Positions 1 to 64,000 of a stretch of DNA of 64,000 nucleotides are shown here, piece after piece. The notes under the pieces are model-generated. The model was not told the DNA's origin, searched no databases, and worked only from the letters and a program-made list of their open reading frames with translations. Source of the DNA: Rugalucina vietnamica (lineage: Eukaryota > Mollusca > Bivalvia > Lucinida > Lucinidae). The stretch's first letter is position 1; each line of letters begins with the position of its first letter. The stretch is from positions 53,782,856 to 53,846,855 of the forward strand of contig OZ024874.1 of assembly GCA_964017185.1 (NCBI GenBank). Reading direction: 5' to 3'. A program made the position numbers and the translations under genes.

Positions 1-6
1 GCGCGC

Positions 7-45
<39 letters not shown>
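1..45. repeat. (GT)n microsatellite
   Basis: A short GC dinucleotide run passes into an uninterrupted GT run at the left edge. The tract continues off the window, so its full length is unknown. The cysteine/valine-rich reading frame across it is an artefact of the repeat. Confidence 0.95.
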
Positions 46-47
<2 letters not shown>

Positions 48-1428
48 CGCTTGTCAAAATTGTCTGTTTCCATGCAATAAGGTTGTGTATCTTAGTGTTA
101 CTCGGTACTCATTAAAATTTCTAGTTATGCATATTTTTGATAGCACAGGTAAATGTACGTCTGAATCTACGTATTTTGTTCTTGCTCAAAGTGAACTAGC
201 ACACGATGTAAAGACTACAGAAGGTCCATGCAGGTGGACTTCCTGCACCTGAAAGTAATGGATTGACCCCCCACCCCCTGCCATTGCTTACCACGTCTCC
301 CTATTAAGTATTTTGCACATGCTCAACTCCCCACCCCCACCTATAAAGTGCTTGCTAGATGTAATTATTCCCCACAAATAATCACTAATGCACTTTCTCG
401 CTCATGAACTAGCCATTGTCTCCGCCCCCCTTTCCCTAAATACCTGGTAGGGACTCAACAGTGTTTGTTGCAATATTGCTTAAGCATATGATTATTTTTT
501 TCTGAAACGTAAGGGAGTAACAAACTGCAGTGTGCAGTCATAAGTTCCGGAAAAGATTTCCAGATCAAAAGCAAGGTGAAACAAAATTCACATTTTGCAA
601 TAGATCGCCCATAACAACGGGCAAGAATAACTTTACTTGCTGCATTATAGAGAATAGGTAGCTATAGGGCTATACACTTTTCATCATATTTACACACACA
701 TGTAGATTAATTTTAAAACTAATATATTTTATCCAAATTGATACTAAAGCTGTCAATTCACAGCACAAAATGTTAAAAATTCAACATCATTTTCATTCTA
801 CGAAAGTGTCCGCCGTAAGAAAAATCATTTTTGACCTTAAGATCCGCCGTAGTTAGCATCATTTTTCAAAAACACCTCTTGGACGTACGTAGTATCCAGG
901 CAATGAACTCATTGACGTATATTGCTTCCCAAACGATCCAACCTAGGTGTGTTAACACCATATTGTGCAAAAGTCGGCTCGAATACATAATTGCTGTTTG
1001 GTGGTATGAAACAAGGAATGATTCCGGTATATATTGGAACTTTGATAATGACAAACGATGATGAAGGATTTGAGCAATTAGCAAACATAATCAATTTTCG
1101 TGTTTCTGGTGGCATATTTCTCCAATAAAATTTATAATTTCTGTCTCAAGGTAAGGTTTTTTAACAAACTACTCATGGCAAAAACTGAAAGCATCCTTAC
1201 TTTGTATTCCCACAAAGTCACGACCCAGACATCCTAAAATTAATACCTGTAAAATTGAAATGACCGTTCCCATTCCCCTCCTACCCTCGTGAAATGTTGC
1301 ATCAATCTGTGCTGTAACATATTTGGTTGCATCAACGGTATACAGGGTGGTGTTTGAAACTTCAAATAAAAACTGGTTTTGGTCAATAAAAAATCCGTCG
1401 CGATTATAGAAAAACTCGATTTGATAGA
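46..1428. other. Intergenic, no gene recognised
   Basis: This is AT-rich sequence with two C-rich patches near 265-345 and 420-440. I see no coding exon, RNA gene or clear repeat boundary. Short overlapping frames on both strands (831-1115, 1240-1476) have biased, non-protein-like composition and resemble nothing I know. Confidence 0.6.
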
Positions 1429-1469
1429 GTGGACCTTCAAAAGAGCATTAAAACTATGGTTCACTTTAT

Positions 1470-3905
1470 TTGGCATGTAATGACAGAAAAGCTTTATTCA
1501 CTTCCCCTGACCAAAGTCGATATACATTTTTGGTCATGTCAGAATGTATGCGATGCCTTATCCTATCTCCTGGATTTATTCATATTAGATTCGGAACCAA
1601 GTTATGCAGACAAATTGTTGGAATTCCGATTGGTACAAATTACACCCCTCTCGTAGCTGATTTATTTTTATACTGCTATGAAAGAGACCTCATGGATTCT
1701 CTTAACCTTGACAATCAAGCTGATGTTATCCAGGCCTTTAATTCGCTTTCTAAATACCTCGATAACCTTTTGAAAATTGACAATCCTTATTTTGAAGGCA
1801 TGGGCAATCAACTTTATCCACCTGAACTACACTTGAATAAAGCCATCACCACAGATACCGAAGTCCCCCTTTTGGATTTACATCTTTCTATAGCAAATGG
1901 ATTTGTTTCTTCTAAAACTTACGATAAACGCGATGACCTTGAGTTTGATATAGTAACTTTTGCGTTTTTGGATGGTGACTTTCCTCGTCGTGCTTCGTAT
2001 GGTGAATACATTTCACAACTTACTAAGTTTGCTAGAGTCTACAATCTTGTAGCGGACTTCGACGCGCGAAGTAAATGTTTCACATCCAAACTTCTCCAGC
2101 AGGGCTACGAGTATCATAAACTTCGAAAATATCTTCTAAATTTTATCACAGACACTATGAGTTGAGTTCCAAATTTAATGTTGGGCTGAATACGCTTTTA
2201 CGTGAGGGCATTTCGGAACCAGAATATAAATCAAAAATATGTAAGAAGGAATGATTTTTAGCTCACCTGAGCCGAAGGCTCACAGGTGAGCTTATAGTAT
2301 ACCCATGCTCCGTCGTCCGTCCGTCCGTCGTCCGTCCGTCCGTCCGTCGTTCACAATTTCAAAGATCTTCTCCTCTGAAACCGCTTGGCCAATCAAAGCC
2401 AAACTTCATGTGGAGCATCCTTAGGAAGGGGGAACGAAAGTTTATATAAATGGTCCAGGTCACATGACCAAGATGGCCGCCATGGCTATAAATAGCAAAA
2501 ACCTTTAAAAATCTTCTTCTCCAGAACCAGTGGGCCGATTTCCATGAAACTTGGTATGTAGCATTGAGGACATGGGCCCATCATAGTTTATATAAATCAT
2601 GACCCTAGGATGACCTTGACCTATTTTACGGCAAGGTCAACTTAGGTCACCCATGCATTTGAATGGGAAAAAATGGTAAAATGTTATTTAATGGGTAAAA
2701 CTTACTGGGAATAGGCAAATGGACAGAAGATTAATGTTAATGGAAAATTTTTGCCCCTGGGGGGTTGTCTGCCCCTGCCCCGGGGCTATATACATGTATA
2801 TTTCCATAATAATGAAACATCTTCTCCCCTGAAACCGCTTGGCCAATCAAATCCAAACTTCATATGGAGCATCCTTGGGAAGGGGGAAAGAAAGTTTATA
2901 TAAATGGTCAAGGTCACATGACCAAGATGGCCGCCATGGCTATAAATAGAAAAAACCTTTAAACATCTTCTTCTCCAGAACCAGAAGGCCAATGATTTTG
3001 AAACTTGGTGTGGAGCATCAGTGACTGGAGCTCTACAAAGTTTATATAAATCATGACCCTGGGATGACCTTGACCTATTTTACAGCAAGGTCAACATAGG
3101 TCGCTCATGCATTTGAATGGGGAAAAGTGTTAAAATGTCATTTGTAGGGAAAAACTTGCAGGAAATGGGCAAGTGGACTTAAGATTGATGATTCTGAAAA
3201 AATTTGGACCCCAGGGGTCTGTCTGCCCCCACCCCGGGGCAATATACATGTATATTACAGTGATATTCAAAGATCTTCTTCTCTGAAACTGCTTGGCCAA
3301 TCAAAGCCAAACTTTATGAGGAGCATTAGTAGTAAGTGGGAATGAAAGTATATATACATGTAAATGGTTATGGTCACATGACCAAGATGGCTGCCATGGC
3401 TATAAATAGCAAAATCCTTTAAAAATCTTCTTCTACAGAACCAGAAGGCCTATGATTTTGAAACTTGGCATGAAGCATCAGGCAATGGAGCTCTACAAAT
3501 TTTATATAAATTGTGACCCTTGGATGACCTTGACCTATTTTACGACAAGGTCAACTTAGGTCGCCCATGCATTTGTATGGGGAAAATTGTTAAAATGTCC
3601 TTTGAAGGGCAAAACTTGCAGTAAATTGGCAAATGGACTGGAGTTTGATGATTTGAAAAAGAATTTGACTCCAGGGGTTGCTCTGATCTGGCCCTGGGGT
3701 TATATACATGTATATTACCATTGTAGTCAAACAAGTTTATTGTTATATATCTCAGGTTTCAGGTGAGCGTTTACAGGACCATTGGTCCTCTGGTTTTTCT
3801 TTTCAGTTAAGAAAGATCATTGTGCGTTACAAACGCCAAGGGATCTCCATCGTCGGGCAGCTTACTGAATGTGTAGGGTCCTCGTTTTTGATTCATCAGG
3901 GTTGA
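1470..3905 (+). pseudogene. Broken Penelope-like retroelement reverse transcriptase, split by a nested insertion
   Basis: A reverse-transcriptase core is readable from about 1590: IVGIPIGTNYTPLVADLFLY is the fingers/palm motif typical of Penelope-like RTs. The catalytic YxDD position reads YLDN (near 1755-1766), so one catalytic aspartate is lost. Downstream blocks include LLDLHLSI, YDKRDD and YGEYISQL. The frame breaks near 2135: the annotated frame stops at 2163-2165, while a shifted frame continues with RHYELSSKFNVGL and LLREGISEPE to about 2250. The remaining C-terminal block (LRKIIVRYKRQG) lies at 3807-3902, beyond a 1.5-kb insertion. Mutated catalytic site, frameshift and insertion make it a dead copy. 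Assignment to Penelope-like elements rather than another RT class is from motif memory. No GIY-YIG endonuclease is visible. Confidence 0.8.
2259..3793 (+). mobile_element. Tandem-unit element R1, copy a, inserted in the RT pseudogene
   Basis: The left end is a hairpin (AGCTCACCTGAGCC against GGCTCACAGGTGAGCT) followed by a CGTCCGTC-type satellite (about 2308-2350). Three units of ~455 bp follow, with anchor phrases CTTGGCCAATCAAA near 2379, 2836 and 3293 and AAGATGGCYGCCATGG near 2470, 2923 and 3380. The right end is AGGACCATTGGTCCT followed by CTGG. T flanks both ends and no target-site duplication is seen. Four more copies (R1-b to R1-e) share these ends. No coding gene is recognised, so it looks non-autonomous. 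T|T insertion, a 3' hairpin just before CTGG and internal tandem units suggest a Helentron-like origin; that part is inference. Confidence 0.8.
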
Positions 3906-5251
3906 CTTGTTATCATGATTTATTCGTTTGTCATTGATGATTCATTGACTAGTTAGAGATTTACTACGAGGACCGAACAACTAACTAAATGTTGTGCACC
4001 ACTGCAGAAGATGAGGGTGAGGTTAGGCCTGTAAAACCGGTTTAAGCCCCCAGTAATTTTATACTACAGATCGTTCGAAGGCGTTACTTCGGTTGTGGTT
4101 CTAATTGTTTTGTGATTTGGAGTCAAATTTTAGTGCTGTTTGAGCCTTATGTATGTTTTCATATTTTTAGTTAAGTTCGGGTTACTGAGTTGCCGCCTAT
4201 TGGGGAATATAACAGTTAACTGCTCATTCGGTTAACAATATGTTTTCTTGGTATACCTATGTGTCATTTTAGTTTTTTGCCCACCCCTCGGTTTGTGGAG
4301 TGGGAATTTCTTCTGACTGCGCCATTTCCTGCTCATTGCCTTCTTGTACCTTTGAATATTTTAACCAATCCCCTATTACCACATGTTAACCTTTTAGTCA
4401 CTTACGTTAGAAATTAATGAACTCATTCTGAGAAGATCTGAATAATAATTTGTAATGATGGTTTAGAAATCCAGCCTTGTCATAAGTTATTATTTGAAGA
4501 ACACTTCTTTCCTTGTCACAAAATCTTAAGCTTCATTTCCTTGGACCAAGTAGCTTATGATATAATATGCTCTTGCTTGGACTAATAGAAGGCTAGAGTG
4601 GAGAAATATGTGTTTGCAAAGTAATGTGGAATCTCATCTAAGTGCCTATATCAGTAATCAGAATGTTTAAGGTTACCAAAGAATGCCACCGTGAATCGAT
4701 AAAATCTCTATCTATAATTCGAAAAATGTTGCAAGAATTTTGTGATGATTTCTTACAATGCCCTAAGGTATGTTAGAATTCTGTATATAAGCTTCAGGTA
4801 GGAAGACACTCCGTTCATTTTTCTGTGGATATTTACTCAGAATATAAAGTGTAATTTTATTATATATTACATTTAATTTTGATACTGATATCACGTTGTT
4901 AAAATGGAACGTTAGTCTAACCAATATTTTTCTTGATAGGATATTTCAAGCAAATAAACCGGATAACGCCATGAACTGCAACAACCAATGAGAGACAAGA
5001 TTTAGTTCGGGAATATTTTGGAATAGTATTTGGAATATTTAACACACTAATATTTTGTTAGTTAGCTTGTCACCAGCAGCACAAAGGCTTATAAGACTCT
5101 CTTGAAACTATCGTTAGACATACACTTCAATCAAAATCAGTATTATACTTATTTTCTTGATTATACAAGATGTTCTGTGATAAAATGTATCGAGTGTAAA
5201 ATTAAAATGGATTACATGTGCTTTTTACATTTAGATTGTTTGAGTGAATCA
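3906..5251. other. 3' tail of the RT element, then unassigned AT-rich DNA
   Basis: The stretch 4020-4400 follows the RT reading frame and contains phrases that recur elsewhere: AAGTTCGGGTTACTGAGTTG, a TATGTTTTCTTGGTAT block and GAGTGGGAATTTCTTCTGA. These recur at 11772-11932 on the minus strand and 14334-14515 on the plus strand, so they are probably the 3' untranslated end of this retroelement family. From 4430 to 5251 I see nothing recognisable. Confidence 0.5.
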
Positions 5252-5531
5252 CATCAGGAAAACATGTCCGTGCAATATATACCTCCTTGAACCCCACTTT
5301 TATATAGCAAAACTGGGGTATGCAGGGGTATACCTATTTTTCTTATTTTTGCCCCAAAACATAGATTGTGGGTACTCGTTAGAACCGCCTCGGCGAGGCG
5401 GTTCTAACTTGTACCCACAATCTATGTTTTGAGCAAAAATAAGAAAAATATCAATTTTTTTCTCATGACATTTTCAATTTTTACCGGTGAAAAAAGATCC
5501 CTGTATATTGCATGGGCATGTTTTCGTAATG
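5252..5531 (+). mobile_element. Hairpin MITE family F1, copy 1
   Basis: The ends are imperfect inverted repeats: CATCAGGAAAACATGTCCGT on the left and, read as reverse complement, CATTACGAAAACATGCCCAT on the right. The middle is a long foldback with arms running from CAAAACATAGATTGTGGGTA to the matching reverse complement, around a GC-rich core CCGCCTCGGCGAGGCGG. The right arm has a small change (AACTTGTACC in place of AACGAGTACC). Nine copies or fragments occur in the window. No transposase is encoded, so it must be mobilised by another element if it is a MITE. Confidence 0.85.
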
Positions 5532-7417
5532 ATATCCACGGTAAACAAATGAGGTCATGCCGGGGAGGCCAGTGATATGCACCCTAACCACACTATTCCT
5601 CGACAATCCCCCACCTTCCACGTTGTAGATTACTAGCATTAAGTCACAATGAGTGCATATGCATAGCATATTTCCACTCTGCTGGAGATGAATGCGTACG
5701 GCACTATAACTCATTGTTAATATATGTAATTATCATTACAAATGAAATAAATTTCTTAGAAGTATCATAATGTTGGCATATTTTTGTGTTTGGTATAAGA
5801 CTATACATGCTATGACACCCTGCGTCCTATACGTATGATATGAAAACTGTACATTTTGGTAGTATCAAATAATTTTCGGGTTTCAAGCTCGAAATATAAG
5901 CTTATTGAAAGTCACGGGAATATACTTTCTCCACAACGAAACATCGGTACATGTATGTCATCACTAGTATTCATTTCGAGCAGGTTTACTTTTTTTTCAA
6001 CGTTAAAACTGAAGAATATACAAACCAGGTGTTATGACTGGCATTGCGATATCCGACAGTGACGGCTAAGTACTTTTTGAGTAGTGGAACCATCCTCTAA
6101 AAGGATGTTACTTCTGAGAAAATGTGATGTTTACTTTGTTTGAAAATTGTACTTTCATATCGTTTTCATCAAAAAGATTGTTTTTCCCTTTGATTTAGAA
6201 CTTGAATATTACAAAGCAAAATAGTTCGTTTCTTTTGTGGAGAAGTTTAGTTTTAAATAAATTATAAAATGTCATCCATTACAGAATGGCTACCTTGTTG
6301 GGAAAGAGCTTGTCATTCTATTCTTCGAGTGTTTTGTCGGAAAAGTGTTTTGATGTGTTTTATGTATTTTCTTTCCCACCTGGTGTCTATGTTGGGGCTT
6401 CAAATGTAATTGCCCGGATTCCTGGCCCCTCTGTTCTTACTTTCTGAAAACAAAATTACGGTGATCTACCTCTAAACATGAAAGACGTTTTACTTATAAC
6501 CGCGTTTTTCACAAGAAAAACGAAGATGAAAAAGTAAGAACGAATTCATTATCCGATAAATCACGGCTGGCCAGTCAGTTACAAGTTTGTCGAATATTTA
6601 TCATGCTTTCTTCAACTGTGATAACATTGATATATCACCTCTCAAAGAATGAGATCAAAGAGAAGTAATGAACATGGTGTCATGTCTATTGTATACTACT
6701 AGGCTAAGTTCTTTTGGGTTCCTTGTTTCAATTATTTATATATTGAACCTTTCTTGATGACCGCCTTACTGTGAAAGAGCTGATCATTTTGGTCTCCGTA
6801 CATGCTTTTATATTCAAGTTTGTTGTTTATTTCCGTCGTTGTGTTGGGATTTTTAAGTTCATTCGGTCAATATTCTTGGGCTTCTTTTCTTTCTCAAAAT
6901 GCCCATTATGGTAAAAAGCATATTATGACTCCACTCAAATACGCATATTATGACTCCACTCAAATACACAATTTTACATAGATTCATTAATAAAATGTAG
7001 AGAATGAACCATACCGCCACCATCAACAGTAACAATAACAAAGTACGTGTAATAAAAATATAAAACTACGGGGATTGAGCAAAAACAAACGTTGAACTGT
7101 ATTTTTCAAGACATTACTAAGGTGTTTACCTTGTATCTATTGTCAAATTTGATTGCTGGACATACGCTTTTACCATAAACATCATGCTATGTCATACAAA
7201 TTGGACGGTTTTCGATTATCGTATTTGAAAGTTACTTCTTATACACGAATAATTTGCTGAATCGATTAAATTATATGATTCAGGATTTGCTGGAAACATC
7301 TAAATCTTTGAAATGCTGGATGACATTCTTTTCAATTCGTATCGTTTTGATTAATTTAAGTGCAATTATTAATGGTTAGCCTTGAAAATGTAAATAATAC
7401 TAAATATGTTTCATTAC
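5532..7417. other. Intergenic, no gene recognised; one 25-bp tandem duplication
   Basis: No exon or RNA gene is supported. A perfect 25-bp unit beginning GCATATTATGACTCCACTC is present twice in a row at 6918-6967. The stretch near 6283-6400 (ATGGCTACCTTGTTGGGAAA onward) resembles 45071-45160 and is probably an old dispersed repeat. Confidence 0.5.
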
Positions 7418-7667
7418 ATCTAGAAAACATATCCGTATAATGTATACCCCACTTTTATATAGCAAATCTGGGGTATGCAGGGGTTTTGATATTTTTCATA
7501 TTTTTGCACCAAAACATAGATTGTGGGTACTCTTTAGAACCGCGTGTACCCACAATCTATGTTTTGAGCGAAAATAAGAAAAAATATCACATTTTTTTTT
7601 TTCAAATGAAATTTCATTTTTGCAACCAAAACTAATTTGTATATTGCATGGGCGAGTTTTCGTAACG
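7418..7667 (+). mobile_element. Hairpin MITE family F1, copy 2
   Basis: It has the same ends and body as the copy at 5252. The centre of the hairpin is shortened: the GC-rich palindromic core has collapsed to GAACCGCGTGTACCC, leaving arms matching GATTGTGGGTAC. The left end has diverged to CATCTAGAAAACATATCCGT. Confidence 0.8.
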
Positions 7668-8368
7668 TAATCAAAATTTCATTTCCAACACATGTGCAAT
7701 CTTCTGCGGCGGGAAGCGTGTGTGTTGGACACAGAAACTCAGTGATTGTTCGTCTCTGAGGGATTGTTAGATGAGTAAGAAATATTATTTCCTCATAGTT
7801 CCAGTAAAAATTCCATGTTTTAAGCTTTGGTTCCGTCCCGACTTGACTGAAAACATGTTGAATGAAATATGAGTTTTGTTGTCCGTAAAAATGTAAGTTT
7901 GATCTATGATTTAATTATTAGAAACCAAAGTTGATCGAGGGCGCTATTTCCAAGTTGATTTGCGTTTTATTCTTAGAAAATATTGCGATTGACAGGTGAA
8001 GGAGCTGAAAAAGTAATTAAATGATCATTAACTGTGTATTTCTGCCAGCTTATTGGCAGACAAAATTGACGAATAACATACACGTCTCCGCCTCTGTGTT
8101 AATAAAATAACGTTTATCCTATTTTTTTTTTTATATTTTAGTCCGTCATTTTGCCTTTAGTTTTACTTAGTTTTTAGAGTTTTGTTTTAGTAAGGGACAA
8201 TGTTTTTTTTTGTTCGGACGGTTCAAAATGAATCTAATTAGTAAACTGTTACAGTTCTATAAGTTTTATTCTACTTTTTGTCTGAAGGTAAATATAAAAT
8301 GTGAATTTGTGTTTAAAACAATATTGTAAACCGGCTCCCAACATGTTAAATCCATATCTCTGCATGCT
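7668..8368. other. Intergenic, no gene recognised
   Basis: AT-rich DNA lying between two F1 copies. No reading frame, RNA gene or repeat boundary stands out. Confidence 0.5.
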
Positions 8369-8647
8369 CATCAGGAAAACATGTCCGTGTAATATATACC
8401 CCCTCATACCCCACTTTTATACATAGTAAAACTGGGGAATGCAGGGGTATACCTATTTTTCTTATTTTTGCTCCAAAACATAGATTGTGGGTACTCGTTA
8501 GAACCGCCTCGGCGAGGCGGTTCTAACGAGTACCCACAATCTATGTTTTGAGCAAAAATAAGAAAAATATCAAAATGTTTCCAGTGAAAATTTCTTTTTT
8601 TAGAACCATTTTTTTCCTGTATATTGCATGGGCAAGTTTTCGTAATG
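8369..8647 (+). mobile_element. Hairpin MITE family F1, copy 3 (best preserved)
   Basis: Both terminal inverted repeats are present, and the central foldback is essentially perfect from CAAAACATAGATTGTGGGTA through the CGGCGAGG core to its complement. The copy at 5252 differs mainly in the right arm, so this is the better reference copy. The hairpin would fold readily as single-stranded DNA or RNA. Confidence 0.85.
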
Positions 8648-9075
8648 TACATGATAAATGAAGGAACACTAACCCTGGATTTGCTTTAAGCACATCTTGT
8701 ACTTTTCAAAATATGCTTTATTCGTAATTAGTCTCAGAGACTAAGTCTGGTGTTTAAAATTGAAAGCAAAAATAAAGACATCAGAGAAAACAAAACATGA
8801 CGCAAGAATGTCGAAAACTGCTTGTTTCTTCATAGTTGACAAGTTTAGCATAGCTAAGTGTTCATAAAGCGAACTTACAGTTATTTGTGAATTCCAGATT
8901 TAAGAAAGAACCAGCGTTTGCTCAGCATTTGGCTGGAAGTTAATTATATTTGGTATGTTAGGCAGAGCGGTTTGATGGAAATTTCATAACAGTAGCTCAG
9001 ATTTTACTAATTAAAATCACATGTTTGACCCGGTCGGTCTGGCAGTACTAATATTGAAACAGGATTAAGTGCGCC
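8648..9075. other. Intergenic, nothing recognised
   Basis: Low-complexity AT-rich sequence with no supported feature. Confidence 0.5.
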
Positions 9076-9345
9076 TTATGCACCAGTCATTTGTATTTAC
9101 GCCCTCCCACCCCCCCCCCCCCCACACACACACACCTGGGGCCGGGGAATAGCCGGGCGTTTAACATTTCAGTTTTAAAGCCCCGCAAAACATTTGCATA
9201 TTAAATAAGAACCATAAATATAATTATAAATTGTTAAGAATACAATTAATATCTGATTTGAATTAATGTGACAATGTATGTTTCAGCCCCGCTGTGTCCC
9301 CGATATCCCCGGCCCTAGGGGGTGGGGGGATGACTGGTGCATTAA
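9076..9345. mobile_element. MITE with C-rich terminal inverted repeats
   Basis: TTATGCACCAGTCA on the left is matched on the right by TGACTGGTGCATTAA. Both arms continue inward with C-rich tracts and GGGGCCGGGGAATAGC against the reverse complement of ATATCCCCGGCCC. The left arm also carries a poly-C run followed by (CA)n. No coding content. A TTA/TAA duplication may flank it but is not separable from the inverted repeat. Confidence 0.65.
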
Positions 9346-10229
9346 TCAATACTTTTTTATCTATCATTTTTCGTTATGCATGTTCTTATTTCTACAGGGT
9401 TTGGATGGCCTGTGTATACACTGCAAACATGTACACCCCGCAAAAACATGCACAAATAAAACGCACGAATTGTGATATTTGCTCGCATTTTAATAATTCT
9501 TTTTCTTCTGCCTTTCACAAACAGTTTAAAACACTGAGCAAAACACATTTAAATGACGTCAAGATACATTATCTGTAATCCGATTGGACGAAAGAGACAT
9601 TATGACGCAATCGAGTTTGTGCTGAGAAATATTCGTATCGCAAATATTTTATAAACCTGTACATTTCAACGTACATTACATAACATACTCGTATACGTGC
9701 ATATTAAATGGTATACCGTCAATAAAGTAGTCGAGAAAAACAAAACTTTTCTGGACAAAACAGGATGAAGAAAAGAAAGCAAACAGCCTTCGTTGGGAAT
9801 AGTAATGAATAATGAGGTTTTCGACAGGAGCAAATGAAGCAATTTATCACGGCTGCTACTATCATGATTAGACGATCTTAACTTTTCAAGAAGAAGATAA
9901 TTTTCAGGGTAATCCATGTTGGTGCTAATTGAACATCCCTCCTAGTTAATGTGACAGGCAACGGTAGCGTTTCATTACCTGCCCATTAATATCTTTGGGC
10001 GAGTAGCTTATTGCTTTGGGCCGCTTGTTAGAGTCTTACAGAGTTGAACATAAAAGCAAAATAAGAACAGTTTCTGTACATGTACTTGCACTTAGCCAGC
10101 AAATACCACTCCATTGTACTTCTACAGTGTACACTTGATACATCTGCAACAATTGTTATTTTCTGATTCTATTTTTTATCAAAAATATGGAGTAGATATA
10201 GTAGCGGTACTTGCTGTTTTAATTAAGGA
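9346..10229. other. Intergenic, nothing recognised
   Basis: Several short frames overlap here on both strands (9278-9578, 9666-9917) but none shows a conserved domain or protein-like composition. No RNA gene seen. Confidence 0.5.
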
Positions 10230-10443
10230 TTGAAATTCAGATTTTAGCTTTCACTGGATGATGAAAAACATTTGATTTTATTTATTTATACAATGTTTAT
10301 AGAGGAATACACAATTAGCTTTAATAGCCAGTCTACCTTTTTATTAGGCTGTTTTAATGTCTGTGAAGCCCGAAGGGCTTCTCGGAGACATTAAAACAAC
10401 TAATGTTTTTCATCATCCAGTGAAAGCTATAATCTGAATTCCA
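10230..10443. mobile_element. Foldback MITE family F2, copy 1
   Basis: The ends are inverted repeats built on AATTCAGATTTTAGCTTTCA and CTGGATGATGAAAAACAT. A second inner inverted repeat (TTTTAATGTCTGTGAAGCCC against GGGCTTCTCGGAGACATTAA) forms a central hairpin. A fragment lies at 20280-20354 and a diverged full-length copy at 62948-63103. Confidence 0.75.
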
Positions 10444-10965
10444 ATACTTATATTTACATTTTTTATATTATAAATCAAGTATCATATTCTTAATTGCGAG
10501 TATCACCGCTCATTTTCCTGTTATTTGACATTAAATCCGACTTAACGTAATTTTGGAACAGCCAAAACGTCAAATTTTCGCGCCGAACGTCATGGCGATA
10601 CGTGACCAACGTCACGACAGCAAGAGTAAACAAACAACGTCACTGGCTGGTTTTGACGTCGCCCCGCCCATAGGCGTGGTATTTAGATCACGGTACGTAA
10701 TGTTTTTCATTGGGAAATGAAGAACATCAAGAAAGATACTTTCATCTAGAGCGATTGCAATAAAAATGTAAATATGAAAAGGTGAAAAAGATGAAGTTTA
10801 TAATATTATTAGGGGAGGAGCTTACCCTGGGCAAGGCTAGTGAAGAGCTATATTTTTGTTGTTGTTATGTTAAGTTTAAACATTTTTTAGTTAACTTCAG
10901 TTACACAGAAAGCTCAAGGGACTTACATATACGCGTTCTCGAAGTCACAGATGTCGGTGGTGTTG

Positions 10966-11002
<37 letters not shown>

Positions 11003-11771
11003 AAAAAGATGATCAAGAAGAAGAATGAAAAGAAGAAAATATATTGTATTTGAGCAGGGACCTTTGTTTTAGCAAGAAAAAGTAATAGAAGACCAGATTG
11101 CGACTGTAGAGTTCTTTATTTGCATTCATGCGGATATGTATGCCTTTGTGATACCTCATAGCCCTTACGACCGTTTCAAACATGAATGTTTTCTCTGTGT
11201 TTTGCTTCGACGTTAATCGTTTTCAATGTTTTTCGACCGTCCGAGTAATTTGTAATGGGATTACCTGTCACAGTAAATATGATTTTTAAAGAAGTACATT
11301 TCTTGGAATGCGAGTTTTATGAGAATAAAGCGTGTTTGAGTCCATTTTATGATTTCGCCAAACAGTATCCTTTACATGAGAAACTTTGATTGTCAAACCA
11401 TACTTACCTCTGTTGGTAAAAATATAAAAAGATAGAAAAAGCGGAAAAACAAAGGCTACAGCGGGATTAGACTAATATTCAGTCTTTTTACATAGATGAT
11501 GTCAGGTATTGGTAATTATAATTGCCTCCCTGATAGCTTCAGAATTAGAGTCAAAAGGAGAGGAAATTTCATTATAACTAGCAAAATAGTAGTATATGTT
11601 AGAAAAAAATATTAATAAAACTTAAAATAAGTAGGAGACTTGTACAAGTCTACGACAGGATAACATAAGCCCTTATTTAGCCACTAGGGTCATTTGAGAA
11701 TGAGTTGCTTGTGATGATCAGTATAGATCTAATTAACTTCTTGGTGTTTTTTCTACCTGAGATTTTAGGAT
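10444..11771. other. Intergenic with a CpG-richer patch and a (GAT)n microsatellite
   Basis: 10560-10690 is richer in CpG and contains several ACGTCA/TGACGTC motifs (CRE-like half sites), resembling 52815-52915 in style. A GAT/ATG trinucleotide run lies at 10967-11000. No exon is supported; the methionine-rich frame is caused by the repeat. Confidence 0.5.
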
Positions 11772-11932
11772 GAAAAAAAGATACAAGTAGGCAATGATCA
11801 GGAAATGGTGCAATCAGAAATAAATTCCCACTACAAAAACCGAAACTTAAATACCTATAACAAGAAAACATATCGTAAGCCGAGTGAGCAGCCCTTCCCA
11901 AATAGGCGGCCACTCAGTTGCCCGAAATTAAC
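11772..11932 (-). mobile_element. Retroelement 3'-tail fragment (RT family)
   Basis: Read on the minus strand, this matches the region after the RT reading frame at 4171-4365: TTTCGGGCAACTGAGTGGCC, a TATGTTTTCTTGTTATAGG block and AGTGGGAATTTATTTCTGA. It is a 5'-truncated remnant with no RT coding sequence left. Confidence 0.55.
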
Positions 11933-12149
11933 CTTGCTTCTGATTGCCACAGTTCCTGAACATTGCTTTTTTAACCCTTTCATGCAGAAGCATGCGTTAC
12001 GCGTTTCGGAATTGGGTATCCATAATTGATTTGGTCCCCGTATTTGAATTTCAGTAACAGTCCGTGTTGTTTTAGATTGTTCAACCTTTTGAAAGCAAAG
12101 AAAGCAGTTTGCTTGCGGTGACTTGTATAATTCAGAATTTGTTTCTTTC

Positions 12150-12625
12150 CCGCCTGGACCCAGTTCTTTAAAATTAGCAAAATCGTTAGTTAACGATTCA
12201 AAAATGAATATTACAAATACACTGTTATTTTTTTTTTGTTCATAAAATGTGAGAATCCTTTGCAATGTGTGTCTCACATTTTATCAACAAAAAATAACAG
12301 TATATTTGCTTATGTATAGTCGGCACTGAGGTCTTAAAACGGTGACATTGAGTTAACAAAGTTTTTAACAACTGGCCCCTGGTGTCAGGTTGTGATTTTT
12401 ACTCTAACTGTATCTGTTCTATGGACCAGTTGTTCAAAACTGTCATCGCTAAGACCTCACTTTATTATGTAAAAATGCCGACTACATAAGCAAATACACT
12501 GTTATTTTTGTTGTCCTTGCATTGCAAAGGTTTCTCACATTTTTTTTTTTCAAAAAAATGACGGTGTATTTGTAATATTCATGTTTTAAATTTGAACGAA
12601 TCGTTAATTTTAAACAACTGGGCAC
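12150..12625. mobile_element. Long foldback element
   Basis: The two halves are imperfect inverted repeats. The left half has CGTTAGTTAACGATTCAAAA, AATATTACAAATACACTGTT and TTGCTTATGTATAGTCGGCA. The right half carries the complements (GCCGACTACATAAGCAAATA, GGTGTATTTGTAATATTCAT, CGAATCGTTAATTTTAAACA). Both outer ends include a CCAGTTGTTTAAAA-type sequence. No transposase. The 140-residue minus-strand frame across it is a by-product. Confidence 0.65.
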
Positions 12626-13062
12626 CGGTCTTCTGTCCGTCCCAACTTTGTCAAATATAAGTAAGAAACAAAACCTGGACTCCTTGTTTCACTCACACAT
12701 AGACCCTGAAAATATTTCTAATTTTAGAAGGAATTTCATCGGAAAGCATTTCTGTTAACCTGACTATCACATTTTATTGAATTCATCGGCAAAGCACCCT
12801 GGCGATTCATGATAGTGTTTAAATATTTTATTGCCATGCACTGACCTTTACGACCATCAAGCTGAGCCAGTGCCATAGTTAATTTAGTTTTATGATATGT
12901 ACACTTACTTACGTTGATTACGTTTGGTAACGCAAAAACGAAGCATAACAGGTTTGTTTGCACTTGACCATATTATGTACGTTTTATTTTTGTTAAGTTT
13001 GGGTAACTGCGTGGCCACATAAAAATATCATAAAAAACTAGAATTTGTTTTCTATGTGAAAA
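12626..13062. other. Intergenic, nothing recognised
   Basis: No supported feature. A short AAGTTTGGGTAACTGCGTGG phrase near 12996 resembles the retroelement tail described at 3906, but it is too short to call. Confidence 0.4.
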
Positions 13063-14250
13063 CTGATGTCTCCCCCCTTTCTACGTGCATGTCCAAAATA
13101 TGCAAACAAGAGTTATAGTTCTTGTGCATCACATATCCTGTCATTCTGTTTTATAAGTGTACCAAGTTTCATTGAAATATCTCTTACGGTTTTCAAGTTA
13201 TAGAGCGGGCACGAAATTGTATGGAAAATAATCAAAGGGAAATAACTCCAAAGATATGAAAGCAAGAGTAGAGATTCTTGTGCATGACACATTGTCTCAT
13301 CATGCTTTATAAGTGTACCATGTTTCATTGAAAAATCTCTAATGGTTATTTCCCTTTGATTATTTTTCATACAATTTTGTGTGAAATTGTATGAAAAATA
13401 ATCAAAGGGAAATAACTCCAAAGATATGCAAGCAAGAGTTATGGTTCTTTAGCATGACACATCAACTCATCGTGCTTTATAAGTGTGCCAAGTTTCATTG
13501 AAATATTTCTTACGGTTTTCAAGTTATAGAGCGGACATGAAATTGTATGGAAAAATAATCAAAGGAAAATAACTCCAAAGATATGAAAGCAAGAGTTATA
13601 ATTCTTGTGCATGACGCATCGTCTCATCGTGCTTTATAAGTGTACCAAGTTTCACTGAAAATTCTCTTACGGTTTTCAAGTTATAGAGTGGACACGAAAT
13701 TGTATGAAAAATAATCAAAGGGAAATAACTCCAAAGATATGCAAGCAAGAGTTATGGTTCTTTAGCATGACACGTCATCATCTCATCGTGCTTTATAAGT
13801 GTACCAAGTTTCATTGAAATATCTCATACGGTTTTCGAGTTATAGATCGGACACGAAATTGTATGGAAAATAATCAAAGGAAAATAACTCATAAAATACT
13901 CAAGCCAGAGTTATGGTTCTTGTGCACGACACATGCTTAATACGTGTACCAAGTTTTATTGAAAAATCTTAAACGGTTCTTAAGTTATAGAACGGACACG
14001 AAATTGTATCGAAAATAATCAAAGGGAAATAACTCCAAAAATACTCAAGCTAGAGTTATGGTTCTTGTGCATGACACATTGTCTTGTCGTGGTTTACAAG
14101 TGTACCAAGTTTCATTGAAAAATCTTTAACGGTTTTCAAGTTATAGAGCGGACACGATTTGTGACGGACAGACAGACGGACGGACAGACGGACAGACAGA
14201 CGCACGGGGAAAAACAATATGTCTCCCGACCCTGAAGGGGGGAGACATAA
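13063..14250. mobile_element. Tandem-unit element R2 (~145-bp units)
   Basis: The left end GATGTCTCCCCCC is matched at the right by a hairpin (TATGTCTCCC ... GGGAGACATA). Between them are about seven units of ~145 bp (13110-14160), each with ACCAAGTTTCATTGAAA, TTTTCAAGTTATAGAGCGGA and AATAATCAAAGGGAAATAAC. One unit near 13330-13410 has an internal inversion. A GACGGACA-type satellite (14160-14205) separates the units from the terminal hairpin. The plan (hairpin, GACGGACGG satellite, tandem units) is the same as in R1, though the unit sequences differ. Confidence 0.75.
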
Positions 14251-14333
14251 TAAGGAAGTTATGAAGTGTTAAATATTTTTTCCCTATATGCTTTATATAA
14301 TTTATTGGCCAATACCAGTAGAAGTGCTAGTAC

Positions 14334-14515
14334 GACTAAAGTACCCCATGTGGGAAATAGCGGCTCACTCGGCTTATGATATGTTTTCTGAGTATAAGTA
14401 CCTAACTGCAGGAGCCTATAGAGATTATAGGCTCCTGCTAACTGTTAATATAGTTTTTTTCTCCCCTCTGTTTTCGGAGTGGGAATTTCTTTCTGATTGC
14501 GCCATTTCCTGATCA
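14334..14515 (+). mobile_element. Retroelement 3'-tail fragment (RT family)
   Basis: It matches the RT tail near 4190-4365 (GGCTCACTCGGCTTATGATA, TATGTTTTCTGAGTAT, GAGTGGGAATTTCTTTCTGA). It contains an extra local hairpin, CAGGAGCCTATAG against CTATAGGCTCCTG (14410-14440). It abuts the F1 copy at 14516. Confidence 0.5.
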
Positions 14516-14763
14516 ATATCCCGCTTTTACATAGCCAAATTAGGGTATACAGGAGTATACCATTTTTCTTAATTTTGCTCCAAACCTGGATTAGATTATG
14601 GGTACTCGTGCATTTAAGGTGTACCCGTAAAATATGGAAAATATAAAATATTTTTCATATAAAAAATTACAGTTTTTACAACTGAAAAAAAAAAAAAAAA
14701 CTGAAAAAAAAAAAAAAAAAAAAAAAAAAAACTGTATATTTCATGGGCATTTTTTCATAATGC
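14516..14763 (+). mobile_element. Hairpin MITE family F1, copy 4, degraded
   Basis: The left terminal repeat is missing. The body (GGGTATACAGGAGTATACC, TTAATTTTGCTCCAAACC, GATTATGGGTACTCG) and the right end are recognisable. The right arm is replaced by long poly-A runs (14684-14731). Confidence 0.65.
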
Positions 14764-15098
14764 TAACGTACGAGGAAAGTCTCGTGTACTTTAGCACCCT
14801 GCTACATATAGTAAACTTGGTTGATTTCTTACACTCGATTTAAAACACTACCGTGAACATCAACACTTGATGCAATTTAAACTGTTTGCTGCAGCGGTAG
14901 CTCACTCAGTATTGCTAAAAGATTATATTGTTGACAGGTATATAAGACATACAAATGCTTTTTACAGATCAGATTGACGCCACTTGGTTGAGTAAAACCA
15001 GGTGGTCTGCGTCCATGCAAAGTGCGACAATTTTACTACGAAAATATTCGAATCTAAATCATGCAGTTGGTAGTGTTTGTGCTTAGTACATTATGTAC
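14764..15098. other. Intergenic, nothing recognised
   Basis: No supported feature between two F1 copies. Confidence 0.4.
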
Positions 15099-15340
15099 CA
15101 TTACGAAACATTGCCTATACAATATACAGAGATTTTTCAGCTGAAAAAAGAAAATGAAAATTTTACTGGGAATTTTGTTGATATTTGAAATATTTTCGCT
15201 CAAAACATTGATTGTGGGTACCCACTTTCAATGTTTGGGTCAAAAATACGAAAATTGTATCCCCCCGAATACCCAGTTTTACTATATATATAAAATTGAG
15301 GTTTAAGGGGGTACATATTGCACTGACGTGTTTGCCTGAT
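15099..15340 (-). mobile_element. Hairpin MITE family F1, copy 5
   Basis: Inverted orientation: it begins CATTACGAAACATTGCC and ends ACGTGTTTGCCTGAT, complementary in order to the copy at 8369. The hairpin arms survive in part (AACATTGATTGTGGGTACCC and CACTTTCAATGTTTGGG), without the GC-rich core. Confidence 0.7.
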
Positions 15341-15409
15341 TTTATGTCCACTGATATCTCTATAGACCGTTCTTAGGCGGTGATCTTGATTTAATTCTTC
15401 GTTTAAGAT

Positions 15410-15637
15410 ATGAGCCGCCTCATGGGAAAACCAACGATCTGCATAAGCGAAAACAAAGGCACAGATCAGCTTCGCAGTAATCAGCGCCTTTGTTTTCGCT
15501 ACACGGATAGTACAATTCCTCTACTTTCTAAATCCAAAATTTCCAGTCTCTATCTATCTTCTGTGATAGTACTAAGTATGGTTTGTGTCCGACCTGTTCG
15601 GAAACCACATTGTTGGTTTTCACACGTGGTGGCTCAT
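15410..15637. mobile_element. Foldback MITE family F3, copy 1
   Basis: The ends are ATGAGCCGCCTCATGGGAAA and its approximate complement at the right (GGTTTTCACACGTGG, GGCTCAT). Internal inverted sequences around AGCGAAAACAAAGGC and GCCTTTGTTTTCGCT form a second hairpin. Relatives lie at 28901, 30842, 31235 and 37139, those being in the opposite orientation. The 87-residue frame across it is a by-product. Confidence 0.75.
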
Positions 15638-15756
15638 ATTTATATTAGGCGCATTGGTTTTAAGTATCTATGACTACCTCATTCTTGGCATAGTATTGTC
15701 TTTCTGCTGTCGATGCCTTCAGTTTTGTACGACAGTAGTAAGGTATAATTCATAAT

Positions 15757-16129
15757 CACTGGGTGCTTCCTTCGTCCCGATATAAAAAGGTTTTGTTTGA
15801 CTTTTACTATAGGTCCCGATAGGAATTGGTTTTGTTTGATTCAGGTACCAGATTTTTTTCTACAATAATTCCTAGAATTTGGTCAAAGATTTGATGTGAT
15901 TCTAATTTATGACGTCACTGAAAGAGTTTCAAGTCATAATATAGTGCTTTGAATGCAATTTGATTGTAACATTTAATTTGATTTGTTAAAAAGTGATATA
16001 AATTAAGCAATTTATGTTATTGTCGACTCTGTTTTGTTGAGATTTTATGTGTTAAAGAAGTAGAACAAAATCCGTTACCAAAAAGTCAAACAAAACCTTT
16101 TTATATCGGGACCAAGGAAGCGCCCAGTG
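15757..16129. mobile_element. MITE with ~50-bp inverted termini and a 5-bp target duplication
   Basis: Left terminus CACTGGGTGCTTCCTTCGTC and CCGATATAAAAAGGTTTTG; right terminus is the near-complement CAAAACCTTTTTATATCGGG and CAAGGAAGCGCCCAGTG. ATAAT flanks it on both sides (15752-15756 and 16130-16134), consistent with a target-site duplication. A third partial copy of the terminal phrase lies inside at 15810-15840. No coding sequence. Superfamily not assigned. Confidence 0.75.
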
Positions 16130-16679
16130 ATAATTATTTATAAGGTTTTGATGGTTGTACTTCCTGAGCATATTTGACCAAAGAACATATAATTCATGCT
16201 TTTATGATAATGTGAACTATCTATCATGTTTATTTGTTACAAAATATAGTTTAGAGTTACAACAGAAAGGACATACATGTATGAAGCGTTTGGCTTATAA
16301 ATAGATCATGCGTATTTTAAAGGGAATACCTTTGAAATTTATACAAAATTTGGTGTATTTAAAAAAAAGTTTTTGTTTTTACAATAAACAAACAAGGTGA
16401 TCATGTAGTGATGTATTTCTGACACATGCCTACAGAAAACATTTTCTCAGTAATTTACAACTTTAAAATGACAACAGACCAATTTAGACTCGATCGCAGA
16501 CTCATTTGTCATCGGAAAGTACAGCGGGATGCAGCAAAATTGAAGATAAAATTCCAGCATATTTCATCGACACTAGTAATGTTTTTACCAAAGGCAGGCT
16601 TGATTTAGAGGGCAGGGTACATCATGAATTGATTTTATGCAAATTGCCTAACAACATTTGCTTAAAAAACATTCATTAA
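16130..16679. other. Intergenic, nothing recognised
   Basis: AT-rich DNA with no supported feature. Confidence 0.4.
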
Positions 16680-16835
16680 CTCATTTAAGCCTGGCGTCCC
16701 TTTTATGGGACATAGGCAAACAGAATAGCCTCATATGTGAAGGCCGCAGAACGCGGCGTCCCATCTGGTCGCAGAATGCGGCGTCCCATCTGGGGCTATT
16801 CTGTTTGCTTAGAGAATTTTCATCGAAAAAAAAAA
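16680..16835. mobile_element. Short foldback MITE family F4
   Basis: GGGACATAGGCAAACAGAAT on the left pairs with the complement GGGGCTATTCTGTTTGCTTA on the right. The centre holds two copies of GCGGCGTCCCATCTGG. A fragment of the same family lies at 63250-63290 in the opposite orientation (TTTCTCTAAGCAAATAGAAT then AGCCCAGATGGGA). Confidence 0.6.
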
Positions 16836-19240
16836 ATGAATAAAATTTAAAAATCACTCCTGACAACTCTAAAACTGATAGTGGACTCACCCAAATGATA
16901 ATGATGGGAAATCCATTCGTCAGATATGGGTTACTTTAAGGACTAAAATCTTGTGTTCCGTTTGCGCTACCCAAATCGAATTAAGCATTACTCTGAATAT
17001 ATATTTTTTGCAATTTGCAAGGAACATGAAGCCACAGAACATGAATTAGATAATGGAATACCCACCAGACAACTCATGTTCAACTGTCACAATAGTACTA
17101 AGAGGTTAACCTATAAAATCATGACTACTAGTATGTGCTCCAAAAACTAAATTTGGATGGAATCGACATTAAGTGCCGAAATGTAAGCAATTCGATACAA
17201 TAATGTGTCGAAATAATTGTGAACCAAAGCTGTTTCAAATGATGCAAAATGTTTAGACAAAATCATTGCAAACTTAGCGTGATTCTACAGTTTTATTTGA
17301 ATCCGAAACAATGAAGTTGCACAAGATAAACACACTCAAATAATCAAGTTCAAATTTATTGCTTCTTCTAGAGATATGTGCAGATTTGTGCAAGATAAAA
17401 TAAATAGATTGATTAAACCTGATAGATTGGTGTGGCGTACGCAACAGTTGCTTATAATTTGTTAGATGTATCCGAACAAGTAACGTGTATAAGCAATCCC
17501 CTAGAATATAGAGGCTGAAAAGGCATTTGGAGAAAAAAATGTTCCCCTAATCTGGCATAGCATATTTGCGGAAATAGAATGCAGGCCATATGGCGGACAA
17601 GTTGAAAATGGAGTAAAAAATAAATTCCGTAATTTTGTCATAATTTGACGTAAAGTTCTCAGATCTAACCTCAGCCCCAATCAGTATATCAAATATGAAG
17701 GCTCTACACTGAAATGGGGTTTATCATTTTTAAATATCTCGACTTTTTGGTAATGAAGGTTATGCCATTTGGTACTGTACTGTACATTAAACTAATCATT
17801 AAAGTGTGACTAAAATCAAAGAATGCAATTTCATAGCAGACTTACATGTATGTCACTGTTGATTGCACCCAGTTTGACATAAAAACTAAATTACAAATTA
17901 GAAATCTAACGGAAATCAAATGCGTAGAATATTTCATTTTTTTTTCAATTCTATTCAATATCGAACTTGCACATAGGATCCCAGACTAAACATACATGCT
18001 GCAGAAAATGTTAGACAAACATGTACATACGGTTCAGGAAATTTTTAGGTTAAGAGACATTGATTATTAATGTTATCAAAACAGAATCACAGAGGCATGG
18101 ATGTTTAGAATCTTTTATTTCGAATTGTCTGTTTTCCAAACAGAATCTAACATATATTTACATTTTCAGAACAATTTATATACACCATATTTTTACAGGC
18201 ACAAAATGATTCTTAATCATTAAAATGTAGGCAAAGTATCGCTTTTCACGAGCACATAAAATATATTATATGTGTATAACACAATAACTACAAAAAACAG
18301 GCCATATTTGTAAATGAGCTTATATCCTTTAAACAATTTAAACCATGCTTTCTTTAACTTTTTGGCGTACATGCGTATTCGTTATACCACCTACGTTTTA
18401 CTTTGTACATTTTTTCTTTGTGAAATTCCACTTTCGATAAATGATGTGTTAACACATGATGATATTATGGTGTCATTTCAGACTTCCATTATGTTTCCAC
18501 ATACCTTTATATCGTTTTAGAATTCGACTTTGGAGTAAATATGATTATTACAAATCATATATTGTTAATTTCTTCATTTAAACAAAAGTATTGGTATATC
18601 TAAGAAGCGATGGTCCTTTGGAACTTTAAGAGGCCGACAGTCAATTGTCATAAGCATGTTCTTAGATTTGCTGTTGATGTCACGAGTTCTGAGTTCAATA
18701 GAAATATACCAACATTTTATTCTTGTGAGCCAATCTCTTCAGTATCGTTTATATAGAAACTCGCTGTGTCCCTGTACACCGTACAGTAACGAATTTGAGC
18801 ACAAATTGAGCACTTCAAACAGCACTGTCAACACACACAGCTCCTTCACTTCCAGGTGAGCCGAAGCTTGTGTCCTCCGATTGCACCACATCCTGATTCA
18901 ACAATAGGAATAACTTCAATATTCTTATTCAAGATCAAGAATCACAGCTCTTCACTATGCCTCAAGTCTTGTTGTTGAGTAATTGTCAATAAAGGTACAA
19001 ATCCCGACCTGAAGAGGTCTCTGTAGCTGATGGCTCAAGACCTGAAACAGACGAAACAGATTATACAATGTACATTAAATGGAGGAACGTACTTTTGACC
19101 AGTGGCCGATTCAGTTCTTTGTGTGGTTAGTTTATCGTTCTAATAACGCAACTCATCGCGTGTGGGCTTTGAAAACGAGTCATTTTGTTTCAGAGTTAGC
19201 AGCTCTGCCACTAGGCTACCGGACGCCGATGTTTCAATTG
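16836..19240. other. Intergenic, nothing recognised
   Basis: Long AT-rich stretch without a supportable exon. Short frames at 16953, 18314, 18656 and 19079 are low complexity and lack recognisable domains. Confidence 0.5.
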
Positions 19241-20283
19241 GATTACACGAAAGACTACATGTATATCACACAAAAATGGCCGACCAGAGTGATAAGATGG
19301 ATGATCAAATCACGTTTAGTTGGATTATACAAATGATTATGTCACACGAAAGATAAGATGAGCCCATGGTGATTTAAAGTTGAAATACAGAAATTTCACT
19401 TGAAAGATAGATGAGCAATGGGCGATTCAGTTGAAATACAGAAACCTTTGAATATATCACACAAAATGTTGACTAACGGACGAGTTAATTATACAAAATA
19501 ATATATCCAAAAATGTTTGACCTAATAGTGATTCAGTTAGATTATATACTAGAAGATACCACATACAAAACTCGTTGATAAAGGTAGATTCAGTTAAATT
19601 ATACAAAAGAATATACATCACAAAAATGGCTGACCAAAGAGCGATACAATACAATATATAAAAAGAAAATGGTTGCTCAAAGTTAGATTCAGTTAGATTA
19701 TACAACAAAATACACCTCACAAAAATGGTTGACCAAAGAGCGATACAATAGAATATAAGAAAGGGTTGACCAATTTAAAAGTTAGATTCAGTTAGATTAT
19801 ACAGAAGAATATACCTCACAAAAATGGTTGACCAAAGTGCGATAAAATAGAATATAACAAAGAAATGGTTGTCCAAAGTTAGATTAAGTTAGATTATCCA
19901 AAAGAATATATCTCACAAAAATGGTTGACCAAAGAGCGATACAATAGAATATATAACAAAGAAATTGTTCCCAAAAGTTAGATTCAGTTAGATTATACAA
20001 CAGAATACACCTAACAAACATGGTTGACCAAAGCGCGATACAATAAAATATAAGTAAGGGTTGACCAATTTAAAAGTTAGATTCAGTTAGATTATACAAA
20101 AGAATATACCTCACAAAAATGACCAAAGAGCGATAAAATAGAATATAACAAAGAAATGGTTGCCCAAAGTTAGATTCAATTAGATTATACAACAGAACAT
20201 ACCACACAAAAATGGTTGACCAAAGAGCGATGCAATAAAATATAATAACAAAACAGGTTGACCAAGTTAGATTCAGTTAGACT
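19240..20283. repeat. Degenerate tandem array, ~95-bp unit
   Basis: About nine units share GTTAGATTCAGTTAGATTAT, ACAAAAGAATATACCTCAC, AAAATGGTTGACCAAAGAGC and GATACAATAGAATATAA. The first, more diverged units begin around 19240 (GATTACACGAAAGACTACAT). Units vary by small indels. The array ends directly against an F2 fragment. The 87-residue minus-strand frame with repeated YNLTES is the translation of the repeat. Confidence 0.85.
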
Positions 20284-20354
20284 GAAATTAAGATTTTTAG
20301 CTTTCACTAAATGATAACAAACACTAGGCCGTTTTAATGTCTGTGAAGCCCGAA
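20280..20354 (+). mobile_element. F2 MITE fragment
   Basis: It matches the left half of the F2 copy at 10230: TTTTAGCTTTCACTAAATGA and GTTTTAATGTCTGTGAAGCC. The right half is absent. Confidence 0.55.
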
Positions 20355-20834
20355 CATCGTTTTTTCCAAAGTATGATTAAAAAAAGAAAAGTTTTTGAAA
20401 GATTTGTAGGACAGTAGGGACCAGGCACAGGAAAAAAAAAGACGCAGTGAGTATCATCTTTCAAGATAATGTGTTCAGTGCTTGATCGTCTGAGAAACAA
20501 CTGAACAACGGTGCCGCAAATTGGAACCGCATGGTGTTATCAAAAGGCGAATCATTTCTTATTATCTACATGATGGTGAAAAGGTGTATTATAACGGTTG
20601 GGACCGTTGTAGTACATTATAATTGTTCCTTTATTGTAGCAATTATTTCCAAGATCAATTATTGTCTATATCATCGATCAAAGATGATAATGGTTTCGCG
20701 TGAAATGCATCAAAATATCATTGTAGATCTATAATTATATCCACCACATGTGCAATGGTTAATAATTATATTAGACTAGAATCAAAGACACATTCATACA
20801 TGGAGAAAAGAATGATACACGAATCATTCGGGAA

Positions 20835-20869
<35 letters not shown>

Positions 20870-21158
20870 CCTGATGTAGTTTTTCATATCAGAATTATGC
20901 TTTTCGACATAAGTACCATATCGAAATTTCTGAAATTGAGCTGGTTAGTTGCAACACAGCGATTTGAAGTGAAAAGGAAATAAATGTTGCACGGTTAAAT
21001 GTTGCATCGCCAATAAAGCATAACCGGTCCCGATAGCGTAATGGATAGAGCTGCCGTTCGATCCCGGGAAATGTCATACCAATACTTCAAAAATGGTACC
21101 ACTAGATACATTGCTTGGCGCTCAGCATGGAAATGCCAGTCATGTTGGTGACTAATGT
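20355..21158. other. 3' flank of the vestigial-like gene; (AAAT)n and a tRNA-like fragment
   Basis: An (AAAT)n microsatellite lies at 20834-20870. GGTCCCGATAGCGTAATGG (21027-21045) with GTTCGATCCCGGG just after it (21057-21069) looks like tRNA box A and box B brought too close together; it is a decayed tRNA/SINE remnant, not a gene. The 3' untranslated region of the minus-strand gene must start here. A possible minus-strand AATAAA lies at 20630-20635. Confidence 0.4.
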
Positions 21159-21604
21159 TCACCGTGACCTAATAAAGGCAAACCGCCCATCATGGGAGAA
21201 TATGCATTCATTCTCACCTTGGAAAGCATTTTGTCCTGTATAATCCGCACCGAATCTGTAGTCTGGGTATCTGAATTTTGTGTCCGTTGACTTCCCATAG
21301 TCCGCACTTGAAAAATGTCCCGTCCGAGCAGATTGCAATAACAAAGAACTAATATTGGAATTGTAACGTCCGGCACCCATGGCTGTGTACGGAAAGTCAT
21401 AGTGCATGGGTCTGTGGTGAAATGTGTGTGACTGTGAACTGAGTCTTGAGAACCAAGGGTCCTGTAAACCACTGAATCCGGGAATGGTTGAAGAAGGGTA
21501 ATGTCCACTAGGAAACTGGAACTCGGAATAAAACGGTCCCGGGGAATAGTAATTGCTGTTCCAGAAACTGGGCGGGAACTTTCTCTGTGACATAAGCGAC
21601 GGAT
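21159..21604 (-). CDS. vg: vg-like exon 3 (C-terminal, terminal coding exon)
   Basis: The acceptor TTTATTTATTTCAG precedes ATCCGTCG; with the G from exon 2 the first codon is GAT. It encodes about 148 residues: MSQRKFPPSFWNSNY near the start, a Phe/Tyr/Pro/Ser-rich region, FHHRPMHYDFPYTAMGAGRY, then the LLLQSARTGHF block. The last residues are AFIRSR before TGA at 21161-21159. The overlapping second frame on the same strand is a shadow. Aromatic- and Ser/Pro-rich composition fits the disordered activation region of this family. Confidence 0.85.
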
Positions 21605-22837
21605 CTGAAATAAATAAACAAAATACATGTAATAGAGAATTTATCACGTTTGCCTATGACATAAGCAAGGTATGAAATATTTCTCCAATACAAGGGCATG
21701 GGCCAAAATTTTTGCGATTATCAATTTGGGGCAGGCCAGTCACGGCTATTTACGCTTTACTTACGTTACATACGTTACACAATGTTAGATTTAGGCATAC
21801 TTTCTTCTTTTTTCTCTTTCTTTCCATGGTAATGATGTAGAATTTATAATGTCGACCAAAAACTATATTAACTCTATCAGTTATATTCTCGGTCGGAAAA
21901 TTAAATTTTGCAGGAGATTTGCTCCGATAAACCTTGTAATCTCTTCTCATCTCTCCCTCTCAATTCCAAGGGTAGGTTTTCAAAATAATTGGAAACAAAT
22001 GCTGCACCGTTTTACTGTAAGTATTTCTTAAACCTTGTTTAATTTGCGTACAAGCACATATAATGCTGTTTTTATGGAACCATAATTTGTTTCAAAACAG
22101 TCTTTTAGTCTGGATATGTGTTTGACACTTGTTTCATAAATTACAACCAGTTAACAACGGGTTAGAAATATTACCACGTTAATTGTTTTATTATGTAAAC
22201 ATTAATTAAAACTGTGCCACTTAAATTCCCTTAAATCTGTATTTCTTTAGCAGAATTCGGCAGAACTTATTGCTCGACGTTTTGACGTCCCATGCGTGAG
22301 ACCTGCCAAAATTTAGCAAATTGTCTGAAAACGATAAAATGAATAACGGACTCTGAAAAACAGCAGGGGAGCGTTGTTAACGGTTGTAATGAAAGTAACA
22401 GTTTTTAAATTGACAAGCGAAATGAATATATGAAATTAACAACGCGAAAATGATTCGTGTAAGTTTCATCCGATGATTGAAAGGTTGAAATGGGGGAAAA
22501 CAACGCCAACAAAATAAAAGACATCATGCGGTTGAAAACCGTTTTGACATGTTTGAAATTAGAGGAAAAGTTCCGTTTCAATTAAAAAGCTAGTTTCTGC
22601 ATGTTATTGCATGGGATGACTCCTACAGGTGGCTAGCTTCCTATTTTGACACTTTAATTTTTCAGGGTTGTCAATATACTGGTGGCATTTTAGCGGTATC
22701 TCTTTCCAAGAAATGTGACATGTCATGGGAATTTGAAATGGAAATTAATGGGATTAGGGTCAGAATGTACAAGCACGCGCAATATGACTGCAAATTTTAA
22801 TGAACTGGGCTTCTTAGACAACATATCGTCGTTCTTG

Positions 22838-22888
<51 letters not shown>

Positions 22889-24235
22889 TTCGTTTTCATA
22901 GATAAATATAAATATTAGATCCTTTGGAATCAGTAAAAACGTTTAAAAGGAGAAAGTAAGGTCAACATTTCGCAATGTCGGGTAATGAACCCTCATCAGT
23001 AACCCTTTATGAATCCGTGCCGACTGCCAGATAGATATACTTCAATTTCAAAAATGATTTTGTGTTTTGAATGTATTTCTATGGCATCAAATGCCTAGCT
23101 TTAAATTGCAAATTGGAATAATTTGACCAAGACAAATCATGTAATTCATTTCAAATAAAATAAATGAAACAGTGAAAAAGTTTCGAACGTAATCAGATAA
23201 ACGGTCGTTACTTAAACACCTTCGTCGGTACCTCGGACCTAATGTAAAAGCTACTGGAATTTTGGGTCCGTGTCCTTACATACAGAGTATCTGAATCTGA
23301 ATCTGAATAGTTTACTGGTGACACGCCAAATGACATTATTTCACCAAATGACAGTATTATTTCAGGCATTTAAAAAGCAAATCTAAATATTTTATGGTAG
23401 AACTTTACGAATCAAAAGTAGAATTTATAGAATTTACTATCAACATGTCGGACAGTCGCAAGTATACTCCATTCAGACAATAAACTATCTTTTCTTCGAA
23501 TTTTTATTGTTGGCATTTTCCATTTATCAAACAATAATTTGACAGAATTTTGCACATGAATAAACTAAACAAACATACGCCACAAAACAGCAGCTATCGT
23601 TCACGGGCAATAGAATTTTACTGCAATTCTCCGTTATTAATGACCGCGCATCGGAGGAATTTCTACTGTAAATTTGAGCGAATCCATCAAAATCATCAAG
23701 ACGTCCAAAAAGTTTTATTTTCTTTGACTCCAAATCTTGACCCATGTTCAACACCAAGTTTTGGCGCATTGAAACTTTGATCACCTTAGACCTGTCACTT
23801 AGCAGCAAATTAAGCGTATTTTCTCCCCCTATCTGCAGCTGTTGGTGCGATTCCCGTGGGGAGGGGAGCCACTAATGCTATTTATTTGCATTGTTGCATT
23901 TCATAAACTTTATACGATTCACTGGCATTAATTGACTTTTGCGCTTGTCTGTTTATCTATTCATCAGGGGGTTTGCCGAGTTTTGCTTTAAATTTCTCAG
24001 TAAATTGACGTTAAACTGTCGATAATGATCAGTATTTCTTAGAAAAATATTCAAATAATTATTGTTATTGCCATTAATGTTCGATCAGATCGGAAAATAA
24101 ACAGTTTTGAAAGAAAGTAAAAATACAGTTATCCACATATGAAAAGTACTGTCTTGGACGAATATGATGCTAGTCATAAAATACAATTTTCATCTCTTTT
24201 CTCATTGTCAAAATGCACACAACTTTCTTCCAAAA

Positions 24236-24290
<55 letters not shown>

Positions 24291-27200
24291 CATTTGACAG
24301 TCACATTCACTGCCACTGTTATAAACATACATGTATACATGTATGAATCATATCAAATCATATGTCCTTAAATTTTGGCGGGACATTAAACTCCAAATCA
24401 ACCAACCATATTATGTTTATGCACGGTATAGGCTACTGAAAAGACATATTTGCGTACATAATCAGAGATAAATCTAACAAGAAGTTCGCGCCTGATGCCG
24501 ATAGATCTCTGAGGTGTTTTATATTGCGGGAGCAAGTGCGCTTATCGCAGTTTATCTGATAAGGTAATTTGATTCCAATATGATTATTATGTCTTATCTT
24601 TATTACATAAACTGTTCAAGAGCACTCAATTGCAGCTACTTAAAATTTATGGAAACACTTATTCCATATTTTTTCTTATCTGTTCCAAGTTGAAGTTTCA
24701 TTGAAATACAACAAGGACGAGCATCTAGGTCTTGTGACGAATGTTATACTTTGAAGCAGACAGACGTTGTTCAGAGCAGCCTAATAGCATATCAGCGCTT
24801 TAGATTTTCGTGCGATTTTCAAAACGCGGGTTTCATATTATTGCAGCATACTTTGCAAAATATGACTGGAAGCGTGCGTCAAATTAAGATCCCTATCAAC
24901 GACAAATATTTACAAACTGTCTCAAAGAAAGACAGGAAAAAATACTGACAGTTGACAAGTATTTAGATATGAAAAAAAATGTTAGAAACTTTGAAAGTTG
25001 AAAACCGACACTTTGGATCTAATGCAATAGCAAAACCTATGCGGGTGACAGGATTAGACCGTCATTGTGATTTCCGAGGGGACCCAACTCAGTCATAGAC
25101 TACGAATATGAAATTGTTCTTGCTAGTAGGCATAAGAACAACAAGAGCAATAATAATAATAATAATAATAATAAAAATATATTGAACGATAACACACTGA
25201 AGAAGAAGAAGAAGAAGAAGAAGAAGAAGAAGAAGAAGAAGAAGAAGAAGAAGAAGAAGAAGAAAAAGAAGAAGAACAAAAACAAGAAGAAGAACAAAAA
25301 CAAAAACAAGAACAAGAAGAAGATGATGAAGAAGAAGAAGAAGAAATGTATGTAAAGAATACATGTAATTATAAAACATGTAAACCCTCACTAACCTTTT
25401 GAAGTTTTGTTGCTCTGATTCTCTGGGCTGTAGCTACTGGGCTGACTCAGTGACCGGGTGAAGTGATCATCCACCACTGTCGAGATATCACCACTGTAGT
25501 ATGTCATCAAGACACAAGTCGCCGACAAGTACTGGGTATCCTTTGGCTGCTCTGGCTTCTCGCTCTCTTTGAGCCCGAGGGTTGAGGGCGGCGACTGGCC
25601 GATACTGGATCCGTGTGGGCCGAGAACTGTGCCATGGTGGCCGAGTGAGGGACCCGGGACTGGGTGCCCGAGGCTGCTTGTGTGAGGCGGGTATAGGCCT
25701 AGATCCAATGGCTCTTGAGACTTTGGAAGACATAGTGACTGCAAAGAAAGTACAATTAAGAAATTCCGAAGTCTTAATTCCAGTAAATCACATTGAACAT
25801 GAATTTGCTTCACCAGTGTATCCAGTGATATTTTGTGACGTTATCATCATTTTGATATGAAAGAAATATTCCTAGAAAATGTGATATCCAAATAAATTTT
25901 AGAATATTTAAGTTTAAGGTGCTAAGATTTAGACTGATCAATCCGAAAGTTTTCAAAGAAGTGCTGACAAAAATATCAACGTCTTATATACCGCCATACG
26001 GACTCCGTCAGAAAGACAGGAATGTCCATTTATATTTCTCAGAATGTTCACATAATAAAAAGTCTTGTTGAAAGATAAAGAGAAAAGAATGTGCGACTCG
26101 AAAAGGATTCCTTGATATTCGGGTACCTTCAATGCCCGGAATCCACAAATATGCCCTAAGTTTAGGGAATTCATTGACAGAATGTTTATTGCCCTAAGAT
26201 GCCATTCAATAAATTCATAAAGTGCTTAGAATCTAAATAGCTGTTGTAAGTTATTCTGGATATCTTATCTCATGTCTTACGTTTTACAAACGGAACGGTG
26301 TGCACACAATTTATTTTCTTGTCTACGTAACGAGATAAAGACTAGAGCAATTGGCGTTTTGAATTTACATTACGAAAACACGCCCATTCAATATACACAG
26401 ACTTTTTTCACCTGTAAGAATTGAAAATTTCATCAGAAAAAATTTGATATTTTTCTTATTTTTGCTCAAAACATAGTTTTTGGGTACACGTTAGAACCGC
26501 CTCGGCGAGGCGGTTCTAACGAGTACCCACAATCTATGTTTTGGAGCAAAAATAAGAAAAATAGGTGTACCCCTGCAAACCCCCAGTTTTACTATATAAA
26601 AGTGGGGTATAAGGGGGTATTTATTTCACGGACATGTTTTCCTGATTATCACTTCTTGTGAATCTATGTCGGTAAAATTTCGGAGAAGCTGGAAAAAGAT
26701 ACATACTCCAAACTTTGTACTATCTTTTTACCTTTTTTCGAACAGGCAATTCAAACGTCCATTTTATTTGTGGTGCACCATTATAATTGGCGCTTTAATG
26801 TATCGCTTTTAAGTAGATACGTAGGTCCTTTGCTGTCGTGTATATTTCTCGAAGTTTAAACATATTTGTTTTAGAGTTCGACATAACGTACAAACACGAT
26901 TATTGAAAGTAATTACAAATTATAGGATAAGAACGAAAGCACAAATACTTATAGAAATCTTCTCCAACTTTATTCAAATCCCATGAAACTATAAGTACAA
27001 TATGAATTAGGATGCCATTAGAATAATTCATATACAAAACTAAAGAAAGTGTTTCATATCGGAAGCAAATTGTTTGTGGGAACAATGCTTAATATGCTTA
27101 TTATGAAAATATTTGTACCATAGTTCGATGAGTAATAGAAATTAGGAGAACTATTTCCCCCGATCAGATATGCCAATACAATGACATGAATTCATGTCAA

Positions 27201-27406
27201 GCATACTTGTCCCCACGGCCAATGTATTAATAAAACAAAAATGTACCGATATGAAAACTATTCGATATGTATTCCAAGAAAAATGCTAAGAAACAATTAA
27301 AACAATAGAGAACAATGAAAACAATGATTACCTGGAAAGAAATATCATTATTTCTTTGATATCCAAATCCACTCGGGTAAGGTTGATACATTACGTCGAC
27401 GCTCAT
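21159..27406 (-). CDS. vg: Vestigial / vestigial-like (VGLL) transcription cofactor, three exons
   Basis: Vestigial-family proteins lack a DNA-binding domain and act in the nucleus by binding TEAD/Scalloped through the Tondu motif. Joining 27406-27332, 25738-25396 and 21604-21159 gives 287 codons plus TGA. Junctions are CAG|GTAATC to TTTGCAG|TCA (phase 0) and AAAAG|GTTAGT to TTTCAG|ATCC (phase 1), and the frame is kept across both. The N-terminus MSVDVMYQPYPSGFGYQ is like the VGLL start (MxxxDVMYQ). The Tondu motif, residues about 92-123, includes YLSATCVLMTYYSGDISTVV then DDHF. The C-terminal exon has PPSFWNSNY and a SSLLLQSARTGHF block resembling vertebrate VGLL2/3 and fly vestigial. Introns are 1.6 and 3.8 kb. 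Family assignment is firm; which VGLL class is not resolved. Confidence 0.88.
22918..23090 (+). repeat. Dispersed repeat family F5, copy 1
   Basis: Shared phrases are GATCCTTTGGAATCAGTAAA, TTTCGCAATGTCGGGTAATG, AACCCTCATCAGTAACCCTT and CCAGATAGATATACTTCAAT. Copies at 43955-44165 and 58133-58330 carry the same order of blocks, and the latter also keeps CTAAATCAAAGACACATTCC. Ends and class are unknown. Confidence 0.55.
25147..25348. repeat. (AAT)n followed by a long (GAA/AAG)n tract
   Basis: AAT repeats at 25147-25176 are followed by an AAG/GAA tract, pure at 25200-25263 and then interrupted by AAC variants to 25348. On the vestigial sense strand this is TTC/CTT and starts about 50 nt into intron 2. 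The poly-Leu and poly-Phe frames across it are artefacts. Confidence 0.9.
25396..25738 (-). CDS. vg: vg-like exon 2 (Tondu domain exon)
   Basis: 343 nt, phase 0 to phase 1. It follows a clear polypyrimidine tract and TTTGCAG and ends AAAAG|GTTAGTG. It encodes a Pro/Gly/Ser-rich linker (LGHPVPGPSLGHHG, IGQSPPSTLG) and then the Tondu motif near the C-terminal side, followed by SLSQPSSYSPENQSNK. The motif keeps the Val-x-x-His-Phe core (VVDDHFTRSLS) that contacts TEAD. GC content is well above that of the surroundings, as expected for a constrained exon. Confidence 0.92.
25739..27331 (-). other. vg-like intron 1 with F1 MITE
   Basis: 1.6-kb intron. It holds an F1 hairpin MITE (26369-26646). Nothing else is recognised. 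Confidence 0.65.
26369..26646 (-). mobile_element. Hairpin MITE family F1, copy 6, in vg-like intron 1
   Basis: Full-length: CATTACGAAAACACGCCCAT on the left, and GACATGTTTTCCTGAT on the right. The central hairpin with the CCGCCTCGGCGAGGCGG core is intact except for GATTGTGGG to GTTTTTGGG in one arm. It is in the same transcriptional sense as the host intron. Confidence 0.85.
27332..27406 (-). CDS. vg: vg-like exon 1 (start codon exon)
   Basis: 25 codons from ATG at 27406-27404 to CAG|GTAATC. The in-frame upstream codon GTG at 27418 is not a likely start, and ATG gives the family-like MSVDVMYQ. A second in-frame ATG (MYQ) lies five codons on. The exon is short and was identified by its N-terminal similarity and by joining exon 2 in phase. 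Confidence 0.75.
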
Positions 27407-27600
27407 TGTTTCTGGCACTCGAAGTACTCCAAACCTTCAATTCCCGAGAAATTCCGACCGCAAGATAATCTTTGGCTCAAGAACGCAAATGAATATATTT
27501 GGCATACCACAAGGCGGAGTTATTCAGCTGTTGCTGTATATATAAACGATTAACAACGCTTCTAGCAGGCTAGAGTCGTTGCCACTCACTGCGGGGGAGA
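27407..27600 (-). promoter_or_regulatory. Probable vg-like promoter/5'UTR region
   Basis: On the minus strand a TATA-like TTTATATATA (27546-27537) lies about 130 nt upstream of the start codon, followed downstream by the E-box CAGCTG (27529-27524). A start site around 27505-27515 would fit, giving a leader of about 100 nt. The site is inferred from position only. Confidence 0.4.
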
Positions 27601-28900
27601 TGGATTCTGAGAATTTTCAGCCAATGATAAAATTCCTCTTGGCATACTGCTCATAAGCCGCGTGCGTATAATGAGAAACGAAAATCCAATGTTTGTTTGA
27701 CTTTCAGTAAGAATAATTTTCTCTGATATTTTTGCTATGTTTTGTATTAACATAACGATGCGAACGTTTCATAATTCTGGTGTGACAATGTAATGCTTCA
27801 TATTTTTGGAAATGCCTTTCGTTTGCGATATCTTTTCCAGATATAAGGAGGTCTCGTATACTAAATGCTAACAAATATAACGCTTTGCCAGGAAAATTTA
27901 AATCATACTTTGTTTTTTGTAGTGATGCAAAATTATGTTTTTGATGGACTGACCTTTATTTAGTTATTTAATTTGTTTTTCACATCCCGGCCAGCAATGT
28001 TTCAGCCACGACGGGCTAGAGTGCACGCTTCAGTTATGTGGTTAGTACATTAACACAGTCCGGCCGAGGAAGGGTTCACACCCAAAACTATCGATTCCAA
28101 TAAATAAATAAATAAATGCGCCTGAGACAGAAACGCGCTTTACGGTATAATCGGAAATTAAAATCAGTCTGTACAAAAAAAGTTGGTCTTTAAAAAAGTT
28201 GTTGTTTTTTTTCCCGCTGAAAAGTCTAGTAAAATGCGTGTCAACCATAGTGCATTGATGTTTACCTGATGAATAGGAAAATAAACTAAACAGTAACGCT
28301 TGAAAATGATTTGCTATCGCACGACATTTCAATGTGATAAACTTATACAATGTTACAGATAAATTATTGTTAACTTAAAGGATCTTGCATATTAACAAAT
28401 GTATTTCGTCATAAAAATATAAAATATTTGATTTAGCTAAATCTATAGACATATCTTTCCAACTGATAAAAGTCTGGTAAATTGTTTTATTAATAATACG
28501 CTGCCTCCCGCTTAGAATACATTATTCGGACGGTATATAAAAACATGCCCCATTACTTATCAAATGTGTTAGAAATCAGATAAGCGATCGGTTTATCTTG
28601 TAAAACTAGAATTATTTGCATTACAAACATTACAAATGCGAGAGTTACCGTAACGCATTAACATCAATTACGTGTCAATTTTCACGGTAATACGGCACGC
28701 GCCGATAAAATCCACAGGGAGATGACGTAATCTGATTAATATGACGTAATGAAACTGACTTGGACAGGTGCTGAACCTTCTTCTGCGCCAAGGGACTACT
28801 TCTTCGATGAAATGATGTGGGTTGTTCGAGTAAATCAGGCAAAGAGGGCGTCCTGAGACACAGGTGGTCGCTGTCCTGACGTTGCACGACAGGTCAATGT
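27601..28900. other. Upstream flank of the vg-like gene, no gene recognised
   Basis: A short (AAAT)n run lies at 28098-28116, preceded by CCGAGGAAGGGTTCACACCC, which resembles a tRNA box B and may be a SINE remnant. Nothing else is supported. Confidence 0.4.
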
Positions 28901-29138
28901 ATGAGCCGCCTCGTGGGAAAACCAACAATTTGGGTTCCGACCAGGTCCGACACAAACCGGGCTGTACAGTCACAGAAGATGGTTAGATGCTTGAAATTTT
29001 GTAGTTAAGTAGAAGAGGGATTGTACTACCCGTGTAGCGAAAACAAAGGCGCTGATCAGCTTCGCAGTTACTGCGAAGCTGATCTGCGTCTTTGTTTTCG
29101 CATATGTAGATTGTTGGTTTTCCGATGCAGCGGCTCAT
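28901..29138. mobile_element. Foldback MITE family F3, copy 2
   Basis: ATGAGCCGCCTCGTGGGAAA at the left is matched by GGTTTTCCGATGCAGCGGCT at the right. The internal palindrome around GCTTCGCAGTTACTGCGAAG and the flanking AGCGAAAACAAAGGCGCTGA / TTTGTTTTCGC arms are well preserved. Its left part holds GTTCCGACCAGGTCCGACAC, which appears at the right of copy 1, so it is reversed relative to that copy. Confidence 0.8.
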
Positions 29139-30076
29139 TTGATAATGTTTGACCCATTTTTGCAATGCTGCTTGTATGTTTGCTTGATTGATTTATTACT
29201 GAACTTTACCATGTTTATGTTGCTGTCAACAGCTAAGGTCATGTCGTGACGTTGCATTAATGTTATGGACTTTCTACCCAACAATGGCGAATTGTGCTTT
29301 AAAATATAACCACCCCAGTAATCAAATTAAAGCTTACATGTATTGACTAAACTTTTCCTGGGCAGGCTCAGTCCTTAAGCGGTTTACCAATATACCGGTG
29401 GACGACCAGTCTGTTATTAGCTTTGCCTGGGGACAACGCATCTCATATATTCTCACAGAGCAATGGGCTGAGGAGACGCTGAATTAGAATGTAAAGTAAA
29501 ATATTAACTCATTTCGGTTCTTAACTTCTTATACATGGTCAAAAGATATTCATGGTCTTGTACTGTTAATTTTTCCGGTACACGTGTACGCCATGTTATT
29601 TTTACGTCCTTGACATTGACATTAGCTTCCTTCCATTAACTTACATTTTATACCACAACCTTATCTCATAAATAATCATGACAATTATTCAGATATACCG
29701 CCTAGCGGTTGTGAATGAATTCGAAGAATGGTATATTTGTCTCCGGTAACAATGCGGACGCATGTTTTGTCACCTTCCATTTGTGTGAGTCTCGGAATTG
29801 AGAACCAGTCATGACTGAAACGATTTTTGGAATAGAGATAACGCATCGAAAAGAACAAACAGCATAAGTTTATAATTTTCTTTCACAGTTAGTATAAAAC
29901 ACTCTTGAAACGTACTGCCGCATTGACGAAACATAGTGTCATGTCGTGTTTTCGTGAAAACCATAGCCGATGTGCCTTACATCTTATGTTAAAATGTTAG
30001 GCAAAACAAACGGCTAGAAAATTGTGGTCTTAAAACCGATCCGAAACAATCGAAACACATTAAGAATTATGAAAAA
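29139..30076. other. Intergenic, nothing recognised
   Basis: No supported exon, RNA or repeat between the F3 copy and the tRNA gene. Confidence 0.45.
30072..30076 (-). terminator. Pol III T-run terminator of tRNA-Leu
   Basis: Minus-strand TTTTT immediately after the discriminator base. Confidence 0.75.
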
Positions 30077-30159
30077 TAGTGCGGGTGGGGCTCGAACCCA
30101 CGCGGACATTTGTCCATTGGAACTTAAGTCCAACGCCTTAACCACTCGGCCACCGCACT
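30077..30159 (-). tRNA. tRNA-Leu, anticodon TAA
   Basis: On the minus strand the acceptor stem AGTGCGG pairs fully with CCGCACT, and the discriminator base is A, as in leucine tRNAs. The D arm is GCCGAGTGGTTAAGGC. The anticodon arm TTGGA-CTTAAGT-TCCAA gives anticodon TAA. The long variable arm GGACAAATGTCC marks a class II tRNA, and the T arm is GTGGG-TTCGAGC-CCCAC. Five Ts follow directly at 30076-30072, a Pol III terminator. There is no intron. All stems pair, so it looks functional. Confidence 0.93.
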
Positions 30160-30184
30160 GTCGTACAACAATTTGACAAGACAT

Positions 30185-30303
30185 GGCCTCATATCAATGT
30201 TCTGAGCAAATATATTAAAAAATATCAAAATGTTGCCATTGAAATTTTCAATTTTGAAAGCTAAAACATTGACTGTATATTACATTTGGCATGCTATCGT
30301 AAT
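30185..30303 (+). mobile_element. F1 MITE fragment, copy 7
   Basis: Only the right third remains: TTCTGAGCAAATATATT, AAAAATATCAAAATGTTGCC, ACTGTATATTACATTTGGC and CTATCGTAATG. It lies just upstream of the tRNA in transcriptional terms. Confidence 0.55.
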
Positions 30304-30841
30304 GTGAAAATATAGTAAATATAGAAAATATAGTGAATGCAGAACTGACATCACGTTACCTTCAGTGTGTTCACCTCGCAAACTTGAAAACTGTGCAGAG
30401 TTGGGGTCTTGTGATTCGAAATTCCAAACTGACCTCACGACTGAGGGTGCCAATCATCGGATAATTAATTAGGAAGCTGTGGTGCAGAAATTCTAATTAC
30501 CGCTGATTTTAGCCGTTTCATGAAAAAGCTGACGGAACCCCTTGTGCAACATTTAATATATTTCGATCAGCATATGCGCCTACTTGCTGGCTTGAATGTC
30601 ACTAGTATATTTTTATCAAGCTTCCGACATGTACATGCTATTCATGAACACTCGGGCAATAAAGATGCATGCACAAGTAGATGCGGTGAACGAAATAATT
30701 TCACAACCATAAGGATTAACACACAGGGGCTCATCTTACTTTAATTTATGTTGTGCTAAGGAACAAGAATCAATTAGTGATAAAATGCTGGAATGTCAAA
30801 GACCCAGGGGTCTTGGCGTTTTGCAATGATCTCATACATTA
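30304..30841. other. Intergenic, nothing recognised
   Basis: No supported feature. Confidence 0.4.
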
Positions 30842-31078
30842 ATGAGCCTGTGCATGAGAAAACCAGCAATGTGGTTTCCGAACAGGTCCGACACAAATCA
30901 GGCTGTACAGTCACAGAAAATGGTTAGAGACTTGAAATTTTCTATTTAAGTAGAAGAGGTATTGTACTATCCGTGTAGCGAAAACAAAGGCGCTGATCAG
31001 CTTCGCGGTTACCGCGAAGCTGGTCTGCGCCTTTGTTTTCGCATATGCAAATTGTTGGTTTTCTCATGCACAGGCTCT
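30842..31078. mobile_element. Foldback MITE family F3, copy 3
   Basis: ATGAGCCTGTGCATGAGAAA at the left and TTTTCTCATGCACAGGCTC at the right. The centre carries AGCGAAAACAAAGGCGCTGA and the palindrome GCTTCGCGGTTACCGCGAAG. The paired change relative to copy 2 (GCAGTTACTGC to GCGGTTACCGC) keeps the hairpin intact. Confidence 0.8.
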
Positions 31079-31234
31079 AATGTAAAAACGAAAGGCGCTT
31101 TTTCAGACCCTACAAACGTTATTCATTTAACGTATACATGTATACTAAAAAAGGTTACTAACGCGCCGATAAAATTTGTTAAAATTGTCGGCACGATGGT
31201 TTACAATGAAGCCAAAAACAGACAAATAAGCATA

Positions 31235-31415
31235 AATTAGCCGCGGCATGAGATAACCAACATTGTGGTTTCCGAACAGGTCCGACATAAACAGAGCTGT
31301 ACAGTGTACAAGCACAGAAGATGGATAGAGGCTGGAAATATTAGTTTTAGAAAGCAAGAGGAGGAATTGTACTATTTAAGTAGCGAAAGCAAAGGCACTG
31401 ATCAGTTTCGCAGTC
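31235..31415. mobile_element. Foldback MITE family F3, copy 4, truncated
   Basis: It starts TTAGCCGCGGCATGAGATAA and runs through TTCCGAACAGGTCCGACA to AAGGCACTGATCAGTTTCGC, where it stops. The right half is missing. Confidence 0.65.
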
Positions 31416-32083
31416 CATCATCCTTGTCAGGCCTACATGTAATCATAAACAAAATGCCATTATTCGACCCAAGAGACATTAGAACAGTCATGTCGACTAT
31501 TTTAGCAAGTCGTATTAGTCGTAGAAAATAGCAAAACACTAGGTGCATGTAGATTCTCTTCAACAACTGTTCTTTGACATCGAGTTGTGTCCTTGATTAC
31601 TGATTAATACATAGAAAGCGACGATTCCGTCTCGACATAAAACGCAAGTTTAAAGTAGGACAATAACATAGTTCTTATCATTTCTAGCCAAAACATAACA
31701 TATCTTGCTTGAAAAATTTACTTCAGGTATCAAATTTTATATTTTCCGCAATATTCATGTTTTGGACAATTTTATGTGGCTGGCAAACCACAATTCCCGT
31801 TATAAAGGTGTCCGTTTCAAACTCATGGCGTTTCCTAATGTTTTATAAAGCCTTACCTAAATTGTTTCAGTATTGTGTCAAATTATGTCTAAGTGATTCT
31901 TTGGTTGTTTTGATAACTTGATGGATAGTCGGATAGTCCACGCGGTCAGAATCTGTGGAGAAGGAATTAAATGTGAAATTATGACAGGTTGCCAGTAAAT
32001 AATTCGTAATGATGTTCATATCACGATTTTACACGTGCTTGTACTGTACATGTGAAAGTATATTGACAGATTCAATAGAAAAA
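31416..32083. other. Intergenic, nothing recognised
   Basis: No supported feature. Confidence 0.4.
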
Positions 32084-33597
32084 CCAGAGGACCAATGGTC
32101 CTGTAAACGCTCACCTGAGATCTGCTGCATATACCAATAAACATGTTTGAATATTATGGTATTTAACTCCAGTGCAGGGGCAGATGAAGCCCTTGGGCCA
32201 TTTTCTTTTTTCAGAATCTTCAATATTCTGTCCATTTGCCAATTTCCTGCTGGCTTTTCCCTTCAAATGACATTTTAACAGTTTTCCCAATTCAAATGCA
32301 TAGGCAACCCATGTTGACCTTGCCATAAACTTGGTCAAGGTCATCACAGGGTCATGATTTATATATACATTGGAGTACTTTAGCCATCGATGCTTCACGC
32401 CAAGTTTCCTTGAAATCAGTCTATTGGTTTCAGAGAAGAAGATTTTTGATGGGTTTTTACCATATATGGGCATGGCGGCCATCTTTGTCATGTGACCTAG
32501 ATTATTTATATACACATTGATTCCTCAATTCTATAGAAGCTTCACATAAAATTTGGCTTTGATTGGCCAAGCGATTTCAGAGGAGAAGAGGTTTGAATAT
32601 ATATTATGGAAATATACATGTATATTGCCCCGGGGTGGGGGCACATGAACCCCTGGGGTCCAATTTTTTTCAGAATCATTGATTTTCAGTCCTACTTCCC
32701 ATTTCCTGCAAGACTTTCACTTTAAATTACATTTTAAAAGTTTTCCCCATTCAAATGCATTGGCGACCTATGTTGACCTTGCCGTAAAATAGGTCAAGGT
32801 CATGAAAAGGTCATGAATTATATATACATTGTAGTGCTTGAGCCATCGATGCTTCATGCCAAGTTTTGTTGAAATCGGTCCACCGGTTCTGGAGAAGAAG
32901 ATTTTTGAAGGGTTTTTACCATATATGGGCATGGCGGCCATCTTGGTCATGTGACCTGGATTATTTATATATACATTGGTTCCCCCTTCCCATAGATGCT
33001 TCATGTAAAATTTGGCTTTGATTGGCCAAGCGGTTTCAGAGAAGAAGATGTTTGAATATTATGATAATATACATGTATATTGCCCCGGGGTGGGGGCGGA
33101 TGAGCCCCTGGTGCCCAATTTTTTTCAGAATCATTAATATTCAGTCCTACTGCTCATTTTCTGCAAGATTTTTCCTTTAAATGACAATTTAACAATTTTG
33201 CCCATTCAAATGCAAAGGCGACCTATGTTGACCTCGCCGTAAAATAGGTCAAGGTCACCGCAAGGTCATGATTTATATACACCTTGTAGTACTTGAGTCA
33301 TCGATGCTTCATGCCAAGTTTGGTTGAAATCGGTCCAGTGGTTCCGGAGAAGAAGATTTTTGAAGGGTTTTTACCATATATGGGCATGGCGGCCATCTTG
33401 GTCATGTGACCTGGATTATTTATATATACATTGGTTCCCCCTTCCCATAGATGCTTCATGTACAATTTGGCTTTGATTGGCCAAGCGGTTTCAGAGAAGA
33501 AGATCTTTGAAAATGGTGGACGACGGACGACGGACGGACGCCAGATCATGGCCATCCTATAAGCTCACCTTGTGAGCCTGACGGCTCAGGTGAGCTA
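32084..33597 (-). mobile_element. Tandem-unit element R1, copy b
   Basis: On the minus strand it begins TAGCTCACCTGAGCCGTCAG and a satellite of CGTCCGT/CGTC type (33519-33540), then about three ~455-bp units, and ends GGACCATTGGTCCTCTGG. YY1-like GGCGGCCAT words lie near 32476, 32936 and 33391. T flanks both ends. Open frames on the minus strand (32111-32515, 32768-33004, 33298-33555) all read the same unit and are not accepted as genes. Confidence 0.8.
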
Positions 33598-34304
33598 ATA
33601 AACCGTAAAATTAATGAAAAACATACCATTATTGGCTGTGTTCCTTTTTGATGTAGTTCATGAAAGCATTATTTTGTCACAAAGCGGTTTGTAAACCCAT
33701 AAACAGTAACCTTAACTAAAAAGCGAGTGTCACATCATTAAAACGAAACGGCATTTTTTTATTACATTTGTTGCACTTCGAAATGAAATTTTACATGTCA
33801 AAAGCAATACTAATACTAAAAGTAAGACACATCAAAGCTCTGAATTACATGTAGCTAAATTGTCATTTTTTGCATGCACAAACAGAAAAGATTGAAGATC
33901 TGTTAACATGAACAACAAAATCGTCTTCATTTCAAAGTTTTAGGAGCCTTATAAATCACTATTTTCTTTTCTTTTTACCAGTATTGAGATATCCCAAAAC
34001 TTCAGACAGTGTTTTGTTATGTTTGTTTTGCTTGCAGCAATTTTTCAAATTGACATGTTTTGCATTTCTTGCTTTCACTGTCAATATTTTGTTTTGTTTT
34101 TCCGGGAAAAAACTTTGCAGGAAAAGTATTCTTGTGCGAATGTGCATATTCACGGGTTAATAGCCATTACACATATATATCAACGTTTGAATAACATCCA
34201 AAATCTCGAAAGTGATATCGTTAATGGCTTGTACGAGTATATTAGAATGTGTCAAATAGCTTATGATATGCTCTTGAATGTGTTTTTTACTTAGAATTGC
34301 TTCG
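33598..34304. other. Intergenic, nothing recognised
   Basis: No supported feature. Confidence 0.4.
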
Positions 34305-34408
34305 CATTACGAAAACTTGCCCATGCAATAAACATAGATTTTTTGAGCTTTTGCTATATAAAAGTGGGGTTTAAGGGGGGTATACATTTCACGGACATGT
34401 TTTCCTGA
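34305..34408 (-). mobile_element. F1 MITE, copy 8, hairpin deleted
   Basis: Both termini remain (CATTACGAAAACTTGCCCAT and CGGACATGTTTTCCTGA), as does TATATAAAAGTGGGGTTTAA, but the central foldback is lost, leaving 104 bp. Loss of a long palindrome by deletion is a common outcome. Confidence 0.7.
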
Positions 34409-35420
34409 CGGAAATGAGCCACGTCATGGGATTGTATATAAACATAATTGTGTACAGAAAAGGTGTAGTTATTTTGCAATACGTATGTAGAGATAAACAA
34501 TCCTTTTGACATCCTACATTGAAGATCTCAACTTTCCATTTTCGAATCCGTGTGGTTGAATAGTCTGATTTGTGCCATACAAATAGATCTTTTCGGAACA
34601 CCACTGATACAAAAGACAAAACTGTATAAAGATGTCAAATACTTCGTTGGGGCACCTTGAATGCCCTTGGCAGACAGTGAAGGAGAATTGTTGTGAAAGT
34701 GAGGAAACATTTTTGACGCTTATTGCAATCACAAGAAGCGGTTATTTCAATGGTAATTATATTTCTTGTACAGAAGAATTCTATCGGGACAGCCTCACAC
34801 CTGCTTTGAATTATTGTGGGTATATATGAAATAGACAATTGTAGAAAAACAACGTCATTGTCAGTTTTAATTATCTCGATCCAATGTGGCGTTCACCAAA
34901 ATTAATATAGGTGTCGCTGCCGTTTTGTTCAATGCATAATCTTGATAATTTGACACAACGCGTATGCTTAAATTGTGTCTTTTCAAAGGGCGTTTTACGA
35001 AATCGTTTCAACTCTTGCATTTAGATGAGAATCATGTATAAACTGTCAGAGGGTTTGGAAGGAACCTGAAATCTTCGAATCGAGTCATTTAACAAATTTT
35101 GTGACTAAAGGAATTACTAGAGCTCTCATGAGACTCTTACATGGAAGTACTATATTTACGTTTTGATGTAAGGCATCGGTTTTCGCTAATAGTAGGGGAG
35201 AAAACCTAAAATGAATATGGTTATCCTAAGTGTTGTGGTTATGTATCCTCCGTGTACCCTTGTGCCAGTAAATGTGTTTTTAGAAAGGCAAAGGTGACTA
35301 TGCTCATCACGAAAATGATACTAAGACTGGTGCAATAGATGTAGAACAGGTAGAAATATATCCAAAGCAATCGGAAACATTATGGTTTGGCGTTCCACAT
35401 TCTATTGATACTGTGTAAGC
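34409..35420. other. Intergenic, nothing recognised
   Basis: Short overlapping frames on both strands (34389-34838) show no domain. No supported feature. Confidence 0.45.
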
Positions 35421-35662
35421 GGCCCCCGTGGCAGAGTGGTTAAGAGCGCTGATATTTCATTACCGCACTGAACCATTCCGTCATCTCACCGCTGTGTCTG
35501 ATGTGGGTTCGAGCCCCACACGGAGGACATGTGAGAAAACCAAATTCTACTTGCGGGTGTGTCAGGTTGTTTTTCTCGAGGTTCTCCCGTTCTCGCCAGC
35601 CTACTGATTGAGCTGAAATAATCTTAAAATGGGACGTAAAACTGAACAAATACTGCATACAG
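35421..35662 (+). mobile_element. tRNA-derived SINE
   Basis: The head has a Pol III box A (GTGGCAGAGTGGTTAAGAGC) and a box B (GGGTTCGAGCCCC), about 60 nt apart. The potential acceptor-stem ends are CCCCCGT and ACGGAGG. There is an insert where a normal anticodon arm should be, so it is not a working tRNA. The body follows with TTTTTCTCGAGGTTCTCC and ends near AAAATGGGACGTAAAACTGA. The tail phrase GGGACGTAAAAC is like the one at 24355-24410. Confidence 0.7.
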
Positions 35663-36209
35663 TGGTTAGTCTCCATATTTCTCAGTTCTTATCTCCCATG
35701 TATGACAATTTGCTGCAGATTCTTTATCTTGCATACATGTACATGTACTGTCAAACCGCGCAACTGTTTCCTGATCATTGTTTATTAAAATGATTATTTA
35801 CACGTAAACTCGCGACACTTGCGTTAGAAGTGATGTAAACTTCCTTCTTCTGTTCATAAATAAACTGTTTACAGTGTACCTAGTATATTTAAAACTAGGA
35901 TAATCTATAATCTATATAATTCACGACAGAAATATCAACAATTATACGTATAAAACCCGGGCTTATACATGTAACAAGGAAGTTATCTTTTACACTTAAT
36001 GAAGATTTGTCGAAGGAAATGGGTACCCACATTGTATTTTTCCTTGGTAAGGCTATTTTCTTGTACATGTTCTTTCTGCTTTTCGAAACGATGACAGTCT
36101 TTTTTAATAACATAAAAGTTTAACGGAGAGGTATGTTTTTTTTGATAATAAATTCAGAAAATTTAAAAATGATAATCTGCATTTTATATTTTGAAATGAT
36201 TTCTGCACA
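35663..36209. other. Intergenic, nothing recognised
   Basis: A short phrase CCCGGGCTTATA plus CAAGGAAGTT (near 35957-35986) recurs at 52305-52330, hinting at an old repeat. Nothing else is supported. Confidence 0.4.
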
Positions 36210-36960
36210 GCAACGCTGTTATATTACAAGTCATATATACAACCTCATTTTAATTATTGTAATGTTATCTGGGGTAATGCATCTAATTTTAATGTAGCAA
36301 GAATAAATAGACTTCAAAAAAGGGCGTGTAAGTTAATATTAGGTAATGAATATGTCGACTTCGAAAGTGCAAAGTCTACCTTAAAACTACTTTCATTTGA
36401 ACAAAGTGTATTCTTAAGTAAAGCAAAGATTATATGTATAAAGTAGCTAATGGTTTAGTTCCACAATATATTTGTGACCTGTTCAGTCGAAGGTCTGAAG
36501 TTGCGAACGGAACATCCCTTAGATCCATTACAAACCAGAATTTTGTGATTCCAAAACCTAAGTTAATACTATACAAAGAAAGCATCTCTTATTCAGGCCC
36601 AATTGTCTGGAACAGCATACCAAACGATATACGATATTCATCTAATGTTTCCTCTTTCACTGAATATGTATTAAATTGGATAACGAGCATGTAAGTCTTA
36701 GAATAAGTTTGATTATATTGATGAATAATAACTGAACAGAATTATAAGTATGCCTTCACCTCCACTTTATTGGATCATTTGTATTTTGTATTTTCATATG
36801 TAAATACCCATTTGTTGTTCTACGGTCTAACATTCATAATTTATCATGTTGTTATAGATTTATATGTATTTGAGGGCCCCATGGAAGATTGGTGAATACC
36901 AAATGGGTCACCCTCATTAAATAAAGAAGTTACTTACTTACTTACTTACTTACTTGCTTT
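36210..36960 (+). pseudogene. 5'-truncated LINE: RT C-terminus, 3'UTR and (TTAC)n tail
   Basis: From 36222 one frame reads SYIQPHFNYCNVIWG and INRLQKRACKLILG, typical of the region after the RT domain in CR1/L2/Jockey-like LINEs. After a frameshift near 36435 it continues from MYKVANGLVPQYICDLF to GPIVWNSIPNDIRYSSNVSS, ending TSM at 36694. A 3'UTR with GGCCCCATGGAAGATTGG follows, and the copy ends in (TTAC)n at 36935-36957, a microsatellite-type tail usual in those clades. Dead copy; exact clade not resolved. Confidence 0.8.
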
Positions 36961-37138
36961 TAAGAACGACACCCACTAAGCAGAATGGCGTAACTTTATA
37001 ACGCTATTTTCGAAATATATAGTCGTGTTTCAAAGGCTGACTTTGTGCCTCTTTGATGCCATACCAGATACTGTATATCAGTGTGACTATGAACATTCTC
37101 GATATCAAATTGACGTAACTTATGGAAGTGCAATAAAA
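36961..37138. other. Short intergenic stretch
   Basis: Nothing recognised. Confidence 0.4.
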
Positions 37139-37384
37139 TGAGCCGCGACGCGAGAAAACCCGGTTTTCGGGATTTCCGACCAGGTCGGACACAAACCGGT
37201 CTGTACAGTCACAGAACCCGGCTTGAGGCTTGAAATTTTGGCTACATGAAGAAGAGGAATCGCACTATCCGGCCGAGTAGCGAAAACAAAGGCGCTTATC
37301 AGCTGTTATTAATTTACTGCACAGCTGATCTGCGCCTTTGGTTTCGCATATGCAAAAATCCGGTTTTCTCATGATGCAGTTCAT
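37139..37384. mobile_element. Foldback MITE family F3, copy 5
   Basis: ATGAGCCGCGACGCGAGAAA at the left, with CCGGTTTTCTCATGATGCAG at the right. It contains TTCCGACCAGGTCGGACACA and AGCGAAAACAAAGGCGCTTA. The central palindrome is AT-rich here, with CAGCTGTTATTAATTTACTG in place of GCTTCGCAGT. It lies a few hundred bases upstream of receptor gene A. Confidence 0.75.
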
Positions 37385-37708
37385 TATCATATTATGACAT
37401 ATAATGTAAATTAAAAACCGATTTCTGCAGTGTATGAAATCAAGGAAGATTTACACTCAAAGGCAGGATTTAAAAATCCGTGTATATACCCATATCCTTG
37501 AAATGATAAATAAAACTATGGAATAAACTACAGCAAAGTCATGATGTCATTTTCTTGAGAATGCCCAGTATATGTATTTCAGCTAATTTCAGCTAATCAC
37601 AGCACTATAGCACTCACGATCTTACCATTAGTTTTATTCTATATTTTATAACCCGATGCGCAGTGAATGTCAGAAATGCTCGCGAAGGCGTAGGCTGTAT
37701 TGAAGATA

Positions 37709-37730
37709 ATGTTTTGTCGAATCTTACCAG
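37709..37730 (+). CDS. Candidate start exon of receptor gene A (signal-peptide start)
   Basis: ATG TTT TGT CGA ATC TTA CCA G, then GTAGTG, ends in phase 1, exactly the phase needed by the next exon. Joined, the protein would start MFCRILPVCLYVVKVVPSKT, which has one basic residue and a hydrophobic stretch like a signal peptide. The evidence is only phase and composition. The alternative is an unspliced start at ATG 37877 (MCFVFFIAVCLYVVKVVPSK), also signal-like, but that stretch coincides with a polypyrimidine tract plus CAG that matches the acceptor of paralogue B. Confidence 0.35.
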
Positions 37731-39750
37731 GTAGTGTCACTGCCTCATATAACTTATGGTCTGGTTGTCAGGCTAAGAATATCCATGCTGATCTTAGAGA
37801 ATCTATGTAAGGGTATTTAAACGGTTGATTCAGATCTTTGACTTCTATCTTAATTCTTGAAATTTAAAAATACAGTATGTGCTTTGTTTTCTTTATTGCA
37901 GTTTGCCTATATGTTGTCAAAGTGGTCCCTTCTAAAACCGTTGAGCTGACAATCACATCTGGTTCTGTGAAGAATGATCAGGATAATCCATTTAAGTGTG
38001 ACACCAGTGAACGGATCGAACTTAATTCGTACACCTACAAATACAGAAAGTCCGGAAAATGGACAAAGTCGTACCAGATCCATCACCCTGAATTACTTTT
38101 TTCTGCATGCTCATGGAAACAAACATGTAATATAACAGATATGTTGGTTCAAAACATCACGAAAAGCACTAACACTGGTGTCCTGAAGATAGGATACAAC
38201 TGTTTAGGTATTGCCTTTTATGATACTATGTGATATCAATCACACAAGTGGAAATATCACTATCGGTGAAAATATCACTTTTAGTCATTTTGATATTACA
38301 TTGATCACACTGCTAAGTACGAGTACGTACATGTATAAAATAAAACTCAGTGTTTCTACGTTACCCAAGATATTGATCATGAACGTATAAAGCATAAACA
38401 CTTAAATCATAAAACAATTACATGTACAATGTAGTAGCCCGCTGTATGTTAAGGATATCATGTACTGAAGAATCTTTAAAATATAGTTTAATGGAATGTC
38501 TATGGAAAGCCACAGTAAAATATAATAACCGATATTCAAGGTACCCGGAGTGCTGGAACAGAAAGAACCAAACAACCTGCATCATTTAGTTGCAACATTA
38601 TTATTACTTATCGTTTTAATCTGAACAATTGTTTATTCTGATTCAGTGTTTCTATTTGCAGAAGAGAATATTCGAAGGAGCCTTTGCAATACAACTGCTA
38701 CAAACATTAGAAGAAGCACAACAAATTTGATCTTTGATGCTGCTGACGTTGCTGTGGGAACGATGACCAATATTTGCTCGTGCAATATTACGGGGCATTT
38801 CAAACTTAAGAATAAGGACATCAGAATACAAAGATTTGATACAAATAGCTGTCCTTCTGTTTCTGCGACAGGATGTAAGGACGGCAATTGTATAACTAAA
38901 GAAACGAACTGTTCAAAGTGGCACAGTGTTGATATATGGATATCACAAAATGTTAAGAACGGCTACATTTCTTTGACCGGGCTTTCCAGTTTGAAACCTC
39001 CCTCTTTTATATGGATCCAAATAGTAAACAGATGTGAGTATCCTACTTGTCCTGGTACATGCTATTTGACGATCGATATCATTGAATATACATGTATTAA
39101 TGCTGCAGAGTGGTGACTATATTCAGAAATGGACAACACACACATGTTACATGCATGTTTTTAAAACATAGTTTATACTAGACAAGTTTAATAACTATAT
39201 ACAATCATGCAAATCTATAGTAAGGCGCACAATGCACAACAGAAACTGCTGGTAATAAGAGTTGCATGCTCATACACTTAAGTCTTGATTTTGGGATATT
39301 TTCCAAACTAAAACTTATATGGAAATGTATATGCTAACTTGTCCTCACTTTCCTCTCTACATTCTTTTACCACCACGTCTCAACGGGACTATCTAAAAAC
39401 CTTGATGTGTATAATTCGGCAAATAGTAACTGTATAGGCGGCAACTTTAATATTCATATATGGGCGTGGTCGGCTAGTCCATCTCTTCAAGTAGGGATAT
39501 TATAGAAAAGTCGAACTCAGTCAGCCTAAAGTGATGTCACATATTTACCGTTAGTGTTCAGCTACCTGTATTTTGTCCAATCCAGTGAATTAGACAAAGT
39601 CGTATTTCAATCATATTTTCTAACGGAAAACATGTGAGTTGAATCTTTTAACTGTATACCTTAGGCTTTTACATAGGTCAAAAGTAGACCATACCCAATA
39701 ACGTATTCACGAGGTAACGCCCATACAGTAACCTATTTGCCGAATTATAC

Positions 39751-39786
<36 letters not shown>

Positions 39787-42700
39787 CGTAAGTAAGTAAT
39801 AGTTTATTAAAGTGTCACATATCAACATCACATATATATACAACATTTTAAAGACTAAGAGTTGATACCCAGCCATAATTGGCTTACGAGACACTATTAT
39901 CACAATTTAAACATTCATTATACAGAATCATACATTCATAGAACACATAGAACACATACATATTCAGTCCATTACAAAACAAATATTTACAAATGGATCA
40001 GTAAAAACTAAACCTAGGAATCATTTGAGTGAGTCTAAAACATTTAAAAGCACCTTGAATTAAATAATTAAACAGTTGTTTTCAAAATTGGCGGGTTTGT
40101 TAAGACACATGGTTAAGTTAAAATGAGATAATATGTTCAGTCCTTATTAAAACAAGGAGTTGGTAAGAGTGTAGCTTGAGATTAAGATTCAATGAAATAA
40201 AATTCAAGCTTAAAGTGAATTTTGGCACAGTATATAGACATGTACGGCGATACAGACCAGATTTTGTATAGTCACTATGTCAGCAATCGCAGACTGAAGT
40301 TGCATGTCATAAAACTTATAAAGAGTTTTACAAACGCCTACATAACAACTTTATATCTGTCCATTTCGCTTTGAAGAATGTTAAAATTGATTTCCGTTCA
40401 AGTGATGAGCAAATAAACACAAATCATTTTCGGTATACTACGAGGGTGGGTCAGAAAGTTCTGTCCTGGGTGGTATAACTTTGTTTATAGACATGAATAA
40501 TATTATGTGCGTTCCATGCGTTACATCCTTATAACTACCAATCCAGCTTTACAGTGATAAATAATAGTATATTTATAAAAGCTATGTGACAAAAATTACC
40601 GTTGTCGTTGCTATGTTTACTTTATAATAAAGCGATATATATGACGTCATTAAAATACGTACTCCTATGGCATTTCTGGCACCGCTGAACCATTATATTT
40701 GCTTGCTCTTTTATGAGTTTACTATAAAGTACACTAGAATGAAACAATAAAATGGTTAAATGCATTTTAAGCTCTCTGGTCTACCTGTAGATGCCAATAA
40801 ATGCCCTTTGAATTTACAGTGTACTTTTAAGTATGTACAACGAGCCAATTCAATGTTTCATTTTGCAATAACTCAATTAAATTATTGAATTAGTTTTATT
40901 TTTGCAGATATATTCATCTATATCTGAAAAATATATTGCATGGGTTATATTTTTTCGAAGTCATTTTCTTTAAATAATATTCATAAATTCAAGAAAACGT
41001 GCCATTTGTTTTACCCCAGGTGTCTTTCAGGGCGACTATTTCGAATTATGTTTTTCTTTTGTGCATTATTTTGGCATCATTATAAAGGAGAAATGCAGCC
41101 CTTTCAATCAAGGTATCATACAGCAACCTATCATGTCTATTAACAAAGTAATAACACCTTTGACAGAACTTTCTGACCCACCCTCGTACGATTAAGTTAT
41201 TGTGTTAGCCCTAGAGCCAGCAGTAGGTTTAATCATGTTGTTGAAGTCAAATGGTTTGAAGGCATGCTCTGAGACAGAAAAGTATGTTGAATTAAAAAAA
41301 TAAGTCTTACAAAAATCGGACGGTACACAACTTGACAATATGCGAACGAATACCCCCGGCATGACTCCCTTTTAAAATAGCGCCGAAATGGAAATAAACA
41401 TACAATATCAATCATATCTCAGAAATTACATTGAATGTGATATCAAATTAAACCACACCCCTTTCATCTCATGGTAACATTTGCAAATTATCTAATTTGC
41501 ATATTCATGAATATTAATGAAAACATAGAAAATCACTAAAAAACAGAGAAACACTGTGGTACCCCGGAAGCTCATTTGAACTACCTTGCACCACCATGTG
41601 TGCCAAATCGTTCATTGGGACCCCAGAAATGAACAGAATGTTTGTCCTCATAAACTAGATAAACATGTTTGCACTATGAAAAAAAATAAATGGTTTCTAT
41701 GGCAACTGTTAACGTGATTCTTGAGCATGGGGTGTACATATACAAAATTGGTCATATCTCCGCTATTGTTTATCCTAGACCCCTGATCCTGGTTCAATGT
41801 TAAAGCACAGCCATTGTTCTTTTGTACTATGGTAAGTTATGCAATATATCGTATTTGCATATTTATTAATTTTAATGAAAACATTAAAAATGACTGAAAA
41901 ATGATTAAATTCCATAACTAATTAATTTCAGGCCCAAATTATTATTGTGACACTTTGGTATTAAACTTAACAAACTTTATTTCACTCAGGTCATATAAAA
42001 TGACATGTGAGGTTCATACAAATATGTTATACAACAACTAGCGGTTAGGACTATCATCAATACAAAAATAATATAGAAAATGACAAATGTTTAAGTATTT
42101 TGTGGGGGTAGGTGGCACAAGAAGCTAGCAATGAAAAGCAACAATGTTATCTGTAAGTCAGATGATATTGTTTGCGAGTATTTTCTATCTTTCCAATAAT
42201 TCCAGGGGAGCAGATAGAACAAAGTTGGTTATAGAAGAAAGAAAAGGAAGAAGAGAAGAAGAAGAAGATGAAGGAAACAAGTGTACAAATGAAAAATATG
42301 ATTCTTAGAAATGGTTACTTATGAGGTATTAAGAAAGACGTTTTTGCAGTAAAGATTCGGTCTAGCAAAGTATTTTATCTTTTCGCAAATCATCTCTCTC
42401 ACAGCATGGCTAAACAGATTTAAATTCCTCATCTACATACACATCTGCATACACATTATGTCAAAAAATATAAATAATTCTTCCTATTGTCTATAAGAAT
42501 ATGTGTCTACGAGAATAATTATAAACAAGTAGGGCGACAGTATTATTGATATCTTCAAAATAAGCTTTAAAGTGGATTACTTTCCTTACAAACTACTGGT
42601 CAGTAATATCATATGACAAATTTATTGAAGTCATGGGCCTAAATAAAATCATCTCATTTGCATTTTCATGAATATTAATAAAAAATGTCGAAAGTCGAAG

Positions 42701-45700
42701 GAAAAACGAGGGGAAAACTATAGCCATTGATAGCTTTCGGATGGGTTATTTATCTTGCATCCCTGAAACCAATTTTTATGGCTGCCAGTGTGGCCAGATG
42801 AAAAACCGAATTGCCATAAAAATTGTGCTCAACAAGCCTGATGTAAAATTACATAGTTGCCACACCCACCCCTAATGTGATTCTAAAGAATAGGATGTAC
42901 TCACAAAATAGTCAAACACCAACAAAACATGCTCTAGAATACTACAATTGGCCTGATAGTGATTTTTCAAATCATTGAATTTACTTATTCATGAACAAAA
43001 CATTAATACCTAATTTTCAAATCATTGAATTTGCTTATTCATGAACATTAATATAACACACAAGAAATCGGAGAGAATTCTTGGAAAATAGGGGGCATAC
43101 CTACAAAGTCACTAGTTCTTTATCTGATAACAAACCCAGGATGTTGAAAGAAGTATAAAATGAATGCTATGGCAATGTACTATAACCCTTAAGTCTCATT
43201 TAAGAATGACCTGAATTTCAATTTCACGAGTTTTAATGAAAACTTCATAAATATGCATGGAAAAGTGAAAAATAAAACGATTAACCTACAAAATGACTTG
43301 TACATGTATCTCGGCAGTCAAAAGCCTTAACATGCTATGAATGGTATCAAATGATTGCCAGTGCAATATTATATCATCCTGTACTCCAATACACCTCGTA
43401 TAAGTAATTTGATTTTTCATTTTATGAAGAGTAACAAAACCTTTCGAATATAGAGGACAATTACGGAAAAATTAAGGCGGTATACATAGAAAAGCACATG
43501 TATCTTGGCTCTTGATAGACATAGAGAGCTATAATTGGTATCAAATGATTGCTAGGGCAATGCTCTATAACCATATAGTCTGATAAATAAATCATCAGCT
43601 ATTTCTGTTGAACGGATATTAGTGAGATTTATAGAGATAAATGAAAACTCAACGAAAAATGAAGGTGGTATACCAACAAAATGTCATATCTCTACTACCA
43701 ATAGCTTCAGAGAACTCAACATGGCACCAATATATAGCTATGACAATGTTTTATTGCCATGCATTCAGATATAGAAGGCATGCTTGCTGGCGACCAAGAT
43801 TCAATAAAAATCGTCGGAGCACAAGCTTCAATTTTCTGTTAATATTACAATATTTTGAAAATTAATATAATATTCACAAAAATTAAAAGAAAGTATTGTT
43901 AAGCAACCAGACTGCATGGCAGTAGTGCATTGTCCTACAATAAAATATAAAAGTTTGATCCTTTCGAAGCAGTAAACACGTTACAAAACGTTCAAAGGGA
44001 GGTAGTATGGGCCATATTGCATAATTTCGGGTACTGAACACTCAACAGTGACCCTTTATAATCTGGCGACAATAGCCAGATAAATATACTGCAATTTCAA
44101 AAAATTACACAAGGGTTGTCTAAATCAAAGACACATGCCTAAAAGGGGTTAAAAATTGTAACAATGTTTAGAAGATGGCTCTAAACGACAAATATTTTGA
44201 TATATTCTTACTGATCTCAAAGGACCGAAAGAAATAATATAATCTGCACTATGGATGATGTAGGGGGAGACTTTTTAGGGCCGCCGCACGGCTCAACGCC
44301 AGCTGCAGTAATCACAAATAAAATATAAAAGTTTGATCTTAATCAAATCTATTGGTACCATTTTCAGCGCATTGGGTCCTGAGTTTATTTAAATGGTCGA
44401 TAACGACACATTACGAACGGCTGGAGGGGTTGGAGGGTTCCAAGGACGCGAATAAATTCAGCGTATGGGCTGGCTAGCATGTCCTCCCAACATGAACTCG
44501 ATTGAGCATGAATGGGATTGTCTAGAGATAAAAATCGCGGCCTCTAATGTTTTATGTTGAACGCGGGAAAGTCTAGAACGTGAGGTTGTAGACGATCGGG
44601 GTATGATTCCTGATGCGGACATCCGGAAGTTGATTTAGAGCTTCCGGTCACATTGCATGGAAGATATACAGTTATCAAATATCGGGCTAACATCTACGGC
44701 CTTGGTGTTGTGAAAAGAAGACAATTTCTAAATTTTACTACCACACACACACACTGTGTAAAATAGCCGGAGGGTAGTGTATTGACATGTTCATTGACAA
44801 GTTAATTGTCGGTTGATTTAAAGGTTTTTGGGGTTAATTGGTTAGGGTACCCATTGAAAATTTATTAAACATCATAAAATAAAGTGAATTATTTGACATT
44901 CACTAAATTTGCAAAATTCAATGTCTGTCATGTCTGGCCCTTGAACTGGACCCAGTATCGATTTAAGCCCTCCAGCGGTTTCTTTTTTGACCTCTTTGAT
45001 TTATCCTGATATCGTGTGTTTAGTCTGACAGTGTCTGTTTCTGTGTTTTGCTCACCATCTTCGTCTTGATGGATGGCTACCTTGCTAGGGAAGAGCTAGT
45101 CACCTTGCTTGTGAATAATGTGATGTGTTGTGTTGTCATTTTTTGCCTAGGTTCTGCGTAGAGATTTCAAGAAGTACATGATGTAATAGTTGAACGCGAA
45201 ATTAAATAAGTTTGTCTATAGTTGAGGGTATTTAGCAAATTAATTTGAATAAGTGTTTTGTTCTGATTAGGGAGTTATCGGTACAGTGTCAGATGCTCAT
45301 CATCGTCATATGTATCCACGACTACATGGGCGACTAAGGCAACCTCGTCAAAAACAGAAACGACAACTATAGAAGTGACAACAACCACGGCCAATGAGAA
45401 TTCAGAACAAGCAACAAAAACAGAAAATACAAGCTTCTCTGAAAGTACTGAATTGTCCTCATCTAATGCATTGTCATTATCAACATCGGCACTCACTCCA
45501 AGTCTGCACAAGGCGGGTATGTATATCATTTAAGGGTATATCACTGTGGTGTGCAGATTCTTTGCAAGAAATTACTGATATCGATTTCATCATACACGTA
45601 CTGTCATTGTGGCATTGTATAAATACAAACCGATAAATGATTGGTGACACACATTGCAATTAAGACCGAAGTTGAGGTTAGATTTTCGAATTTTCTCTTA

Positions 45701-48373
45701 TAGGATTTATTCTTCTGATTGATAGATATGTGCAGGCAATGCAGAAATTGAACATTTATTGAAAGAAAGTAGCAAATAAAATCCCGTTTATTTCGTTTTC
45801 GCAAACACTTCAAAGTTATTGTGTTGGAAGCACTATACTTTCATTTTTTTATGTGTTTGCGGAAACGAAATAACCTTGATTCCTTATGTTACTTTCATAT
45901 TTTTCATCTCAACTTCGGCCAGAATTGCATTGTGCGTCACCCAATCCGTACCACGTATTTCTTAGCTGTGTCAATGGAAGTGATATGAAATTTTAAATAT
46001 ACATGGGGTGATCGGAAAATACGTATAAAAATCTTGTCATTTCTTTAGCTTTTGATATTTCGTGATTAGGGGTTGAATTTGGGTTCAGGACAACTCCGCC
46101 CAAAAACAACTTTTTTTTCTCATGTACAGTTCAGAGAGGCAGCAGCAAAACTGACTAAACCGAATCAAAATACTGGGCCGAGATGTCTTTAACTGGGCCA
46201 AGTTGTCTTTTGAATTTGGGCCGAGTTGTCTTAATCCGAGATTTTCCTGGGCCGAGTTGTTCAGGACCCAGTTGTCTTTGGACCGAGTTGGACGTTATTC
46301 TTTTATCTAAGTTTAGAAAATGAAACCGACGTTTTGACATATTTTACGCTAGCCTCTTATAATGATTCAATTCTGCTGTAGTTTGAGCCCTTTCCCCAGC
46401 AAATACACACAGTTTATCTGAGATTCATATTATTTCCAACATTATTTTTAGTGTGCTGCAATAATCAGAATCACATATGTTAAGTTATGAATGCATTGTC
46501 GCATTCAGTAAGAACAAAACCTTGTAAGCCAAATTTATCCATTGAAAGCAAACGATTTTCTCACTGATATATATTGGAAGACGTTGTGAATGACGATTTG
46601 TTCACAGAGCTGACAAAGCTCCATATGCAATCAACTGAATGAATTTGAACTAATTATATATTCCCGTTCTTGAGAACAACATTAAATAACATTTTAGCAA
46701 AACACATATCTGATAAAGAGTTTACTGAGCTTTCATTTTCAGGTGACGCTCTTGAAAGCAAAGCGAATACTGCAGTTGTTGCTGTGCCGGTAGCTGCCGT
46801 GATCTTGGTCATTTGTGTGGTTGTTGTTGTTGTTATTATATACCGAAAGTAAGATTTTTTTCATGGTTTTCACATTTTGTTACACATGTTTTCCATATGG
46901 CAAATAAGCAATATGTAACTGCGCTTATGGTGACGTTTGTACTTCAAGTTTAGACGAGTCGATTCGTTTTGACACATGAGTTATCATTACTGTTATCATT
47001 TTGACACATGAGTTATCACAACTCTCATTACTGTCTATTCACCATCTTCTAGAAATTGTATTTTTCAAAATCTCACTTTTCTGAAAGACCTGAAGAAAAC
47101 TATTACCAAGTCACCATTTTGCATTCCCAAAGTTTTAAAAAGTGCCACAAAAATTTTGAAAATCGGTTAACAAATAAAAGTTTTATGCTAGAAAATAATT
47201 TTGAATAGGGCCTTTTCCATTGTAAAAATGTCAGCAAGTGAAGTAACTATTTTCCCGGAAAAAAATCTAAATTGGTTATTTTTCATTTAAAATGCATCAA
47301 ACAAAAATAAAATTTTATTGCATGCATTGCTGGGCACCAAACACTTAAAATTATTCCACAGATTTGCATGATTTTCAGTTTTAATGTTTTGGATTACCTC
47401 CCTTGTTCATGCAAAATACCTATTGAAACTATTTTTGGGCTTATTTATATTATTAGTGAACCGATTTTTAAAACGTTTGCGGCACTTTTTACGACTTTTG
47501 GGTTGCAAAAAGATGACATGGTCATGGTGTTTCAGAATAGTGAGATTTTGAAAAATGCAGTTTCTGAAAGATGGTGTACAGACAGCAGGCAAAATAGCGT
47601 TAACTTTGCTTACCTAAGTCTTGTAACAATCATCTACAAGTAGAGTAGGATACAATTTAATACGTCTAGTTATAATTTGTCTCCCACCCATATGAGTGTT
47701 TTGGGAACGATAGGTTTTCATTTTAAGGCTGGCACTGAACATTGTCCTTGCAGACTAGGTATTTCGTTTTTAAAAGTATGCATTGTCATTCTTGCCATTA
47801 TTTCTAAAACACAGGCGTCGTCGCAAACAGCAACTTGAAGATTATGAAGGCAAACGCATTTCTAATCCAACATATTTAGATACGAGAAACGCCAACAACA
47901 ACGGTTCCAGTGGAATACCGAATGAGGGAATGGACACATCTGCGAGTGGAATGCCAGATATAACCGAAGCTAATGACTATAGCAATATCGAATTACCTGA
48001 CAATGAATACAATGAGATGAAATGTGAAATTGACGACGAATATAACAGAGTCAATTTTACAAACAGTCCAATTCCGTTTGATGATAATTACGGACACATT
48101 AATGCAACTAATAACATTGTCAATGACTATGACCATATCAAAGGAATGCAACTCACAGACACTCAGTCCTATTCGAAAATTTGTCAACAACGAACGCTAC
48201 CCAAAGATGCTGACGAAACCAACACTACATTGAATGCACATCCTAACGATAGGAACAAAAGTTCCGACAAATGTTCTGCCACGTATGACCATTTAGGCCA
48301 GACGAATGAGTACGGGAAACCAAATGATGACCAGGATAATGAATACTCTCACATTCATTCCGGCTCCAACTGA
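37709..48373 (+). CDS. Receptor gene A: single-pass receptor, SUEL-like domain, ITAM-like tail
   Basis: Five firmly placed exons (37902-38207, 38662-39033, 45271-45516, 46743-46848, 47815-48373), plus a weak start exon at 37709-37730, give about 536 residues. Order: signal peptide; ~100-residue Cys-rich domain; 124-residue Cys-rich domain; Ser/Thr-rich stalk; transmembrane helix; tail of about 185 residues with 11 tyrosines. Internal junctions are phase 1 up to the transmembrane exon and phase 2 after it. A close paralogue (gene B) follows in tandem at 53.8 kb with the same exon plan, which supports the model. Likely a cell-surface receptor signalling through tyrosine phosphorylation; ligand and name unknown. 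A TGA ends the tail early relative to further open sequence (see 48374-48586). Confidence 0.72.
37902..38207 (+). CDS. Receptor A exon: N-terminal SUEL-like domain
   Basis: 306 nt, phase 1 to 1, from TTTATTGCAG|TTTGCC to TTTAG|GTATTG. After a hydrophobic start (VCLYVVKVVPSK) the domain reads VELTITSGS, FKCDTSERIELNSYTYKYR, PELLFSACSWKQTCNITDML and GVLKIGYNCL. The pattern of an early Cys plus ERIxLxSYxY, a middle CSWxQxC, and a final GxLxIxYxC parallels rhamnose-binding SUEL/Gal-lectin domains, though the usual YGR and FGDPC are absent. Paralogue B keeps the Cys and Trp positions. Possible N-glycosylation at CNIT and QNITK. Confidence 0.75.
38208..38661 (+). other. Receptor A intron
   Basis: 454 bp, GTATTG...TTTGCAG. 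Nothing recognised inside. The homologous intron in gene B is 4.6 kb because of inserted elements. Confidence 0.7.
38662..39033 (+). CDS. Receptor A exon: second Cys-rich domain
   Basis: 372 nt, phase 1 to 1, from TATTTGCAG|AAGAG to ACAGAT|GTGAGT. It encodes SLCNTTATNIRRSTTNLIFD, ICSCNITGHFKLKNKDIRIQ, NSCPSVSATGCKDGNC and NGYISLTGLSSL, and ends PPSFIWIQIVNR. Alternating hydrophobics suggest a beta-sandwich. I do not recognise the family. Gene B's matching exon would be the same 372 nt without its 13-bp duplication. Confidence 0.75.
39410..39750. mobile_element. TIR element in receptor A intron
   Basis: TATAATTCGGCAAATAGTAA and CTGTATAGGCG on the left; the complement CGCCCATACAGTAACC and TATTTGCCGAATTATA on the right. 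About 340 bp with no coding sequence. A TA duplication may be hidden in the terminal TATA. Confidence 0.7.
39751..40436 (-). mobile_element. LINE 3' end, reversed, with (GTAA)n
   Basis: A GTAA run (39753-39799) is the complement of a (TTAC)n LINE tail like that at 36935. Beyond it, minus-strand TATTACTTACTTACGTACTT and GGCTGGGTATCAACTCTTAG look like a LINE 3'UTR. No RT frame can be read, so the left limit of the copy is approximate. Confidence 0.5.
40441..41186. mobile_element. Mariner-type MITE
   Basis: CGAGGGTGGGTCAGAAAGTT at the left has its exact complement at the right, and similarity extends inward to about 50 bp (TTTGTTTATAGACATGA against the complement of TCATGTCTATTAACAAA). TA flanks both sides (40439-40440, 41187-41188), the mariner target. 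746 bp with no transposase frame, so non-autonomous. Confidence 0.85.
41400..43870. repeat. Degenerate tandem array
   Basis: Units of irregular length (roughly 200-400 bp) are marked by TTTGCATATTCATGAATATT plus AATGAAAAC near 41495, 41860, 42655, 42985, 43030, 43220 and 43420, and by CAAATGATTGCCAGTGCAAT type phrases (43349, 43545). Units are much diverged. A (GAA) patch lies at 42240-42270. Confidence 0.6.
43955..44165 (+). repeat. Dispersed repeat family F5, copy 2
   Basis: Blocks in the same order as 22918: GATCCTTTCGAAGCAGTAAA, TTCAAAGGGAGGTAGTATGG, GTGACCCTTTATAATCTGG, CCAGATAAATATACTGCAAT and CTAAATCAAAGACACATGCC. Confidence 0.6.
44400..44700 (+). pseudogene. Tc1/mariner-type transposase C-terminal remnant
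   Basis: One frame reads GWLACPPNMNSIEHEWDCLE, a decayed form of the Tc1 block DWPARSPDLNPIEHVWDxL whose Glu is the last catalytic residue. A stop follows in IAASNVLC; then VDDRGMIPDADIRKLI, another stop, and SFRSHCMEDIQ correspond to the usual C-terminal region. It is internally stopped and lacks the rest of the gene. Confidence 0.7.
45271..45516 (+). CDS. Receptor A exon: Ser/Thr-rich stalk
   Basis: 246 nt, phase 1 to 1, from TTCTGATTAG|GGAGTT to AAGGCGG|GTATGT. It starts SYRYSVRCSSSSYVSTTTW and continues as a Thr/Ser/Glu-rich stretch (TETTTIEVTTTTANENSEQ, SFSESTELSSSNALSL), ending PSLHKA. It aligns at its start with gene B's YNVSCSDITSVVST. Such stalks are usually O-glycosylated spacers that hold binding domains away from the membrane. 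The minus-strand frame here is a shadow. Confidence 0.75.
45517..46742 (+). other. Receptor A intron with foldback element
   Basis: 1.2 kb, GTATGT...TTTCAG. It contains a TIR element (45641-45944) and, at 46180-46290, several copies of GGGCCGAGTTGTCTT, a short local repeat. Nothing else recognised. Confidence 0.65.
45641..45944. mobile_element. Foldback MITE in receptor A intron
   Basis: TTGGTGACACACATTGCAAT with CCGAAGTTGAGG on the left; CATCTCAACTTCGGCC and GAATTGCATTGTGCGTCACC on the right are the complement. An inner pair, TATTTCGTTTTCGCAAACAC and GTGTTTGCGGAAACGAAATA, forms a second hairpin. Confidence 0.7.
46743..46848 (+). CDS. Receptor A exon: transmembrane segment
   Basis: 106 nt, phase 1 to 2, from CATTTTCAG|GTGACG to CCGAAA|GTAAGA. 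It encodes DALESKAN, then a hydrophobic run TAVVAVPVAAVILVICVVVV plus VVII, then the basic YRK. The next exon adds RRRK, a clear stop-transfer signal giving N-out, C-in (type I) topology. Gene B has a matching exon at 63356. Confidence 0.85.
46849..47814 (+). other. Receptor A intron with long foldback
   Basis: 966 bp, GTAAGA...AACACAG, mostly filled by the inverted-repeat element at 47025-47595. Confidence 0.65.
47025..47595. mobile_element. Foldback element with ~140-bp arms
   Basis: Left arm: CACCATCTTCTAGAAATTG, ATTTTTCAAAATCTCAC, AAAAAGTGCCAC and TTTTGAAAATCGGTTAAC. Right arm carries the complements: GTGAACCGATTTTTAAAAC, GCGGCACTTTTTACGACTTT, GTGAGATTTTGAAAAATGCA and AGATGGTGTAC. The 91-residue frame across it is a by-product. 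Confidence 0.7.
47815..48373 (+). CDS. Receptor A exon: cytoplasmic tail with tyrosine motifs
   Basis: Phase 2 start: the first base completes the codon of the Lys after YR; then RRRKQQLEDYEGK follows. About 185 residues, acidic and Asn-rich, with 11 tyrosines. YxxI/L motifs are YSNI, YGHI, YDHI, YSKI, YDHL and YSHI; YNEM and YNRV are near matches. YGHI-x9-YDHI and YDHI-x10-YSKI (48089-48181) both fit the ITAM rule YxxI/L-x6-12-YxxI/L and share the middle tyrosine. In known receptors phosphorylated ITAMs bind tandem-SH2 kinases (Syk/ZAP-70) and single YxxL sites bind SH2 phosphatases. TGA at 48371-48373, after HIHSGSN. Confidence 0.8.
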
Positions 48374-48586
48374 TCAGCTGGAGCGCAAATGCACAATCCA
48401 AATACATGTAGAAACAACTCATGTTTGTCTAATCCACACATGGAGGAGACTGTAATAATGAATCATGATTATTTCATTCTCGATCCAAATGCTGACATTC
48501 AGCGTTTGAGCAGCAGGGAAGCTGAAGACCATAGCGATTGCGATCATCAATATTTCGTTTTGGAGCCGGAAGGTTCAGGCTCTTGA
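48374..48586 (+). CDS. Possible in-frame extension of receptor A tail after TGA
   Basis: The frame stays open past the TGA for 70 codons to a second TGA at 48584-48586. It reads SAGAQMHNPNTCRNNSC, then HDYFILDPNAD and DHQYFVLEPEGSGS. Two matched blocks, DYFILDP and QYFVLEP, each give a YxxL motif and acidic context as in the tail before the stop. No acceptor is obvious at the boundary. Explanations: a recent stop mutation, a sequence error, stop-codon readthrough, or splicing around the stop. Confidence 0.45.
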   Translation, partial: SAGAQMHNPNTCRNNSCLSNPHMEETVIMNHDYFILDPNADIQRLSSREAEDHSDCDHQYFVLEPEGSGS

Positions 48587-48749
48587 CATCATGTTTTGCG
48601 AAACAATCGCTGTGGGGCAAACGTTTTCACAAACGTTTTTGGGAGCTGCTCTTTATGTGACAACTACATTTTATCCAGTCAAATTCATAACTAGCTGGTT
48701 TGCAAAAAATGACTACACTCGAAAAGATGATAGACATTGCTGGACACTC

Positions 48750-48755
48750 AATAAA
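48750..48755 (+). promoter_or_regulatory. Polyadenylation signal AATAAA for receptor A
   Basis: CTCAATAAAATATATTGTG, 164 nt after the second stop and about 377 nt after the first. It is the first clear canonical signal downstream on this strand. Confidence 0.55.
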
Positions 48756-48799
48756 ATATATTGTGATTATGATTAATTATTTTACTCTGTTGTTTTAAC

Positions 48800-49677
48800 A
48801 GCTTAACTATCATGTGTATACATGTAAATATAAGTATTTTGTCTAGATCTGCTTTACAATGTATCTTAGTTTTTTGTCGGTAATACTATAATAGCCAAAA
48901 GTTCTAACAGGCCACTTACATTTTGTATACTGGCTTCAAATCTAAAAAAGCATGAAGCCTCTTTTTAGCGTCTAATTACTAGGCAGACCTTTTATCGACT
49001 AAATGCAGTAAAACTTACAAAATTGTCCGTATAGCATGCAAGGTGCCACACAAGATCAAGCAAGATTCTTAATATGATTTCCAAACTTACTATCAAAAAA
49101 ACTCTAAACCTCCAAGACCGTCTCATCATGCTTTTCATCCCCATAACATTCATAATTAGTCTTCATCTTAAAATCATATTGAATTCACCTTCTGAAATTA
49201 TTATTATTCATTGTTCTTCACCGTCTATCATAATGTTGATGAAGCTTTCTTAAAGTTAGTTTATGTCGCTTTTCTACGTTTTGTATGTACACTGTAGGGG
49301 AAGGGTCGTAACTAAGGTTGGTAAAACTTGTGGCCCAACCCCATGCTTAACAATATGCTTAAATATGTTTAAACTAGATATGGATACGCATACTTTGCAA
49401 ATTTCATTATTTGGAAACTCCAAGTTTCGCCCTTCAAATTTTTTTATTTCTTAAGATAAACTCATATTGAACATGCTCATGCAAACATTTTCTGGTCATT
49501 GCATTCGCCGCTGGTGGACAAAATATGAACAATATCCCACCACCTAAAGTATATTCTTACCATTTCTTTAAATAGGTTTTCTTTGTGTTTGGTAAGGTCT
49601 CTACGGTTCATTGGGGCAACACTTAAGGTTATGTTACTGTATAACATGAAGCAAAAATAGTATATACGACTGTAGTA
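48800..49677. other. Intergenic between receptor A and the mariner element
   Basis: No supported feature. Confidence 0.45.
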
Positions 49678-49679
49678 TA

Positions 49680-51682
49680 CGTGGGTCATTCAAAAAGTAA
49701 TGCAATTTGTAGCGTATTTTTGTGTGATTTTATTTGGCAAAGGTAATAGTTTAATTTCTGAAAATTTAATTCTGCATTCAGACAAATGCACATCAGCTAA
49801 TTCAGACTTACCACTGTGTTGCTTAGCAACGATAGAAATGCAGCGAAGTTGTCGTGGCCATGAAAAACTCTTTTTCAAAATTGATAAGTAAACATAAAGC
49901 TTTGGTATTTCTTTGGTGTTGTGAATAGCTACATGTATCAATTCACGTGTTTGTATAATGTCACCTTATAGCCAGAACTTGCCAGTCAACTGGAATGTTC
50001 TTAGAGTCCAACGCGTGTCAACTATTGCTTAAGCCTAGGTTACATTTGCCCTACGATTAACTTGCGATGATCGTACGATGCCACTTTTTGCATTTTCGTG
50101 CGGTCTCCGCAGGGTGACCCTACGATTCTACGGCTTCCTACGGCTTCCTACGATCTCCGTAGCCTCTACGATTTTGTAGTAGTCTGCTCTTTTACAAATT
50201 TTAAAAATCGTAAGACCGTAGCCCGTAGACACGTCGTAGGTAGCATCATCGTACGGGCGCCTTACGGAAACCGTGCGATGATCGTGCGGTCACCGCACGG
50301 TTTTATGATAATTTGGGGACTAAAATAACAAGATAATCGTAGACCTTTAGGGTGATCGTGCGGCATCCGTACGGTTATATCACAAGTTTTTTTTTTAAAA
50401 TCGTACGGACACCTAACATAGTACGGCTATCGTAGGGAGACCGCAAGAAATCGTAAGGACTTCTCACTGCCATCGCACGGGCTCCGTACGATTTCAACTT
50501 AAAGTGTGCGGAGACCCTTTGATTTCCCTACGATCTCCAAACAGTTCCGACTCAGGGCATCGAAGAAAGCTAGAACAAGAAATCGAACGATGCTCGTATG
50601 AATTGTAAACACCTACGTCGTAGCCCATGATCACATTCGATTTTTAAAAAATCGTAGGGAAATCGCGGACCGAAAAATCGTACAATGATCGGGGCAAATG
50701 TAACCTACTAGGCATGACCCCTTGCGGCCTCCCTACGATCACTGTACGATTTTTGGTCCCAAATTATCATAAAAAAATCGTGCGGTGACCGCTCGATTAT
50801 CGCAGGGTATCCGTACGCTGCCCGCATGATACCCTACGACGTGTCTACGGTCTATGGTCTTACGATTTTAAAATTTGTAATAGTGCAGGCTATTACCAGA
50901 TCGTAGAGGCTACGGAGATCGTATGAAGTCGTAGAATCGTAGGGACATCGTAAGGTCACCCTGCGGAGGCCGCACGAAAATGCAAAAAATGGCATCGTAC
51001 GATCATCGCAAGCTAATCGTAGGCCAAATGTAACCAAGGCATCAGTCAGAATTCCAAGGGACTCCGTACGATATCCACTAACAGTCTGCGGAGACCCTAC
51101 GACTACCGTGCGGCCTCCTTGCGTTTTGTATCAAAACGTATAGGGACTCCGTACGGACAACGCACGGGATCCGTACGATATCTACGTATTATCTGCGGAG
51201 ACATACGACTGCCGTACGATCGCCTTGCGTTTTTGTATGAGAACGTCGACAAATGGCAGATCAAAACATCGCACGATTGTCTAAAAATCGTAGAGAAAAT
51301 CGCAGACCGAAAATCGTACGATGATCGGGGCAAATGTAACCTAGGCTTTAGCAACGGCAGAACCTATTCAATTTCGGTGTTTTTCTTTTGTTTCTGATGG
51401 GCAACGAATTATGTTTTCTAGCAAGTACTTTACAATGCGTTACTTGCAGAAACCAAATTTCGAACAAATGATTGATTAAAAAAGTTATATGTCAAATTGT
51501 AGTAGAAATTAGATCTCTTTCCCTGGTTTCCACCCTTGAAAACAAAACGTCAAGAAAGTGACCATGGCAACAGTTTTAAGAGTCGTTGCCAAGTGGCTAT
51601 TACCAGTGTTCTATTGTTGCTAGGCAACAGGAGTCGAGCATATCACTAGCTATTGAACTGTCTCATTATTGAATTGCCCGCG
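49680..51682. mobile_element. Mariner-like non-autonomous element, split by a nested insertion
   Basis: Left end CGTGGGTCATTCAAAAAGTA; right end GAATTGCCCGCG is a decayed complement. TA flanks both ends (49678-49679, 51683-51684). Inner inverted matches support a single element: GTTGCTTAGCAACGATAGAA (49815 region) against the complement of TTCTATTGTTGCTAGGCAAC (51608 region). Without the nested 1.3-kb insertion it would be about 0.7 kb. No transposase frame. Confidence 0.65.
50032..51347. mobile_element. CpG-dense TIR element, TTA target duplication (Harbinger-like)
   Basis: AGCCTAGGTTACATTTGCCC at the left and its complement at the right (GGGCAAATGTAACCTAGGCT). TTA is present directly outside both ends (50029-50031, 51348-51350), a 3-bp duplication as made by PIF/Harbinger elements. 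The interior is unusually rich in self-complementary words such as ATCGTACGAT and CCGTACGATT on both strands. Two inner junctions repeat the terminal phrase (50686-50708 and 51016-51036), so the body looks like joined inverted sub-elements. No transposase. Confidence 0.75.
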
Positions 51683-51905
51683 TATGTGTAAAATGCCACA
51701 TGTTTTGTTATATAGAGATACAATTTTATTTTAACACATTTATTTTAACACAGATTTACTGATAGCCATTTCTCTACTACATGCAACAACTCGACCGATT
51801 TAGTTGGACATTGTCTGATATTACATGTGAGGCACGAAATCGGACTCAGGCTCGATCGAACACATCAACAAGTTTGTCTAAAACTGAATAAAAAAAAAAA
51901 GAAAG

Positions 51906-51959
<54 letters not shown>

Positions 51960-52967
51960 AATTCCAGACTATATTTATTGCATCTGTTCAAAGCACTTTT
52001 GAGGGTGCACCTGGTGAATATCCGCATCGTACTTGGATTTACGTTAAGAATAGATTAGCATATTTATATGTTCATGTCTATAGGGTCACTGACGAGGCTT
52101 TAGTAGAAGAAGTCGCGGTATGACATCCCCTTTCTCATTAATTTTATTATGCTCACTGCTCTTAAAGAATCTGTTTTAATTTTTGTTATATATCTACACA
52201 ATCGCAAACTCATTTTGTGGAAAACTACTTCCTAAATACAGTAAATACATGCAGTTACACTCTTTGTAATTGGGGTATTTATGTTTACGACTTTTATCAT
52301 TTATAAACCCGGGCTTATAACAAGGAAGTTTTTAAACAACACGCTGTAATAGCATACCGGATAACATCATGGACATCCAAATGGTGTTGATTCTAGGTAA
52401 GATTTCATTGTTATTTTGTTTTTTACAGATGTATAGATAAAATACCATCTTTAAAGTTTCTAAAGAAAATGTTTCACTTACATTCAGATAACAATCACGT
52501 TTTTGTGCAAACCTGATGTGTAATATAATCATCTATGAAGCCATTAGACATGGGCGACAAAATAGGGATAGAAAACAGGACTTGCTTTAATTCAATTAGT
52601 CCCAACCCAGAAACCAGACGGGACAGATACAATACAAGATCATACAAGACACAACATGTAACTTTACAAGACGGATGAATAGAAATATGGCAAAGATGTT
52701 TCTTGCACACCAGATAGAGAAAATCCTACGTTTTACACCATGTGAGAAATTCTTATCTCACCCTCGTTATCTCACCCCGGTCGCACCCTGCGTTCAAGTG
52801 TTCTTCCTTAATATTGGTTGTATAGGACGTCACGTAATTTCGTCGCTAAGCGCCCACGTCATGATGACGTCAAAAAGTTTTAATTCAAAACGGCGGACGC
52901 CGGGATTGTAGCATTTTTTTAGGTAAATAATATAAAAAGTCAAGCTTCGCCGCATTACGGCGTGCAA
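51683..52967. other. Intergenic, poly-A run and CpG patch
   Basis: A poly-A tract with few interruptions lies at 51888-51958. CpG-richer sequence at 52780-52915 includes the CRE-like palindrome TGACGTCA (52865-52872). No gene supported; the nearby Lys-rich frame is an artefact. Confidence 0.5.
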
Positions 52968-53101
52968 GAAAAAGAATCTTACATGAGTGTCAGGTATGGA
53001 TAGACAAATCCGTCCCTCGGGTCACAGTTTGGCATCACTCGGCGAGCCTCGTGATGCCAAAATGTGACCCTCGGGACATCTGACACTCATGTAAGATTCT
53101 T
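52968..53101. repeat. Near-perfect palindrome
   Basis: AGAATCTTACATGAGTGTCA on the left is exactly complemented by TGACACTCATGTAAGATTCT on the right. Inside, CCCTCGGGTCACAGTTTGGC and ATCAC pair with GTGATGCCAAAATGTGACCC and TCGGG. The centre is CGGCGAGCCTCG. It could be a small foldback element. Confidence 0.75.
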
Positions 53102-53121
53102 ATATTCCTAGCAAGGAACTC

Positions 53122-53328
53122 CATGAGGAAAACATGTCCGTGTAATGTACACCCACATGAACCCCACTTTTTATAGCAAAACTTGGGTATGCAGGGGAAT
53201 ACCCATTTTTCTTATTTTCGCTCCAAGACATAGATTGTGGGTACTCGTTAGAACCGCCTCAGCTGAAATTATTTTAATTTTTAAAGGTCAAAAGTCTCTG
53301 TTTATTGCATGGGCATGTTTTCGTAATG
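53122..53328 (+). mobile_element. F1 MITE, copy 9, one hairpin arm lost
   Basis: Both termini (CATGAGGAAAACATGTCCGT and GGGCATGTTTTCGTAATG) and the left hairpin arm up to TTAGAACCGCCTCAG are present. The right arm and GC core are deleted. Confidence 0.75.
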
Positions 53329-53829
53329 GTCCGGCTGGCGTCAACCAAATCAAAGATGACAAAGACAGCAGTAAGACTCCAGCAGCACAGGCAACATAAT
53401 GATTAAGTACACGAGTCTAGACAAAATGTAGTCAGAGTTGTACCGAATTGACACTAGTCTTAGTAACAATCCAACCCAAGCACAAAGTGGGTAAGAATAA
53501 AAGACAGTACACGTCGCCATATTTAACATGAACAATAAATCTACGTATGAAGAACAAGACGATCAACACTAATGTTTTGTGATCACCCTACAAAGCTGTC
53601 ATGTGAATTGGAGAAACGAAGACGTATTAATAAGTCGCATGATAACTGTATTGGACTTTATACAACTGCATATATTTCTCAGTAATCTTGAAATGACAGC
53701 GCCCTCTGTATAAAGGTACACGTACTACAGACCGTGAATCGTTACTGATTGGTGCCATTAATTGTTACACCCATCTGACTTCGTTGTTCAGCCAATATAA
53801 TGTCAAAGTTGATGTTTTCTCATTTTCAG
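53329..53829. other. Upstream region of receptor gene B, start exon not found
   Basis: The first exon (start codon and signal peptide) of gene B should lie here or further upstream. AATGTTTTGTGATC at 53570 resembles the AATGTTTTGTCGAATC of gene A's candidate start exon, but no donor follows it. Nothing else recognised. Confidence 0.35.
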
Positions 53830-54111
53830 TTATGGCAGTTGTTAGCACGGTGGAATCGAAAAATGTTACGTTAGAAATCAGTGGAGGTTTTGTTAACAAC
53901 ACCAAATTGCTCTGCAGTGCCAATAAGAGAATCCAACTTAACTCTTACCGATATCGACCACGAAACGGTGGTATATCAGTGATTCAATTCCCAGAACATT
54001 TGTTTGCTGCATGCTCTTGGAGACAAAAATGCACGCTAACAAATTGGTTGGTCCGGAAAATGACAAACAATACAGTCAATGGTCAACTATACATAATCCA
54101 CGGATGCCCGA
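53830..54111 (+). CDS. Receptor B exon: N-terminal SUEL-like domain
   Basis: 282 nt, phase 1 to 1, from CTCATTTTCAG|TTATGG to GCCCGA|GTAAGT. It encodes VMAVVSTVESKNVTLEISGG, LLCSANKRIQLNSYRYRPR, PEHLFAACSWRQKCTLTNWL and NGQLYIIHGCP. Shared with A: the V-x-L-x-I start, C-x(4)-RIxLNSYxY, PExLFxACSWxQxC and the final Gly-x-Leu-x-Ile plus Cys. Intact and conserved. Confidence 0.75.
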
Positions 54112-54134
54112 GTAAGTTTAGACGTATTCACCAA

Positions 54135-55634
54135 CCAGAGGACCTATGGTTCTGTTAACGCTCACCTGATACCTGAGATATATACCAATATCCAGAACAA
54201 CCCCTGGGGTTAATTTCTTTTTCAAATCATAAAAATCAAGTCCATTTGCCATTTACTGCAAGCTTTGCCCTTCATATGACATATAAATTTTTTAACAATT
54301 TTCCTCATTCAAATGCATGGGCGACCTAAGTTGACCTTGCCATAAAATAGGTCAAGGTCATCCAAGGGTTATGATTTATATAAACTTTGTAAAGCTGTAT
54401 TGCCTGATGCTTCATGCCAAGTTTCAAAATCGTTGGCCTTCTGGTTCTGGAGAAGATTTTTTTTTAAATGTTTTTTGCTATTTATAACCATAAAGGCCAT
54501 CTTGGTCATGTGACCTTGACCATGTCTATAAACTTTTATAGCTCTTTTCTAATGATGCTCCACACAAAGTTGGCTTTGATTGGCTTAACGGTTTCAGAGC
54601 AGATGATGTTGGAATAGTATGGTCATGTACATGTATATAGCCCCGGGACAGGGGCAGACTATCACCTAGGGACAAATCATTTTCATAAACATAAATATTC
54701 TGTCTATTTGCCCATTTCCTACAAGTTCTGCCCTTCAAATCATAATTAAACAATTTTCCCCATTCAAATGCATGGGCAACCTATGTTGACCTTGCCGTAA
54801 AATAGGTCAAGGTCATCCAAGGGTCATGATTTATACAAACTCTGTAGAGCTCCATTGCCTGATGCATCGTGCCAAGTTTCGAAATCATAGGCCTTCTGGT
54901 TCTGGAAAAGAAGAATTTTAAAGGCTTTTTCTATTGATAGCCATGGCGGCCATCTTGGTCATGTGACCTTGACCATTTATATAATTTTTCATTGTCCTTT
55001 CCTAACAATGCTCCACATAAAGTTTTGCTTTGATTGGCCAAGCGGTTTTAGAGAAGAAGATGTTTGAATAATATGGTCATATAAATGTATATAGCCCCGG
55101 GGCAGGGGCAGACAACCCCCTGGGGACAATTTTTTTTGCATAAACATAAATATTCTGTCCATTTGCCCATTTCCTGCAAGTTTTGCCCTTCAAATCATAT
55201 TCTAACAATTTTCCCCATTCAAATGCATGGGCAACCTAAGTTGACCTTGCCGAAAAATAGGCCAAGGTAATCCCAGGGTCATGATTATACAAACTTTGTA
55301 GAGCTCCATTGCCTGATGCTTCATGCCAAGTTTCAAAATCATAGGCCTTCTGGTTCTGGAGACGAAGATTTTTTTTAAAGGTTTTTGCTATTTATAGCCA
55401 TGGCGGCCATCTTGGTCATGTGACTTGGACCATTTATACAAACTTTGGTTCCCCCTTCCTAAGGTTGCTCCACATAAGTTTGGCTTTGATTGGCCAAGCG
55501 GTTTCTGAGGAGAAGATGTTTGAAAAGTGTGGACGACGACAACGACGATAACGACGATAGACAACGACGACGACGGACGACGGAGCATGGTTATACTATA
55601 AGCTAACCTGTGAGCCTTCGGCTCAAGTGAGCTA
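54135..55634 (-). mobile_element. Tandem-unit element R1, copy c
   Basis: On the minus strand: TAGCTCACTTGAGCCGAAGG, satellite GTCGTCGTCGT (55530-55585), three ~455-bp units, and GGTCCTCTGG at the end. YY1-like GGCGGCCAT words lie near 54946 and 55403, and a degraded one near 54491. T flanks both ends. The antisense frames here (54526-54753, 55388-55846) are repeat translations. Confidence 0.8.
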
Positions 55635-56741
55635 AAAACGCATAGCATGAATCGTAGTCGGGTAGCATGTTTCACGTCAATCCACGATGGACTAGTGGCT
55701 TGTGCCGCATACTCCGGTATGAGAGGTTGGGCGTTCTTTATTGGCTTGAGTTGTGTCCTTGAGCAAGACATATTCACTATCCCATAGGGCACAACGGTTG
55801 CCATATTCCATATGGCGGAAAACGCTTTTGGCGTCTTCAAGTGCAAGAACGATACCCGTAGAAACCTACACGGTTGTCGACGAATTAAGTTTTCAGTCAG
55901 CTCACCTTAGAATATTTCTTTTGTTTTGTTATTGTTTTATGCTATCTTTATCGCCGTTGATAAATGGGCCACAACATGAGAAAATGTACCTTCGGACAAT
56001 ATTTTGAGTATTAGAAAACCAATCTTACGTTGAATGTATAATGGTTCTAGAGTCTAATAGTCTTTATTTGACCAGATTATTCAAATTATTTTGTGACTTA
56101 TGACATATTTTCTATATGGACCCTTCAGACGTTATTGTCCTGAAAAATGACGTCAAAGTTGCGTAATTACATTACTACATGCAAGTAGAACCTACAAAAC
56201 TCGATGTATTTTCTTAAAATTGTTTCAGCATTGGCCAGAACATATTGTTTAGATACAAGCATATCATTCTTACAGTTAATCTGTCGACATTGTTTTGTCT
56301 TATTATGTCACTATGTGGTTGCTATGGTTAAAGGTTGTCGATAGATATAGGGAAATTTAGTGTATAATGGGCTAAAACAAAGGCAGATAACTCCAAATAT
56401 TGGAACTAAATATGTTTTAAAACTCATTTTGTGGGTAGCCCAGTGTTCGAAGATTACATTTACATTGCTATTTCTAAAACATAAAAATCATGATTTTGTG
56501 GCTTTTGAGCAGATTTCTATTAGGAACGTCATAATGTCCGAAGGTACATTTTGTCGCGTTGGGGTTCAAATGTGATAATTTTAAGTTTATAGCTCCACAA
56601 GTTTCATGTTTTTTATGGTTCACTATTGCCTCCGACAATTGCGTGGTCAATTGGTCATTTAGCAAAGTTCTGTTTCGAGTTCAACAATAATTTTATTAAT
56701 TGCAAAAAGGATTCACCCAATAACAGTGTTAAATATAATTT
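55635..56741. other. Unassigned intron sequence between two R1 copies
   Basis: No exon with paralogue support is seen. Short frames lack domains. Confidence 0.45.
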
Positions 56742-57801
56742 TAGCTCACTTGAGCCGAAGGCTCACAAGGTGAGCTTATAGGATGGCCATGATCCGCGTG
56801 CGTCCGTCGTCCGTCGTCGACCGGTCGTCCACAATTTCAAAGATCTTCTCCTCTGAAACCACTTGGCCAATCAAAGCCAAATTTTATAGGAAAAGGTACA
56901 AGTAGGCAAAGATCATAAGATCAGAAGCCTCTATACGAAGGGGGAAGAAAATGTATATGACCAAGATGGCCGCCACCCCATATATGGTGAAAACCTTTAA
57001 AAATCATCTTCTCCAGAACCGGTAAACCAATTTCAACGAAACTTGGCACGACGCATTGATGGCTAAAGCACTATAAGGTGTATATAAATCTTGACCCTGT
57101 GATGGCCTTGACCTATTTTGCGGCAAGGTCAACATAGGTCGCCAATGCATTTGAATGGGGAAAACTTATAAAATGCCATTTATAGTGAAAGTCTTGCAGG
57201 AAATGGACAGTAGGACTGAATATTAATGATTCTGAAAAAAATGGACCTCAGAGGCTCATATGCCCTCCATCCCTGGGCAATATACATGTATATCTCCGTA
57301 ATATTCAAACATCTTCTCCTCTGAAACCACTCGGCCAATCAAAACAAAATTTTATTTGAAGCATCTATAGGATATGGTTACCAATGTGTATATAAATAAT
57401 CCAGGTCACACGACCAAGATGGCCGCCATGCCCATATATGGTAAAACCCTTTAAATATCTTCTCCGAAACCGGTAAACCGATTTCAACGAAACTTGGCAT
57501 GAAGTATCAATGACTCAAGTACTACAATATATACATAAATCATGACCCTGTGATGAATACTCTATAAATAACCCAGGTCGTATGACCAAGATGGCCGCCA
57601 TGCCCATATATGGTAAAAACCCTTGAAAAATATTCTTCTCCGGAACCGGTGGACGGATTTCAAAGAAACTTGGCATGAAGCATTGATGGCTAAAGAACTA
57701 CAATGTATATATAAAGCATGACCCTTTGATGACCTTGACCTATTTTAAAGCAAGATCAACATGGATCCCTTTGCATTTGAATGGGTAATAAAATATAAAG
57801 G

Positions 57802-58134
57802 TCTGGGGCTAGTAACTCGAAGGCATCGTAAGTTCCCCTTCTCACGATCTTAAGATGACCACCTTAGAATGTACGCCCTTGCTATTCCAGCGTCTCTATA
57901 CTATCGTAACTTTTTAAGTGAAAGGCGCCACTTGTTTTTTTAAGTGAAAGGCGCCACTTCGTAAGATAATACGATGCTAAGTTGGCTTGAGTTGGCCGTA
58001 AAGTTACGATGCTGTTAAGTTGTCACCGTAACTTAAGGTCCTTTTCAGTTATTCACCATAATCCCTAAGAGATACTTAAGTTGGTCGTAAGATGATCATA
58101 AGCTTAAGATGGCTTTGAGTTACTAACCCCTGGT
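57802..58134. mobile_element. TIR element nested in R1-d
   Basis: CTGGGGCTAGTAACTCGAAG and GCATCGTAAG on the left; CTTAAGATGGCTTTGAGTTA and CTAACCCC on the right are the complement. Many short CTTAAG/TCGTAA words are inverted inside. A 22-bp phrase starting TTTTTAAGTGAAAGGCGCC occurs twice at 57911-57960. Confidence 0.7.
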
Positions 58135-58330
58135 CCTTTGGAAGTAGTAAAAACTTTCAAAGGGAGATAGTATGGACTATATTGCGCAATTTCGGGTAAT
58201 AAACCCTCATCAGTAGCCCTTTTTAAACCGGTAATGAACGCCAGACTATTGTGCTGCAATTTCGATAATTTATACGAAAAGTCTAAATCAAAGACACATT
58301 CCTAAACGGGCTCAAACAATCAAAACATTG
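58133..58330 (+). repeat. Dispersed repeat family F5, copy 3
   Basis: GGTCCTTTGGAAGTAGTAAA, TTCAAAGGGAGATAGTATGG, AACCCTCATCAGTAGCCCTT and CTAAATCAAAGACACATTCC, in the order seen at 43955. Confidence 0.6.
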
Positions 58331-58691
58331 CTTTGAATGTATATATCTAAACGTAAGTGGTTTGAACACTCTGAAAACTCTGAACACTATCTCTGAAAAC
58401 TGCTAACATGTCATTTGAAGAGAAATTGGCAAATGGACAGAAACAGAATATTGATTATTCTGAAAACAAATGACCCAAGGGTTTCATCTGCCCCTGCACT
58501 GGGGCTAAATACCATAATATCCAAACATGTTTATTGGTATATGTAGCAGATCTCAGGTGAGCGTTTACAGAACCATTGGTCCTCTGGTTTAAGTTAAAGC
58601 TAGAAACACGAATAATACATAGCCTTCCGATTTATTTGATGATGTGTTGTGTTGTTATGCTGCTCTGAACAAGTAACCTAATTTCTTTTAG

Positions 58692-59076
58692 ATGTAAACG
58701 GTGCAAAGGACCTTTGTAATACAGCTCTATATAGAAAGGGGAGCTTGAAAGGGGAGCTTGAACCTGGTGTTCGATTCTTCACATCCATCAATGTCGCATG
58801 AGAATGGTCAGAGATCGTGCTTTTGCAATGTATATGGTGTTTTTCAACTACAAGTGAAGGATATACGACTGACGCATGTTGAACCTGTCAATTGCCCCAG
58901 TGTCTCGGTCAATGCATGCAGTGCCAACGGCTGTAACTCTACCGAATCAAATTGTAGACAAGGTATAATTTTGAATAAGATAGTTTCAAACAATGCCAGG
59001 AGTGGAAACATATCAATAAAAGGTCTTTCAATGTTAATGTCACCATCACTTATATGGATACAAATACTACACAAGA
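58692..59076 (+). pseudogene. Receptor B exon: second Cys-rich domain, frameshifted by 13-bp duplication
   Basis: 385 nt, exactly 13 more than the homologous 372-nt exon of A. AAAGGGGAGCTTG occurs twice in a row at 58735-58747 and 58748-58760. Before it, the frame reads DLCNTALYRKGSL, like A's SLCNTTATNIRRS. After it, the original frame continues from NLVFDSS through RSCFCNVYGVFQLQVKDIRL, NCPSVSVNACSANGCNSTES and PSLIWIQILHK, all aligned with A. As it stands, translation would enter the wrong frame and meet TGA at about 58799. Splice sites TTCTTTTAG| and AAGA|GTAAGT are intact. Confidence 0.8.
58735..58760 (+). repeat. 13-bp tandem duplication in receptor B exon
   Basis: Two perfect copies of AAAGGGGAGCTTG with no divergence, so a recent slippage-type event or a sequence artefact. 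Confidence 0.9.
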
Positions 59077-59195
59077 GTAAGTACTATTTTATGAAAGTTT
59101 GTTTTTGCTACCCATTAATTTGTTTAAGTTTACTATTGTAATAATATAATTTAATGTTACGTACAAGGGCTGATCCTTTCATAAAAAAAAAAAAG

Positions 59196-59230
<35 letters not shown>

Positions 59231-59305
59231 TTCAGACATTTGTCGGTTTCTTTATATGTGTAATTATGCGTGGATCGTTCGCTATGTATTTTTGTGTCTT
59301 GTCAG
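59077..59305 (+). other. Receptor B intron with poly-A tract
   Basis: 229 bp; contains a poly-A run at 59182-59225. Confidence 0.7.
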
Positions 59306-59569
59306 ACAAGAACTGGTACAACGTCAGTTGTTCGGACATAACTTCGGTTGTTTCAACAAGTCCAAAAACTGAGTCCACGACAACTGATACTGAAAAAACG
59401 ACAACAATTCCTGAATCAAAAGCAACAGATACTGAACTAACAGCTACGGAAAGTAGCACAGCACCTTCAGAATTTGAATCAACATTGCTATCAGAAACGG
59501 TGACAAAAAGGACTGCAAGCTATGAATCTACAGAACCAACAGGAGCGACCGACACAAGAAAGCAAGCAG
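59306..59569 (+). CDS. Receptor B exon: Ser/Thr-rich stalk
   Basis: 264 nt, phase 1 to 1, from CTTGTCAG|ACAAG to AAGCAG|GTGTGT. It encodes KNWYNVSCSDITSVVSTSP, then TESTTTDTEKTTTIPES, ELTATESSTAPSEFES and SETVTKRTASYESTEPTG. Thr/Ser/Glu-rich like the stalk of A but with different repeats, as expected of a fast-changing spacer. Intact. Confidence 0.75.
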
Positions 59570-59732
59570 GTGTGTGTTCTTCTTGCAATTGGTGCTTGAT
59601 TTTGTAAGTCGGTTTATGACCACAATGAAGATCAAATGATGTAGATGATTTGAATTTGACAAGGCGTTCACAGCAAAAAGCATAATTAGTAAAAAAAAAA
59701 AAAAAACAACAACAAAAACAAACAAACAAAAA

Positions 59733-61726
59733 CCAGAGGACCAATGGTCCTGTAAACGCTCACCTGAGACCTGAGATATATACATGTACCAATAAACTTG
59801 TTAGACTAGAATGGTACAATGCATGTATATAACCCTAGGGCAGGGTCAGAATAACTCCTGGAGTCAATGTCTTTTTCAAATCATAAAAATTCAGTCCATT
59901 TGCCAATTAACTGCAAGTTTTGTCTTTCAAATGACATTTTAACAATTTTCTCCATTCAAATGCATGGGTGATCTAAGTTGACCTTGCCGTGAAATAGGTC
60001 AAGGTCATCCCAGTGTCATGATTTATACAAATTTTGTAGACCTCTATTCCTTAATGCTTCATGCCAAGTTTCAAAATCATAGGCCTTCTGGTTCTGAAGA
60101 AGAATATTTTTTTTAAAAAATTGCTATTTATAGCCATTGCGGCCATCTTGGTCATGTGACCTTGGCCATTTATATAAACTGTCATTTCCTCTTCCTAAGG
60201 ATGCTCCACATAAAGTTTGGCTTTGATTGGCCTAGCAGTTTCTGAGAAAAAGATGTTTGAATATTATGGTCATCTACATGTATATAGCTCCGGGGCAGGG
60301 GCAGACAACCCCTGGGCCTAAAATATTTTCATAAGCATAAATCTTCTGTCCATTTGCTCATTCCTAGCAAGTTGTCTGCCATTACATGCCACTTTCCTAT
60401 TTTTTTCCCATTCAAATGCATGGGCGACATAAGTTGACCTTGCCGTGAAATAGGTCAAGGTCATCCCAGGGTCATGATTAATATAAACTTTGTAGAGCTC
60501 CATTTCCAGATGCTTCATATCAAGTTTCAAAATCATAGGCCTTCTGGTTCTGAAGAAGAAGATTTTTAAACGTTTTTGCTATTTATAACCATGGCGGCCA
60601 TCTTGGTCATGTGACCTTGACCATTTATATAAACTTTCATTCCCTCTTCCTAAGGATGCTCCACAAAAAGTTTGGCTTTGATTGGCCCAGCGGTTTCAGA
60701 GAAGAAGATGTTTGAATATTATGGTCATATACATGTATATAGCCCCGGGATGGGGGCAGACAACCCCCTGGGCCCAAAATATTTTCTTAAACATAAATCT
60801 TCTGTCCATTTGTTCATTTCTAGCAAGTTTTCTGCCATTAAATTACATTTTCCTATTTTTTCCCATTCCAATGCATAGGAGACCTAAGTTGACCTTGCCG
60901 TAAAATAGGTAGAGGTCATCCCAGGGTCATGATTTATATAAATTTTGTAGAGCTTCATTCCCAGATGCTTCACACGAAGTTTCAAAATCATAGGCCTTCT
61001 GGTTCTGAAGAAGAAGATTTTTAAACGTTTTTGCTATTTATAGCCATGGCGGCCATCTTGGTCATGTGACCTTGACCATTTATATAGACTTTCATTCCCC
61101 CTTCCCAAGGATGCTCCACATGAAGTTTGGCTTTGATTGGCCTAGCGGTTTCAGAGAAGATGTTTGAATATTATGGTCATGTATATAGACCCGGGGCAAA
61201 GGCAGACAACCCCCCCCAGGTGCTAAAATTTTCCATTAACATTAATCTTCTGTCCATTTGCCTAGTCCCAGTAAGTTTTACCCATTAAATAGCATTTTAC
61301 CATTTTTTCCCATTCGAATGCATTGGCGACCTAAGTTGACCTTGCCGTTAAATAGGTCAAGGTCATCCTAGGGTCATGATTTATATAAATTATGATGGGC
61401 AAGCATCCAAGATGCTACATACCAAGTTTCATTGAAATCGGTCCACCGGTTCCAGAGAAGAAGATTTTTTAAGTTTTTTGCTATTTATAGCCCTGGCGGC
61501 CATTTTGGTCATGTGACCTGGACCATTTATACAAACTTTGGTTCCCCCTTCCTAAGGATGCTCCACATGAAATTTGAATTTGATTGGCTCAGCGGTTTCA
61601 GAGAAGAAGATGTTTGAAAAGTGTGGACAACGACGACCACGACGACGACCACGTCGACGACGACGGACGACGGAGCATGGGTATACTATAAGCTCACCTT
61701 GCGAGCCTAACGGCTCAGGTGAGCTA
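59733..61726 (-). mobile_element. Tandem-unit element R1, copy e (four units)
   Basis: On the minus strand it opens TAGCTCACCTGAGCCGTTAG with a satellite of CGTCGTC type (61622-61675), has four ~450-bp units (YY1-like words near 60146, 60595, 61047 and 61496), and ends GGACCATTGGTCCTCTGG. T flanks both ends. It is the longest R1 copy, so unit number varies between copies. Confidence 0.8.
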
Positions 61727-61967
61727 AAAAGCCTGTGGGCGGAGCGTCGTCTAAACCGGCCAGTGATGCTGTTTGATTACTTATGCTGGCGTGACTTAGG
61801 TCGCTATTCTTAAGGACGTACAACGCGAAAATCTGGCGGTATGGCTGTTCCAAAAATTCCGTTTAGTCGGATTTGATGTAAAAATACACCTGAAAATTAG
61901 CGATGACATGATTGTGCAAAAATCTAATACTTGATTGATAATATAAAATGTAAATAGAAGTACAGTT

Positions 61968-62943
61968 GACTCGACAATGGCGAACCACTAAGAGGCCAAA
62001 CGCTATTATTTTAAATGCGACCATGGGAATGTTTATCTATTTGGTACTAAGAACATGTAACATATCTCAGCTGTACAGGAAAATAATAATTTTAGTTCAT
62101 TCAATTTCCTAATGGGAGATAACTCTGTTGATATGATACCTCCTGCATTAGACAATGGCGAACCAAACTCGACAATGGCGAATCAAATAGTCTATAGCCC
62201 AAAAGAAACCATTTTAGAAGGTTATTTTTGCACACAAATGGTGCCATCATCATGCGAAACTAAATGGTGTTCGATAATATTGTGTAAATTTGCTTTGATG
62301 CTTTACGTTCACTGTCAACAGCAAATGCCCTAACGGAAAGGTCAATTATACCGATTTAAGCATGTCTTATTGCTTTAATGAAACAATGAAAGCCTAAACT
62401 CAAGAGGGTTAAACCACGACTTGCAGCAATATTAATTACGTCATTGACCAAACCAAATTGTTCCTGGGCGAGCCTTCCAAAGGTAGATTATCGGTACTTT
62501 GTGCACATTCTTTATACCACACAAAGTATGATTCGCTATTGTCGAATTTACATGTACATATTTCCACGCTTATATCCACCTTCAATGTCAAAACTTTTAT
62601 CAAAAACATGCATAATGTATAACTAGGGATAATAGGCATTAAAGTAATGCAAAAATGGTTATAATAAAATGTTTAGAAACGGGGTAAGAATACATTTTAT
62701 CTGAACGTCACTTTTTGCGGAACAATAAACTAGGCATCTTAGTTAAGGGGTCAAGCGTTTCAGCAACCCTTATTTTATTGTCCGGTGGAATTTCGACTCC
62801 ATTCTTTTACCAAACATCAAGGCATAGATGAAAGTAAATGACTGAATTATATAATAAATAATTTTTTATCTAAGATTCCAGAAATTCTGCAAAATCTTTA
62901 CGAGTGATTCGCCATTGTCGATGATTCTCCATTGTCGAGTTCA
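61968..62943. mobile_element. Element with inverted CTCGACAATGGCGAA termini
   Basis: TTGACTCGACAATGGCGAAC lies at the left (61967). The complement TTCGCCATTGTCGATGATTC and TCCATTGTCGAGTTCA lies at the right (62909-62945). Internal copies of GACAATGGCGAA (62150, 62169) and one of TTCGCTATTGTCGAA (62531) keep the same inverted arrangement. No coding frame. Confidence 0.6.
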
Positions 62944-62947
62944 TTGT

Positions 62948-63103
62948 ATTAAAATTCAGATTTGTACCTTTCACTAGATTATGAAAAACATATTAAGTTG
63001 TTTAAAAACTTGTCTCCGACAAACCCTTTATCCTTCACTTACATTCAAACAGCCTAATGTTTTTCATCATTCAGTGAAAGCTAAAACTTTAAATTTCAAC
63101 CCT
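62948..63103. mobile_element. Foldback MITE family F2, copy 3
   Basis: AAATTCAGATTTGTACCTTT and CACTAGATTATGAAAAACAT on the left; TAATGTTTTTCATCATTCAG and TGAAAGCTAAAAC on the right. The central TGTCTCCGACAAACCC replaces the hairpin of copy 1. Confidence 0.7.
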
Positions 63104-63249
63104 TAAATGCAGACTTGTAAAGTTTCTTAACTAGCTAGGTAATGTTCTTGTCATTCCAAATGATTCAGAGAAAATATGTCAGATTCGAGAAAAAATGACA
63201 GCTATTAATATACGAGACCTGCCACTGTTATGTCTATCTGTCTTCGTCA

Positions 63250-63290
63250 AAATTTCTCTAAGCAAATAGAATAGCCCAGATGGGATAAGG
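63250..63290 (-). mobile_element. F4 MITE fragment
   Basis: TTTCTCTAAGCAAATAGAAT then AGCCCAGATGGGA matches the complement of 16783-16833. Confidence 0.5.
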
Positions 63291-63355
63291 CTTACGTGAG
63301 TTAAATACAAAAAAAAAAAAAAACAATGTATTTTCTGTACAATACTTATTCACAG

Positions 63356-63458
63356 ATGACACACACGAGGAAAGTACACTTCCAGTCATTGTGGCAGTGA
63401 CCGTTGTTGTTGTTTGTGTTGTTATTACAGCAGTCGTTGTAATGGTCGTTTATTGCAA
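63356..63458 (+). CDS. Receptor B exon: transmembrane segment
   Basis: 103 nt, phase 1 to 2, from TTATTCACAG|ATGACA to TTGCAA|GTAAGT. It encodes DTHEESTLPVIVAVTVVVVC then VVITAVVVMVVYCK: a short acidic juxtamembrane piece, then about 26 hydrophobic residues. It ends in the same place and phase as the exon in A (VVIIYRK). The following tail exon is outside the window. Confidence 0.8.
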
Positions 63459-64000
63459 GTAAGTTGTTCACCTACTTGCAGCATCATTGTCGTTAAAGCA
63501 GAATTTCATACATCCAACATTTCATTGGAACACCAGAACAGAGTTATTCGGTCGTAAAATCATAAGGTTCGTCCATTGTAAAGTTGCCACGAATAGCCGC
63601 TCAGCTGAAATTCAAACAAGCCCTAAATCGCAAATAAAATTACCTCATCGTTCGGAAGGATGAATTTGGTCTCAAATTAAAGATAATTGATTGTTCTTTC
63701 AGAATCCGGTTGTCGTAGTGTCAAAAAAGTGTAGCGTCATATCAGAAAAAGGGGAGATAACTCTATATTCGTTAAAATTAAGAATTGCCCATGGGGATAC
63801 GAAAACGTCAAAAATATTTTTATTCGATTTCGGTTTCGAGCCTTTGATTATATTTTCGTATTGTACAATAATTTGTCGACATAATGTGGTTGATTTAAAC
63901 TGTTTGTGATTTTTCAATGACGCTTTAACGGCCGGTAACGTATGTAACCTTGCAAAAATTTTGATTTTGACGCATTGCGTTTTTTATACAAAGTACAGTA
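63459..64000 (+). other. Start of receptor B last intron, runs off the window
   Basis: GTAAGT donor, then AT-rich sequence. No tail exon with tyrosine motifs is seen before 64000; gene A's homologous intron is about 970 bp. Confidence 0.55.

Follow-up and report, generated by a model that had tools for sequence, protein, structure and literature searches.

The window, a 64,000-nucleotide stretch of the Rugalucina vietnamica genome (C6:53782856-53846855 in an assembly whose 47 contigs total 1.09 Gb), holds a real gene, here termed gene A, whose predicted product is a type I receptor-like membrane protein. It belongs to a small receptor family whose cytoplasmic tails share a conserved ITAM-like core, a putative binding site for Syk-type kinases. 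With moderate confidence, we favor the overall reading that the gene A product is a type I receptor crossing the membrane once, from a family that is small and unstable, with Syk/Shark-type docking and a recent truncating TGA.

Gene A lies on the forward strand between positions 37709 and 48373 and comprises six exons with GT/AG intron borders and a spliced frame of 536 residues (Table 1). The exon junctions are in phases 1,1,1,1,2, and the architecture described by the first-pass annotation, namely two Cys-rich domains on symmetric 1-1 exons, a Ser/Thr stalk, and a type I helix followed by RKRRRK and an 11-tyrosine tail, was recovered in full. In order, the predicted protein consists of a signal peptide, Cys-rich domains 1 and 2, the stalk, a 21-residue helix (VAVPVAAVILVICVVVVVVII, mean hydropathy 3.5) with YRKRRRK directly after it, and a tail of 186 residues before the TGA. 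Six N-glycosylation sequons lie N-terminal of the helix. The joining of the exons, also proposed earlier, holds, since a colinear paralog lacking four of the five introns, copy C, carries one frame whose protein, though much shorter in the stalk, matches that of gene A at each of junctions 2 to 5. The start of gene A is ambiguous between 37709 and an ATG at 37877: the signal peptide from 37709 is weak (best 10-residue hydropathy 2.05); the one from 37877 looks stronger (3.19), but its frame runs through the acceptor's polypyrimidine tract. Support for exon 1 is weak when gene A is considered alone; a separate exon 1 is favored because the signal peptide of copy C is likewise split by a phase-1 intron.

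Table 1. Features of gene A and its paralogs (window positions unless a contig is given)
Feature	Coordinates	Strand	Remarks
Gene A exon 1 (putative)	37709..37730	+	ATG ... G before GTAGTG; signal peptide start, phase-1 end
Gene A exon 2	37902..38207	+	Signal peptide end; Cys-rich domain 1 with 4 conserved Cys
Gene A exon 3	38662..39033	+	Cys-rich domain 2; CUB-like in low-confidence model
Gene A exon 4	45271..45516	+	Ser/Thr-rich stalk; copy C bridges both its junctions
Gene A exon 5	46743..46848	+	Transmembrane helix; 21-residue hydropathy 3.5
Gene A exon 6	47815..48373	+	Basic anchor and cytoplasmic tail, 11 Tyr; terminal TGA 48371-48373
ITAM-like tyrosine array	48089..48181	+	YGHI-x9-YDHI, YDHI-x10-YSKI; coordinates from the first-pass annotation
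Open frame past TGA	48374..48586	+	70 codons up to TGA 48584-48586; contains YFILDP and YFVLEP
Paralog B domain 1 exon	53830..54111	+	
Paralog B domain 2 exon	58692..59076	+	13-bp tandem duplication shifts frame
Paralog B Ser/Thr stalk exon	59306..59569	+	Approximate borders
Paralog B transmembrane exon	63356..63458	+	Approximate borders
Paralog B tail exon	C6:53852435-53852986		Past window end
Copy C	within C3:25775001-25785000	-	Exons 2-6 fused, intron 1 kept

Searches of the genome with the tail and the ectodomain gave, among the matches listed, only gene A and three relatives below E 1e-9: B, just downstream on the same contig, and C and D, both on contig C3. One search listed five matches, of which the last stood at E 0.6; the other listed eight, namely A twice, B twice, C and D once each, and two with E greater than 1. 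The three further matches in these searches ranged from E 0.6 to 6.7; as the searches scored best candidates only, the family has at least four copies and may be larger. Copy C has an undamaged 520-residue frame after a single 178-base intron inside the signal peptide, and it probably descends from a mostly spliced transcript, a complete retrocopy being ruled out by the retained signal-peptide intron. Copies C and D are 77% alike over about 2 kb; D carries in-frame stops, and a repeat separates its exon 1 region from the remainder. The initial view that D has no exon 1 was dropped, the exon 1 region of C having a 77% match in D. The duplication in B is marked by 12-mers at 58738 and 58751 within the domain 2 exon. 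By eye, the B introns contain many repeats reading 'ggccatcttggtcatgtgaccttgacc' and similar (window 54300-61700).

Domain 1 of gene A is 45% identical to that of B and 49% to that of C. In all 12 pairwise tail comparisons dN was lower than dS, with dS saturated in one of them; before the stop position, the dN/dS values were 0.29/0.80 for B-C, 0.29/0.50 for B-D and 0.24/0.39 for C-D, and in the comparisons of gene A with the others dS was near or at saturation, so that those ratios carry little meaning. The family is one of fast gain and loss, with a tandem copy, a copy lacking most introns and three damaged copies.

An in-frame TGA at 48371-48373 was overlooked in the first-pass annotation, which set the end of its finding 213 bases further on, at 48586. 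Also overlooked there were the frameshifted tandem copy B, likewise in the window, and the copies on contig C3 outside it. At the corresponding position B, C and D have an arginine codon, and their frames continue into distal tails that terminate in EYFILEP and QYFVL[EK]P. Among the columns invariant in B, C and D, gene A agrees in 37 of 65 before the TGA and in 14 of 25 after it, and this similar agreement indicates that, until recently, the distal tail was constrained to much the same degree as the part before the TGA. Over that length, a neutral frame would be stop-free with a probability of 0.70 at 0.05 substitutions per site and of 0.28 at 0.2, making the open frame compatible with recent loss and readthrough not required. 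Most likely the TGA is a recent truncating variant that costs the tail two YF[IV]L[ED]P sites while keeping the ITAM-like core; a programmed or read-through TGA is less likely. A functional switch, in which regulated readthrough or a segregating stop gives rise to short- and long-tailed receptors, would fit the 70 open codons and the retention of YFILDP and YFVLEP beyond the TGA; we nevertheless regard it as quite improbable, given the arginine codon in all three paralogs, the sufficiency of recency alone to explain the open frame, and the T that follows the TGA, a poor context for readthrough.

A broader reading of the TGA takes gene A for a decaying pseudogene or a null allele and places the working member of the family elsewhere, copy C being an example. 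Lesions are present in three of the four copies (the TGA in A, a frameshift in B and stops in D), and C alone was found undamaged, as this reading would have it. Against it, gene A has one lesion in six exons free of frameshifts, is equally conserved on either side of the stop, and still encodes a full ectodomain, the helix and the ITAM-like core. Decay of gene A is an unlikely alternative, though one we rate well above the switch.

The ITAM-like assignment of the tail is a claim on spacing and conservation only, since the Pfam ITAM family (PF02189) matched the gene A tail below its cut-off (E 0.16; 12.9 bits vs 22.2). Both tyrosine pairs named in the first-pass annotation are present in gene A; the first recurs in all four tails of this genome, and the second belongs to gene A alone, its YSKI site corresponding to YSNG, YAND or FSND in the others. 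The array that is kept in the four tails reads YN[KR][IV]-x12-Y[GS]HI-x9/10-YDH[IV], so the conserved upstream partner of the YGHI pair is YN[KR][IV], different from the partner proposed earlier. Two YxxL/I motifs at a spacing of 6-12 occur in A, B and C under the strict L/I rule; in D, which also has YNKI-x12-YGHI, the YGHI-YDHV pair satisfies the rule only if V is allowed. When the gene A tail was shuffled 20,000 times, the mean number of ITAM-like pairs was 0.034 and the observed two were reached by 0.135% of shuffles. Two or more pairs arose in 0.065% of shuffles of the B tail and 0.225% of those of the C tail; the D tail is less exceptional (one or more pairs in 2.8%). Because shuffling takes no account of motif evolution, conservation was given more weight than these frequencies.

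The same tail could instead be a multi-docking platform, similar to those of engulfment or growth-factor-like receptors, in which each YxxI/L, NPxY and YFxLEP recruits its own SH2 or PTB adaptor (of the Grb2, PI3K or Shc/CED-6 types), the ITAM spacing arising incidentally from the richness of the tail in tyrosines. Such a platform agrees with the motifs that precede the stop of gene A (YxxI/L six times; NPxY, YxxM and YxNx once each), as well as with the Pfam ITAM score short of its cut-off and the distal YF[IV]L motifs among the invariant columns. Arguing against it is the spacing of YxHI to YDH[IV], which is x9 or x10 in all four tails (with YDHV in D), while NPxY is found in two of the four (A and B) and YxxM in one; YDHL and YSHI are each present in three. 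We consider the multi-docking tail possible yet clearly less probable than the paired-site reading, and somewhat more probable than decay of gene A.

On the paired-site reading, both Cys-rich modules of the ectodomain (of which the second may be CUB-like) would recognize a ligand carried by cells, microbes or matrix, and ligand-driven clustering would lead a Src-family kinase to phosphorylate the paired YxxI sites, the two phosphotyrosines then jointly docking a tandem-SH2 kinase of the Syk/Shark type. The membrane-near NPxY of A and B may in addition bring in a PTB adaptor. NPxY is a feature of the Draper, CED-1 and MEGF10 engulfment receptors, a likeness that A and B share, and gene A is unlike these receptors in having no EGF-like repeats and no EMI-type ectodomain by Pfam. 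Among vertebrate receptors, FcgammaRIIA and CEACAM3 have a built-in ITAM and, like the predicted gene A product, combine a ligand domain and an ITAM in one chain; their homology was compared by Pfam only, which showed none.

The proposed wiring would be that of oyster CgCLec-HTM and fly Draper. The oyster membrane C-type lectins CgCLec-HTM and CgCLec-TM1 are reported to have an ITAM-type tail that engages Syk (PMC13027682, PMC12842671), with a hemITAM and a CgSyk-ERK-Rel route, and CgCLec-HTM to have a C-terminal transmembrane segment. These lectins resemble gene A as invertebrate surface proteins with an ITAM-type motif of their own and differ from it in their C-type lectin ectodomain and half or non-classical ITAM, gene A having a paired motif and no lectin match. 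Draper likewise has an ITAM in its own tail, recognized by the SH2 kinase Shark following Src42A (PMC10366216). The first-pass annotation's view of gene A as an undescribed type of receptor is thus too strong, receptors of this plan having already been reported in oyster (PMC13027682, PMC12842671) and fly (PMC10366216), and what is left as novel is the unclassified ectodomain, joined to wiring that is already known. A literature search whose scope lay largely outside subscription literature found no published description of the gene A domain order. Syk/Zap70 homologs are reported only from invertebrates that have CARD-CC and Bcl10, molluscs being named among the holders of Bcl10, and this co-occurrence was taken to imply that ITAM-containing upstream receptors were kept in invertebrates (PMC5978004). 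If the conserved pair binds a Syk-type kinase, gene A would be a candidate for these upstream receptors and would represent a further kind of invertebrate ITAM-bearing receptor, one that is not a C-type lectin. Less expected are the stop that truncates the tail, the damage to tandem copy B, and the loss of most introns from copy C.

The lectin-like (SUEL) assignment of domain 1 made in the first-pass annotation was not borne out. With domain 1 of A, B and C, Pfam yielded no SUEL/Gal_lectin (PF02140) match at E 10. Eight cysteines, YGR and DPC are invariant across nine solved SUEL repeats, except that one cysteine lies beyond the aligned part of some of the nine rows; domain 1 of A, B and C keeps four of the eight cysteines and has neither YGR nor DPC, which sets it apart from SUEL/rhamnose-binding lectins such as latrophilin and CSL3, and an hhalign profile comparison with SUEL was not significant (P 0.058). 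The likeness that does exist, seen by eye, is a C-x5-C followed by the final cysteine 24 residues later, compared with 25 in latrophilin. A structure model of domain 1 built from two sequences was uninformative (pLDDT 54.8) and had no significant structural match.

The model of domain 2 is a CUB-like beta sandwich of low confidence, with Z scores not clearly above those of unrelated beta sandwiches. Of the 50 matches listed for this model, 38 are CUB proteins, several of these being taken as such. Unlike the CUB proteins Neto2, neuropilin, MASP and spermadhesin, domain 2 has no Pfam CUB match, none being found at E 10 in the domain 2 pieces of A, B, C or D. No C-type lectin domain was found in the gene A ectodomain by Pfam. 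The possibility that domains 1 and 2 are alike was rejected by hhalign comparison. Sixteen Pfam families matched the stalk and helix of gene A at up to E 1, the best being TMEM154 (E 2.3e-05); each fell below its own cut-off, and these matches were attributed to composition.

A more far-reaching proposal is that gene A represents a new, self-contained class of invertebrate ITAM receptor with two unclassified domains (one possibly CUB-like) and a three-tyrosine array, in which a stop at a fixed point splits the ITAM core from a distal YFxLEP module, short and long tails coexist in the population or the family, and paired YF[IV]LEP modules may occur in other receptor genes. We think this improbable, if a little less so than a switch at the TGA by itself. 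YF[IV]LEP was discarded as a genome-wide marker, being found at 141 places vs 184 for a reversed control pattern and thus not enriched. Among the 30 loci returned for it, only L038-L040 have such a tail by eye, and these are copies D and C. Close pairs of the corresponding DNA pattern were noted at C6:18583716/18583857 (18583716-18583873) and at C7:64367290/64367389/64368030/64368126 (64367290-64368142); their spacing suggests other genes, perhaps receptors, with a paired module.

Elsewhere in the window, upstream of gene A, reverse-strand segments at 25394-25840 and 21162-21653 match Vestigial/Tondu (PF07545, E 2.6e-15) together with a weak TEADIR3 match (E 0.006, below cut-off) and are probably parts of one vestigial-like gene. 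A tRNA-Leu-like sequence with anticodon taa at 30077-30159, also on the reverse strand, could represent either a gene or a repeat derived from a tRNA. An open frame of 237 residues at 1452-2165 on the forward strand, without a Pfam match at E 0.01, may be a reverse transcriptase fragment, which it resembles.
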